Shown here piece after piece: positions 1 through 64,000 of a stretch of DNA of 64,000 nucleotides. Position numbers and translations under genes: made by a program. This stretch comes from Plazaster borealis (taxonomy: Eukaryota > Echinodermata > Asteroidea > Forcipulatida > Labidiasteridae). The notes under the pieces are model-generated. The model saw only the letters and a program-made list of their open reading frames with translations, was not told the DNA's origin and searched no databases. The stretch lies in contig CM037472.1 in the NCBI GenBank assembly GCA_021014325.1, positions 26,575,539-26,639,538 on the forward strand, given 5' to 3'. Position 1 is the first letter of the stretch, and each line of letters begins with the position of its first letter.

Positions 1-54
1 AATTGTCAATCAAAAGTGTTTAACATCATTTTATGGTGTAATGACCAGGGTACT

Positions 55-132
55 AATGTAAAGCGCATTGAGATGTTTATTGTAAAATGCGCTATATAAG
101 AACTTGTTATTATTATTATTATTATTATTATT
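55..132 (+). repeat. Retroposon 3' tail with (ATT)n
   Basis: The text GTAAAGCGCATTGAGAT, then GCGCTATATAAGAAC followed by (ATT)n, is the same kind of tail as the SINE copies at 6645 and 8313. The head is missing. Confidence 0.5.
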
Positions 133-2279
133 AGTGATGACTACAAAAAAACCTTTAAATAATTACAATATTAAACACAGTGCAATGCTTTTAGCCAATA
201 TTTTCAGTGGATGGTGCAATGAAGCTCAGATTATGAACCCTCTCTCTCAGTGCCTGAAGGGAGTTTCGCTTAAAGAATATTTTCTCTGAACGAATTTTGG
301 CAGGTGTAGCTGTTTCAAACGGAAAACATACAAGAAATTTTGATTATGACACGGACAATGCACAAAATTCATGTAACTTGAAAAATTGTAGAGTACATCG
401 CTGATGGACGTGAGATAATGTCAGGATCCCGAAAATAATGTATTTCTAGTTTTTAATTAACTAAATTCATTGGCAGTTTTTTGTCTGCAATACTGTAAAT
501 GAAAGCAATCACTTCCTCGAATCTATACACAAAATAGCTATTTAAAATTTAAATCTAAATTTTCAGGGTCAAATTGGCAAAAACTTGGACCTAGCATCCT
601 CAATGTAAATTCTTGACTTGCACTTTCACTAATGACCTTTGCCTAATTGTGGGCTCAGGCAACAAAGTTTGTGGACCTCGGCACTAATTACTGAACAGGG
701 CTAGAATTTGGGAGAAAAATCCACAAGGCCGTAGAGTTTGTAGTTCAGTATGTCTACTGGACTAGGCATTTTTGTACACAACCAAAATCAGAATGAGAAA
801 AAAATTCCTGAGTCATGACAACAGGAATTTAACAAATTTTATTTGAATAAAAATTGCACTAAGATGTAAGAGAAGATTTATCTCATTTGTCTTTTTTTGG
901 TATTTAATACTTTATTACTCAATACTGAGAATTGAATGGTATCAGACTCAAAGTCAACATTTGAACATAATTTGTTTCTGTTCAAGATATTACACAGTGT
1001 GAGGTATGAATTGATACTCATTTGAAAAACACAAGACCCGCGTGCGGTCCAGTGTAAAATTCAAGCCCTGCTGAAGCTACATGGTCAGTGTCACATTACT
1101 GCATGACTGCACACTAACATCATGTACATTGTAACGTGGAGGTAAGGCCTTGAAGTAAAAAAAATACCATCAGTTGATTGTCCACGCCCTCATCCTTTTT
1201 TGAAGCCGAATCCTTTTTTTTCTTCTTCGTTTTCCCAGAAGACTTAATTTTGACATGTCCTTTCGCTTCATCTTGGCACATACTATTCTTTCGATGATTG
1301 ATTTAATTTACCCATATTTTAGACCTCTTAGTTCCTTTAAAGCCAGCAAATTTTCAGTCATGCTTTTGAAACAAAAATTATAAAATGAAAAATCAAAAAG
1401 TCCTCATCCTCCTCTTACTGAAAATACCAGGAGGACCAATTCGTCTGCTTAGGGATACATGTATAAAAGATCTTTAGTCCAATTTGTATGGATTTCATAA
1501 AATTGCTTTGTACATTTTGGAGCTCCTGGTATTGGTAAATCAAGTCTATTGATCAAGAGTGGTCTTCAAAGTATTTGTATTGCAAAATGAAACACTCTTT
1601 GTCTAAGTAAAACATTTGTTTGTTGATTTTGATTTATTTTGTTAAAATGTAATACACATTTTTCATTTAATGACCTTTTGATCATTACAAATATGAAATT
1701 GCTGTTAATTACCATATAGCTCTGAGCCAACAAAAAAGTGTATATTTTTACTGGGCATAATGTAGACGTTAAATTGTGTACAGTTTAACTGAGCTGCTTT
1801 TCAACATCTCAGAAATGTTTACATTTGAGTGAAATGTCTTAAAACTTCATCCAGACCAGTGCAAGTTTTTTGGCCAGTGTTTTTTATGCCAGAATTGTGT
1901 CGGTTTCTGGTCATGGGCACCAAACACACCCCTGAAGGGTTTTGGACGACAGAAAATAGCCTTGAAATTGCTTGATTCATGTTCCTCCATGCTTTTGAAT
2001 CAACCAGTCTTGTCTGGCCATAGTAAAATTAAGCGAAGCTCCAGCTACGTGTACATGTATGTTAGAAAGAAAAAACCCAATTTGTGTTATAGATTGCTCC
2101 AACGGTTTCCAGCTCATTGGGTGTAACGTTAATAGGGTGTAATGTTAATTGGGTGTGTAATACAAAATGTTTGTACATAGACAGACAGGTCTTGTTACCC
2201 CAATGCATTGCATGCATAATTACTGAATTAATGAGGGTGTATTGGTTGGAATGATGGTCATGATGTTAACATTTAAAAA
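133..2279. other. AT-rich upstream region, no gene seen
   Basis: No exon with family motifs, tRNA-like head or clear inverted repeat was found. If GALNT7 has an upstream exon it is not recognisable here. A run of TGTAACGTTAATAGG-like text near 2123-2155 repeats two to three times. Confidence 0.4.
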
Positions 2280-3520
2280 AATAATTAGACACTGCTACAC
2301 TCCTGTTCTTCTTTGGTTCTAGTCATATCTTTCCGATAGACAAAGTAAGGTTTCCATTCATAACAACTAACTCTGATACAGTGGAGTATGGACTACCGCA
2401 AGGGTCCATTTTGGGTCCCTTGAATTTTTGAATTTACACATCACCATAACTTAGACTTTCTCTTACATGGGGCAGCTGTATGCTGATGATACTAAGCTCT
2501 ATTATTCCTTCGACCCTAGAATACCTGGTGCTTAGCAAGTTGCCATGGAGAAGCTGCAGCTGTGTATTACTGATGTTCAACATTGGATGACTTACATTAA
2601 GTTAAAGCTAAACGGAAAAAAACTGAGTTCATTGTGCTTGGTACTCTCCAAGGTATATATTTGCATATTGGTGATGCACGCATTGACCCAACGGATTCTG
2701 TCTGCAATTTAGGAATCATGCTTGATTCACATATGACAATGAGCAAACAAGTTTCTCGCCTCTGCTAATCAACCAATTTCCAATTACCAAACAGAATCAA
2801 AAGGTACCTTGACAAGGATACTCTCCATCATGTTGTCAGAGCTTTAGTCCTCTCTTGTATTGACTATGGCAGTCTTCTTTCATTTGGTGGTATGTCATAT
2901 GAATTGGACAGAGTTCAAAGATTACAAAATAGTGCAACTCATTTTGATGTATGTTCCACACCATTGAGAGAATATATTACCCCATCACTCAAAGAACTTC
3001 ATTGCTACCAATTAGAAAAGGGATTCATTTTAAACTTGCTCTTTTTATTTATAAATGCTTGAACAAAACTGCTCCAAGATATATTTCCAAATTACTGTCA
3101 TACACTCCTACACATTTTTTTCGGTCAACACTTGACAAATGCTTGACATCTCTCACTTGAATATCCCCCCCCCTTGCAAACAAAGTTCTAGGTCAAAAAG
3201 CTTTCAGTGTAGCTTGACTAATGATTTGGAACAATCTTCCTCCTGTCTTTAAGGAATCTGGGGTCGATTTCACAAAACTCTTCCTAACTTAGGACTAGTC
3301 CTAGGCAATGCTAAGAGATAGGTCTAGTCTTAAGTTAAGACCAGTTACTGGTCCTAACTTCGGATAAGACTATAGATAAATCTCTTTGTGAAATCGGCCC
3401 CTGTTAGTTTATCTGTATTTTGTAAAGCTCTTTCATGTAAGAATCACCTCTATCCATGTTAATTTCTATCATTTGGGCTATAATATTAATGGAATAGCGC
3501 CTTGTAAATTGTAATTGTTA
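2280..3520 (+). mobile_element. Decayed LINE (non-LTR retrotransposon) reverse-transcriptase remnant
   Basis: Translation in broken frames shows YGLPQGSILGPL near 2389 and LYADDTKLYY near 2476, the reverse-transcriptase motifs around the YADD catalytic pair. Further on are KGIHFKLALFIYKCLNKTAP and APRYISKLL (2950-3160), typical of the C-terminus of CR1/L2-like ORF2. Stops and frameshifts show it is dead. Inverted-repeat element C1 (3260-3401) is inserted between WNNLPPVFKES and the final domain remnant. Confidence 0.75.
3260..3401. mobile_element. Inverted-repeat element, family C copy 1
   Basis: The ends read GGGTCGATTTCACAAA and TTTGTGAAATCGGCCC, an imperfect inverted repeat; the interior is also self-complementary (ACTTAGGACTAGTCCTA). 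A second copy is at 61606-61806. It interrupts the LINE remnant, so it is younger. Confidence 0.7.
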
Positions 3521-3817
3521 TGTTGTTTGTGTGTCTGCCAAATACCAGCTTCTACCATTTACAGGATGTTTGTTTGTTGAGCTTGAAAGTGCTTAGTGTA
3601 CACTGCACTGCACAGCAGAGTCTGGACAGGTTTTTTAACTGATATAGTGTGTACAACTAACCTGCCTGTGTTCAGTATCCTGTCTGGATTAACAAATCAA
3701 TAGCTCACAGTGAGATAATTGCTGAATAAAAATTGAATAAATTGCAGCTGTCACCACAGCTGTGAGGCGTGAGCCTGTTGGTTCATCCTCTATGTGTGCG
3801 CATGATGCACATTGTAA

Positions 3818-4187
3818 AGGCACTGAACACGTCTGTGGTAATTGTCAAAGACCAGTGTTCTCACTTGGTGTATTATCGCAACATATGCCTAAAATAACAA
3901 GCCTGTGAAAATTTGGGCTCAATTGGTAATCGAAGTTGCAAGAAAATGATGAAAGAAAAAACACCCTTGTTGTACAAATTTGTGTGCTTTCAGATAGGAA
4001 TAAAAAATTCTTGCAAGAAGTTTTTATTATTTTAGTGAGAAATTACCTCTTTCTCAAAAACTACATTACTTCAGAGGGAGTCGTTTCCTACAATGTTTTT
4101 ACTATCAACAGCTCTCCGTTGCTTGTTACCAAGTAAGTTTTTATGCTAATATTTGTTTTGAGTCATTACCAAACGTGTACGATTCCT
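3818..4187 (+). mobile_element. MITE family A copy 1
   Basis: A 370-bp element with ends AGGCACTGAACACG and an imperfect complement at the right end. The interior shared by all copies includes TGGTGTAT, GAAAATTTGGGCTCAATTGG and GTGTGCTTTCAGATAGGAAT. TTAA flanks the right side; the left flank is GTAA here. Confidence 0.8.
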
Positions 4188-4692
4188 TTAAGGACCCATG
4201 TCGGTAAATCCAATATCCCAGTCTTCGTCATCCACAATGTCTTACTTAGATTTCAAATGCAAATCACATCTAGGTATAAATAGTTCGGTTGAAAGTCTGT
4301 TTTCATAGGCACACCACCTGTGTTTTGGGTGGAAATCTTCTTCGGTCTTTCTCTCTTTTATCTGGAATTAGTTTCGCTGAAGAACTTGATAAGAAGGGAC
4401 AATTTTTAAATGTAAAGTCAAAGTATAGTTGGTTATCATCAACGGAATAGCTTTGTTTTGGTAGTTTCCACCTGAAAGCAATTTTATTTCAAAGTGCATA
4501 CACGTACTAGTAACAATCATGCAGAGAAATAGTTCCATCAGAAATATTGTCTGAGTCAAATAATGGCCTTTTAACATTGAAGACCCCCAAATCACTGTTG
4601 TCTATTTGAATTGCCGCAATCGAAATAAGTCTGATTTGAAAGCGCACAAAATTCCTGACAAAACATGATGAAAATTGAAATGTTCACATTAT

Positions 4693-5195
4693 TATATATT
4701 TCATGTAATGAAACCCAGGATGCCTCATACATGTCATAAGTGAACTTAATCACCAGCGTTCTCCCTTTACACTGGTCCGCTGGCCAAATGCAAGTTAAAG
4801 CACCTGAGGACCAGTCAAAATTCTCTTCAACTCATCGGCTGGCTAGTTCAGTGTTTAAATGCATCCCTATTGAATATAAAGTACGGAATAGTGAAAAAGC
4901 TGATGAACTAGTGAAATGCCAAGCTTACTGGCCCTGCTGGCTAGTCACTGAGAAAGTTAAGGGTAAACCCTGTTCACTGTAGCTCACCTGTAAACAAAGG
5001 TGCTTGCTATGTGAACCAGGAACACCAGGGTTAATCCCTACTCTTTCACGATAAGTGTTCTGGGTTCTTTTCCGTGCAATACCAATCCTAGTACACAGGA
5101 CCTATGGCTTACATGGCTTACTGTCCCATCCAAAGGCTGATCAGAAACACCAGAGCGAGTCCGATGCCCTTAACTGCTTGGCCACACACGTCACA
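4693..5195 (-). mobile_element. tRNA-headed SINE family 1, minus copy with internal insertion
   Basis: On the minus strand the tRNA-like head is near 5195 (GGCCAAGCAGTTAAGGGCAT) and the 3' tail near 4700. Compared with the copy at 38470-38824, about 225 bp (roughly 4755-4977) is inserted between GAACTTAATCAC and TGTAGCTCACC. Confidence 0.6.
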
Positions 5196-5819
5196 AAAAA
5201 CAAGAAACTAAAAATTATGTTGGTTGTAAGGGGTAATTATTACAAACTAGAGGATGGGAATTAATTTATTCCTCCAAAAACCAAAGATATTCTTTCCCTT
5301 AAATTAACTCTTTCACTGCCACCCCCCCCCCCATAATCAACTATACATGACGCCTCAAAAGTTTTCTTGAAACTTGTCTTTGAATACTTGTTTCTCACTC
5401 GTCACAGAGAAAAGCTTTTAAACTGACAACGTTTTTAAGCGTTTTGAACATCTTGAGTGCCTTCCGGTTTTAAAACTGTTTTCTTTGCTTGTCCTTCAAA
5501 AAAAAAATCTCCATGATCCATTTAAAATATCATCAAAATGTTTGTAGCGGTCGCACTATGTTCTCATCTCATGAATTACTTGCACACGGTTACCTGTTTG
5601 ATTTCACTCTTCCCTCTATAAACAGTGAATTGCTGCACAACTGCCTGTTGAAACAGCTTGATAGTCAAGTTATTGGGTGTGAGTGTGAACTCGGGGGAGG
5701 CTATTTTCAGATGTGAAAACACCAAGTGACAGGGGAAATGGAAAGCTCATTTGATTTGGCGAGTGAAAGAAAACTAATACATTTTAGGAAACACTTTAGA
5801 TTCGAGGTCTGAGCCTAAT

Positions 5820-6245
5820 AAAAAATAGGCTGCTCACAAATGTTTTAAGATGGTACTGGCTTCCTAATCATGAACTTATTGATCGTCAAGTTGTTAGTCA
5901 TTGCGTATAAATGCACTCCTTCTTTATCTCACTTGACTTGTTAACAACATGCCAGCCAAATGGTACACTCCATTCCAGCTCAGATACCAGAATTCTCACA
6001 AAACCTCAAACCAGGTTTTCTTCATCAGCCAAAGGATTTTATGCAGCTGCACAAAACCTTTGGAATAATCTTCCTTATGAAATCCGTCATTCCATATCTC
6101 TTACTGAATTCAAAACATCGCTCAAAACTCACCTTTTCCAGACTTACATGTATTGTTTTACTTTGGTTGTTTATTTTCTTCTGTTAATTGATACAAAGTG
6201 GTGTGATACCTTTTGTGTAAGACACTAAATAAGTGCTGGGATTAT
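5820..6245 (+). mobile_element. LINE 3' end remnant
   Basis: Reads LRWYWLPNHELIDRQ, then RFSSSAKGFYAAAQNLWNNL, PYEIRHSISLTEFKTSLKTH and LF. This W-x-LP / LWN-LP / FK-LKTHLF series is the usual C-terminus of CR1/L2-type ORF2 proteins. 5'-truncated and without the catalytic core. Confidence 0.75.
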
Positions 6246-6644
6246 TATAAGTATTAAGGAAAAGAGATGAATGTATTAGATACTGTAAATCCAGATTGTG
6301 TGAAAAATAATCTTCTTCACAACATCAGAAAATCCACTTCAATCCAAGTTCAAATCTCCTGTACAGTAAAGCCCTTCCTAGTCTCAAGAGCTTATTGTAT
6401 GATGCTGTGAGCAACGATTAAATAAGTTACATTTGGTTGATTGATTGATTAAACTGTCAAAAATAATTGACATTTTCTTGTTATCACACTATCAGCTTTA
6501 AGTTATTGATTTCATTTTCTGAGTACGTCGTATGTTGGTTCTTTGTATCTGTGTATGCGAGTCCTTACTCCAATGTGAGATCAGTCAACAGGAATGGACA
6601 TTTTTTGCTTTCCACAACAAATAATTCAACTTTTATGAAAACAT

Positions 6645-7070
6645 GTGGCGTGTCGTGGCCCAGCGGTGAAGCGCACTGGACTCAAGCTCTGGCGATTCTG
6701 ACCAGCAGAGTGTGGGTTCGAGTCCTAGTCTTGACACTTGTATCCTTGAGCAAGGCTCTTGACCATTATTGCTTTGTCTTTCGGATGGGACATAAAGTCA
6801 ATGGTCCCGTGTATTGTGTAATGCAACCCAGTACACTTAGTGTTAAGAGCTTATGGGTTTGCCCTGGTGTTTTCTGGTATGGTTGGCTGATGATTATACC
6901 ACATCACCCTGTAAACCGTAACATGGTGCTTTGTCAACAAATGGGTCTTATATTCAAACATAGCTCTGCAAACCGTGTAGAAAAAATAATGATTGCTTTG
7001 AGACACCCTCTGGTGTGATAAAGTGCTATATACAAACTGCGTATTATTATTGTTATTATTATTATTTTGT
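6645..7070 (+). mobile_element. tRNA-headed SINE family 1 copy
   Basis: The head has a B-box-like GTGTGGGTTCGAGTCCTA at about 6709 and a leading GTCGTGGCCCAGCGGTGAAG. The body follows with CTTGAGCAAGGCTCTTGACC, and the tail is AAAGTGCTATATACAAACTG plus (ATT)n. It lies just upstream of the first visible GALNT7 exon. Confidence 0.8.
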
Positions 7071-7150
7071 GGTGTTCTTTGCAATGACATGTATATGTGT
7101 GATTGGTTAAAGTGATAGTTTAGGTTCAGAATTTTTTTTTTTTATTACAG

Positions 7151-7452
7151 AAAATTGCCGACCTGGCCCATGATTCCCAAGCAGTGGGTATCGATCGCCC
7201 ACCCGTGCACAAAGAAGCCCACAGCTTTGAGTTACCAGCTCATCAAGGGTCCTCATTGAAGAATATACCTGGGAATTACGAGCCTGACATGCCCCCTCCC
7301 CGCGATGGACCAGGCGAGAATGGGGTACCGGTCAGGACCGGTCCAAACGAGAAAGAAGCGGTCGAGAGAGGTATAAGAGAGTACGGTTTTAATCAATATG
7401 TCAGTGATAAGATATCATTGGACCGGAACATACCAGATCTAAGAAATGCCCA
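7151..7452 (+). CDS. GALNT7: GALNT7 exon: stem region into catalytic domain
   Basis: The acceptor follows a T-rich tract ending TTACAG and the donor is CCCA|GTAAGT, leaving phase 2. The exon reads [10 protein letters not shown] near its start, then [20 protein letters not shown] and, at the end, [18 protein letters not shown](Q). In human GALNT7 the same order occurs (GNFEP, then SLDRSVNDLR). It is an internal exon: it opens in frame without a Met and must join an exon carrying the signal anchor. Confidence 0.9.
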
Positions 7453-10400
7453 GTAAGTATTTCGTCATAAAATAAGATATATCACAAAGTAGAAAGAAAC
7501 CAAACACTTAAACAGGAATATATCTCTAAAGATGTTTGTTTCTCATGAAGGACAAACGCAATAAACATCCAGTGGGAATTACAAAACACAGTTTGCATCC
7601 CATCAATATTAAGAGTTGGAAAATAACAGACACTGTGCATCATGCAAGAGATTTAATTTAAAGATTGTTTGAAGTCCCCACAGGTAAATTCTGCCTCTGG
7701 TGACGAAGCCTTCAAAAACCACCGGGGAAGTGAGAAAGAAAAACATACCAACTGAATGGAAAACTTGCATGATTAATTCCCTAATGCCTTTCATCATGCA
7801 TGAGTACAGATCCTTTGGGTATTTGGAAACATGTTATATGTTTTGACAACTTAATACTTTTTCCTCTCCATCAGTGTCGGACATTTTTATTTTGGCATAA
7901 ACTCCTTGACACCCCTTAGCGGTGTTTATGCATGAATTTAGTTTTTAAGAAATAAGATACAGCTACGTGTGGGTGTAAGGATGGAGTGGCTTGTAGGCTC
8001 GGGTGTTTAATAGTGTTTTGATAAGAAAGGTAACCTTATCCTGGCCGGGTGTCTCAATCTATATATTCAGCTAAATGTAATTAGCTGTTGGAAGATTACT
8101 TTTACACTGTTGGGACCATTAAAGGTGTAATGGGAAATTCCACATTGAACACACCTAACAGTAATCTTGCTCTCTGAATGGTCATCTTTAAATAAAAATA
8201 TAAATTGCAAGTTCGCCCCAAACAAGGCTAAAAGCCACTCGTGGTGAGGGGCTACAAGAAGAAAATATTTACGATGAAAATATCTCTGAAGGTAGGAATT
8301 GATATTCCTCTTAAAAGAGCACCGGACTCAGGCTCTGGTGTTTCTGTTCAGCAGAGTGTGGGTTCGAATCCTGGTCGTGACACTTGTGTCCTTAAGCAAG
8401 ACACTTGACCATTATTGGTAGGTCCTTCGGATGGGACATAAAGCGTGTGTTGTGTAATGCACGTAAAAGAACCCAGTGCACTTATCGTAAAGTGAAGGGG
8501 TTCGCCCCGGTATTCCTGGTTTGATCGGCAGCATATTGCGCCACAGCACCTTCACCCCGGTATTCCTGGTTTGATCGGCAGCATATTGCGCCACAGCACC
8601 TCATAAACCATTACATGGTGCTATGTAAAGGAATTGGTCTCATACTTCAAAAATGTAGCTCCAAAATACCTTGCGGGAAAATACTGATTGTTGAAGTGCC
8701 TTGAGCATCACTGAGTGACGGATATGAGCGCTGTATAAGAAGCCACTGTTATTAAAACAGTCTACATTGTAGGATGGAGAGGGTTCCAAAGAGATGCAGT
8801 ACATGGAATAAAGCTGTTGGAATGGCTCTTTGTTCTACGTCTCAACAAAGCAAGAGTGTATGGGTGAGAAGAAGTAGAAAGCCTGGTTTCACACTCAAAC
8901 ATCCTGATAGGAGGAACCACGTCGGACACACTGGTGGCACATTTACCATAAAAATATGTGGAGAAAAGACAGAAGCTGATATTGATAATAATAATTTCAG
9001 CATATCAAGTCATTAAAATAAATAAGAAAAACAAATTTCTGATACATGTGGTCAGGGTACATATAACGCAAGTCACATTGGAATCACCCTAATGTGCACC
9101 CCTAGAGAAGTACCTCAGTTAAACCATGGTCATTCAGGTTGGCTCAGTGGTTCCTTCCCTGCCTTTCACCTCTGTAACCCCGGTTTGCATTCCGGACCGG
9201 AGCCTTGCATGTGGATTGGGTTTTCAGCCCCAACCTGATTGCATGTGTTTTTCCCCTAGTTAGGGTTTTCCTCCCACATCTAAAACTGGCGTTTCTTCAC
9301 CGTCTTCTCTACACTACACATCTTCAGGGCTATAGGTCACGGTGCTAGTCACTTTTGAGGGTCAGATCCCTTGGTTTCATTACCAGAAAGACTTATTATA
9401 ATAAATTCAGCACACACATGTCTCTTAAAAGAAGATTGTACTGCGTCGTTAACAACTTCAATGAGAACATTCGATACCAGCTCACTATGGTACGTGTACA
9501 ACCGTAGTTTCACGCTAACAGCTGTGTCAATCTCCATGAGATATGTAAGGCAAAAAAAAAAAAACATGTTAAGCGCCCTGCCTTTTTAAAAAAAGGAAGA
9601 AGGAGGGCCCTCTTTTTTTTTTTTTAGATGGCCGCCCGACACTTTTTTAAGACAACCGGCTGGGCTGTTTTTCAAGATGGTTGCCAGCTTTTTCAAAATG
9701 GCCGCCACTTGGACTCAGGAAATGACATTGGCTTCTTATGGGCAAGATGCAACAGAAAATGAGACCAAAATAATGAGATTGTTAAAATTTATTGTGGGTT
9801 TTTTTTTCGTTTAAATTTATTTATTTTTAAAGTTAAAGCAGGCGGCCTCTAAAAAGGAAGCAGGCGGGGACGCTAAACATGGATTTTTTTTATTTCGCCT
9901 AACAGCTTCAAAAGCTGTCTTCTTTGGGAAAATGTTAATGTAATGTGCCAAATGAAACGCGTTTTCCTGCAAAACAATTATGTGAAGTAATTGGTTTGTT
10001 GTGTTTAAAACAGAGTTTAGCTCAAAGATGGCTGTGTTTTTTGTGCACAAAATAGGTAATGGCCTGACATTTCAACACTAACAGAGTCTTTCTCAAAGGC
10101 TAAACGACAACACATACACAAAACAAGTATACTGGTGTAACTGAAGCAGTCAAGTGGAAAGAAAAGAGAGAGGCAGAAAAGCACTCAGAAAAAGCAAGGG
10201 ATGAACAATGAAGAAGAAGACAAAGTGTGTGTGGGGGGGGGGTTCAGAGGGAAGGGGCTGGCTTAACCACAAGAGGTTGAAAACACAAAATACAAAAATC
10301 AAAGGTAGGAAGAGGGACAAAAAGTAATAAATTAGCGAATGAGACAGACTAAAAAGGGGGAATATCTGTGGAAAAAGGAGAATGCAAAAACAAAAAGTTT

Positions 10401-13400
10401 CAAGTCATTTTCATCTTGGATGTTCAGACCATGAAGTTGAATGGTCTGGAGGCACCTTATCCACAGTTTCTCCCTACTCAGATGAGCTACCTAGTGCCTC
10501 AATGGCCTGTAAAACCATGTCAGAAATGGAGTGATTAGGGAGATTGAAGTGATGTCCTAAAAGTGTATCCATCTTTTGGGTGTTGACTGTGGATCTATGG
10601 CCATAGAAACGCCTCTTGAGTGTAGTTCTTGTTTCACCTATATATTGAACACCACAAACTTTGCAAGATATGAGATAGATGAGATTAGTGGTGGTGGCAG
10701 GTGACATGACCCCTTGTCTTATGGGTGGTACCACTGGTATGGCTGGTGAAGGAATCTGATTCTACAGACAATGCATTGGGAGTGTTGGAGCACCTGAACA
10801 GTTCCTGGGGCATAGGGGGATTAACAGTATCATTAATGGGGGGGGGGACAGCGACTTCTGCCTGGACAATGAGATCCCCGGGACTGGGTGGGCGCCTGTA
10901 GGCAACTGTTGGCTCTTCCTGTACTGCACATTGAAGATGATCTGATGTGTGAAGAATATGATGGTTAGAACTGGTTATTGTTGTGAATGGGATGAAGTGA
11001 GGGGTGGAAAGTGACAACAGAGGGAACTTTCCCCAAGGAACTCTGTTGTTGCTTGGGTTCTTTGGCAAGTACCGACTCCTTAGAATGATCCTTGACTTTC
11101 TGGATCGCTTGATGGACTGCTAGGGAGCTATGACCCTGGGAAAGAAAGTGTTTCTTAAGTTCCTGTGAGTGGTGGATAAAATCAGAATCATTGGAACAGA
11201 TTCGACAGAGTCTGTGGGCCTGACTGTAGGCTATGCTGGTTTTGCAGTGTCGGGGGTGACAGCTGGTGGAGTGGAGGTATTGATGTTTATCTGTGGGTTT
11301 AACAAAGAGATCTCTGATTAAGCCACCATCTGTCTTTAGAACCTTGACATCCAGATCTCTGGTTGAGTATTTGGTCATGAATTTGATGGTCCTGTGGAAG
11401 GATTTTATGTGGTTAATGAACACTGTGAGGCTTGCTTCATCACTGGCCCAGCGCTTGCTTTATCACTTGTTGTTTTTTGTTACAAATGTTCATTTTTAGA
11501 TATTACAAAAAGTAATGCAGTTTGCTGGCACAATTTGCCTGCAAATTGCATCATAGTACCTGGAAATTTTCATTAAATTAAATCACTGTCAGGCTGTGTG
11601 GTCCTGGATGTGGCACGTTTGCCCTCCAACAAGACACTTGACCGTAATTGCTTCCTTCTTCAGATGGGACTTGAAGCTGTAAGGTCTGTGTGGTGTGTGT
11701 TCATTAATGCACGGTGAAGAATCTAGTTGTGGGAGATATTCTGCCTCTGGTATAGAATTGCACCATAGCAACTTGTAAGCCTTACAAGGGGTGATATAAA
11801 TGGGTCACACATGCAATAAAGTATTCATTACCTATTGAAACAAATTTGACTACTTTGAAATGCCAAAGTGCCATACATGTATCAATTTATAAAATAATAC
11901 TCATCATCATGACATAATTGAATTTGTGGTGATATTATCAGGCATAATATTTTTCTTACTTTAATCTAATTTCCGATTTGTTTTTGCCCTCAGAAAAATC
12001 AGCAAAATTTAAAGTCTATAAAAGCATGTACCTTGTGCACATGTAGGTTTAGCCTTTGTACCTTTGCCCTTGAAAATTTTTCTTCTTTTTTCTGAGGACC
12101 AAACATCATGCATGTATTATAAAGTTGTGTATTCTTTACTGTCTTGTGATGACCCAGATGCAAGTATTGGCATTATCCTGAGAAGCTACCAACCACCAGC
12201 GTCATTATAGTATTTCACAACGAGGGCTGGTCTACGCTACTCAGAACTGTACATAGTGTGCTCAATCGATCTCCACCACAACTCCTTCATGAAATCATAC
12301 TAGTAGATGATGCCAGCACAAAAGGTAATTAGTATCCCTGTGTAAAGGGTTGGATTTTCTAGAAACGTATGAAAATAGCCTGTATTCAAGAAAACTGTAT
12401 AACATTATATTGTCTGCATTTTCACGAAGTTGTATGTCCGTCTGAAATAAAAAGAATTTGTATATGATTTTTGTGCACAACTTCTTCAAAGATTCGTTGC
12501 TGTTTTTATTTTAACCAAGTTTCAGGATCTAACTTTACACTAAATAGCATAAACGGGAATCACTAGACTTGCCATTTTGTTTGTTCACGTAGAGGCAAAT
12601 CTTGATTTGCCACTTTTTGCATTGAAATACATTCATGTAGCACTAGCACAGTGCCTTCATGCGTAGTATGACTTTTGCGTGTTTACGCAGTGGCGAAACC
12701 TGTGACCTATATAAGTTCAGTGCTTCCACGAAGTGACAAATCCTAGTGTGTATTGTTTTGTAAACAGCACTCTGCAGGCAGGTCTCATTTCAGGTTTTCA
12801 TGAAGAGGCAAACAAGTTTTGGAATTAATAACTCAATAAAACAGTTGCAAGAAACATTGCCAGTTCTGTATGATTTTTAGAAGTCACTTTTATTGTAAGT
12901 TCAGTTAGCAGTAACTGAAACAGCAGTTTCATAAATAGTTTTATATGGGGTTTACTCTACTCATGGTATTTTTCGGTTTCGGTGGTTTAATTCTCCAAAC
13001 CTTGGCAATCGAATTCAATGACAATTTCACAGGTTAGTTGTATGGTGTGTTTATTGAATTAATATACTCTTGTTACTCTTCCAAACACCAATCATGTACT
13101 TTCCCTTTGATTTGAAGCCATTTGCACACTTTTAGGAGGAAGTGTTTAAATTAAAGACTGCTCTTCCCTGAAAAATGGGGAAGGACCTTGCTTGACAGTA
13201 TGACTACTGGCGGCTGGTCCATATCATTTTTCATTTGCATTTGGCATGCAGACCTCTGTTAAGGGCGAACACTGGTTTTGTGAAGTGTGCATGATCAAAG
13301 TTATCACACAAGGGCGAGTAGAACACGGAAAAATATAGCGCTTCTGCGTCCCATATCCAACAAGGCCGAAGGCCGAGTTGGATATGGGACGCAGACGCGC

Positions 13401-16400
13401 TATATTTTTCTGTATTCCATGAGCGCGCGTGTGATAACGAATTTATCTTCATGCATTGGACGCAAACGCGCCACTTTTGAATTTTTGAACTTCTTATAAA
13501 AAGCGCAACACACAAGACGCAGGGTGTGATATGGGCTGTGCGATATAAGTTTATATCACACTCCTTGTTGCTATAGATCGACCAATCAAAATCGAGGATC
13601 CAAGCCTGCTTGAAGATAATAACAATTGTTGCACACTGTGATGTGGTCCACGGTGTTTTGCACACCGAGGTGGCAAATGGCCATTTGCCCCCGTTGAATG
13701 TACAAAACCCATAAACATCATCACAGCTTGCAACAGTTGTTTTGTTATACCATGGAAATAGATAGCAGGAAGGGGAAACAAACATTATGAATTGAAATAA
13801 ATTGCTTTATTTTTCTGTATTTCTTTTTTTTCTTAATTTATTGTTGAACATTTCATTTTGTTGTTTAGTTGAATTTTGCTTCACTGTTCCCTACAGCATT
13901 TCACACAGGAACATAAATCAATTTACCTAGTAACATACCAGGGTAATACAACCTCATACTTGGGGCTATTTATAATTGTACTAGGCGGTGGAAGCAACCA
14001 ACTGGTGCTGGGCACGATCAAGGTAATGTACCCCGTGGGGTACATCACTCATGTTCCCCTGAGGCATGTACATGCGTCTTTGTAACACATCAAGTGATTG
14101 GTTCTTGAACAATAAAATAGACTTTGAAATTTTTTACTGGAAAAGTTCTTTGCAAAATTAAAAATTCTTGACCCCATACAAGATTCCAGACCTGACGGAT
14201 TAAACCTGTATAATCTGCTTACTGAAACACAGAGTACATGCGCAGGATACAGAAAACTTTGTTGAATATATTATTTTATTTATTTTAGTTTTGTTTGTGG
14301 GAGAGACCTGGACAAGTTTGAATGATTTTGAGCGAGTGTTTTATTTATATTTGGTTGAGACAGAGCATGTGAAAAAGAAGCTAGACGATTATGCCCTGTC
14401 TGCACGGTTCAGTGGTAAACTGAAAATTCTTCGGAATGAGAAGCGGGAAGGGTTGATCCGGACACGCATCAACGGAGCCAAAGCGGCAACGGGGGATGTT
14501 CTGCTATGGTTGGATGCACACTGCGAGGTCGGAATTAACTGGTTAGCCCCACTGCTCACCCCAATAGCACTGAATAGGTAAGATGACATTTCTCGAGTAG
14601 AGTTAAAGGGATTTCCTGGACCTGATGTGTGTGGTAACACTATGGAAATTAGTAGGATTTGAATATAAATAACTATTCAAGTCTTGAAAATAATCACTTT
14701 GAGAGTTGTAGAGTCTCTAAACAATCTCTCACATCATCTTACAGTAGAAATCCTACGTACATGTAGGAGTTTTTCAAAAGATACTGATCAAAGATTGGAA
14801 AGTAAGGTATGAAAAAGTGTGGTTAACTAGAGAAACTTTTCAATTGTGATATCTTGTAATGTAATGATACCCATTTCAGGATTTTGTTCTATTGGTCATA
14901 ATTATACTGTTCAATGTACATGTGTATGTATACTGTATGCTGTGCGTTACATCCATACATATGTATCTTCCTGCACTTTTTTTACCAAAATGGAAGTATT
15001 TCATAGAAAAAAAACTCTTCTTTTTTTCTGAGACTCTGGTCTCAAAGAATCATATATAAATGGCTTTGTTGTTGTCTATTGCATGAGCCTCCAGCATTAA
15101 ACCATGTTATCTACACATACTATGGTACTATGTACATCTTCATGGATATGCATCTGCATAATAAACAGTTATATGCCCTAAGTCCACACAGTTTGTTCGT
15201 CCTTCTGCCATGCATTTTGTGTCAGTGCACATTTCTTATGCAGTCATGTGTAACAGTGGTTATGGACAGTTGCACACAGACACAAAGTGTAATGACTAGT
15301 TAATTATCTCCAACATGAGATATATCCGTGTAATTTTGGAGTCTTCAATAAAGGTATCATGGAGTAGCGATAGCACTCCACACTGATGACGTCACTTCAT
15401 GCTCAAAATACCCGGCTGTCAGACAACCATTCCACTACTTACGCAATCACCGTATCATCAACGCACCAAACTGCAGTAGTTATATATAAATGTAGTCAGT
15501 AAACATGGAACTTGGACATGTACGCACGCTACGTTAGTGAAATTTGACACGTTTGTCTTAGATCCAGGTACTTAGCTTTTTTTTTAAAACATTAGTGCGG
15601 AGTGCTATTACTGTGTCAGTCGGCTCAACAAAAGTGACACCTGTATTAAAAGACAAATTTTCACAGTTCTCACATTAGGGAAAAGATTGCCACCTCTTGA
15701 CAGCTCTCTTGTGAGCAGCCCTGTCCTTGTTTAGAGGGGAAGCCATGCCAGAAGTAAATTTCTGCACCATTTAACATAGGCTGCGGATGCTCCGAGCATA
15801 TAGCTGATTGTGTTTATGTAGCAACGGCTGAGGTGGATGAGGGGGTGGGTCGAGCACGTGGAGGAATCACTGACGAGAATGATCAAGCCTGGCTTTAAAC
15901 TCGGGAGATATTGATTTTAAAGAGGCAGAGTTCGCTCTATTTACCCTTTGGAAATTGACTTCAATCAATAACTGTTTGAGGGAATAAAACTGTATTCTCT
16001 TTCAATATAAATGTGTGCAAAAATCGTGGCCCAATTTCATAGAGCTGCTTAAGAAGAAAATATTGCTTAACAATTGTCTGCTTAGCAGAAATGAGCAAGA
16101 TACCAGTCACAATATTGTACATGTGACATAGCAGTTTGGCTGGTAATCTTTTCTGGAAGCATAATTTTGTTGCGCTTGGCTACTTTTTGTGCTTAAATGC
16201 AATGAACACGTTTGGTGATTGTCAAAGACCAGTATTCTGACTTGGTGTATCCCAACATATGCATAACATAACAAGCCTATGAAAATTTGGGCTCAATTGG
16301 TCATCGAAGTTGCAAGAAGATGTTGAAAGAAAAAACACCCTTGTTGTACAAATTTGTGTGCTTTCAGATAGGAATAAAAGGCTTCTTGCAAGAAGTCTTT

Positions 16401-17824
16401 TATCATTTTAGTGAGAAATTACCTCTTTCTCAAAAACTACGTTACCTAGAGGGAGTCGTTTCTCACAATGTTTGATACTATCAACAGCTCTCTGATGCTC
16501 GTTACCAAGTCAGTTTTTATGTTAATATATATTTGGAGTAATTACCAAACGTGTACAGTGCCTTTAAGCAGCTCTATGAAATTGGGCCCTGGCTTTAAAC
16601 TTGGGGAGAGATGATGGGAGATATTGATTTTAAAGAGGCAGAGTTCGCTCTATTTACTCTTTGGAAATTGACTTCAATCAATAAATGTTTGAGGGGATAA
16701 AATTGTATTCTCTTTCAACATAAATGTGTGCAAAAAACAAATTCAAATGACAGTTAGTAAAACAGATAAAATGGAAGGGCCATTTGTAAACAATATAAAC
16801 ATTTAAAATTTGTTCGTCTCCTTGGAGGACTATTTGTTGAATTCTAGGATATAAGGTGATCAGTTGACCCTTTTCCTTGCAGATTATTGACTCGATGTAC
16901 ATGTAGTGGCCCCTTGCACTGATTTCACGCGCAACTACTATCGGCCCACGGTCTGCCATTTAGGGAATCTTTTGGGACGTCTGCCCAATGGTCTGACATT
17001 GTTTATGTTTAAAAACTGGGTTTTTAAATGATATTTAAATTATTCATTTGGTGTGGGGTTTTGGGGGTGTTTTTTTTTTTTTTGGGGGGGGGGGGGTCTT
17101 CTGTATGCAAGCAAATTACCCTTATGGGACATAATTAAGATGAATTGAAATGAATTGAGTCAAATTGCATGTAAAGATATGGTGAGTGTGTAAACAAGTG
17201 CATCTCCGAAAATGCGAAGTACACAGTATATTGCACAGGGTTCATTGATTCCCAAAATGGTGCAACCAAGATTATTGTGATGATGATGTCAGGTGAATTG
17301 GGCCTGCACACGTAATGTACTCAACACTGTCTGAGGGTAGTCAAACAAAAAGCGTTGATGACTTCCTTTGAGATTTGATGGAGCGTGAAAATAAGGATTT
17401 AACATCAATGGTAAATTGCAAAAAATTCCCATAGGGCAACCATATTTTATAAATTGAAACATGTCTACTCTGCCCCTTCTCAAGTTTTGTACACTGTGTG
17501 TACATATTGTAATTTTGGTCCTAAAAAAAAGCTCTTATAAGGCCCCCCCCCAAAAAAAAACAAAAAAAAATTGAGCGTCCTTTTCCTGGGGGGGGGGGGG
17601 GGTTGGGGTGGGGTTTGTTTTTGGGGGGTTTTCAAGTTTTGTTGACATGGCAAAATATGAAATAAAGAATAAAGAAATCATCACAATCACTATAAAACAG
17701 AGGGGTAGTGTGAACTTGATGTTTTTAATTGTTTTGTTAAACCCATTTAACTCCTATATGACATTTTCTGTAAACAATTTTAAAAAACTAAGACGCAGTG
17801 TAGCCTAAGTTTGTATTTATGTAT

Positions 17825-17865
<41 letters not shown>

Positions 17866-20800
17866 TTTGAAAATAAATCAGGCAACATTACAGCGAACAA
17901 TAAAATTACATCAAAATTCATTTAGGAAAATATTGAATAGGGAAAAAAAACAGGAGAAAAAACATTCAGACATTGAATAGACAAACAGACCTGGAAACGA
18001 GATACACATGAGCAAAAAGACAAACACAGACGCACAACTGAAACCGAGATGCAGGCCTGAGGGATTGCCCAAAAAGCTGCCCCCATCAAAGAACTTATCT
18101 CGAGGCTCTCCCACTGCACCCACTCAGTGGAGAAAAAAATAAAAAATAAAAAAATCCCAAGACAAAACACACAAAAAAGAAGACAAAGACAAACACAACA
18201 AAAAAGAACAGGGGATGCAAAGGGGCAAGACAAAGCAAACAAGTCTGACAAAATTGAAACAGTAGGGGTTTTTTTCACACCTATTTGATGAACTTCTCAC
18301 AAGTTAGTTGGATTGTATAACAAAAATTGCAACTAATTTCATGACATCGCACATGTCTGCGCACATATTTGTGATTAATTTCACGACATTGCATACATAT
18401 GCACACATATTTGCAATATGCGATGTCCCTTTAGGGCCACCATAAATAGAAGTTACTCCTTCAAAAACCCATGATAGCACTGCATACCTTTAAAGGAGAA
18501 GGCGTCTGTTATTCAAGTGTAAATGTCCGTGTAGAATGAAAGCACTGCCCTGTAGGAGTGATGTTATTCGATGTATTTAATATCAGCACCAAGGAGGAGA
18601 AGTTTTAATAAAACAACACGTTAAGAGTGTTGCAGGTGTTGGCTACAGAGCTTGTTTTGCTTCTAAACAAAAGGTCTGATGGAATGTTTTCTCTGGACAG
18701 TAATGTTAGATTATTAAAGGTCAGTGTGGAGTGTTGATCTGTGTATGTTACAAACACTGGCCCACCACCTCTAAGAAGCATGTAGCACCAAACACATGAC
18801 CTTCAATCACTCTCACAATCTTGTCATCAATATTTAGGGAACATGATAAAGGAATGTAATTTAATATAAAGGGAAATCTAAGGGGTTTTTTTTGACAGTG
18901 ACTTCTTTTCCTGAATCCTTCAGGAAAGAGAAATGGATATTTCTTGAAAACAGTAATGAGCGTGATCCAAAACTGGTAAACATTTGATGAAAATTTGAGA
19001 ATTTCTCAAATTAATCAAAACAGTACTTCAAATAGCAGAGAAAGGTCCATATTTTACTAAACTAAAAAAAAAAAATTAAAAAAGAATTTGGGTAGGCACA
19101 CCGTGTCGTCGAAATTGCATGTACGTTTTTCCAGCGTGAGGGACGGACAAAAAGAACATAAAATATAATTAACTTTTGAACGTGAAAAGTTAACTATGCA
19201 CCCTTGATGGTTTTCATATATTTTACACATTGAAAGTATAAACCCTTTTAATATTTTATGATATTCTCATTCAATGTCATTTTTTTAACAGGGGTCTTGA
19301 AACCCAAAATGGTGTAATTTTGTCCGTCCCTCACGGACCAAATACAACTTTTTTTTCTCCAAGTTACTCAACTAATTTTTTTGTTTTTAAGAAGTACCCT
19401 ATCTATCGACAGACTACATCAACTTTCCAGAAATTAATATCACAAGTCACTGATACCTTGTGGGTCCTAGTTATTTCACTTTTTAAAAGTGAGGGACGGA
19501 CATTTCCGTCCCTCACATTACCCCAAAAACAGATAAAACAGGGTCTTACATCTCAAATTTATCAAATTTATAAATTATTTTGCTATAATCTTGTTACTTA
19601 TAGGACAAAGATTATCCCAATTGACTCCAATTATTTTCATAAAATGTTGAACATGTTTTATGACAATATGCAGTTCAGCATGTAATGTGATGGTAAGCAC
19701 TTGTCCGTCCCTCACGTCCGTCCCTCACGTCCGTCCCTCACTTAAAAAAGGGGTCATACATCTCAAACAAACCCGTTTTTACCCTCTTTTTTTGCTCAAA
19801 TCATATTATTTACACATGTAAATTTCAAAAATTATGTTCAAAGATAAACTTTATAAATATTGTTGATTTTATAAATTAGTCTCAATGTGTCCGTCCCTCA
19901 CAGGATATTTTGTCCGTCTATCACACATTTTTGAACAGCTCCCTCCACTTTCCTGAGTGTAACCGACTTGTAATTTTTGACATTTCATGAAGTGTTGCTA
20001 TTCATTGTTCATAATTACTGAGAAAACTTGATGACATTTTTCAAGTTTCAATAAAATATTTGAAATTGTATAGAATGGTAGGGTTTGTCAATTCTATTGA
20101 TGTTCGTCCCTCACGCATTAAAAACGACCCCTGCTTAAAATCTTAAAGTGAATTTCGCTAAATAATACATTGAGAGTGTGTATTAACATCATTAGCAAGT
20201 AAACATAAAGGTTCCATTCAGTTTTAATCTGCTATATTCACTAGGGAAAGGCATTTGTCTATTGATTTCCATTCCTCACGTGAGGGACGGAATTGGATCA
20301 CGCTCTAATGCATGCCAATAGTTTAGTGAAGTTAACATGTAACTTAAACATGTATTTTAATTCTTCATTCTTTCTAGTTGTTGCTGTTTAATGACTAGAA
20401 TGAATATGTCCAGGAGGAATGTTTAATTTTGCTAAATTTCGTGAAACTGAAAACGAAAGCATAAAAGCACAATGCAGTGACGTAACCAGAGAACCCTTGC
20501 ACCCCCCCCCATGAGATCAAAATAATGCACAAATGAATGGTTCGATACATTAATTAGGCCCCCCAAAAAAAAAATAAAAAAAGTTTAAAAAAATACACTC
20601 ATTAACAAAGAAAAACTTTAAAAAATAATAATTTATGTCTTTGCCCCCCCCAAAAAAAAACCCAAACAAACAACCCAAATGAAAATGTCTGGTCATGCCA
20701 GTGGCACAATGGCATTTCATAACAGAACAAGAAGACTCAGTTGTTTAGCATGTTCACAGTGGATTGGCATTGTTGTATCTCTCTTCTACCTGTCTAGTGG

Positions 20801-23800
20801 CACAGCCAAATGAAATGCTAGCACTAGCAGTGAGCATACTGTATAAGAAGAAAGACATTTTGCTACTTGTAGTTATGTAAGCAAACATGTCCCAGTGAAG
20901 TCGCGGCCAGAGATTGTACGGGTTAATACTTCTAGAAATATTACAAAAATGAGCTTTGGACATCATGTTCATATCTTGTATGTCCACCATGCAAAGTTTC
21001 AAATCCTCAGGGGTGTGACTTATCAGGATTTTCTCATAATCCCTTGAGCATTAAAATTGTCTTGAAAGGAGTAAAGCAGTCACCAAAGGGAGAAGAAAAT
21101 AGTCCACATTGTGCCCAAACCTGTAGTTTTGTATTTCTAATGATGCACAGAGTCCTTAAACCTGTAGACATTTGGGAGGTACATGAACAGGGTCTATAAT
21201 AATGGGCACCCAGGCCTACAAGCCATTTTTAAGAATGTTCACAATCATCCACTCTCATCCATGAATCCTACTTATACCATAAATCTTACCACGTTCTCTT
21301 TAACCTAATCCGTCAGAAATTCATTAAACTGTTGCGACAGGTTTCAGCTTCATTGTGATCAATGCATAGCCACTTGAGTCACGCTTTGCTAGAGGGTCCG
21401 CATGCAAAACTCAAAGAGTTTCTGGTCAACACAACAACAAGTTTGCTGAGCTGAAATGGGTCACCAGCTGATTCTCATTTGATGTTTATTGTTGTTCCCC
21501 GTTAATTTGTGCAAAGGTATTTTGTTGACTGATAATTTCTGCAAGCAACTATTTTAAATTTGGTCCCAGAAAACAGAAATTAATTCAGGGCGATTCACAC
21601 TTGTAGGCTTTAGAGTGGCAGTTCAGAACCTGGCCCCAATTTGCGAGTTAGATGTTGAATAATATCTCGTACAATGACTTGATTGGTCACAAGTGAATTC
21701 TTAAATTGGATTCTCGGTACTAAAGACAGTGTTGCTACGTCAGATGGTTTCGGAGCAAGCTTTTGTATAGCAACCCCCAGATTGGCAAAGCCTGGTACCA
21801 TTGTGCCATACACATTCATTCAGAATTGGGTATGGGTGTTTGTTGCTCTTACGTAACTACCTAAAAGTTTTCCCCGAACCATGTGACATAGCAACTGTGT
21901 CTTGGGGAGTTCAAATTTAAGCGGTAACTTGTGACTAAGCAAGTCATTGTAGCAGACATTGTTTTAAAAATGGCTTATTTCATAGAGCTGCTTCAGTGGA
22001 AAATTTTGCTTGATGATTTTATGCTAAGCACAAATTAGAAGAAAACCCAGTCACAGACATTACATGTGGAGTGGTGGTAAGCAAAATTGTTTTGTGTGGA
22101 GCTACATTTTGTGCTTCAGTAGCTCAACAAAATTGAGCTCTACACATATCTTTGTTTTATTTGGATTTGGTATTAAGGCTTCAATTTGATTTTTATGGAA
22201 AAGACATCTCACCTTAAAATTTTACAGTTCGAAAATTGACTATGTCAGTTGTCAAGGTGACATTAAAAAATTCAAATACAGGGTTTGTCAAGGTGTGAAA
22301 TCCAGATTTTGACCTCTATAATATGTGACAAAATCATTGCAATCAATTCCATTTTAAAAACGCACTAGTGCATCGCTTGTTTGTACTACGTACATCGTTC
22401 ACTCTTTGACAATATTACACCTCAAAGTCACCTAGATGTGTTTATTCACTTTTGGTTTATTCACCGTTTCAATCTCGTTGTTTCACAGGACAACAGCTGT
22501 GTGTCCCGTCATCGACGTTATCGACAACCAGAATTACAAAGTCTATCCACAAGGCACGGGAGATCAAGATAGGGGAGGCTTTGACTGGAGTCTGTACTGG
22601 AAACACTTTCCCATCCCAGAGTTTGAGCGAAAGAGAAGACGGTATGAGACGGAACCGTACAGGTGAGTTCAACACTTCTTAGCAGTCGTTTTTTCTCAGA
22701 TGGTGTTTGTACTTTTCTTGACAAGACTTCTTTTGGCTTTGCTGTCGAATGCGAAAGTGAGAAAAACAAGTTTGTTGATGTTTTGATGTTATGTGGCCTC
22801 AACACCACTTTATTAAAATTGAATTTAAAGGTAGGGTCATAGATTGGTAAATACTCCAAAAATGAATGACCATAAAAACTTACTTGGTGAGAAGCACTGC
22901 AGCTGTTGATGGTATAACTATTTGGAGAAAGGATTCCCTTCGAAGTAGTATGGTTTGGATAATTTTTCACCCAAAAACATTTGAATATGAGAAGCGATTC
23001 ATGCATAAATCGTTTCTCAGATTTCTGAGGGTTAGTGTCCATTCGCGCCAGTGGTGCGATTGGTACCCAGTAAACATGGATGGAATTGAAAATACCATGA
23101 CAGTTTTTTGCTGTTTTCTCAGCAAGTGGACACTAATCAGCTGAAACTTTCACATGTGGCTGTTATTGTATCTTTCTTTATAATCTTGCCTATAAATCAG
23201 CAATACGGTGATAAAACCAATCAATGACCCTACCTTTAAAGAAGAAAGTCCTGTTTCTTCACAACCAATCTTAATAATGCCAGACGACGACAGGTAAGTC
23301 TATTGTTCTCGGGAATTAGCGCATGCTCAGAACTACGTAAACAATGGAAATTTACCTGAAATGTCTGCTGCCACCTAGTGTTCCAAAGTGTCTCTTGTGT
23401 GTTGTTGTCTCTGGAAAGAAGCAGAGATGTAACTTTGGAATGTTTCAGATGTTTCACTGCTCAGAATGTACTGATCACAGCATCGGAAGATGTTACACTA
23501 CCAGTACTTATCAGAGCAGGCATGATGTTCTTCCTAAAGTCTGATTTCTGATTTGTTGGGCCCTCAGAAAGATTAGCAAAATTGTTATGAAATAGCCTGA
23601 AATTCTATTAAACTTTAAAGCCTATACCGTGTGTACATGTATGTCAGCCCTTGTACTCAATCAAATTTGCTTACTTTTTTTTCCAAGGGCCAGATATCCT
23701 GCCTGTCAGAGCCAACTAAATGCAAAAGATGTTACCGTTTGGTTTTTTTTTTGCACCCCCCCCCCTGATAGATTGCTATCATGCAAAGTTTAAAAACCTT

Positions 23801-26800
23801 TCTTTTTTGGTGTTTTGATATTGTTGTCGCTTGAAATACCAAATAATAATTTGCTGAAATTGTGATTTCCAAATGTTATACTCCCAGATCACCAGCTATG
23901 GCCGGCGGTCTGTTTGCCATGGACAGAGAGTTCTTCTTTGAGCTTGGAGCCTACGATGATGGCCTGGAAATCTGGGGCGGGGAAAACTTTGAACTTTCTT
24001 TCAAGGTATTGTAGACTCGACCATCCTGATGTTATTGGCCCATCAGGTTTCTATTATAGGGCTTGCTCTCATAGGCCGGCTTATTAACTGAGGTTGAAAA
24101 TATCCTTAAGTACTGCTCACGATAGACCTTATGCACATGACATCATCTGAGTAGGGCGCCCTCGTTTAGAGGTCAAAAGAAGGTTGCTCTTTGGCCCATC
24201 TGTTGTGCCGTGCGTACAAAGATGTGGATAAAAAGTCTTATCCCCTTAAGGTGATCCCCTTGCTGCCACTTCCCAGGGTGTATCGTAAACTTGGGTGTGA
24301 TCCCTGGCTACACGGCAGTTTGTGGTTGAATGGCTTCTGACTGGGACCCCCCGAACAAAGATATTGACAAAATAGGGAGACCGCCAACATAGGGCTAGAT
24401 AGCTCAGTTGGTAGAGCGCTGGCACGTTAATCCAAAGGTTGTTGGTTCAAAACCTCACTCTAGTCAACTTTTTTTTGTTCAACCCCAAATCAGATGTGGA
24501 TTTGCACGTTTCATCATCATTTTACCTCTAAGATGGCGGCGTAGTGATGTCATTGCATAAGGTCCATTGCCGACACTCTTGCAAAAACATGACCTACATG
24601 TACATTGTACATTCCATGGTGGATTACTGTTAACTGCCTCCGTCCATTACAGTCCAAAAGCATATCTCAAAACCCAAACCTAGTTGGTGACATACAAGGT
24701 CCCAACTTCATAGAGCTGCTTAATCGGAAAATGTAACTAAGCACAAAAACAATTTTGCTCACCAGAATAACACCTCAGAGAGAAAACAAATATCATTCTG
24801 TTTTTTTGTCTCCAGGGCAACATTGCATGTTATGGTAATAATAGTATGATCATTTTGATGTATGAAAAATATTTCAAAGTGCTTGTATTATTCTTCAACA
24901 GGTTTTGAATGGTTTGTAGAATGCAGGCTTGAAACCTCACAGAGGCAACAGAAGCACTTGTCTCTATGCCCCTGGTCATTGCCTTGGTGCCCCTTGGAAT
25001 GTTAAAGTAGAATGTGTACATTTCTTTCATAGAGGTGCCCCTAAAAACAATGCAAGGCAGTATTCGAACTGGCGGCTACAGCTATGGCTGAGACTGTTGC
25101 TAAGGGTGTTGCTAAGGATGTACTATACTTCAACGCATGATGACGCGGATATCTAGCCGTAGCTGTAGCCGCCAATTCAGACATGGCCTTAAACTGCCTT
25201 GCCCTTAAAGGAACCAAGGATCAGGCCCGTGAGTGAGACCTGTTGGGTTACAAGGTGCTGTGGCGAAATCCAAACCATACTGTACCAGAAACGCCAGTTA
25301 CAAGTCACCTTGATTACATTTCTTACATTCAGTATTTGACTATTTTGCTATTTATACCTGTTTACATGTGTTGTGTTGTCATTTAGCCTTCGAGAAAGAC
25401 TCTGCTAAGGTCGAAACATCAGGCCACTAACTATTTTTGACATTTATACCATAGATACTTTGGGTTGGTAAGCAGTTTGCAACAGCTAATTCTATTTTCT
25501 TAGTCAGTACTTTAGTTAAATTCCTATCCTTCAGATCTGGATGTGTGGTGGATCCCTCATCTGGGTCCCTTGCTCCCGTGTGGGACATATCTATAGAATC
25601 CTCGGCAGGGTACCGTACTCAGCTCCAAACGGGAACATGGCAGTATTAAGTGAAATGGTAAGATAGTGAATTCCTAATGTTCAGGGTGTAATCTAACCGG
25701 TGATGTTTTTTTGTTTTGTTTTTATCTTTGTTCATTCCATGCGGTCAGCTGTGGATGTGTGGGGGATCCCTTTTGTGGATACCGTGTTCCCGTGTTGGTC
25801 ACGTGTATCGGATTCACGGTAAGGTACCCTATTCAGCTCCTGGTGGAAGCATGATGATGCTTAGCGAGAGGGTAAGATGGTCCCCACTCTCAGTGGGTCG
25901 ATTTCTCTCTCCTCTGGTGGATGGATTTCTCTAACCCTTCCTCCTACTTGGTTTAAGTTTCCCGGAGTGTTAGTTTTTGTTTTTTCATCTTTTTCCTGGA
26001 TTTCTTCCTGCTGTGCTAGAAATAATGACGATCTAATTCCGAAGATTGTGCCTGCCGTACTTTTTGTTTATGAGATGATTGTTTGGTTCAGATGTGATGA
26101 TCATTCCAACTCTAATAACAATCCTGGTCAAATCTCGCTGCCCCCCGCAACTCACCAGGTCCCCCCACCCCTGGTTTCCCCCACTCCCATCAGTGTTGGT
26201 TCTCTCATCAACATTGTGGGGGAGCGGGGGAACGTGGAGGGTATTTTTTTTTTTTTTCAGTTGTGCCAATCATTTTTGTTGTGAATGTCTGAATTTTCTT
26301 TTAGTTTATTTTTAAAGCCTGGATTGAATTTTTTGACAAACTCAGGAGTGGGGGGTGTGTGTTTATTGCTGCGTGTTCCAACCATTTAGGACCAAATTGT
26401 AGGTATGGGAAAGTTTGACGGAAGACTTGAAGACACTGGATGGAAGAAATCTCACTGGGTTATTTTTCTTGGTAATTCTGGGCATGGGCAGAATGGATTA
26501 TACCTGGTTAGTCTGCAGCCACGTTGTATCCCCAAAAAGTCTCTCTTTTAAACATTTCTAGTTTGCTCAAAAAATTTTTTTAAAAAATGTCCGAGCAGCT
26601 TAACATCCCCATTTCAAGTGATGCCCTTTGTTGGTGAATTCTCACAAATGTTTATGTTAGATTATTGGACTATTTGCTACTAATTCTGAACACTCCTTAT
26701 AGCATCTGCTGAGGGACATTTGCTTTTTCGTTTTGGTGTGTGTGTTGAATGGCTGTTTATATTGCTAATTCTGTACAGTTGATTCCTGGTTAAACTGCGG

Positions 26801-29800
26801 AGCTTAACTATCTCTGTTTGAACCCTAACTGCTACACATAGTCACTTTCCCTCCGTTTGATTTTTTTAACTCAACTTGCTTGAAATCATTTAAAATTGAT
26901 TTGGCTGTTATCAAATCTTACATTTGATAACGTCACCCACGCTTCTCACTATTCAAGTCCATTATTTATGATTAATTACTGTTGTGTGAATTTAAATTGT
27001 TATGGTGTCCTCATTTTTTTCTTCCAAGATGTCAAAGCATGTACCCTATTTGTGAATGATTTTCCTTTTTTATTAATGAACTCATACAGCCACAAATGTA
27101 GAAGGTTTCCAACAACCTCATTCCCAGGGGTGATCGGGTCCAGTGCGCTTGACCGCTCGCCCACAACAGCTACCTTATGCATAGCACACATTATTCTGAT
27201 ATTACTTACTGTCCTTTTCAATGTGTAGTGTAGTTAACACATGAGATCTGGAGTTCCTTTTTCATTGTGTAGTTAACACATGAGATCTGGAGTTCCTTTT
27301 TCATTGTGTAGTTAACAATTGAGATCTGGAGTTCCTTTTTCATTGTGTAGTTAACACATATGATCTGGAGTTCCTTTTTCATTGTGTAGTTAACACATAT
27401 GATCTGGAGTTCCTTTTTCATTGTGTAGTTAACACATATGATCTGGAGTTCCTTTTTCATTGTGTAGTTAACACATATGATCTGGAGTTCCTTTTTCATT
27501 GTGTAGTTAACACATATGATGTGGAGTTCCTTTTTCATTGTGTAGTTAACACATGAGATCTGGAGTTCCTTTTTCATTGTGTAGTTAACACATGAGATCT
27601 GGAGTTCCTTTTTCATTGTGTAGTTAACACATGAGATCTGGAGTTCCTTTTTCATTGTGTAGTTAACACATGAGATCTGAAGTTCCTTTTTCATTGTGTA
27701 GTTAACACATGAGATCTGAAGTTCCTTTTTCATTGTGTAGTTAACACATGAGATCTGGAGTTCCTTTTTCATTGTGTAGTTAACACATGAGATCTGAAGT
27801 TCCTTTTTCATTGTTTAGTTAACAAATGAGATCAGGAGTTCAGAGATGCCAACATACACGATTTGGGCGTAGAAAATACGATTTTGAGCCGTGAATACGC
27901 CGCTACGATAATCTTCAATTAAATACGATAAACAAGCCGCCCAGTGTAAATGTAGTTACAATGTATCATGATAAAAACTAAAACTAAAAGTATAAAATGA
28001 AAAAACTATAAAAAATGTTGACTGCTGCCGCGTGGTTAAAAGTGATGAGCGGCGCCGAATTCACACGCGGTTTGGTGCTTATTTAGGAGGTACCAATCCC
28101 ATAAACTATCGCATTCAGGATTTGCCTCCCTGACACACGCGTAGCACAGAGCACACACTGAGCCTCAAGTCTCCTTGTACAGCATACATTCTACAGTCGC
28201 TTTTGTAGAGACTGGTTCCGCAGTTTTTCTAACGCTTTACGACTGTGGGATGCGGCGTTAAACAGACACTAGTGTGATAACTTTTATCTAAAATGCAATT
28301 CGCAAGTTCAGCGCGCGCCGTCGTGGACGGTTTGTTTGAAACATCGCGATCGCTGCAGTGATCAACTAAAATACCGGTGACAACAAGAAAATATTTCATC
28401 GATTGCAATCGAGGCCAAGATCTGATGAAAACTGTCGATAAAAAAGTTGTTAAGAATGCAGTGGGTGGAAATGGAATTGGTTGGAAAGGCCAATTGACGA
28501 AATTGCTCTTGCTGAAGTCGTTTGAAGACTTGACTGGCCTGCTGTGGTCAGGTGGTGTGACGTATTTTTTTACTATTTTGCTGTACAAACGTGAGCATTA
28601 TTTATTTTAATAAACAATGGGACAGAAAAACAAAGCATTTTGTTGAGTTTAATTGGAAAGGGTTCTCTTCATGCACAAGCTAGTGCAAATTGCGGTCCGA
28701 TAAGAAAAATAAAATTAAAAAAAATACTTTTTTTTTTTTTTTTAAATCAAGCCTGAGAATACAATTCATAATTGTTTGACCTCTAGAGCAGGCCGCTTTG
28801 CAATAAGTGATTTTCGCTGAAAGTGTTAGTTTATATCATAAATGTCATAATTTTCCTCTTTTTACGGCTCGGTGAGTTTTATGCTTGACTTGAAACTTAA
28901 GTGCTCGGCGGTGCTACTCTTTTTGGGAATTCAATGTTGGCATCTCTGGGAGTTCCTTTTTCATTGTGTAGTTAACACATGAGATCTGGAGTTCCTTTTT
29001 CATTGTGTAGTTAACACATGAAATGTCAAGGTCTTGGTCTCTCTCCTTATTCAGTCATGGGATTTGCAGATCTTGCCTTTGGACTAGTTCTCTTTCTGTG
29101 GCTTGCTCTTTAGTTTTGCGACAGAACAGAACTGAATTTCAATGCTAGCTGTGCAAAAGTGAAGACTCCTTAGTCATGCAGGCATAGATAAAACTCATAA
29201 AAAGCATGTAAGCACAAAAACTTGCTAAGCACAGAAAACTCTTGCACAAGAAAAATAAGTTACCAGCCAAAATACCATAGTTACCATTGCTGTGACTGGT
29301 ACCCCACTCATTTCTTGCTTGGCAAATAAATTTGCTGAGCAGAATTTTCTGCTAAACAGCTTTATGAAATTGGGCCCAGTAAGTAACATTTTGCTCTGGT
29401 CTAGGTCTCATGCACCGTCCTCCGAAGTCTCAAATCCCATCCTTCTCTTGGGCACCCCAGTCTCAACTACGTCAACCAATTGAAACTTCTCCCTTTTTTA
29501 TTGTTTCAGAATCTGAAGCGTGTTGTAGAAGTCTGGTTTGACGAGTACAAAGAATATTTCTACCGCAGTAAGCCAGAGGCCATGCTGGTCTCTGCAGGAA
29601 ATCTAGACAAGCAGCTGGAGTTCCGTCGTCAGAAGAAGTGTCGATCGTTCTCTTGGTATATGAGTGAGATTGCGCCAGATATTGTGGATAAGTTTCCTCT
29701 ACCTGCAGCTAATGTACAGTGGGGCGAGGTGAGTGCAGATACTCAGTGAAGCCTTTTTAAATTGAGAAAATTTGGGGTCGAACAAAGACAAGTTAACTAG

Positions 29801-31391
29801 AACGGGACTTGAGCCTGCGACCTCCAGATTAACGTACTCTACCAAAGAGCTATCTAGCCCTAATGTTGGCAGTCTCCTTATTTTGTCAATATCTTTGTTC
29901 GGGGTGCTAGTCATGAGCTATTCAACCTATAACTGCCGTGTAGCCAGAGATCACACCCAAGTTTATGGGTCACAGGTTGAATGGCTTCTGACTGGCACCC
30001 CCGAACAATTGATATTGACCGCCAACATTAGGGCTAGATATCTCAGTTGGTGGAGTGCCGGCACGTTAATCAGGAGGTCGCAGGTTCAAAGCGTTCCAGT
30101 CAATTTTTCTTTGTTCAACCCAAAATTATTTAAAATTTACCCAGTCAGTTTCCCTTGTGATTTATTATTTGATATCTAAAAGTAACAACATTGATTTGCA
30201 GTCAGTCAAGGAACAGCAACCCTGGAGATAATTCTATGTATTAATGCTCCCTAGGCCTTTTTGCCTACAGGCAACCTCAATCCATCAATGTCCAATGTCA
30301 CTCAACACTCAACTTTTTACGTATTCTGGATAAATAAATCAACTTTATGGAATTGTGTTTTAGGTGAGAGTAGCCGGAGATCATGTCTGTGTGGATTCAA
30401 TGGGTCAGAAGGATGGTGGTAAGGTCGGTATGTCGTACTGCCATGGTGCTGGCGGGAATCAGCTCTTTAGAGTAACACAAGACGGACAGTTTCGCATTCA
30501 TGATCAATGTGCCTATAAATCCTCATCTGACGTCAGGTTACGACGGTGTGACACTACGAGGTATCAGTGGGTTTATAATTTGGTGAGTTTGATTCCTAGA
30601 AAATCATAATTCATAATCAATTCTGATTCATGCTTCCATGTTGATCCATAGGCTTCTTCAGTGTTGTTGACTCGAGTCGGTGACTTGGACTCGACTCAGA
30701 CTCGAGTCGTCAATTTCATTGACTTGTAAATTGACTTGACTTGGGGAAAAATGACTTGTGACTTGACTTGACTTGAGGGAGAATGACTTGAGACTTGACT
30801 TGACTTGACTTGAGGGAAAATGACTTGGTTACAACACTGGGGGGGGGGCTAGCATATTATATGTCCCCCCTTTTCATTGCCCATTTAAAATATGCTAAAT
30901 ATAATAACAAATACACAGCATTTCGGTGAAAGAGAATATTTGTTACAACTGTTGTTAACAAAACTTTAACTGATAACGCTGGAATTGTGAAATGGTTTTG
31001 TTTTGATTATTACCCTATGGGCTTGCCAGTGCATACAAAGATGTACCACACACAGAATGCTATTTGTGGCTATTTCCGGTGTGTCAGGAGATTCTTTCCC
31101 CCTAGATTGGCTAGGAAATTGTGTCTCCCAAGACGGACTCTCCAAGGAACTAGATTCTTTCCCACCATGCAAAGTTTCAAGTCCTAGCTTTTTTTTAAAC
31201 AAAGATCACTTGTGATCCTACTAACTTTTTGTTTGTTTTGTTTTTTGTATTTCTTTACCACATGTATTGTATTCTGTATTTCTTCTTAGCTTTAGGCTTA
31301 CGTTTCCATTTTGATTATTGTACATGTATATGTTATTGTTTGTATTAGCGCCATGAGCACTTTTGTGGATTTGTGCGCTTTATAAGTTTTC

Positions 31392-31423
<32 letters not shown>

Positions 31424-31636
31424 TGGTTGCTTGTATTGTATGTACAACATTATATATAAAGTTCTTGCATTTTTTCTGTCCTTCCTTTGCAGAACACACA
31501 AACATTATACTTAGAGGATCTACATGAATGTCTCGATCACAGACCAGCCACCAAAGAGCTTTTTATGACAGCGTGTGTACCAGACAAAAAAACACAACGG
31601 TGGGAAATATCGTCAAAGGGACTAAAACATCATTGA
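7151..31636 (+). CDS. GALNT7: GALNT7-type polypeptide N-acetylgalactosaminyltransferase (5'-incomplete, multi-exon)
   Basis: Joined coding exons: 7151-7452, 12158-12324, 14364-14577, 22489-22662, 23888-24005, one of 25535-25657 or 25749-25871, 29510-29728, 30364-30582, 31493-31636. All have GT-AG junctions and compatible phases, and together encode 559 residues. Family role: Golgi type II enzyme moving GalNAc from UDP-GalNAc to Ser/Thr, with GALNT7 preferring already glycosylated peptides. Seen in order: a stem ending in [13 protein letters not shown]; the GT-A domain with [20 protein letters not shown], the DAH metal motif (visible residues 207-209), [25 protein letters not shown] and CSRVGH; then a ricin-type lectin domain with CVD, GNQLF, CLD and QRW. 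The CKYWHY and [12 protein letters not shown] blocks resemble GALNT7 more than other GALNTs. Human GALNT7 is 657 residues, so roughly 100 N-terminal residues (cytoplasmic tail, membrane anchor) are missing; I found no upstream exon in 1-7150. Confidence 0.93.
8313..8752 (+). mobile_element. tRNA-headed SINE family 1 copy with internal duplication
   Basis: The head is truncated at AAGAGCACCGGACTC; the B box GTGGGTTCGAATCCTGG is intact. About 53 bp beginning CCCCGGTATTCCTGGTTTGA occurs twice in tandem (near 8495-8600). The tail is GAGCGCTGTATAAGAAG. Confidence 0.75.
9134..9405 (+). mobile_element. SINE family 3 copy a
   Basis: A tRNA-like start GGTTGGCTCAGTGGTTCCTT, a degenerate B box GGTTTGCATTCCGG, then GGGTTTTCCTCCCACATCTA and TCCCTTGGTTTCATTACCAG. 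The same series occurs at 33258-33510. Confidence 0.65.
10045..11455 (-). mobile_element. Penelope-like retroelement fragment (RT C-terminus and GIY-YIG nuclease)
   Basis: The minus strand reads, in several broken frames, [60 protein letters not shown] (11455-10965), then [20 protein letters not shown] and [11 protein letters not shown] (10734-10600). These are the thumb region and GIY-YIG endonuclease of Penelope-like elements. The 3' part contains CTTTGAGAAAGACTCTGTTA and GTTGAAATGTCAGG, a tail seen again alone at 25380-25430. It is truncated before the catalytic RT core and frameshifted. Confidence 0.78.
11590..11830 (+). mobile_element. Degraded SINE family 1 fragment
   Basis: Shares CAACAAGACACTTGACC, TTGCTTCCTTCTTCAGATGG and CATAGCAACTTGTAAGCC with family 1 bodies. 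The tRNA head is lost. Confidence 0.45.
12158..12324 (+). CDS. GALNT7: GALNT7 exon: start of GT-A fold ([15 protein letters not shown])
   Basis: The acceptor is GACCCAG|ATG; its first base completes the Gln codon begun in the previous exon. The exon encodes [20 protein letters not shown] followed by [17 protein letters not shown] and ends [11 protein letters not shown] with a phase-1 GTAATT donor. FHNE and VDDAS are nucleotide-sugar binding blocks common to all GALNTs; CKYWHY is typical of GALNT7. Confidence 0.95.
12325..14363 (+). other. GALNT7 intron
   Basis: Holds the foldback element at 13300-13438; otherwise no exon or repeat was recognised. The sequence around 13480-13560 contains further GACGC and TGTGATAT words resembling the foldback arms. 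Confidence 0.6.
13300..13438. mobile_element. Foldback element, 139 bp
   Basis: A near-perfect hairpin. GTTATCACAC at the left pairs with GTGTGATAAC at the right, and GCGTCCCATATCCAAC pairs with GTTGGATATGGGACGC around an AAGGCCGAAGGCCGA centre. Long open frames across it on both strands are a by-product of the palindrome. Confidence 0.75.
14364..14577 (+). CDS. GALNT7: GALNT7 exon with DxH metal motif
   Basis: The acceptor is TTGAGACAG|AGC (phase 1) and the donor AATAG|GTAAGA (phase 2). It encodes [10 protein letters not shown], then [20 protein letters not shown] and [19 protein letters not shown] at 14513-14521 supplies two Mn2+ ligands in this family. The open frame continues upstream to 14291, but that part is intron: it would break phase with the previous exon and matches nothing in the family. 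Confidence 0.95.
16027..16590. mobile_element. Inverted-repeat family B copy 1, split by MITE A2
   Basis: The left end GGCCCAATTTCATAGAGCTG and the right end AGCTCTATGAAATTGGGCCC form an inverted repeat. Bases 16197-16563 are a complete family A element inserted at TTAA. Confidence 0.8.
16197..16563 (+). mobile_element. MITE family A copy 2 (nested in B1)
   Basis: 367 bp, interior as in copy 1, flanked by TTAA on both sides; the left end has drifted to ATGCAATGAACACG. Uninterrupted B copies read GCTTAAGCAGCTCT at this point, so the empty site is known. Confidence 0.82.
17568..17866. repeat. Low-complexity G/T tract and (ATTT)n microsatellite
   Basis: A G-rich run (17588-17635) could form G-quadruplexes. 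(ATTT)n occupies about 17812-17866. No gene content. Confidence 0.7.
18958..20305. mobile_element. 1.35-kb DNA transposon-like element with many GTCCGTCCCTCAC motifs
   Basis: The ends are GAGCGTGATCCAA and TTGGATCACGCTC (13-bp terminal inverted repeats), flanked by TAAT on both sides. Inside, the 13-base word GTCCGTCCCTCAC or its complement occurs about ten times in both orientations (for example 19137, 19320, 19490, 19704, 19718, 19731, 19889, 20275). No transposase frame is seen, so it looks non-autonomous. Confidence 0.75.
21971..22135. mobile_element. Partial family B inverted-repeat element
   Basis: Begins TTTCATAGAGCTGCTTCAGT and carries GCTAAGCACAAATTAG; the right end is decayed. Confidence 0.45.
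22489..22662 (+). CDS. GALNT7: GALNT7 exon (CPVIDVID to TEPYR)
   Basis: The acceptor is GTTTCACAG|GAC and the donor TACAG|GTGAGT; both junctions are phase 2. It encodes [20 protein letters not shown], then [15 protein letters not shown] and the basic segment [13 protein letters not shown], matching the corresponding human GALNT7 block (VPLIDVI, DWSM, KTEPYR). The intron before it is about 7.9 kb and loaded with mobile elements. Confidence 0.95.
22829..23235. mobile_element. MITE family D copy 1
   Basis: 407 bp with ends AGGTAGGGTCATAGATTGGT and ACCAATCAATGACCCTACCT, flanked by TTAA on both sides. A second copy is at 47325-47774. It contains a long chance open frame on each strand. Confidence 0.82.
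23888..24005 (+). CDS. GALNT7: GALNT7 exon ([20 protein letters not shown])
   Basis: The acceptor is CTCCCAG|ATC and the donor TTCAAG|GTATTG, ending in phase 0. It encodes [20 protein letters not shown] and [18 protein letters not shown], the most conserved block of the GALNT family. It is followed by the duplicated exon pair. Confidence 0.95.
24287..24490 (+). mobile_element. tRNA-related SINE family 2 copy a
   Basis: The internal tRNA-like part GGGCTAGATAGCTCAGTTGG and GTAGAGCGCTGGCACGTTAA (24392-24465) is preceded by GGTTGAATGGCTTCTGACTG. The poor B box (GGTTCAAAACC) and lack of cloverleaf ends argue against a functional tRNA gene. Confidence 0.7.
24706..24790. mobile_element. Family B fragment
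   Basis: CCCAACTTCATAGAGCTGCT and CTAAGCACAAAAAC only. Confidence 0.35.
25330..25460 (+). mobile_element. Penelope-like 3' tail fragment
   Basis: Contains CTTCGAGAAAGACTCTGCTA, GGTCGAAACATCAGGCC and CATTTATACC, matching the minus-strand tail of the element at 10045-11455. Confidence 0.5.
25535..25657 (+). CDS. GALNT7: GALNT7 alternative exon a (His-ligand/flexible-loop cassette)
   Basis: 123 nt, 41 codons, phase 0 at both ends; acceptor CCTTCAG|ATC, donor GAAATG|GTAAGA. It begins [20 protein letters not shown], continues [14 protein letters not shown] and ends SEM. In GALNTs the His of VGHxYR/FR is the third Mn2+ ligand, and the residues after it form the flexible loop that closes over UDP-GalNAc. 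A homologous exon of the same length follows after 91 bp (25749-25871). Either joins correctly to NLKRVVEVW at 29510. Confidence 0.93.
25749..25871 (+). CDS. GALNT7: GALNT7 alternative exon b (tandem homologue of exon a)
   Basis: 123 nt, 41 codons, phase 0; acceptor GCGGTCAG|CTG, donor GAGAGG|GTAAGA. It begins [20 protein letters not shown], continues [14 protein letters not shown] and ends SER. By eye it is identical to exon a at 30 of 41 residues, with many synonymous differences, an open frame and intact splice sites. That pattern suggests both copies are under selection. Using both would keep frame but put two metal-ligand segments in series, so mutually exclusive use is the likely arrangement (inference). 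Confidence 0.9.
27227..27840. repeat. 39-bp minisatellite, about 15 units
   Basis: The unit starts GTGTAGTTAACACATGAGAT and continues CTGGAGTTCCTTTTTCATT. Variants (ATATGATCTG, GAAGTTCC) are clustered, as expected of array turnover. 39 is divisible by three, which explains the 197-codon open frame on the minus strand. Two more units follow at 28949-29022 after a transposon insertion. Confidence 0.9.
27841..28948. mobile_element. hAT-like element, 1.1 kb, inserted in the minisatellite
   Basis: The ends are CAGAGATGCCAACAT and ATGTTGGCATCTCTG, a perfect 15-bp inverted repeat with the CA-G-G-GCCAA pattern common in hAT elements. The flanks repeat GGAGTT (6 bp; up to 8 bp with one mismatch if the ends are set one base in). 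The interior has no full transposase; the largest open frames are about 120 codons and I recognise nothing in them. Confidence 0.78.
28949..29022. repeat. Minisatellite continuation (about 2 units)
   Basis: Same 39-bp unit as 27227-27840; the insertion at 27841-28948 separates the two parts. Confidence 0.88.
29196..29377. mobile_element. Degenerate family B element
   Basis: Carries AAGCACAAAAACTTGCTAAG and ends CTTTATGAAATTGGGCCC; the left terminus is decayed. Confidence 0.5.
29510..29728 (+). CDS. GALNT7: GALNT7 exon: end of catalytic domain
   Basis: The acceptor is TTGTTTCAG|AAT, the donor GGCGAG|GTGAGT, and the exon is 73 codons. It encodes [20 protein letters not shown] and later [15 protein letters not shown] and NVQWGE. 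[14 protein letters not shown] is the standard continuation after the flexible-loop segment, and WGE leads to the lectin domain. Confidence 0.95.
29769..29960 (-). mobile_element. SINE family 2 copy b (minus)
   Basis: The minus strand reads GGGCTAGATAGCTCTTTGGT and GGAGGTCGCAGGCTCAAGTC with the body AACAAAGATATTGACAAAAT. It abuts copy c head to head. Confidence 0.68.
29961..30172 (+). mobile_element. SINE family 2 copy c
   Basis: The body GGTTGAATGGCTTCTGACTG, head-like GGGCTAGATATCTCAGTTGG, and tail CCCAGTCAGTTTCCCTTGTG that also ends other copies. Confidence 0.68.
30364..30582 (+). CDS. GALNT7: GALNT7 exon: ricin-type lectin domain, first part
   Basis: The acceptor is TTTTAG|GTG and the donor AATTTG|GTGAGT; 73 codons, phase 0. 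It reads [20 protein letters not shown], then [18 protein letters not shown] and [23 protein letters not shown] and the Q-x-W-like RYQW are beta-trefoil lectin repeat signatures and parallel human GALNT7 (CIDSMG, GGNQLF). Confidence 0.93.
30660..30835. repeat. ACTTG-rich minisatellite
   Basis: Repeated GACTTGACTTG and GACTCGAGTC words over about 175 bp with a roughly 35-bp higher unit (GAGGGAGAATGACTTGAGAC), followed by a G run at 30839. Confidence 0.75.
31493..31636 (+). CDS. GALNT7: GALNT7 last coding exon: lectin gamma repeat and stop
   Basis: The acceptor is CTTTGCAG|AAC. The 47 codons plus TGA read [20 protein letters not shown], then [13 protein letters not shown] and end LKHH. CLDH and QRW are the CLD and QxW motifs of the third lectin repeat; human GALNT7 ends similarly with CLDRS and QKWEM. 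Confidence 0.94.
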   Translation, partial: NTQTLYLEDLHECLDHRPATKELFMTACVPDKKTQRWEISSKGLKHH

Positions 31637-31774
31637 CATATCATCTTCATTTATTTTGTTTTTCTTAAATTGGTCTTAAATTTTATATCCAAACCAAAGA
31701 CATCTTGGAGGTAAACTTTTGTGTAAATATCGTATTTAAACAGGACAGTGTCAAGGTTTGGGGACCGTAACCAA

Positions 31775-31964
31775 GGGCCCAATTTCATAGAGCTGCTTTA
31801 GCACAAAAAGTAGCTAAGAACAACAAAATGATGCTTACTAGAATCATGGAGGTAGAAACCAGCCAACGACCATTTTACATGTGTGACTGGTATCCTGCTC
31901 ATTTTTGCTTAGCAGAAATTGTTAAGCAATATTTACTGCTTAAGCAGCTCTATGAAATTGAGCA
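31775..31964. mobile_element. Inverted-repeat family B copy 2
   Basis: The ends are GGGCCCAATTTCATAGAGCT and AGCTCTATGAAATTGAGCAC; intact, 190 bp, just past the GALNT7 stop codon. Confidence 0.75.
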
Positions 31965-32081
31965 CAGTACTAAGACGTCCATAACGGCATTTTTTGAACA
32001 TGCATTAAAAGAGATGAAACAGCATTAGTGTTACTAACAGCAACAACATAGTCAAAGTTTAAAGCTCATACATGCCCTTAA

Positions 32082-32288
32082 GGTTACTTGGGTGTGATAT
32101 CTGGCTATATGGCAGTTAACAGGTTGAATGGCTTCTGAATGGCACCTCGAACAAAGATATTGACAAAATAGGGAGACTGCCAACATTAGGGCTAGATGGC
32201 TCAAATGGTAGAGCTTGGCTCGTTAATCCGGAGGTCGCAGGTTCAAATCCCGCTCAGTCATATTTTCTTTGTTCAACTCAAAATTAAA
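32082..32288 (+). mobile_element. SINE family 2 copy d
   Basis: GGGCTAGATGGCTCAAATGG with B box GGTCGCAGGTTCAAATCCCG. It looks the best preserved of the family, but the gap in the anticodon arm and unpaired ends argue against a tRNA gene. Confidence 0.7.
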
Positions 32289-32345
32289 GGAAAGTTGGTA
32301 CAATTTCTAGTCACCCTGAAAATGTTTACATTTGAAATGTTCTTA

Positions 32346-32655
32346 TGTCGTGGTTGAGCGGTCTAGCGCATCAGATTCAAGTTCTGAATGATCGAAGTGT
32401 GGGTTTGAATCCCGGTCACGACATTTGTGTCCTTGAGCAAGACAATTACCATAATTGCTCCTCTTCACCCAGGTGTATAAATAAGAACCACCAAGGGGTG
32501 AGATAAAAGCAGCTTGGTGTTGTATGCCCCCGGGAGTTGAGAAAGTTTGAGGAATGGTCTAAGTATGCTAGATGAACAGGGCTAATAATGTTGTAAAGCG
32601 CCTTGATGTAACTACTAGGATATGTGTGCTCAGTATTATTATCATTTTATTATCT
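32346..32655 (+). mobile_element. SINE family 1 copy e
   Basis: Head GTCGTGGTTGAGCGGTCTAG, B box GTGGGTTTGAATCCCGG, then ACGACATTTGTGTCCTTGAG; tail AAAGCGCCTTGATG. Confidence 0.72.
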
Positions 32656-33257
32656 ATACCTGGTGGCATGTTCTGGTGACCCCTGACCAGAAATAAGTTT
32701 CTGACATCAGCTTCACTGCAGACCAAAACAACATTCGTACATTCTTTAGGAAGTATTAACAATGTTGGGTCATCATGCTGCAGTGGTTGTTGTTGTCGTT
32801 GTTGTTGTGGGGTTTTTGTTTTTTGGGGGGGAATGTGCCTTTTTGAGACCAAGCCAATACAACTTCAAATTGAAAACATTTTCAACAAGGTAACTTTCAG
32901 AGTCATCCATAAAGGTGACAAAATAGAACATTCAAAATGAATGCAAACCTTGTATTGAGAATATGGACCTTGCTCTTGGTCTGTACCTGTACTTTGTTGT
33001 AAAACTGGAAGTGCTGACATGCTCAGTACTTGATACATATCAACATCAGTCAAGAGCAAACCGCTATCTCTATAAAATAACAACTTGCTATCATCTACTC
33101 TGGTAAGGTTTATGTAAACCTGACGGAAACAATTTCCCTAATGAGTTGTGATGGTTCTGAATAGCAATTGGTGAGACTCCGTAGAGTTATATAAGAGAAC
33201 TAGTGGAGGCACTCGATATTAAATTGTACACATACGTAACCGCGCTGCCTCACCATG

Positions 33258-33510
33258 GGCGGTTGGGTTGGCATAGTGGTATCTTTCCTCGCCTTCCGTC
33301 TCTGGGACCCCAGTTCGAATCTCGCTGGGGGCACTATGTCCTAACTGATTGCGTGGATTTTCCCAACAATAATTCTCTGGGGTTTTCCTCGCACAACTAA
33401 AACTGAAACTTCCTTCCTTTTCGTCTCTCCATTGGGTTCTTGGCTAGTTTTGTGTTTAAGTTCGCTTTTCTGAGAGTCCTTGGTTTCACAACCAGAAAAA
33501 AATTAAAGAA
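33258..33510 (+). mobile_element. SINE family 3 copy b
   Basis: GGGTTGGCATAGTGGTATCT, B box CCCAGTTCGAATCTCGCTGG, then GGTTTTCCTCGCACAACTAA and GTCCTTGGTTTCACAACCAG; pairs with 9134-9405. Confidence 0.7.
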
Positions 33511-33900
33511 ATGAAATGAAGCCAAACCATGGGCACAAATCCCTATTGGTAAATTACATTTAGATGTCCACTTAAAAAAACATTGGTTGTGTGAACTGGT
33601 GCGTGACCCGTGTTATATGATGGGACAGCACCATTTTCTCAACGGCCAAAAAATGTTTATTGTTGGGCCATGTCACATGGCTTTGTATACCCTCTAGTTC
33701 TGTAATAAAGCTATATTATTTCCATGGTATTATTTTAGCTTCATCTAGATTGTATCATTTTGAATCCTACTAACCTTCTATCGGGTTTTTTTCTCAGAAA
33801 AAAGTGAGAATCAATTGTGGTTGAGCATTGTGTTGTACAGTACACACGAGAGCTACATGTATTCACGTTAAGAACTGCTATTTAAATTTCAAGATGTAAC

Positions 33901-34154
33901 CAAAGATTATAGAGCGCCGAAGGCGCAAGATGCGGAACTCGGGCTGAAATGTGAAATCCCACTGGACACCATTTCGGCAAGTAACTCTTTTGATACAACA
34001 ATAGATCAGTGCTGATCAGCGCAGACAATGACCATTCCTATCAATGGGAAACAAAACATTTACTTGCTGAAATGGCGCCCATGCGTATTTCACGTTTAAC
34101 AATAGATAAAGCTTCAGTTCCCTATCTTGCGCCTTCGGCGCTCTATAATCTTTG
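33901..34154. mobile_element. 254-bp TIR element with 7-bp target duplication
   Basis: The left end CAAAGATTATAGAGCGCCGA continues AGGCGCAAGAT, complemented at the right end by ATCTTGCGCCT and TCGGCGCTCTATAATCTTTG. Both sides carry ATGTAAC (33894-33900 and 34155-34161). There is no coding capacity. The 7-8 bp duplication suggests a hAT-type transposase (inference). Confidence 0.88.
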
Positions 34155-35346
34155 ATGTAACCTAGTTCCTTTATTTTCTATTTTACTTCATTCTATTTTA
34201 ACAACATACACAAGTAGAGATCCATCAAACACAGGATCAGAGTTAAATAAGAATATTATATTTTTTTAAATATAAAGTTATAAGTTAACATTTAGTTTTT
34301 TGGGGTAGTAAGTACAATGTGCTAGTAGACAATCTATGGTTTGGAATAAAGTCGGCATAGAATTTAGAATTCTTAGTTTGTTAAAAAAGATGTTTTGCAT
34401 TTTAATAGGTCACAGAGTATGTCCATGTGGCAGACAAATTTTTCATTAGTTGTCTGAAGTTGAAATGACTTTCTACTTTGTACATCGCTCGTAGATGCAT
34501 TATGGCATTTTGCTGTATTAGCAGGCTTAAGTTCATTTATATTGTAACTCTTAAGCAGTTAGCATTTGTACACCATACACGATATAGACCATCTAACCTT
34601 GACATCACATGTTTACAAAAGAGTCACAGAGCTCGGACTTCCTGCAGGCAAGATTTGTACACAGCCCAATAGAAGAAAACATAAAATCTTACATTTCGTG
34701 GAGATAGCACAGTACGTTTTTTTATCAACTTTCGATGTGAAGAAAGGGGGCACATCTCAAAACTTGTTCAGCTGTGATTTTTTATAACCCTTGAATTTAT
34801 ATGGAAATTATGACACAAAATGTAAAACTTCCCATATGACCAGTGCAGTATCTCGCCTGCCAGGAAATGACCTGGAATGTACAAAGTCACTCTTTTTGTA
34901 AACAAAGTATACATGGTCTATAGCTGTTATAGTTTATTGGTTTGATCTGGAACCACAAAATAGTACATTATTTGGTTCTTGGCCCATGAAACCTCTGGGT
35001 TAATGTGAAGCAAGTCAGATACTGGTAATGGCCCTCGTGTGTGGAGTTTACCTTTGCTTGGATACGCTTTTGAAAGTTTTGTATACTGTATACATTATTT
35101 ATAGAAAGTGTGACATAAGAATACTTTAAACAAACCACTGTGTAAATATTATCTTGGGAATGTTAAAGATATTTGTAAATATTAAATATTTTGTATACAG
35201 TGAAAGATGTTTTCTGCTAATTCCCTAATTTGTCAAAACGAAATCTTTGTATTTTAGTACACGTCAGTTTTTTCAATTGATAAATTGTGAATGATTACGT
35301 TCAACATTTGGTCTTTATACAGAAAGAAAGACTGCAATTGAATTCA

Positions 35347-35401
35347 AATAAACTCAAATGACAGGTAACAAGATTGCGTTTTTAATAAATATTTATTTAT
35401 T
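35347..35401. terminator. Back-to-back poly(A) signals
   Basis: AATAAA on the plus strand at 35347-35352 could end the GALNT7 transcript. Two overlapping AATAAA on the minus strand (35392-35397 and 35396-35401) could be a distal end of the minus-strand gene. The minus gene also has a much nearer signal at 37843. Confidence 0.35.
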
Positions 35402-37842
35402 TTCACATACATGTGTGTATATAAGTTAATAGAGGAAAGCAACAAACTTCAGATGACTGGAAAATATATTTTTTACAAAGATCTAAATTAGTAATTGACA
35501 CTATATGTAATTTAGAGATGTTAATGAGCTCGCTTACGGACAAAATCAAACCAAAAAACTGCTTTGTGGATGACAAAGCAATAATCTCATCCAAGACAAA
35601 TTCTTGGTTCTGAGAAGAACCAGCGGTGAGACATGCCGTGACATTTGAAACATTTAGCTCTGTTTATCTTTAAAATTAAACTCATAGATTATTGGTGTAA
35701 TTTATTTTTACTGAAGTTACAATAATTTTATCTTTTGGGGTTTGTGGTAACACACCAAGGTGTGATACTTGTTCTTTACTTCAACATGTTTTACCCAGAT
35801 AGCTTTTTTATTCAGAGGCCATGTAGTTATTTCCAACAGACTTCTTGCATGGCAAAACGGAGGAAAAACGCACATGTGTATGCGCCGTGCACATTATTGT
35901 CAGCTAACGATCAACTAACAAATTATTGATCACAGCAGGACACAATTCCATGAAACTGCTTACCAAGGAACTCTGCGCTTACAACCCTTCACAGGCCAAA
36001 GAATCATTCCCTATACAGGGCGCCATAAGCATTGATTTCGCTGCACCATGAAATTCAGACCAGATGTGTTGATATTGTAAAACAAACAAAAAAGTGCCAA
36101 TACTGCACCATCACTTGCCTCCACTGATAACTACATTAATGATTTAAATACAAAAATTGATCAATTATCAAACTGAAGAATATATGCTAAACATGACTAA
36201 AATAGTACCAAATTTATTATTTACAATGACATATAATTTAATTTGTAACTAACTGTCCATTAATTGTTTTTAAAAATGTCAATGGTACTAAACTTTTCAG
36301 AGTAATAGCATTGAAGTTTTGAAACAACAAATTTTGGGTTGGGTCGTTATGCGAAAGGCATGCACAAACCGTCTCTTTTCAATTCAGATGTTTGACATTC
36401 ATGCAAATGGTTTGCAAAGTCTGTTTTAATTTAGACGAATGACTTGTACATCTGCTACTCTGTTGTGTGTCAAATGTGTTTCATAAGACCAAACAAAAGC
36501 AAAATGTATTCCCTCCTCTATGATTTCAATTGATGGATCCATATGAATGGACTTTACAATATTTAGGGCTGAATTTGTTTCATGGGTTTCACTTCAGGCA
36601 TGCCTAAAAACTATTCCTACTCCATGGGAGTTTGCAACCATGGTCGACATGTGCATGAAGCAATCAATCACCCCAGTTACACCAGACTAGGTAACTCCAC
36701 ATTTGGTCAACCTGGGGGCCCCCAAACTTGAGTCCACTGTGGACCTTGGGACCCCCAAACTTGAGTCCACTGGGGATCATAAGATACCAGAAAAACCATG
36801 TCCAGATAAATTCAATTTTGAAAAAAGAACCTAATGTCTTTTGCTATATACAATATTCATGTCAATACATCAGGCACAATCATATAATACATGTGAAATA
36901 ATGGTTAGCAGGTAATCTACTTAAACTCGGATATTGCATTATTATCAAATTAAAATTTTAAAAAACATTAAAAGAAAGTGGCCCTTTTCCTGCAATACCA
37001 AACTAAATCATTGTAGAAGTTTTCATAAAATTAAGGTAATGCAGAACAGAATGGAAAGTTCCATTACATGATTTGTGTTTTAACTTTCACAACAATCAAC
37101 GAAAACAACATTAGCAGCGTATGACACATCACAACTATAGCTGAGTTTTACAAGTAAATCTTGCGGGTACAACCATGTGTAAATCTCTTTTGGGAGGAGA
37201 GTTAGCTCAGAGAAGAGCCAATGGTTTGGTATTGATCTTTCTTAACAGTGTACTCCGCTTATCTTCAGAAGAATGCTCATCTCTAGCATCAGCAGCAGTC
37301 GGGCAATCTACTGTTCAAAACGTTTTAAATGGCCCTTTAAGACTGAGTCACTACTCTTTAATTCCCATTTTTGTAGGAAAATCTGTCAAACGTGTCTGTA
37401 AATTTTCAATTCCTGTCACTTCCTCGGTCTCCATTTCACGAAGGGTCAAAATGCATTTGACGCTCATAGATTGTGCGTACGCGTCCGTACTAATAGATTT
37501 TACTATGAGTACCGGTCTGTATTGATTGCATTACACATAAATTAGCGCCCGCGTAAGCTTGTGCACCAACACGCATACTATGTTTAATCAATTTTTACCA
37601 TGTCTATACTACACATTTAAACATGGCCAAGTGATCTCATCTCGACCAATCAGAATGGATAAACTGTCTCTAATTTCATCTCTAAGAGGGCAAGGCCTTT
37701 TTCATTTTGCAAAGGGCACTTCCATTGGAAAATCTTAAAGTTAATGGGTAACTTTTGAAGAGGCCAAGACCAAGAATAGGGGCAACCGAGGCCATGGCCT
37801 TTGGGCCTCCATGTAATTCCAGGCCTGTACTTTTTGTGGTAC
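35402..37842. other. Intergenic stretch, no gene seen
   Basis: AT-rich, short open frames only. I see no family motif, tRNA-like head or clear terminal inverted repeat. It lies between the tail-to-tail GALNT7 and 102-residue genes. Confidence 0.5.
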
Positions 37843-37848
37843 TTTATT
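37843..37848 (-). terminator. Poly(A) signal of the 102-residue gene
   Basis: TTTATT on the plus strand is AATAAA on the minus strand, 33 bp beyond the stop codon, so the 3' UTR may be very short. Confidence 0.55.
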
Positions 37849-37880
37849 GATATATATATTTACAGCGTTGGTCAGAATTC

Positions 37881-38003
37881 CTATAGAGCATCAATCTTTT
37901 CTGCAAAGAGCTTTATGTGTTTCTCTATCTCTTTGGCCATATCATCCTGAGATGCACGTGGGTTCTTCTGGACGTAGTCAACAATAGCCAATATAGTTTG
38001 TAC
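37881..38003 (-). CDS. Last coding exon of the 102-residue gene
   Basis: On the minus strand the acceptor is CAAACCAG|GTA. The exon encodes 40 codons, from VQTILAIVDYVQKNPRASQD to KIDAL, then TAG at 37883-37881. A close poly(A) signal follows (37848-37843). Confidence 0.78.
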   Translation of the reverse strand, partial: VQTILAIVDYVQKNPRASQDDMAKEIEKHIKLFAEKIDAL

Positions 38004-40650
38004 CTGGTTTGAAATAAAGATACAGAAACACTTCATTACTAACATGTAACCACACCACATTCATCTCTTACTTTTCCTGGAATTTGACAGGTAACACTGG
38101 ATTCCCAAAGTGCCACTTGTTAGCAAGAGGTCAGACAAACCAAACTTAGTCCGAGTACAGAGTGTAGAAATTTGGGTCTTGAGTTAAAAAAGAAGAGGAC
38201 AGGTATTTTGAATGCTGAAAAAATAATTCCTAAACATTCACTAATATCATCTGATCTTAATCAATCATCTTAAAAATTGTAACTTCCTTAGCATTTTTAC
38301 ACTGGGACCTGCCTACATTGATTAGAATCAAACCGCTGACAAACTCAACATCTAAACTAGCAGCCTCGGATGATTCCATCACGAAGAGCTAAGATTCACC
38401 TCAAGATGAGTAGTCAAGGGTTGTCACCATTGCCATAGTAACATAATTATGACATCACAGTTTGCTTATTATTATTATATATTTCTGGTAATGAACCAAA
38501 GATGCCTCATAAGTGAACTTAGTAACTGTAGCTTGCAAGCCTGGGGAAACCTGTAAACAAGGGTGCTTGCTATGTGAATCAGAAACACAGGGATTGACCC
38601 CTTCTCTTCCATGATAGGTGTTCTGTTTTCTTTGACGTGCACTACCAATCCTAGTACATGGGACCTACGGCTTTATGTCCCATCCGAAAGACAAGTCAAT
38701 TATTGTACAGTATCTTGCTCAAGGACACAAGTGCCACGACCAAAACTCGAACCCACATTCTGCTGATTAGAATTGCCAGAGCTCAAGTCGGGTGCTCTTA
38801 ACTGCTCGGCCACGACATGCCACAAAGAAGTTAAGATCGACCCATCTTAAGATGATGCATAGGTTCTTGAAATCGATCCCTTGATTCATGCCAAGCGTTC
38901 ACAATTTAGCTTTGCAGTTCAGAATCCAATAAAGTAGGGCAAAAACTTGGGAGTGCATCGTAGTAGGAGGGCATCGTATCAACCAAGCTTAGTAAATCAC
39001 TATTTTGCAGGTTTCCCCCCGAGTCAAAACAAAAAGAAAAGCCACGTTTGTACTTGCCTTGGCTGCATCTATCTCCTCCGTGTTACTTATCCGTTGGTAC
39101 ATCTCATACCAGATTCTGGCTGTTGTTATCAACTTATAGAACTCTTCACCTTCTTCAGATTTGTTCAAATAAGCCAATAACGCCACCTACAGGATATAGT
39201 GTGAGAATTAAGATTTGAGAGAAGACAAATCAACATGTTACAGAACCTGCATTCACGGCATTCTTGGGAAAGTCGATCGTTCTCAAGATCTGGCCCATCA
39301 CTTTGAAACAGACTCCCTACTGAACTCAGAAAAGAAACCTCATGTACACAATTCAAAATTCAGTTAAAAACCTACCTTTTCCGTAGTTCCTAACTAATCA
39401 GTCAGATTATTGTTTTTCGTTCACGCAATTCTGCCCTTTGCTCTCAGTCGCGCCAGGAGTGTCAAGTCTGACAGACGTGGCGCGTTATGAATGTTCACTT
39501 ATTATTATTATTATTATTACAACTGTGAGCATGGCGATTCTTATGATTACCTAATCATAGAACAATTCTCATATAAAAAAAGTTATTTTTTATTTTTTAT
39601 GTTAAAACCAGTAATTTTAATGTTACCTTTCTTCTAAAAACACCCTTCTATACACACACAGGTACCACTGACTGCCACAAAGTACCACACCCTCTAGGCT
39701 CTTACTCTAGGCTAGTATTGGGTGCATGGGTTTCTTCTGGCTGTACAGCTGGTATTATGTGGAATCCTAATGTCGTGTGCGCTGTGGACTTGATCTCCAC
39801 AGTCCTGTGGTATTTTGGGGAAAGAGCCAGTTGGGCAGGAGAGTGCACTGATAGGGTTTTAATATATTCTAAACTTTTTGGTAATTTTGGCAGTAATAAA
39901 CATGAACCTTATGATTTTGGTGACAATTTTACAATAGGCTCTAGCATAAACTTTGTATTGGATATGATTTGCTATAACCGGCCCAAACCCATCATAATCC
40001 AACAGCATGTTTTGTTTGATTCTGTTGGACTGAGGACTGACAGACTGCATGAGTAAACTGATTATGCTTTACATGGAATCAGGCATACCACCACCAAGTG
40101 TTATCGAATGGATTGGTAGCCCTGTGTTTTACATGTTACATTAGTCACTAGCTAAAGTCACTGGCCTCCCTCCAATTCCTGAGTTGGTGTTGCAAGCATG
40201 TAATTTCATCGTTGAGAGAACAACACCATTTTCATTTTATTGGAAGATTTTAGAGTCTTTGGGAAATTTTTGAGAGGGACATCAAGGCCAAGACGAGGGC
40301 AACAGAGGCCATGGCCTCCGTGTAATTCCAGGACTGTTGAGCACAAGGTAGTAAACCACAAGTTTAAAACTTGTCCACACAAAATTTTAACTTAAACTTA
40401 TGCGTTTCAAATTTGCCCTCAACATTGGCACTAATTTGATCAGAGACCTGTGAGGGCACACTGTATGGTGAGGATTACAATCATTGCAACAAACTTAATA
40501 AACCTCCGAGGACAATGCAGTACACAGACAACCCTAGTCAGTGCTACAAATTTACAGTGATTGACACTTGAAATTGTTCAATTTTGTTCATACCTGCTGT
40601 ATCAATTCTGGTGTTCCCAATCTCCATGATTCACTTTGTTGGGCACTCAT
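37881..40650 (-). CDS. Unrecognised 102-residue protein, three coding exons
   Basis: Coding segments on the minus strand are 40650-40594, 39186-39058 and 38003-37881, all joined in phase 0. The protein starts MSAQQSESWRLGTPELIQQ, continues VALLAYLNKSEEGEEFYKLI and ARIWYEMYQRISNTEEIDAA, then VQTILAIVDYVQKNPRASQD, and ends KLFAEKIDAL. It looks all-helical and soluble: no signal peptide, membrane segment, Cys or zinc motif. The start is supported because splicing from a donor near 41655 to the acceptor at 40698 gives an in-frame TAG upstream of this Met. One intron uses a GC donor (39057-39056). AATAAA lies 33 bp past the stop. The exon structure is convincing, but I do not recognise the family and propose no function. 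Confidence 0.72.
38470..38824 (-). mobile_element. SINE family 1 copy, minus strand
   Basis: The minus strand reads GTCGTGGCCGAGCAGTTAAG, AGCACCCGACTTGAGCTCTG, then GTGGGTTCGAGTTTTGG and CTTGTGTCCTTGAGCAAGAT. Full length, in an intron of the 102-residue gene. Confidence 0.78.
39058..39186 (-). CDS. Second coding exon of the 102-residue gene
   Basis: On the minus strand the acceptor is CCTGTAG|GTG. The 43 codons run from VALLAYLNKSEEGEEFYKLI to NTEEIDAAK. The donor reads GCCAAG|GCAAGT, a GC-AG intron with an otherwise consensus donor. The frame fits its neighbours exactly. Confidence 0.75.
39200..39520 (+). mobile_element. LINE 3' end remnant with (ATT)n tail
   Basis: Reads FKIQLKTYLFRSS near 39352, the FK-LKTYLF end of CR1/L2-type ORF2, then a 3' UTR with CAGACGTGGCGCGTTATGAA and (ATT)n. 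It lies antisense in the intron of the 102-residue gene. Confidence 0.6.
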
Positions 40651-40698
40651 ACTGACAACACCAAAAGAGTTTGCTTGAAATTCGTGCAAGATTTGTTC
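40594..40698 (-). CDS. First coding exon of the 102-residue gene (part 5' UTR)
   Basis: On the minus strand the acceptor is CTGACTTCAG|GAA and the donor CAGCAG|GTATGA. Bases 40698-40651 are in frame and open but probably untranslated; ATG is at 40650-40648. The coding part reads MSAQQSESWRLGTPELIQQ. Confidence 0.7.
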
Positions 40699-41649
40699 CT
40701 GAAGTCAGAAGAACAGTTTTGTTAACAATCAATGAATTATAAATTAATAATTATTATAGTATACCATAATAAAAGGTTCATTCGATCATGGATGGAAGAA
40801 GGAAATACTAAAGTCATGAAGTGGCAATTAAAATGTTATGCTGTGTATATTTAGCTGGCCCTCACTTTCTTTTAACGTTAGTAAAACGTTAAAAAGCTGT
40901 AAAGACATTGAAAATGTGTGCAGTGACTGTTTGGGAACTTAGAAATGTTACCGTGACAAATTTTAGTCTGGTTCAGTGTGAACATTGTCATTATGATTTT
41001 GTATTTAATCCAACAGACGGGATTCAGGCCAATTACAATGTTAAGACTTTATTTCACCTTTTTTTTCAATCCTTAGTAGCCACAATTAAAAATAAAAATA
41101 AAAACAAGTTAGTACTTTCCATTTACATGCAGGGGTAAATTTTTAGTAATATAAAAGGAGAATATTCTTATTTTGGGGGGAAGAAAAAATAAAATTTGAA
41201 AAAAACAGCAAGGCTTGATCCTGAGTGGCACGCAAGTTGAAACAATGAAAGGCAGGAACGTTCAACTTTCTATAAAGTTTAATCTAGGCTAAGATGCATA
41301 TCTAGCAGTGGACAAAATTTCTGGTAAATTAAAACCTGATCTGATGTTGACTACCCGTGTGCGCGTCAAATAGGGCCCTATACGTTCTGCCGGCTTAATA
41401 ATGTTTGCCAGCAAGATATCCACTACACAGTAAGCCTTTACTTTATTTTGTCAGTTTGTGAGCTGTGTAAAAAAAGTCATGAAGTGAACTGTGTACTAAC
41501 TAACTAAGAAATATAGTAAGTTGCTGCAATTCAGCAGAGGAAAGCTAAGACAAAATCAACAAAATAAACAATTATTTAAAATCAAATGTTATCACTCTTT
41601 GCACTCTTATATGTATTATAATTAATGAACAAAGAAACCTAAAAACACT

Positions 41650-41745
41650 CACGAAATTCACAATCTAGCCACAATTACGCCTCTCAAGTCACAAGCACAA
41701 ACACAGCAGTCTGTCAATCCCTGGCTAAAATGAGTCACTTTGTAT
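41650..41745 (-). other. Probable 5' UTR exon of the 102-residue gene
   Basis: The minus strand has a good donor, GAATTTC|GTGAGTG (exon end about 41654). Joined to the acceptor at 40698 it puts TAG in frame just upstream, so it would be non-coding. The transcription start is unknown. Confidence 0.45.
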
Positions 41746-42008
41746 TTGCTCTACTGTTTGTATACTCTCTCGACTCTAGATCTAATGAGGGCGCTACCCT
41801 AAAAATTTGGGCTCACCAAAATAACTTCACGAAATATTATTTATTTCGTTAATTGTAATAGCAAATAAACAACATTTTATTTCCAATAATAAATTTTAAT
41901 TACAACTTTAATATAATGTTTATGTAAAAATTTAAGAAACTATTAAACTTTATCAGTCCTTTACTATAACTTGAAAAATCTTTGTGGCTGTGGTTCTCAG
42001 AGTTCAAG
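41745..42008. promoter_or_regulatory. Likely bidirectional promoter between PDCD2 and the minus-strand gene
   Basis: The two genes are head to head with about 270 bp between the inferred first exon and the PDCD2 start codon. The sequence AAGATGGCGGC at the PDCD2 start resembles a YY1 site, common at housekeeping-gene starts. No TATA box is clearly placed. The evidence is gene arrangement, not mapped transcription. Confidence 0.45.
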
Positions 42009-42543
42009 ATGGCGGCGCCCATGGAAAACATCAAAAAGAAAGTTACTTTGGGGTTCGTGAATGAAAATGCCGAAAGTTGGAAGCTTTCCAGGAAATATTT
42101 CCCCAGCAAAGTAGGTGGAAAGCCTGCCTGGCTATCGATGAAAGATATCCCAAATTCTGAAAGGCTCAAGTGTCCAAATTGTGGTAAAGTGTGCATTTTT
42201 CTGATACAAGTTTACTGCCCCGTTGTGGAATTGGAAACGTGCTTTCATCGGACATTGTTTATTTTCGTCTGTAAAGATCCGTCTTGCCATTCCCAAGACA
42301 CTGCAGCTTATGTGGTTTTGCGAAGCCAGCTCCTAAGAGCAAATGAGTTTTACGATTATGAACCACCTGACGAAGATAATCCAGTTGAAGACTGTGGGAG
42401 CGAAAGCCTTGTTGGTCTGTGTGCAGTGTGCGGTTGTCATGGAGGAAAGAGATGCTCAAAATGTCGTGTAAAAATCTACTGTTGTCGAGAGCATCAGAAA
42501 GTCGATTGGAAATCGGGACATAAAGTGAGCTGTGGAGTGGAAG
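42009..42543 (+). CDS. PDCD2: PDCD2 exon 1: N-terminal domain and MYND finger
   Basis: From ATGGCGGCG to the donor GAAG|GTATAT (phase 1). It contains the FPSKVGGKPAW block, LKCPNCGK, and the whole MYND finger with all its Cys/His ligands. The open frame runs on to 42722, but that extension is intron. Confidence 0.96.
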
Positions 42544-45500
42544 GTATATTACTAACAGACACTGACGTCTTACCAGGGCTAATGATATTAGTATTAATAT
42601 TTGGTAGTTCCAATAATCGTAAGAGCTTCATCCTCCCGACAGTCGCAGACCTTCTTTTCAGGAGGATGGAGGGTTTACGATTATCGCAGATCTACATAAA
42701 CATGTTAAATATGTGTTGTTAACAATAATAAAATGTAGGTATCTTTCTAAGGAGCCATATACAAACGCCCTACTGCTGTAGTTTTTTATAAACAGTTTTG
42801 AACTTCACTCCAGTGTCTAGTTTACCTGTTGACGGATTTATCAGTTTTCTTATTTTTGAGATATGGTTGTTTGACTGAGTTACGAAAATCACTACTGATT
42901 AATGATTGTACAATGTTAACGTAGCTGTATAATCTTGGCTCTTGTCTGGTCTTGGTCGTGTCAGTTAGACTTCGACCATCGTGGTCAAGTGGTTAGACTG
43001 CAGGACTTGAAACCACAAAGGGTGTGGGTTCAAATCCTACCAAGCTAATCGCTGATTTCACAATGACTAGAATAAATATTGTCGTCTCGTTACTGAATCA
43101 CAATTTATTGGTTTTTGCAAATGATAATCGGGGACGTTAAACCAATGTTTGTATGAGAGAGATTGGCTGTTGCCAGCTTGGTGTTTATATTGCCTTGTGG
43201 GGGAGTTTGCCGAGTTTCCTTGATGGGAAGATCATCTCAACAAACATGGGGAGGATCGAGGGTTATGATTATTGCAACTATACTATAGTATGTGAACCAG
43301 CAGTATGCAAAAACTTGAGACTTTATATTACTGTACAGCAACTTCCAAGTGAAATTGTAAATTTCAATGTAAAGACTACTTTGTTCTTTGTTTCATTCAT
43401 AAGACATTGTTCATTGTATGGTTGAATGTTTTTTTCATATTCTGTAATTTGTCTTGACGGTCATTGAAGATTTGGTTAAGTGCTGTTTTATCATATATGA
43501 ACTAGGTGTTTTGAAAAATGCAAAAACAAGGTTCGTTTTCCGACCAAATATGGCACATTACCTTTTAATATGATATAGCGGATTATCAGTGGTGTAACGC
43601 ACTAGGGGCAGTGGGTGAAATAATGGAAAATCCATAAATGTATGAATTCAGTATTTCAGTACATCTGGGCCCAATTTCATAGAGCTGCTTAAGCACAAAC
43701 AAATAGCTAAGCACAACAAAATGATGCTTACCAGAACAGGGTTACCAGCCAAAATACTATGTCACATGTACAATTTGTGAGTGGTATCCTGCTCATTTCT
43801 GCTAAGCAGAAAATTGTTTTATTAAGCAATATTTTCTGCTTAAGCAGCTCTATGAAATTGGGCCCTGATCATAACATAGGCTTATGTCTTGCACTTCTTG
43901 GAAATGTTTTATCTTGGTAAAATATATAGCCCCCTCCCCTCACAAATTACAAACTCACCAGAATGAATATTTCTATTCCCACCCCTTTCCCATTATATCC
44001 CCAATAAGAAAAGAAAAAAAAGAAAAAAGGAAAATGTCTAGTTATGCCACCAAGGATTATCTAAACCTTAAACTGTTCCACAGATTCTACAAGCAATGGT
44101 GACAATGACATCCTATTTCCCGAGTTTGAATTAGTGACAGAACCAGAGGACTATGATCAATCAGATGAGAAAGAGTCTGATGCAACAGAGCACCAAGAAA
44201 CCAAAGAGACAACAGAGGAGGATGAAGAACTCGATGTGGATGAGTTGGAGACGATGGCCTTGGCTGAGAGTCAAGATGACAGACAATTTGCTAAATTCAA
44301 GAACCGCATCCAACATGAGCCAGATCAGGTACAGTACTTGTAGATGTTTAAAGGCACTGAACACGTTTGGAAATTGTCAAAGACCAGTATTCTCACTTGG
44401 TGTATCCCAACATATGCATAAAATAACAAACTTGTTAAAATATTGGGCTCAATTGGTCATCAAAGTTGCAAGAAAATAATGAAAGAAAAAACACCCTTGT
44501 TGCACAAATCTGTGTGCTTTCAGATGCCTGAGAAAGGCTTTAGGCCTGAAGTCTTTTTCAGATTCAAATATTTTAGTGAGAAATTACCTCTTTCTCAAAA
44601 ACTGTGTTACTTCAGAGGGAGTCGTTTCTCACAATGTTTTATACTATCAACAGCTCTCCGTTGCTCCTGCCAAGTAAGTTTTTATGGTAACATATATTTT
44701 GAGTAATTACCAAATGTGTCCAGTGCCTTTAAAGAGTCGTTTATTCTCATTTCAAATTATACAGTATAAAAAATGCATAAATAAAAAAATGTCTTCTTTG
44801 GATTTCAGTAAAACAGTGTCTTAGTAAAACTTGGTAAGATAAATTGTAAAAACATATTCACTTAATTTAACAAATAAATACAGCTAACAAAATCATTAAT
44901 TTCATTTAACTATTCCTTCTACATGAAATATTGTTTTAAAAAGTTGAAGTAATTATTGTTAGCATACTATTATTATTATATATTTCTGGTAATAAAACCT
45001 AGGATGCCTCATAAATGAACTTAATCACTGTAGCTCGCAAGCCTGAGGAAACCTGTAAACAAGGGTGCTTTCATGATTCTACAAGTTGAAATTCAGGCAC
45101 AAGGTTAAAACAGATATCTCAAACAGTGAACACACAATGCTTAGTGATCGTTGCATTGATTTGAATAGTGCTTAACTGCTTTTACCACCAACAGTACAAC
45201 TTTAAAAAAATCAAGTAATGTTTTAATGAGTAGAAAATTAAATTGTAATTCCTCTCTTTTTTGCTCATGGGAGTTTTCGCTCTAAACCAAAAATGTTGTT
45301 TACATATACATGTAAAAGACAAAATTTAGAACTGATTGCAGGGATTTTTATTCAAAATAATGATAATGGCATTCTATTGTACTTGATGTCACAAAATATC
45401 ATTATCGTTCGCTTTATCTGTGCTGGATTGTAGGTGATACGATATGACCGTGGAGGACAGCCGCTTCTTATATCAAGAGAGAAGCGACCTCAGAAAAGCC

Positions 45501-47156
45501 AGATCCCATCGTGTGGCAACTGTGGCTCAGCAAGACAGTTTGAGTTTCAGGTAAAATGTACAGAGAATCTCTCTCTCTCTTTCTCTCTCTGACGAGGTGT
45601 CGCTTGTCGCACATATCAAAACTGGATCCTACTGAGCAGCAGCATACCGACATTTCTATCTCCAGGGGCCAATTTCATAGTGCTGCTTAACGGTAATGAA
45701 ATTTCGTGCTAAATTTTGTGCTAAGCAGAAAATTTTGCTTAAGTGTAACAAATATTTCACAGGTTAGCAAGAAAATTAGGCAGACAGTTGCGCGTTTGCC
45801 ATGGATTTGCATTTTTACGGCATTCATTCTCATACAGTAAGTACCGGAAGGTTAGCATGCCTTTTCGTGTGCTTACGGTTAGCAGCGCTATGAAATGGAA
45901 ACTCGCGCAGTAAGCACAAAATCAGCCATTAAGCAGCTCTATGAAATTGGGCCCAGATAAAGCAGCACTCTTACCAAACTTAGAGTAAACCAACACAGTT
46001 CTTCTAAAGGATATGCCCCAAAATTCCAACCCAGTAGTAGTATCACTTACATAATTTATTATAAAAATCTCATTTACTTATTCTAAACAAAACTGTATGG
46101 TTACTACAAATAAGGCACTATGTCAGCTACTCAGCTAGCCACGATAATCATATCTCGTAGTCATGTTCCGGAGAGTTTTTGCCCAAAAATTCAAATTTAC
46201 CCATTTCAGTTTATGTAAAACTTTGAAAAAGGTTCAAAACATTTTGCCAAATTTGAACCTATTGTAACCCTTCGGTCCATGACCTCAGGAGGATTGAGGT
46301 TTACGATCATCACAACTATTTGTCAGCCTGCATTATGATTTCATGGAGGTGATTACAAATTTAAATAGATGATAAAAAACTACCTTAAAACCCTCGAGCG
46401 AGGCACCTTTTTGGGTGCAAGTTGCTTCTGGTAGGTTGTCAGCACATGCTTCCAAGCTTATACAGGTTAAGAGGGTTTGTTTTGCTTTTTTTTCAACAAT
46501 GTTTGTTTTAAGTATGTTGTTTACATGTCCAGGTATTGCCTTGGTTAGTTTAAGCCTATTTGTTTGCTTAATTAAAGGCATCGTACATGTTTGGAAATTG
46601 TCAAAGACCAGTGTTCTCACTTGGTGTATCCCAACATATGCATAAAATAACAAGCCTGTGAAAATTTGGGCTCAATTGGTCATCGAAGTTGCAAGAAAAT
46701 GATGAAGAAAAAACACCCTTGTTGTACAATTGTGTGCTTTCAGATAGGAATAAAAGGCTTCTTGCAAGAAGTTTTTATTATTTTAGTGAGAAATTACCTC
46801 TTTCTCAAAAACTACGTTACTTCAGAGGGAGTCATTTCCTTCAATGTTTTATAATATTAACAGCTCTCCATTGCTTGTTACCAAGTAACTTTTTATGCTA
46901 ATATTTGTTTTGAGTCATTACCAAACATGTACGATACCTTTAACTAGTTATAACACATATAACATCCCCACATTGCTTTGTTTTGCTGGTCTAGGTTACA
47001 CCTCAACTGCTCATTCATCTCGGTGTTGACAGTCTGGAGAACAGCATTGATTGGGGCACCCTCATCGTTTACACTTGCACCAAGAGTTGTGATGAAGGAC
47101 CACCTTATAAGCAAGAATTCTTGTGGAAGCAGGTCGTTGTAGAAACCAAGAAGTAA
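42009..47156 (+). CDS. PDCD2: Programmed cell death protein 2 (PDCD2), four exons
   Basis: Exons 42009-42543, 44084-44328, 45434-45550 and 46995-47156 join in phases 1, 0 and 0 to give 352 residues (human 344). Family role: zinc-finger protein that helps the ribosomal protein uS5 (RPS2) into 40S precursors; found in nucleus and cytoplasm. Seen: an N-terminal block with LGFVNENAESWKLSRKYFPS and KVGGKPAWLS; a CPNCGK pair; a MYND finger beginning CAVCGCHGGKRCSKC and ending HKVSC; an acidic linker; and the PDCD2_C domain with IRYDRGGQPLL, CGNCGS, FEFQVTPQLL, DWGTLIVYTC and FLWKQ. The ATG at 42009 is chosen over an in-frame ATG 27 bp upstream because MAAP aligns with the human start and sits in a strong AAGATGG context. 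An ATTAAA near 47320 may be the poly(A) signal. No inactivating change is seen. Confidence 0.96.
42970..43060 (+). mobile_element. tRNA-like sequence (SINE head or tRNA pseudogene)
   Basis: CATCGTGGTCAAGTGGTTAG resembles an A box and GGTGTGGGTTCAAATCCTAC a B box. The 5' and 3' ends do not pair as an acceptor stem by eye. In PDCD2 intron 1. Confidence 0.45.
43667..43865. mobile_element. Inverted-repeat family B copy 3
   Basis: The ends are GGGCCCAATTTCATAGAGCT and its exact complement AGCTCTATGAAATTGGGCCC; the best preserved copy. Confidence 0.85.
44084..44328 (+). CDS. PDCD2: PDCD2 exon 2: acidic linker
   Basis: The acceptor is TTCCACAG|ATT and the donor GATCAG|GTACAG. It encodes DNDILFPEFELVTEPEDYDQ, then an Asp/Glu-rich stretch, then LAESQDDRQFAKFKNRIQ and HEPDQ. 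Human PDCD2 has FLFPEFEIVIE and KFKTQIALEPEQ in the same order. Confidence 0.95.
44352..44728 (+). mobile_element. MITE family A copy 3
   Basis: 377 bp, ends AGGCACTGAACACG and CCAGTGCCT, TTAA on both flanks. It begins 23 bp after the PDCD2 exon 2 donor. Confidence 0.88.
44965..45075 (-). mobile_element. SINE family 1 fragment
   Basis: Shares TTATATATTTCTGGTAAT, ACCTAGGATGCCTCATAAAT and GCCTGAGGAAACCTGTAAAC with the copy at 38470-38824; the head is missing. Confidence 0.55.
45434..45550 (+). CDS. PDCD2: PDCD2 exon 3
   Basis: The acceptor is GATTGTAG|GTG and the donor TTTCAG|GTAAAA; 39 codons. It encodes VIRYDRGGQPLLISREKRPQ and IPSCGNCGSARQFEFQ, the first half of the PDCD2 C-terminal domain with its Cys pair. 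Confidence 0.95.
45665..45954. mobile_element. Inverted-repeat family B copy 4 (longer)
   Basis: The ends are GGGCCAATTTCATAGTGCTG and AGCTCTATGAAATTGGGCCC; the 290-bp interior contains CGGTTAGCAGCGCTATGAAA, suggesting an internal second end. Confidence 0.7.
46576..46939 (+). mobile_element. MITE family A copy 4
   Basis: 364 bp, left end AGGCATCGTACATGTTTGGA, right end complementary (CCAAACATGTACGATACCT), TTAA on both sides. 55 bp before PDCD2 exon 4. Confidence 0.87.
46995..47156 (+). CDS. PDCD2: PDCD2 exon 4 and stop
   Basis: The acceptor is TGGTCTAG|GTT. The exon encodes VTPQLLIHLGVDSLENSIDW, then GTLIVYTCTKSC and QEFLWKQVVVETKK, ending TAA at 47154-47156. Confidence 0.96.
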   Translation, partial: VTPQLLIHLGVDSLENSIDWGTLIVYTCTKSCDEGPPYKQEFLWKQVVVETKK

Positions 47157-47324
47157 TCTGAGATGGCATCTCATCCACCAACATCAATTGTTTTCCGTTT
47201 TAGAATCATTTTTAAAGCACATGTTAATGGGCGGTAGATTCTTAAATTTTTGTATTCATTCAAATCATCTACATCTTTCATGTAATCACATCAGATTATT
47301 GTGTTTTATCTTAGACAGCATTAA

Positions 47325-47774
47325 ATATAGGGTCATAGATTTGGTAAATACTCTAAAAATGAATGACCATAAAAACTAACTTGGTGACAAGCACTGCAGC
47401 TGTTGATAGTAAAAAACTATTTTGAGAAAGGATTCCCTTCGTAGTGATATGGTTTGGATAATTTTTCACCCAACAGCATTTGAATCTGAGAAACCATTCA
47501 TGCAGGAATCATTTCTCAGATTGATGAGGGTTTGTGTCCGTTCTCGAATGCTGCGGCCAGAGATGCAGTTGGTACCTACCCGCTGTCACCTCGCTAAACA
47601 TGGATGTACTCGATGTTCTTGTGAAAATACCATGACAGTCATTTGCTGTTTTCTCAGCAAGTAGACACTGTATTCAGCTGAAACTTTCACATGTGACTTT
47701 TATTTATCTTTCTTGATAATTTTGCCTATAAATAAGCAGTATGTTCACAAAAAAACAATCTATGACCCTGCCTT
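47325..47774. mobile_element. MITE family D copy 2
   Basis: Same interior as 22829-23235 (ATGAATGACCATAAAAACT, GAGAAAGGATTCCCTTCG, ACAGTCATTTGCTGTTTTCT), longer by about 40 bp; the right flank TTAA is mutated. It may carry poly(A)-like sequence for TRPT1 or PDCD2. Confidence 0.8.
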
Positions 47775-48347
47775 CTAACCATGAGCTGTTCAGTATTGTA
47801 TGCAAAGTAAAAAAGTTGACATATTATGCAGGTATTGTTCATAATTTGGCATAATCATATGTTGTATTATTCTTTAAAACATAGGAGCATTCCAAGCAAG
47901 TGTATTTCAGACACTCTTGGTGATGAATTATGAAGTTATCTGATGTTACGAATACTGCTACATCTCGTTAAACCTGAGAATTCCATAGAGAAACTTTGGT
48001 TTCACCGTACTAGATAGAGTCACACAGCTTTTCCATCGCTAAATATCAAACAACCTGAAATCGACAATAAACAAAATGTAAAGAGTTAAACTTCAACTCG
48101 TGTTATCAGTCTTAATAAAATGCTCACTCTCTGACTTGGTTCTACTTCTTGAAGATGGTCTTGTAGAGCAACTTTACAAAAATTACTTTTGACGCTTGTG
48201 AATGCTCTAGACCATGTGCCCTTTGTTTACAACTAAACAGCCCTCTATTGAAATTCCCAGGCAGTGTGCGCGCAATTCTTGTTTTGCATAAATTTGGTTA
48301 CAGAGTGACATCAAAGGTTACATGATTAATTGGCAAAATGTGTTGAA

Positions 48348-48481
48348 CTATTTACGGAAATTTTTCAACTTACGTGGACGTGTTTTAATGACTTGCTTGA
48401 AGTACTGTGGATTTATAAAACCATTTGCATCCCCTGGACACAAAATCACTCCATTTTTGGACACTTGAAATGAGAGCCCGT
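48348..48481 (-). CDS. TRPT1: TRPT1 exon 7 and stop
   Basis: The acceptor is ATTTGCAG|ACG. It encodes DGLSFQVSKNGVILCPGDAN, then GFINPQYFKQVIKTRP and ends NFRK, TAG at 48350-48348. NGVILCPG and P-Y-F-K match the family C-terminus. Confidence 0.94.
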
Positions 48482-51400
48482 CTGCAAATATACAAACCAA
48501 CCATTAGGTTTTTAAATTTTATATTTTAAGTATCAAACCACAAGGGAAACTGACCGAGTATGTTTTAAAAAATTGGGGGTTGAACAAAGAAAAAATTGAC
48601 TAATGGGCTTCTGACTGGCAACACGAACAAAATAGGGAGACCGCCAACATTAGGACTAAATAGCTTCGTTGGTAGAGGCCGGCACATTAATCCAGCAGGT
48701 TCAAGTCCTGCTATAGTCAATTTTTCTTTGTTCAACCCAAAATTCCTTTTTATTTTAGTGCATTATACTTCTTCAGAGTTTACTCTTAACCCTCCTCTTA
48801 AAAGCAAGCTTTGACCAACACTCTTTGGGTCTGCCTGCATCATTCGTTACAGTGGTATGGTGTACAGTAGACTGAAGTGGCAAGGGTACACTACTCACTA
48901 ATTAGACAATCTGTACAATGTGCAATGTGCACATCCTCAAAACTGTGTTGTGGTTATTACTCAAAGGGGTAGGATTGTCGATTGACAAAATTCAAACTGT
49001 TGAATATCCACTATTGGGTTTTTATATACTTGCATATCGAGCAATGACTACTCAAGTAATGACATCAAAAATGGATAGCAAGGTTTTTTAACAAGACTAT
49101 TCCATCAGCCCTTTTGTGACCCGATCACCTTGACACTGATCTGGTATTACATAAGCCATTTTGAGATATGGTGGACACATTACGATGGCACTATTGTTTG
49201 AGTAGTTTTTCTGTACACCCGAACCCAACACTGCACTCCTTATAGTGTCCACCATCTCAAAAAGGCTAGTTATGAGGACCCCGTCGCATGCATGTTCTAA
49301 ACGTTTAATGTTTATTTATTCTCAACACTGAATGCTTTTTCTTACCATTTAATGCTTTTTCAAGATTCAAGAAGATCATCACTTCACAGGAGCGCCTCAT
49401 CCCTAGAAAGGGAAAGCAAATAAGTTGCTAACTGATTAGTAAAGTTTCGTGACTGATTCTATCCCAACAGCTTTTTGAATAAACCAAAAGGCTTTATTTA
49501 ACCTTGATATTCAGTTTGCAGTAACATCATGTGTATATACTTTGCTGTGTATTCGGTAGACTACTTAGTTCTGAAAAGAACTACTGTATCTTGCTTATTT
49601 AGTACTACCTGGGGGAGGGGGAGGTAGGAAATCGGCTGGGACTACTACTTTCATTTAGAAGATCAAGGGAACTTCTCGTTATTAACTTCACTCCCGCAGA
49701 GTGAGTTCTTAATTGGTCTCACCGTTTCAATGTTTCAACACAGCAGCCGTTTAGCAAGATTTGACCTTTCCTCCACTCAGCTAATAAGGTTTAAGAAAAG
49801 GTCATGTCCTGAACGACCTTTTCAAATGTTTTCCACGTCAACATGGTATCTACATTTGAAAAACAGACTCAAATTTCTGTTTCATTTTATTCTGATTAAA
49901 CTCCCAAGATGCCATTGCCAGTGGACATTTCAATTTATCCGATGGTAGTCCCTCTTACCCTCTTACCAAAGAAAACATGTTGTAAAAAAAAATAAATAAT
50001 AACAATAACCTCAAGGTTGGATTTCAGTTTAATTATTAGTCATTATAAAAGACTGTTGGTAAATGTTTGAACTGATTCAATGGCATGGCTTTATGACCTC
50101 TGGATAAGGCACTTTAAAGTAGAGGAACCCAAATAATTTCATTCATCTCGTCAAAGTTTTTAAGCAAAGCTGTCATCTGTCAGTTCTTATGGTTTTTTAA
50201 TGTACTGTACACTAATATTATAAACAACAGACACTACCACAAACATAAATCGAACCGATTCAAACCATAACATCAAAAATGTTAACCAAAGGTGATGAAA
50301 TAAATCCAGCAAGACTTATACTCTTACCACTTATCACATTACTTTCTCCTGGTTCACCCTGAGCAAAGTGAACATGCGTTCGATTCATTCGACTTAAGCC
50401 CTGAAAAAAACCAAAAAAAAACATCAAATTGACATTTATTCAAATGCTATAAGTATGGTAGATTATCTTAAACTAATTTTGTAAATAGAGTTTACTCGGA
50501 TTGTTGGCAGATACATTTTCACTACACATTACCATCTGACCTCCGCATAACTGGTTGAAAAACGTACATATTTCTTGGAAGTGTTGTAGCTGCCCCAGCA
50601 CTTTTTCACTTTGTCACTGAAGAATTTACATAACAGTCGGTCTTTGTCAGGTAAATCATCTAACAGACAGGACGATATCCTTAAGTCAATTGCTCCATAA
50701 ATATTTTACAAATTGTCTTTGTAACAATTTTCATGATGTGTTACATTCTAACCTGGTTTTTTATGGAAGCCCAAAACTTGAGATACGTGCCGTGGACCAC
50801 CGTTGGATATTGAGATGCATCTGTGATGGGTGTCAGCTCCAAGTCTGGCAACTAAGGTTGGAATTGGAAAGACAGATCTATGTAAATATCGATACAATTA
50901 GCGTATTAAACTAATGTCATTATTGCATCGGACTAGTGGTTAAAACATCTGCCCTAGAACGCAGGTGGTCATGGATTCCAATTCATCTCAAAATTGCTTT
51001 GGTATTTTTCAGTAGGACGGAAGGGGGAGGGGGGGGGGAGTACCGAGTTTTCAGTACTCAATAATACCTCGGAGTAGAGCATAAACTAAAATTATATCAG
51101 TACAGAAAGAACAGGAGCCTTAACAGAGCATGTACATCTGCCTCTCTTTAATAATAATAAACCGTTCTTTCTTATAAAGCGCATATTACAATGAAGTCTC
51201 TCCGCACTTGAGTGGGTAAACAGGTGTGTTTTAAGTTGCAACTTAAATTGTTCCAGGGTGGGGCAGTTTTTGATGTGGTGTGGAAGGTTGTTCCATTGTG
51301 ATTCTTTTTAAAGCATTATCTTAAGGGTCATTTTAATAAACTTGAAGGAACATTCAGGACAAATACCTTCTGCCTCTATATTTATGCCTGACGTTTTCAG

Positions 51401-54099
51401 TCAACCAAACAAGATTCAAAACTTTGCTGCAACCCAGGACTTCAACTCAATGTCCAATTAACACATTTTCACTTTCCGTTCTAAAGAAATGAAAGCATTT
51501 AAATTAGTTTACTCCAATAATTATTGTCTTTTTGTACTGCATCACAATCAAACCAGCTGTGAATAATTTGATAAACGAAGTGTCGTAATAGGAACTGCAG
51601 GTAATAAACCACAAGGGAAACTGACTGGGAAATATACATCAATTTTTAGGTGAACATAGACAAATTTACTAGAGCGGGATTTGAACCTGTGACCTCCAGG
51701 TTGACATGCCAGTGCTATACCAACTGAGCTAACAAGCCCGCTCAAAATTACTTAACCTAAATTGAGAGCACACTTACCACAAAAGAATGTCCTTGATTGG
51801 CACCTATTTGAAATTTTTCTGAGGAGGGACATTTCCTTAATGAGAAGCGTTGCTTGTCGCTATTAGCAACCGCTTCCTTGATGTCTTCCAGAGTGTACTG
51901 ACGAAACAAAGAATGTGAAAGGAGATCATCTACATCAACGTAACCACCTGAATTCAACAAAATAAAACAATTTTGTTTTACTATAATTACAAAAAGCAAT
52001 GTACAAAATAACCCGTAAGGATAATAACTTGACCAGCAAAAGAGCTTTCTGAATTTTGTTTTGCCTTTCAATTGCTTTTTTATTTATTTAAGAAGGAACT
52101 ATTTCCCTAGCCTGAACATCTGACGTAACCCTTTGAAGCTCGTGATTAACACCAGATACCTGCCTTGAGCCCCTGGCCGGATCCTGCCAGATGTAGGCCT
52201 ACCTTTGACCTCGCATCCATTTCACATGGACATTTACACACAATTACATGTGAATAAAACAACATTACACTGCGTAGTACCTACATGATGCACACGCTGC
52301 ATGCAGAAGATCAAAAGTGCAAGCTGACAAACTACATCACTGCGGACGAATCATAACACAGATGGAAAGCTTACGTCACTGCACGTTTATCCAATGAAAT
52401 CATTGTATCCAATGAAATAATTGGGTCTGTATTAAGACCAGTGCCTGTCTTTATCCTTGCGGATAAAGACAGGGGACCAGTGTGCTATTTTCCCAGCTCT
52501 GGGCTTCTTCGCTTGCATTTTCATACAGCATAAACAAAAGGGTCTTAAAATCAAAAATTTGCTATATGCAAATGAACGTCTTCCAGACAAAATCTTTTTT
52601 TTAAATTTGTAAACCAAAAGATTATCACCAATAAACTGAAGGAGCTCCAAGAAAATGCAAACATAATTTTATAAGATTCAAACAAGTTTATTTGTTTTAT
52701 TTATTTTATTTATTCATTCAGGCCATAAAAAAGTAGAAAACATACACAAGCCCTTTTTCAATCAGGCACTGGCATAACGAGAGATTGACAAAAATGCACA
52801 AATGAATGGTTTGATGCATAAAAAGCCCCCCCCCCCCCAAAAAAAAAAAAAATGTTTAGTTATGCTAACCTGCAATCAGACCCAAAATTATGAACGGCCT
52901 AGGGATTGCCCAAAATACCAAATTACCATCCAAAGGGTCATTCCCCCATAATTGTCTTGATTGTAATAGCAGGCCTACTCGAGTCATCTCCTGGGTACTT
53001 GCTAGCCTTAAGTCAAGGTGCTCGCGGCTTCCCAGATGGTATACAACAGTTCGACCACTGCTAATATGAAAAAAAGACTAGTGTGTGCGGTAGGCGCTTG
53101 CAGTATACAACAGAATCACCATACAACACAAACATCACGACCACTGCTAACACGAAAAAGACTAGTGCAAGCCGCTTGCACCAGTTTTTTTCCTGTTTAG
53201 CAGTGGTGGCGATGTTCGTTTTGTATACTATCCGGGCAGCTGTAAGCGAATTTGAGTTAAGGCTAGGTACTTGCCTGAATTTATATTGAATCCAAGCTCA
53301 ACAGCCTTGTGTCTTAACACGTAGGTCAGTGTCTTGGACAAATGAACATCCTTTCTTCCATTCCAACCCTGCTGAGCCAAATCAAAAATAATTCTATGTG
53401 ACTGTGTTTTTCATTTCAAAAGCCACTGGATTAGGTCTTTATAGGAAGAAAAACTGTTTTTAATGTGCAATCTCTAAATGTTTGGTCTAATGTGTAAAGT
53501 TGTATCAATCGTCAATCAATGGAAAAATCGTACATTTTATTTCAACAAAAAATTTGCCATTCACAACGTATGATGTTAAAACCAAGGTGGCTGTCCTGTG
53601 GTTCGAATGCACATCTCATGTGATTCAAGTGCAGATCTCACATGGCCCACAGCCCTAGTTCTCAACCCTCACATAATTGTTTTGAACTGTCACAGCGGTC
53701 ACAGCTAGCTCCCCTACCCTCACCCCCACCCCTCTACTCTACTAATAGCGTAAACAGGGGGAGAGGTGGATAGCCCCCCCCCCACTCAGAACCCTTGACT
53801 TCAGGCCAAAAATAGCCCCTAAAACAATAAATGCTCCTATGACTGAGTATTACTAGTACGACATGGATGGTTGTACGTTGTTAATAATAAGCTTCATATC
53901 TCATGGGACATGTTGGTAAACATCGAGTACAAAATACGGTCGTCCGTCGATCGAAGTACAGCGCCCTATTTCCTTCCTCCATAGTCTATGAGAAAGGCCC
54001 TTCTCTATGTCTATGCTTCCTCCATGCACTGACACCGCGGTGTTACTGACCATACTCCATAGTTTCTACGCCTAACTTTACCTTTCCACTTGATGCCAT
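48348..54099 (-). CDS. TRPT1: tRNA 2'-phosphotransferase (TRPT1/Tpt1/KptA family), seven exons
   Basis: Minus-strand exons 54099-54082, 53368-53275, 51947-51778, 50851-50753, 50400-50328, 49402-49346 and 48481-48348 give 214 residues (human 253). Family role: transfers the splice-junction 2'-phosphate of tRNA to NAD+, releasing nicotinamide and ADP-ribose 1'',2''-cyclic phosphate. Seen: DVHLSKTLTYVLRHKAVELG; GGYVDVDDLL; KQRFSLRK; ANQGHS; VVHGTYLKFW; GLSRMNRTHVHFAQGEPGES; GMRRSCEVMIFL; NGVILCPGDANGFINPQYFK. Of the Arg-His-Arg-Arg active-site set known in Tpt1, R25, H26 and R154 are present, but the position normally Arg in IRANQGHS reads Gly (residue 86). The second intron has a GC donor. Convergent with PDCD2. 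Confidence 0.94.
48535..48748. mobile_element. SINE family 2 copies e, head to head
   Basis: A minus fragment (48535-48602, ACCACAAGGGAAACTGACCG, GGTTGAACAAAG) is joined to a plus copy (GGACTAAATAGCTTCGTTGG with a GGTTCAAGTCCTGC B box). The arrangement is like that at 29769-30172. Confidence 0.6.
49346..49402 (-). CDS. TRPT1: TRPT1 exon 6 (MRRSCEV motif)
   Basis: The acceptor is TTTCTAG|GGA and the donor AAATG|GTAAGA. It encodes GMRRSCEVMIFLNLEKALN. The Arg after Met corresponds to the last catalytic Arg (human GMRSHCE). Confidence 0.92.
50328..50400 (-). CDS. TRPT1: TRPT1 exon 5 (RTHVHFA motif)
   Basis: Follows an A/T-rich acceptor ending CAG. It encodes GLSRMNRTHVHFAQGEPGES and NVIS, donor AGTG|GTAAGA, phase 1. 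RTHVHFA is the signature that contacts NAD+ and RNA phosphate in this family. Confidence 0.94.
50753..50851 (-). CDS. TRPT1: TRPT1 exon 4 (VHGT motif)
   Basis: The acceptor is CAACCTTAG|TTG and the donor AACCAG|GTTAGA; 33 codons. It encodes LPDLELTPITDASQYPTVVH followed by GTYLKFWASIKNQ, parallel to human VPKLELMPL and VHGTFWKHWPSI. Confidence 0.92.
50920..51000 (+). mobile_element. tRNA-like sequence
   Basis: GCATCGGACTAGTGGTTAAA then GTGGTCATGGATTCCAATTC look like degenerate A and B boxes; the mutated B box argues against a working tRNA. In a TRPT1 intron. Confidence 0.35.
51600..51745 (-). mobile_element. SINE family 2 copy f (minus)
   Basis: The minus strand reads GGGCTTGTTAGCTCAGTTGG, TATAGCACTGGCATGTC and GGTCACAGGTTCAAATCCCG; tail CAGTCAGTTTCCCTTGTGGT. 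It ends about 30 bp from TRPT1 exon 3. Confidence 0.7.
51778..51947 (-). CDS. TRPT1: TRPT1 exon 3 (ANQGHS motif)
   Basis: The acceptor is GAATTCAG|GTG and the donor TTTGTG|GTAAGT. It encodes GGYVDVDDLLSHSLFRQYTL, then DKQRFSLRK and KFQIGANQGHSFV. The residue before ANQGHS is Gly (GGT, 51804-51802), where relatives have Arg. Confidence 0.94.
53275..53368 (-). CDS. TRPT1: TRPT1 exon 2 (LRH motif)
   Basis: The acceptor is CTCAGCAG|GGT. It encodes GWNGRKDVHLSKTLTYVLRH and AVELGFNINS, ending AATTCAG|GCAAGT in phase 1. The donor is GC rather than GT. LRH carries the first Arg-His of the active site. Confidence 0.93.
54082..54099 (-). CDS. TRPT1: TRPT1 exon 1 (short, start codon)
   Basis: ATG at 54099-54097 encodes MASSGK, then the donor GGAAAG|GTAAAG in phase 0. 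It is an assignment by frame and donor only. Six residues carry no family signal, so another upstream start is possible. Confidence 0.6.
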
Positions 54100-56084
54100 G
54101 ATCACGGGTATTCTTAATCCTAAGTCTATCCAGTTTCCCTTTGCCACAAGAAAGACCGATCACTACAGTAAGTAGGCGTTTAAATTTCAATGGACTTGAT
54201 GGTCCGCTTCTGTTTACAAAAATGCTTCACTCGAAATTGATCAATTCTGACTACAGGTGGCGCTATTTACCTATATATTTCGGTTCGCTTGCGCTTTCTG
54301 ACTTTCGTCTAACATGGGTTCACAAGGGTCCAGACCGAAAATCATGCAGGTACATGTATTTAAAACCCTGCTTAGTACAAGGAAGATCTACTGCTTTTTA
54401 CAGTAGGTTTTTGCAGTTTTTAAAATAATTCTGCCCAGGAATTTTCAAAAGAAATTAGTTTTTTGGGGGTATACCCCTTTAAGACATGTAAAAACAGATG
54501 GAAGAAGTAATTGTCACTGGGAGAATTCAGTCACCTTGAAAATTCCATTTGACTTCTGTGGTCAAAAGGGCTTGCCATTACTTTGTACACGTAAACCTCA
54601 GCAAATCCTCAAAAATCAAAGGGTAGCCTTGATTGAAAATAATCATCAATCGTCCTTATCCAGAGCAGCTTGTCCCTGTCAGAAAAGACTGTGGGAGACT
54701 TGTTTGACAGGTGAAGATTTTGTATCAGGGTTTACACTTTACTTAAACAAACATCCACTTGTGGGGGGGGGGCGGAGGGGGGGGGGTTGTTAGTAAGGCC
54801 ATGGAGGAGGGAAACACAAGGAACTGTAATCCTGCCGGTGTCAGATGCAATTGTGTCCGCCATGCAATACTGTCCGCTCTGGACACTTTTGCATATGCAA
54901 TCGTGTCCGGGGCTATGCAAAACCGTCCGGCGGACATGCGTGAGCGAGCGTGGGCTGACGGAAGGCCGGCATTTGTGGGGTCCTGACAACAATAGAACAA
55001 AGGACACTACAAGGTCTTTTCAATAGGAACAATGGTTGCCCTCCACAGGCGGTTTTGTCCGGGCACTGCGCCCGTCCAAAATGCGCCCGGACAAAAAATG
55101 AAGCGCGGCCCGGGGACAGAATCGTCGTGCGCCCGGACAAAAATGTCGAAAAATACTTACGACGAACACAAACCACCGTTTCAATGCGCTAGTAGATGGT
55201 CGATCTTTTTGTCAATTGCTGCAAGATCTGCGGAAAAAAATACAAGACATGTATCGTGTAGGACTCCTACATCATACACCATTGAAACGTGTACAAAACC
55301 ACAGAGCTACATCTTACACCATTGAAACGTGTACAAACCAAACTCAACACATTAGGTGTAGGACTTTTTCAATCTCCTACCCTTTTTTTTCATTATTTTC
55401 TTGCAACTTCGATGACCAATTGAGCCCAAATTTTCACAGGCTTATTATTTTATGCATATGTTGGGATACACCAAGTGAGAACACTGGTCTTTGACAATTA
55501 CCAAACAATTACTTTGCAATTCCTACGTACGTTTAGGGTTTTCGTTAAAAGGCAATAGATTGGGATAGGTTACATACCATCTTTTACATTATAACATTGT
55601 CAGTATGAAAAACCTAATTTTTTTCATCGCGACGTCATCAGGTGTCAAGTTACGGTTATTCAATGGTTATTACTTTAACAAATCATATCTCCTCAACCAC
55701 ATGTCATTGTTCTGTCTTGTAGCTAACAGCACTTGTGACATTTCATTCAAAAGGTTGACCCACTTTGAACTTTACTTAGGGTCCAAACAGGAAGCTTCAA
55801 CAACAAAACAAAAATATATCTCCTGAACCAGATGTCACAAATTCGTAAGATTTGTGCTGTTTTGTAAGTTACAACACCTTTGACATTTCATTCACAAGAA
55901 TAACCCCACTTTGACCTTTCTTCCGGTCCAAATTAGTTTAAGAGTCAGTATCAGAAAGAAGATCAGGATTAGGTTTTTAGGCACACTTGAAGTCAAAATA
56001 AGGGCCTGTCAAAGGTGAAAGGTCTTCTATCTCAAAGTCAGACTAACTTTAAAATATTATTATTATTTATTTGGCAATTTCACA
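54100..56084. other. Region upstream of TRPT1, no gene seen
   Basis: Contains a G tract (54762-54787), a cluster of GTCCG/CGGAC words (54838-55150), and two copies of TACACCATTGAAACGTGTAC (near 55274 and 55315). A truncated family A MITE lies at 55383-55507. The open frames here (up to about 95 codons) lack recognisable features. Confidence 0.45.
55383..55507 (-). mobile_element. MITE family A, truncated copy
   Basis: The minus strand carries TTGGTAATTGTCAAAGACCA, GGTGTATCCCAACATATGCA and GGGCTCAATTGGTCATCGAA; only one third of the element remains. Confidence 0.72.
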
Positions 56085-57425
56085 TAAAAATACAAAAAGA
56101 CAAGTATTTTATACGAATAGGATAAAACTCTTAAAAACATCGTAAACGTTGTATTATTATATAGTTTGTATGGGCGAAATATTCATGGTTATACCATCAA
56201 TTTGAATAGTTCAAACAGCTGGTTGTAATGGTTTCTATTGTCATTTATTAGCTAACAACTATTAGTCAATTGTTTGACAACACCATCAATGTTAGCTTAT
56301 AATTTAATTGTCTTTCTCGATTTTTATGAATAAAATAACCACCCCATCTTTGCCGTCATAAGGCATATAGAGTAGTTTTAACAAAACGAAGTAGGTTTGT
56401 TTTTACCTATAGGCCTACACGTTGTGAAATTGTATTTTAGTTTGATTACAAGAGTATATATATTCAGTATTTTGTTTTGACATCACATCGTCAACGTTAG
56501 TTTGTATGGGCGAATTATTCATTTTTAGACCATCAATTTGAATAGTTAAAACAGATGGTTGTGATGGTTTCTATTGTCATTTATTACCTAACAAGTCAAA
56601 TGTTTGACAGCACAATCAATGACAGCTCAAAATTGAATTGTCTATCTCGATTTTCATGAATAAAATAGCCACCCCAGAAGCTTTGCCGCCATAAAGCATA
56701 GTGTAGTTTTAAAGGCACTGTACACGTTTGGTAATGACTCAAAATATAGGCCTATATTAACATAAAAACTGACTTAGTAACGAGCAACGGAGAGCTGTTG
56801 ATAGTATAACAAATTGTGAGAAACGACTCCCTCTAAAGTAACGTAGTTTTTGAGAAAGGGGTAATTTCTCACTAAAATAATAAAATACTTTTTGCAAGAA
56901 GCCTTTTATTCCTATCTGAAAGCACACAAATTTGTACAACAAGGGTGTTTTTTCTTTCATCTTTTTCTTGCAACTTCGATGACCAATTGATCCCAAATTT
57001 TTACAGGCTTGTTATTTTATGCATATGTTGGGATACACCAAGTGAGAACACTGGTCTTTGACAATAACCAAACGTGTTCAGTGCCTTTAACACAACGAAG
57101 TATGTTTGTTTTTACCTTCACGTTGTGAAATTGTATTTTAGTTTGATTACAAAGTACATTACAGTATTTTGTTTTGACATCACATCGTTAACGTTGTATT
57201 TAGTTTGTATGGGCGAATTATTCATTTTTAGACCATCAATTTGAATAGTTCAAACAGCTGGTTGTGATGGTTTCTATTGTCATTTATTAGCTAACAACTA
57301 TTAGTCAAATGTTTGACAACACAATCAATGATAGCTCACAATTGAATTGTCTATCTCGATATTCATGAATAAAACAGCCACCCCATGAGCTTTGCGGTCA
57401 TAAGGCCCATATAGTCTAGTTATTA
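56085..57425. repeat. Tandem units of about 340 bp (about 2.9 copies), one split by MITE A5
   Basis: Units begin TAGTTTGTATGGGCG at 56163, about 56500 and 57201. They share CCATCAATTTGAATAGTT, GGTTTCTATTGTCATTTATT and CATGAATAAAA, and end GTTTTGACATCACATCG. The middle unit is about 700 bp long because it holds the MITE at 56713-57086. Confidence 0.85.
56713..57086 (-). mobile_element. MITE family A copy 5, with empty site available
   Basis: 374 bp in reverse orientation, ends AGGCACTGTACACGTTTGG and AACGTGTTCAGTGCCT, TTAA each side. The first tandem unit reads GTAGTTTTAACAAAACG at the same place without the element. Confidence 0.9.
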
Positions 57426-57426
57426 G

Positions 57427-57600
57427 CTAGTCGGAACAGCTATGTTTTCGTCAATATTTGTATTTGTTTTTTAGCTGTTCCGACTTAGTAGTCGGAACAG
57501 CTATTGTTTTCGTCAGGATTTGTATTTGTTTGTATTATTATTAGCTGTTCCGACATAGTAGTCGGAACAGCTATTGTTTTCGTCAGGATTTGTTTTTCTT
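57427..57600. repeat. Tandem hairpin repeats (GTCGGAACAGCTA)
   Basis: Three copies of TAGTCGGAACAGCTA, each followed by TTTTCGTCA then TTTGTATTTG; the first two close with TAGCTGTTCCGAC, forming hairpins of about 65 bp. The last copy runs into (ATT)n and unique sequence. Confidence 0.78.
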
Positions 57601-60600
57601 CTTATTATTATTATTCTTTCGCTCTGTCGAAAATCCCATAGGATTTGTACATGCATCTTGTCACCAAAGGTCCAACTTGGCTTAGTATAAAAGAGTCAGA
57701 TCCTATATCATATGAAACGTATAGTTGATGATACCGAGTCGTAAGTACTGGTATAATAATACATAATTTTGTCATGAGCATCGATGTTTTTTTGTCAGAT
57801 ATAGTTTACAAAGAAATGTTTGAACACAATCTTGCTTTCTCATACTTTAAAGGCAAGACAAAAAACTAACCGTGAAAACGTATACAACCTGAGCAAAATA
57901 TTAATGAAATGTATTTTTGTTAAAATATAATAAATTATTCGGGCTTTGCACGCGATGGTTAGGGACAGCACCTGCATTGGCTTTAGGCCATTGATTTTTA
58001 ATTACTTTGATTACGGATTTCACAGCTGCAAAAAATGAGCGAGGAGCGGAAAAAGAAAGAAAGAAAAAAAGCCGGGTTACAGAATTTCCAGCTCACAAAA
58101 CTGGGCGGGCGGAAAAAAACGAAGGCACGCGGACGGCTTCTAAAAACGCATGTAAACTATATGCCTACATAGAAAAATCTATAACATGTGCATTTACGGT
58201 TATTTTTGTAAACGTATAACTGTTTTGTAGGGCCAAGTGTGTCTATTTCTCTGTTTTTAGGCACACGGAGGCTTGATTTTTCACCCAATCAAAATGCCAA
58301 AAGCTAGAGCTTCCGGGGCTTTGCCCCCTCGACCCCCACCAAGGCTTCGCCCCTGAACCCAACCATCGATGTTACCGAAAATTTTTCCAGTAAATATAGA
58401 AGATTAATATGGATCTGAAGTAATTAAAAAGTTTGTATATTTCTCTGTTTTTAGGCACACCCAAAACAATTGTTTACCTAAGTTTTGTGATCGGAGGTGA
58501 GCACAAAGTTCTTATTTTTTTGCAGTAACCGGAAGCTGAGGTCAAGTTTAATTCTCGGGTTTTCCTCGTTATATTGTTGAAGTTATTTTATTTTTATATT
58601 TTGTATCACTAAGTATTACATTCCCAACAACATAAATAATTTTCTTGGTCATAAACTACGTTAAACTAAAATAATTGACCAAACAAATCTCGCCCACGTA
58701 AAACTCCATATGGGTTGGACCATTGATCTATTTTTTTAGAGATCAATGATTGGGACCGACCACAATATTGTCCCGGCCCGGAAGTTCGAATGCGCGCGAG
58801 ACTTGCACAGTCTAACGTAACGAAGTACCAAAAACGTCAATCCCTAGCTTCGCCATATATTGGAGCATTTAATGTGCCTCGGTTTTGATTGCCGAGCCTA
58901 CACGCAACGCCTTCATTGACCAGCTAATTATTAGACCAAGAGAACCCCTTCATTGGCTGTGTCAATGTTGGGGTCTAAAGTATACACTGGGGCTCCTTTT
59001 AAGATATTGAGACTGGGTTGAACACCCTTGTATCAATAACATTCTTAAATTATTACAGTAGGGAAAGATTATTTAGGTTTCATGACGGGTAAGGATTAGG
59101 GTTGGGTTTTAGGGTTAGGGTCAGGATGATGGTCAATGTTCTACCAGGACTCGGTTAGAATCAGTGTAAGAGTCAGGGTTAGAGTCAGGGTCAGGTTCAA
59201 AATCATCTTTATGGTAGGGTCCTGTGAAAGTTTAAGTCAAGGGTCCGTGTTAGGTTAAGGGTCATTATGGTTTTCTGCTTCGATTTTTGCGTCAGGTTCA
59301 GGGTCTGGATCATGTAATCATTGTGAAATAAAACCAGAACAGCTTCGTATTCGTCTAGAGGACAAACACCCAATGTCTTCTTTATCATCTGTTGATTGTT
59401 ATTGTTTGCTATCGTTTAATTTAATAGGTTAATTTTTGTCATCTGAGATCATCGTGCTTTTCATGTTGTTTTAATCATGCAGAAAAATGTCGAGGATGTT
59501 GCTTACATTGCGGTCCTCAATTTTCCCCGCCTTAGTGGTTTTAAATGTGTTCATGGCGTTCGTTTTTTTTTCCTGACAGTGACAGGTATGTACTGACCGA
59601 GAACATTACGATAGAAATTACACCCGTTGACAAATCAAGGCATCCGCCTTAGACTAACCAAAGGAATTTCTCTTTTCGTAGTATAAATACTGCACACTCG
59701 GCCCCAGACTGGAAGGGTCTGCCGCAAGGTGGACATTTTTGGTGCCTCTATGTTGAAATCTTACCATTGACAAGCCCCTTTATAGTTATTTCACCCCAAC
59801 TGGAACATCCCTTTGCCGAAAACATTCATTTGGGCACCGGGTGCAGTCGGCGTTAACAAACGGGGGAGCCCCCGGTGTGGAACCCTCCCCCCTCTTGCCC
59901 ACCAGTCAGGTTGAAAAATGCTCATTATGACCTTTGTATCATGCTTGCCCACATGTACAAGATTCGAACACAGCGGCCGTTTGAGACTTCTTCGACGAGT
60001 CCATTTTATCTGAGGGTGTTGTGAACACTAAATTTTTACACGAGAGAACATTCGTGAACGACATGTGACGTTGCCTCACATAATTAACATTTCCTACGGC
60101 AAATGTTCCCGTCCGTCAACAGACGAAAAACATTGCGATCGATACATGCACATCCTACTAGCTAGCTCGGTCGGGTAGTAGCGCGGCGCAAAGAAGAATG
60201 AATAAATACATAAATATATATATGAAAACAAAACTACAACGCCTTGGGCAAGGCTAGGAGCGCACAGACAAAAAATATGGTATGCTGAGTACAAAAAACT
60301 GAGCATTATTTTGATCATATTGATAAAATTAATTATTTCTAATTCCTACACCGATGTGTGACAAGCACCGTACTCGGTGCCGTGCTTTACCACTTTGGTG
60401 CTCGATGATGTGGCATGTATGTCTTCATTGTGTACTGGGAATCTCAGAGATTCTTTAGAGGATTTGAGGGGGGTAACCCATGTTGGACTCCTCCGTTGCA
60501 TACAACGCAGTGGGGGGGGGGGGGGTGGTAGAGAAAGGACAGTCCTTTTCAAATAGGCTTATTCTGATCCAAGGAATTTAGATCGCTTGCACCAGGAAGC

Positions 60601-60783
60601 AGTTACTATGCTAAAGCACCGATGCATGTATGTTTATTGTGCGGGTCTGTGCTTTACATTGTCATTTTGATAACAATAGGCATAACGGACCCAGTTCATT
60701 AGGACGTCGGTCGCCATTTGCTTATTTGCTCCTTGGCGTTAAATTCACAAGGCAATGTCGAGGGGTAGAGGATAGGGAATACG
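57601..60783. other. Gene-poor stretch with degenerate TTAGGG-like words
   Basis: No convincing exon. At 59085-59225 words such as GGATTAGGGTTGGG, TTAGGGTTAGGG and GTCAGGGTTAGAGTCAGGG recur, resembling degenerate telomere-type repeats. A G run lies at 60510-60527. Two copies of TTTCTCTGTTTTTAGGCACAC (58246 and 58438) mark another short repeat. Confidence 0.45.
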
Positions 60784-61001
60784 ATGGGCCAACTCAAGAG
60801 GAATCAACTAGCAGACAAACTTTTAAGAAACACCACCCGGAGGAATGTACCCAACAAGTCAATCTCGAGAAATCATTCCAACATGTTCTACGCCAAAGTT
60901 CTGTTGGTTTTTCTTTGCTCCATGCAGCTGGTGATCTGTATACGTTTTGCATCAGTGGACAGAATCATACCCACTTCGCTTGCACCATTACTGACATCAG
61001 G
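60784..61001 (+). CDS. Possible first exon of a type II membrane protein
   Basis: ATG at 60784 has A at -3 and G at +4. The 72 codons begin MGQLKRNQLADKLLRNTTRR, a strongly basic segment, followed by a hydrophobic run MFYAKVLLVFLCSMQLVICI that would serve as a signal anchor with the N-terminus in the cytosol, then RFASVDRIIPTSLAP. It ends at a plausible donor, ACATCAG|GTAAAA. No further exon was found before 64000 and no family is recognised. It could be a chance open frame: repeats start about 45 bp downstream. Confidence 0.33.
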
Positions 61002-61039
61002 TAAAAAGAAGACATTAGCAGTACAAACCTGTCGATTTC

Positions 61040-61890
61040 AAATGTTTAATATGGAAACAAATTCGCTGTGCAAACGTATGCGAATGGCTACGTTGTAAAT
61101 GATAGGGTCTACCTGTAGCCTAGGCCTATATTATAGACACTCCTATAAAAAATAAAATAATAATAATAATAATAAAACGAAACAATAATAATAATATTAC
61201 ATAGCAGAAAGTGAATGTCGACGTTAAATATTTTAAATTATTATACATTCGTTGTATGTACAAAGCAAAGTGAATGTTCAAAGTCCATGTCAAAATAATG
61301 CACACAAAAAAAGGTTTGTCGGAGAAGCCGGCTCTTAGCCAGATTCCTGCCGTGAACCGTGCATGAACTACGGCATGCTGCTGGCGCACCCACTGCGTTT
61401 TGTTTTTGACACCTTATCTTGGATGAAAGTAGACATTCGCTGTTCAAACCTTGAACATTCAATGTCTACCTTTGAAATGATAGACATTTGCAGTACAAGG
61501 CAAAGTGATGTCCAAAGTCCATGTCCAAACAAAATAATTTTTGTGAGTATCAGGCTCTAAGCTCGCCTCCTGCCGCGAACTATACGGCATGACGCTGACG
61601 CACCTGGGTTCGATTTCACAAAGCACTACAGATGAGTTAACAGTATTACCATAGTAATTTTGTATTGCGACATCACACTTTGCTTAATAGCAATTAAGAT
61701 CGATTTGCACTTAAGATCAATCTTAACTTGGCTTAACGTCCTGACAGGGATCCTGCCGAGTTATCCACGTAAACGTAAACGTTAACTCTTTGTGAAATCG
61801 AGCCCTGCTGCGTTTTATTTTGGCACCTTATCGAATGAAAGTCGACATTCGCTGTACAAACGTAAGCGAATGTCTACGTTTGAGAAGATA
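61040..61890. repeat. Diverged tandem units of about 190-210 bp, split by element C2
   Basis: The words TTCGCTGTACAAACG (61047, 61428 and 61847 with changes), AAAGTCCATGTC (61280, 61517) and CTGCGTTTTG/TTT with CACCTTATC (61395, 61808) recur in order. C2 (61606-61806) interrupts the last junction, and (AAT)n lies at 61150-61190. Confidence 0.6.
61606..61806. mobile_element. Inverted-repeat element, family C copy 2
   Basis: The ends are GGGTTCGATTTCACAAAG and CTTTGTGAAATCGAGCCC. It sits between GCGCACC and CTGCGTTTT, which are adjacent in the preceding unit at 61383-61400. Confidence 0.78.
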
Positions 61891-61937
61891 CTATCATTTC
61901 AACACTATGGTGTTCTGTAAAGGACACTTACACGGAG

Positions 61938-62245
61938 ACTTTTTTTTTTCAAGCGGCGACTTTTTTTTTTGGCGGCGCCTTTTTTTTTCAAGCGGCGACT
62001 TTTTTTTTTGGCGGCGCCTTTTTTTTTCAAGCGGCGCCTTTTTTTGGCGGCTCCTTTTTTTCAAGCGGCGACTTTTTTCACGCGGCGACTTTTTTTTCAC
62101 GCGGCGACTTTTTTTTTGGCGGCGCCTTTTTCGAGCGGCGACTTTTTTTGGGGGCGCCTTTTTTTTTTCAAGCGGCGACTTTTTTTTTCACGCGGCGACT
62201 TTTTTTTTTTTCACGCGGCGACTTTTTTTTTTTGGAGGCGCCTTT
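61938..62245. repeat. T-run / GGCGGCGCC low-complexity array
   Basis: About 14 units alternate poly(T) of 6-12 with CAAGCGGCGAC, CACGCGGCGAC or GGCGGCGCC. Frames stay open by composition only. Confidence 0.85.
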
Positions 62246-62285
62246 TTACGGAGCCCCTAAAGGGACATCAAAAAAAAACAAATTT

Positions 62286-62642
62286 ATCTCGTGCGCACGA
62301 CATATTATCTCGTGCGCACGACATATTATCTCGTGCGCACGACATATTATCTCGTGCGCACGACATATTATCTCGTGCGCACGACATATTATCTCGTGCG
62401 CACGACATATTATCTCGTGCGCACGACATATTATCTCGTGCGCACGACATATTATCTCGTGCGCACGACATATTATCTCGTGCGCACGACATATTATCTC
62501 GTGCGCACGACATATTATCTCGTGCGCACGACATATTATCTCGTGCGCACGACATATTATCTCGTGCGCACGACATATTATCTCGTGCGCACGACTTATT
62601 ATCTCGTGCGCACGACATATTATCTCGTGCGCACGACATAAT
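62286..62642. repeat. 21-bp palindromic tandem array, about 17 units
   Basis: The unit is ATTATCTCGTGCGCACGACAT; its core TCGTGCGCACGA is a perfect 12-bp palindrome. Units are nearly identical (one ACTTATT variant near 62596). 21 is a multiple of three, so all frames on both strands remain open. Confidence 0.93.
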
Positions 62643-62790
62643 TCGGGATTCTTGGAAGCAGCCAGTCGTCACGCCGCCATTGTTATCACACACGTGAAAC
62701 ACACAACACAGACATAACAAGGTTAAGGAGATCGAAAGATTGGAAAGACAACTGTTTAAAGAAGCCTGTATTAATCACCGTGTACTGTGT

Positions 62791-63255
62791 AAAGTTTTAC
62801 CAGGCATAGTTTTGAGTAAGTTAATGTAGTTTTTCTGTGTTTATTTTCGTTAACATTGTACTTGAAGTTGTAGTTCAGTGTAGTCAATGATTAGATGGAG
62901 TTCTCCGACTAGTGTAGTGCAGTGCAGTGCGGTGCATGCAGCAGAGTAGAGGGGCCTGGCGACGCTATAGCACGGTATACGAGGCGACTCTGCCTGCCCT
63001 GATTTTACAGGCCCCCGGGAGTTGCGACTATTTGTTTGTTTGTTTTTGCCTACTTTCACTTTAAGTAGAGCTTCACAAAGAGACTAATCTCAGTTGTAAA
63101 GAATGTGTTTAGTGATGCTGCACTACACTAGTCGGAGTAATTAACTCCATCTTATCATGGAGAAGACGATCTAATTGACTACAACTTCAAGTACAATGTT
63201 AAAGAAAATAAACACAGAAAAACTACATTAACTCAAAACTATGCCTGGCAAAACT
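62791..63255. repeat. Long inverted repeat (arms about 137 bp, loop about 190 bp)
   Basis: The left arm (62791-62926) reads TTTACCAGGCATAGTTTTGA and TTAATGTAGTTTTTCTGTGT, continuing to CCGACTAGTGTAGTGCAG. The right arm (63118-63255) is its complement with small indels. No gene is seen in the loop. Confidence 0.85.
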
Positions 63256-63274
63256 ATGGTGGCCCTGAAGGGAC

Positions 63275-63560
63275 ATCAAACATACATATTTATGTGAATA
63301 TTTACGTAAATATTCGAGGTTTTTGCCCCAATTCGCAAATATTTACGTGAATATTCACGATTTGTGCCCCAATCGCAAATGTTCACGTGAATATTTACGT
63401 GAATACTCACGATTTGTGCCCTAATCGCAAATATTCGTGAATATTTACGTAAACGTGACTCGCGATTTGTGCCCCAATCGTAAATACTTACGTAAATATT
63501 TGCGATTTGTGCACCCAAACGCAAATATTTACGTGAATATTTACGTAATATTCACGGTTT
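63275..63560. repeat. Tandem array of about 40-45 bp units
   Basis: Six to seven diverged units built from ATTTACGTGAATATTCACG and ATTTGTGCCCCAATCGCAAA. The ACGTGAATATTCACG part is itself palindromic. Confidence 0.8.
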
Positions 63561-64000
63561 GTGCCCAAAGTCTCAAACCCAGTCATCCGTGAACCGTGAA
63601 TATTGAAGCTAGCCGCGTATTGGGCCAGAATTTCCATCCGCGGATTTTGCTTATTCAGTAGTTCCATGTAGTTCAAGGCGGTAACATTTCTGTCTCCCCC
63701 TTAATTCTTTTTAATTTGAGCGATTTTTATAATCTTTCTTTATTAGTGTAATTGTTTTCAGAATTCTGAAAAAAACATAGATCACTGAGCATACTTGGCT
63801 GACCAATTAGTGAGTAATTATCCGCCACAATTAAGACCTCACCACAGACCAACATACAACTGTTGAAAAACTTGCATTCGCCTGAAAGTAAATGTACCCT
63901 TCATGTTGCAAAAAAAATGAAATTTCATTCCATAATCTTATATACCCTACCACTGGGCGCACTTAATTTTGGAGGTGGTTAATTCGCATCACTAATTAAT
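63561..64000. other. Window end, nothing recognised
   Basis: AT-rich; no exon, repeat family or tRNA-like element identified. Confidence 0.4.

Follow-up and report, generated by a model that had tools for sequence, protein, structure and literature searches.

Tandem duplicated, probably mutually exclusive loop exons in a GALNT7-type GalNAc-transferase gene of Plazaster borealis

The window analyzed here, a continuous stretch of 64,000 nucleotides from the genome of Plazaster borealis, contains a GalNAc-transferase gene on the + strand. Based on homology and splice signals, a model of ten exons was obtained for this gene, spanning positions 7151 to 31636 and including two alternative exons, which are referred to as A and B. 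The features of the model are listed below in the order of their positions within the window, with the letters that flank an exon given where they supported its boundaries.

7151..7452, + strand: exon E1, encoding the stem and the start of the catalytic region (...LRNA), flanked by ACAG and GTAAGT; open and in frame with E2
12158..12324, + strand: exon E2, encoding the start of the GT2 catalytic domain (PF00535 match of the spliced protein), flanked by CCAG and GTAATT
14364..14577, + strand: exon E3, encoding the DAH motif (LDAHCE), supported by a PF00535 genome match at window positions 14369-14584, by its splice sites, and by its frame
22489..22662, + strand: exon E4, flanked by ACAG and GTGAGT and supported by its frame
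23888..24005, + strand: exon E5, the common upstream exon, flanked by CCAG and GTATTG
25535..25657, + strand: exon A (alternative), 123 nt, 41 codons, phase 0, with the Mn ligand His18 and the flexible loop at residues 21-34
25658..25748, + strand: spacer intron between exons A and B, 91 nt
25749..25871, + strand: exon B (alternative), 123 nt, 41 codons, phase 0
29510..29728, + strand: exon E7, the common downstream exon, flanked by TCAG and GTGAGT
30364..30582, + strand: exon E8, encoding the lectin domain (PF00652 match of the spliced protein)
31493..31636, + strand: exon E9, encoding the end of the lectin domain and the stop codon

With either exon A or exon B, the spliced protein comprises 559 residues and is open to the stop codon, and the Pfam domains Glycos_transf_2, Glyco_transf_7C, and Ricin_B_lectin were found in both isoforms (113.9 bits for PF00535 and 71.7 bits for PF00652). 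The predicted product would thereby combine the GT2 catalytic domain and the ricin-type lectin domain expected of a GALNT7. No first exon encoding the membrane anchor was found for this gene model. Upstream of E1, ARAGORN called a tRNA-Leu(CAA) at 6648-6742 (+), which is a candidate for a gene or a repeat.

Among solved structures, isoform B as the query matched GALNT7 (6iwq) with 601.8 bits, ahead of GALNT10 (482.8) and GALNT1 (444.5), and a 153-residue piece with exon A scored 197.3 bits against GALNT7 compared to 168.2 against GALNT10. Furthermore, a tree was calculated from 14 partial sequences, which included 9 of the 13 sister GalNAc-transferase loci (L028, L029, L034, and L036 were left out). 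In this tree, the window isoforms grouped together with human GALNT7 and the loci L024, L025, and L026 with a support of 94/91, which falls just below the starred level of 95/80; human GALNT10 paired with L033 (support 90/88). The rows for A and B have their flanking exons in common, which renders their mutual pairing uninformative. On these comparisons, GALNT7 is the nearest family member to the gene, ahead of GALNT10 and the others, and the assignment to the GALNT7 type is well supported. The GALNT7 identity proposed in an earlier note on this DNA is borne out by both the structure matches and the tree grouping, in the sense of a GALNT7-like gene. Strict one-to-one orthology with vertebrate GALNT7 is less well supported, because this genome holds at least four GALNT7-like genes, including the one in the window, and because the branching order is open at the fork joining the window gene, L024, and human GALNT7.

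Additional features were observed in the window. The intron after exon B harbors a minisatellite (27228-27841) with 15.7 copies of a 39-bp unit and 97% matches, and about two more copies were seen by eye near 28950-29022, with other sequence between. Repeated stretches resembling tRNA (GGGCTAGATAGCTCAGTTGGTAGAGC...) were recognized by eye in introns and flanks at about 24391-24470, 29810-29872 (reverse), 30026-30110, and 32183-32265; ARAGORN called no tRNA gene at any of these four stretches, which are perhaps copies of a tRNA-derived SINE. Downstream of the GALNT7-like gene, an open frame at 41970-42719 (+) matches a MYND finger (PF01753, 30.4 bits) and appears PDCD2-like by eye.

Exons A and B are flanked by tccttcag and gtaagat and by gcggtcag and gtaagat, respectively, and encode peptides that are identical at 30 of 41 residues. 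On the DNA level, 84 of the 123 bases are identical and 39 differ, with identities at 32, 35, and 17 of the 41 first, second, and third codon positions. The motifs CSRVGH and PYSAP are retained in both, and LSFK (exon end 24005) is connected in frame to NLKRVVEVW (exon start 29510) through either exon on its own. Being homologous neighbors that agree in phase and have AG/GT sites of their own, A and B represent a tandem duplicated exon pair. The earlier note had described two equal-length, phase-0 exons of 123 nt, 91 bp apart, with good splice sites and 30/41 identical residues; its coordinates and counts were reproduced exactly, as were the retained motifs and the in-frame joins.

Chance similarity of A and B was ruled out, since the pair scored 187, compared to 18 for the next best ungapped 41-residue match, and no third copy of the exon was found in the 64-kb window. 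An assembly-wide search with the exon (560.6 Mb, 717 contigs), which lists the best candidates, gave 15 matches, corresponding to A, B, and 13 other loci, and the A-B pair occurred once among them. Over 60 nt, the intron flanks of A and B are identical at 27 and 29 positions and, beyond the common GTAAGAT donor, gave no sign of a recent duplication. Inverted repeats around the pair provided no lead, with 3 of the 4 arm pairs linking the two exons and the remaining one linking the upstream intron with exon A. A direct repeat of 16 nt (13/16) between the acceptor tract of exon A and the spacer (25669-25684) is probably due to chance.

The functional meaning of the segment can be approached via GalNAc-T2, for which the cited passages of PMC4432651 give Asp224, His226, and His359 as Mn ligands, Arg362-Ser373 as the flexible loop, and Phe361, His365, and Ser373 among the contacts with the acceptor peptide. 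In our alignment, from which we assigned letters to residue numbers ourselves, His359 corresponds to exon residue 18, the loop to residues 21-34, Phe361 to residue 20, His365 to residue 26, and Ser373 to residue 34. By this alignment, the duplicated segment holds the Mn-ligand histidine together with the whole catalytic flexible loop, which supports the earlier reading of the segment as the third Mn ligand plus flexible loop.

The two exons differ at 11 positions in all. Before the loop, these are residues 1, 9, 11, and 19, all of them conservative; within the loop, residues 23 (L/H), 25 (R/K), 32 (N/G), and 34 (N/S); and behind the loop, residues 36 (A/M), 37 (V/M), and 41 (M/R). Including R/K at residue 25, conservative differences account for 5 of the 11. 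Exon B has PGGS, as in GalNAc-T2, and exon A has PNGN. The relatives (n = 8) side with A at some positions and with B at others; since it depends on the position which of the two agrees with more relatives, neither copy is simply ancestral.

Between A and B, 22.2 of 29.4 synonymous sites differ (95% interval about 0.56-0.89), which corresponds to a saturated pS of 0.75, compared to a pN of 0.18. Of the 16 four-fold sites common to both exons, 9 differ, and the lower bound on divergence from these sites is only 0.38. When 39 nucleotide changes were placed at random, a mean of 17.8 residues remained identical, and 30 identities were reached in none of 20,000 trials. Likewise, when one copy drifted neutrally and the other was left unchanged, 30 identities were kept in 0 of 2000 simulations at 0.5 changes per site and in 1.5% of simulations at 0.3. 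All of these simulations assume a 2:1 transition bias, and the neutral-branch simulation starts from exon A only. These results show that both copies have been under protein-level constraint for most of their history, and both look functional and interchangeable. One copy may have fallen out of use recently, because at 0.2 changes per site 21.5% of the neutral-drift simulations still kept at least 30 identities.

These data also bear on two readings in which the pair would not provide alternative exons. That it represents an artefact of the assembly or of haplotypes, which the earlier note had raised as a potential refutation, is hardly credible and was rejected: nothing was found in favor of it, either exon occurs only once among the assembly matches listed, and synonymous divergence is saturated. 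Since 39 of the 123 bases differ, A and B are neither allelic nor an assembly duplicate. The use of one exon alone, with the other being an unused, decaying duplicate, would be in line with the 3' splice site of exon B, which is weaker than that of exon A in a simple score (-0.1 vs 3.0). However, E2, E5, and E8 of the same gene have similarly low scores (-0.9, 0.7, and 0.5), and both copies have open frames, intact AG/GT sites, and near-equal donors (8.8 and 8.7), with the Mn-ligand histidine and PYSAP kept in each. The acceptor of exon B does not stand out, as 12.2% of the 3492 AGs in the window score at least as high; for the acceptor of exon A, this applies to 4.4% of the AGs, and for both donors to under 0.7% of the GTs. 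The matrices for splice sites, branch points, and polypyrimidine tracts are human-based and serve to rank sites only. As a long neutral drift is excluded by the simulations at 0.5 changes per site, we consider an unused duplicate unlikely.

Whether a spliced model includes A, B, both exons, or neither, it is open and ends at the common stop codon. Because joint inclusion and joint skipping stay in frame, exclusivity is not enforced by the reading frame. A retained spacer would run into stops at its third and fourth codons, so that exclusivity needs a mechanism at the level of splicing. Joint inclusion as the normal state, which would result in a 600-residue protein with the segment repeated, is permitted by the frame, and an intron of 91 nt is not impossibly short. 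Such a protein would, however, carry a second Mn-ligand strand and loop inserted in the conserved core of the catalytic domain, whereas the single-segment models align gaplessly to GALNT7 across this exon and the solved GalNAc-transferase chains aligned have one such segment. This makes regular joint inclusion very improbable, and we return to exclusive use of A or B. A mechanism for it, compatible with a mutually exclusive pair and contained within that explanation, would be a steric clash, in which a branch point near the 5' splice site of exon A blocks splicing from A to B. The spacer contains a candidate for such a branch point:

25693..25697, + strand: CTAAC, candidate branch point (adenine 25696), the sole YTRAY in the AG-free zone before exon B

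The candidate adenine lies 39 nt from the donor of exon A and 53 nt from exon B, and the motif precedes a U-rich tract that contains no AG. For a steric clash, a limit of about 50 nt between branch point and donor has been proposed, and the predicted distance falls below it. In addition, the spacer is the shortest of the nine located introns (91 vs 635-7911 nt). The distance of 39 nt is also inside the range of human OGDH exons 4a/4b, with branch points 25-41 nt from the donor, as given in the cited passages of PMC7969005. However, the length of the AG-free zone (64 nt) is unremarkable, being equaled in 9 of 55 other candidate acceptors, at least three of which (L029, L031, and L033) are not true boundaries. 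Similarly, when the zone was shuffled, a motif of this kind stood early in 2267 of 10,000 cases, so that its occurrence is not above chance. Furthermore, the human-based branch-point matrix also yields rival candidates: with 5.02 for adenine 25696, it scores position 25677 at 5.24, a motif set aside solely for the AG downstream of it, and position 25724, which would sit 67 nt from the donor, at 3.95. The RNA structure of the spacer is ordinary (z -0.47, with 59 of 200 shuffles equally stable). Steric exclusion is, therefore, a reasonable guess that falls somewhat short of an even chance, and the suggestion in the earlier note that the 91-bp spacing may hinder joint inclusion is plausible though weak, with the candidate branch point at 39 nt in its favor but an ordinary context of this candidate in the controls.

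To place the duplication within the gene family, the sister loci, i.e., those among the best matches of the assembly search, were examined as 10 kb each. All 13 of the other GalNAc-transferase loci among the matches listed have a single copy of the loop segment with a flanking-exon match on either side, and the pair as a family-wide feature in this genome was rejected on this count. In 10 of the 13 loci, AG directly precedes the WxCGG start; in L029 and L031, the boundary is apparently shifted upstream by a few residues, and L033 lacks an intron at this position. Judging from these sequences, the 5' boundary of the loop exon is widespread in the family. The loop exon comprises 41 codons in L024, the same as A and B, and 40 codons in L025 and L026. 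A and B have 30 residues in common with each other and at most 24 with any of the 8 other loop segments compared, which stem from 5 of the 13 sister loci and from 3 human enzymes. Because each is thus nearer to the other than to any of these, the duplication would most simply have arisen within this gene.

Regarding the other loci, L024, L025, and L026 are GALNT7-like, share a contig with the window gene, and differ in their loop sequences; L024 and L026 are neighbors about 12 kb apart (C18:12.69-12.70 Mb), and L025 is found at C18:16.24 Mb. The GALNT7 type appears to be expanded in this genome. On another contig of the assembly, downstream exons of GalNAc-transferases were matched with similar scores at C13:4455544 and C13:4505685, about 50 kb apart, and PF00535 matches are likewise paired (C13 positions 4450853 and 4501400). 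This is perhaps a tandem gene duplicate; no loop-exon match at C13:4505685 was among the matches listed.

Taken together, the explanation that we strongly favor is a pair of tandem duplicated, probably mutually exclusive loop exons in a GALNT7-type gene, giving two enzyme forms. An internal tandem duplication would have copied the phase-0 exon that encodes the third-Mn-ligand strand and the catalytic flexible loop, and splicing would most likely take either exon A or exon B, an either/or use that we infer from the sequence. The resulting two enzymes would have their fold, metal site, and lectin domain in common and would be distinguished by their lids over the donor/acceptor site, which differ at loop residues 23, 25, 32, and 34 as well as at residues 36, 37, and 41 just behind. 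By analogy with the fly isoforms PGANT5A and PGANT5B, the isoforms may differ catalytically, so that exchanging the loop would adjust the preference for acceptors or the rate.

The specificity of GalNAc-transferases is usually viewed as a matter of gene choice, and GALNT7 is a glycopeptide-preferring enzyme. If the favored explanation is true, a splicing switch in the loop, which closes over UDP-GalNAc and touches the acceptor, would let one gene retarget by tissue or stage. It seems somewhat more likely than not, with less confidence than for the exon pair itself, that the loop exon, with the same phase-0 boundary, was duplicated independently at least twice (in the fly GALNT1 line and in the GALNT7-type gene described here) and marks a site where splicing has repeatedly allowed animals to derive two O-glycosyltransferases from one, with the choice in GALNT7 tuning the filling of mucins. 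A and B also represent natural loop variants, 11 positions apart on an otherwise identical enzyme, and as such are material for testing the role of the loop.

Two forms of one GalNAc-transferase, comparable to isoforms A and B, are also seen in the GalNAc-T9 chains 6e4q and 6e4r, which we take to be the Drosophila pgant9A/9B splice forms; in the alignments, these chains differ in the lectin part, whereas A and B differ in the catalytic loop. With respect to the spacer, OGDH exons 4a/4b are comparable, as their spacer intron has branch points near the donor of the upstream exon, with a large polypyrimidine tract after them (PMC7969005). These branch points were mapped experimentally, whereas that of the window, a candidate with a U-rich tract behind it, is predicted and not above chance. 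For human GALNT7 itself, exon 6 is described as less included in endometriosis in the cited part of PMC13039441, an event that consists in reduced inclusion of one exon, in contrast to the tandem pair of the window.

No tandem exon pair in GALNT7 was found in the literature covered, i.e., titles, the starts of abstracts, and some passages. PMC9741552, whose supplementary tables hold 236 human events, records tandem duplicated exon substitutions for GALNT13, Pgant5, and gly-5, cases that are like the window pair in being tandem exon substitutions in the GalNAc-transferase family. In the parts of that source cited here, the vertebrate, arthropod, and nematode cases are taken as convergent, and its main text contains the string 'GALNT' once (as GALNT13), with GALNT7 unnamed there. 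The earlier note did not recall such an arrangement for GALNT7. This novelty stands with regard to GALNT7 within the literature covered, but the loop swap as such is preceded by pgant5 (PMC12776162, preprint) and the tandem-exon events by GALNT13, Pgant5, and gly-5 (PMC9741552); what is new here is apparently the loop-exon swap pair in a GALNT7-type enzyme.

Drosophila pgant5, the GALNT1 orthologue, parallels the favored explanation for the window gene: the catalytic flexible loop of its GalNAc-transferase is exchanged through alternative splicing, and the swap of this same loop changed substrate preference according to the cited passages of a preprint (PMC12776162). As given there, PGANT5A and PGANT5B differ within residues 398-457, which comprise the flexible loop and helices I-II; with one charged mucin peptide, kcat/KM was about 2.7-fold higher for PGANT5A, and a change of loop residue 419 reduced this value about 6-fold (PMC12776162, preprint). 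By our own arithmetic from the correspondence of PGANT5 S420 with GalNAc-T1 A349, PGANT5 residue 398 corresponds to residue 1 of exons A and B, with loop residues 419-421 lying in the stretch of exon residues 22-26. The two systems differ in that pgant5 belongs to the GALNT1 line and its swapped residues 398-457 include helices I and II, whereas the window gene is GALNT7-type and its 41 residues end before these helices. Since the GALNT1-like gene L035 of this genome (named by eye) has a single copy of the loop exon, the fly and window events are most simply separate, and the pair described here is probably a second independent origin of the arrangement known from fly pgant5.
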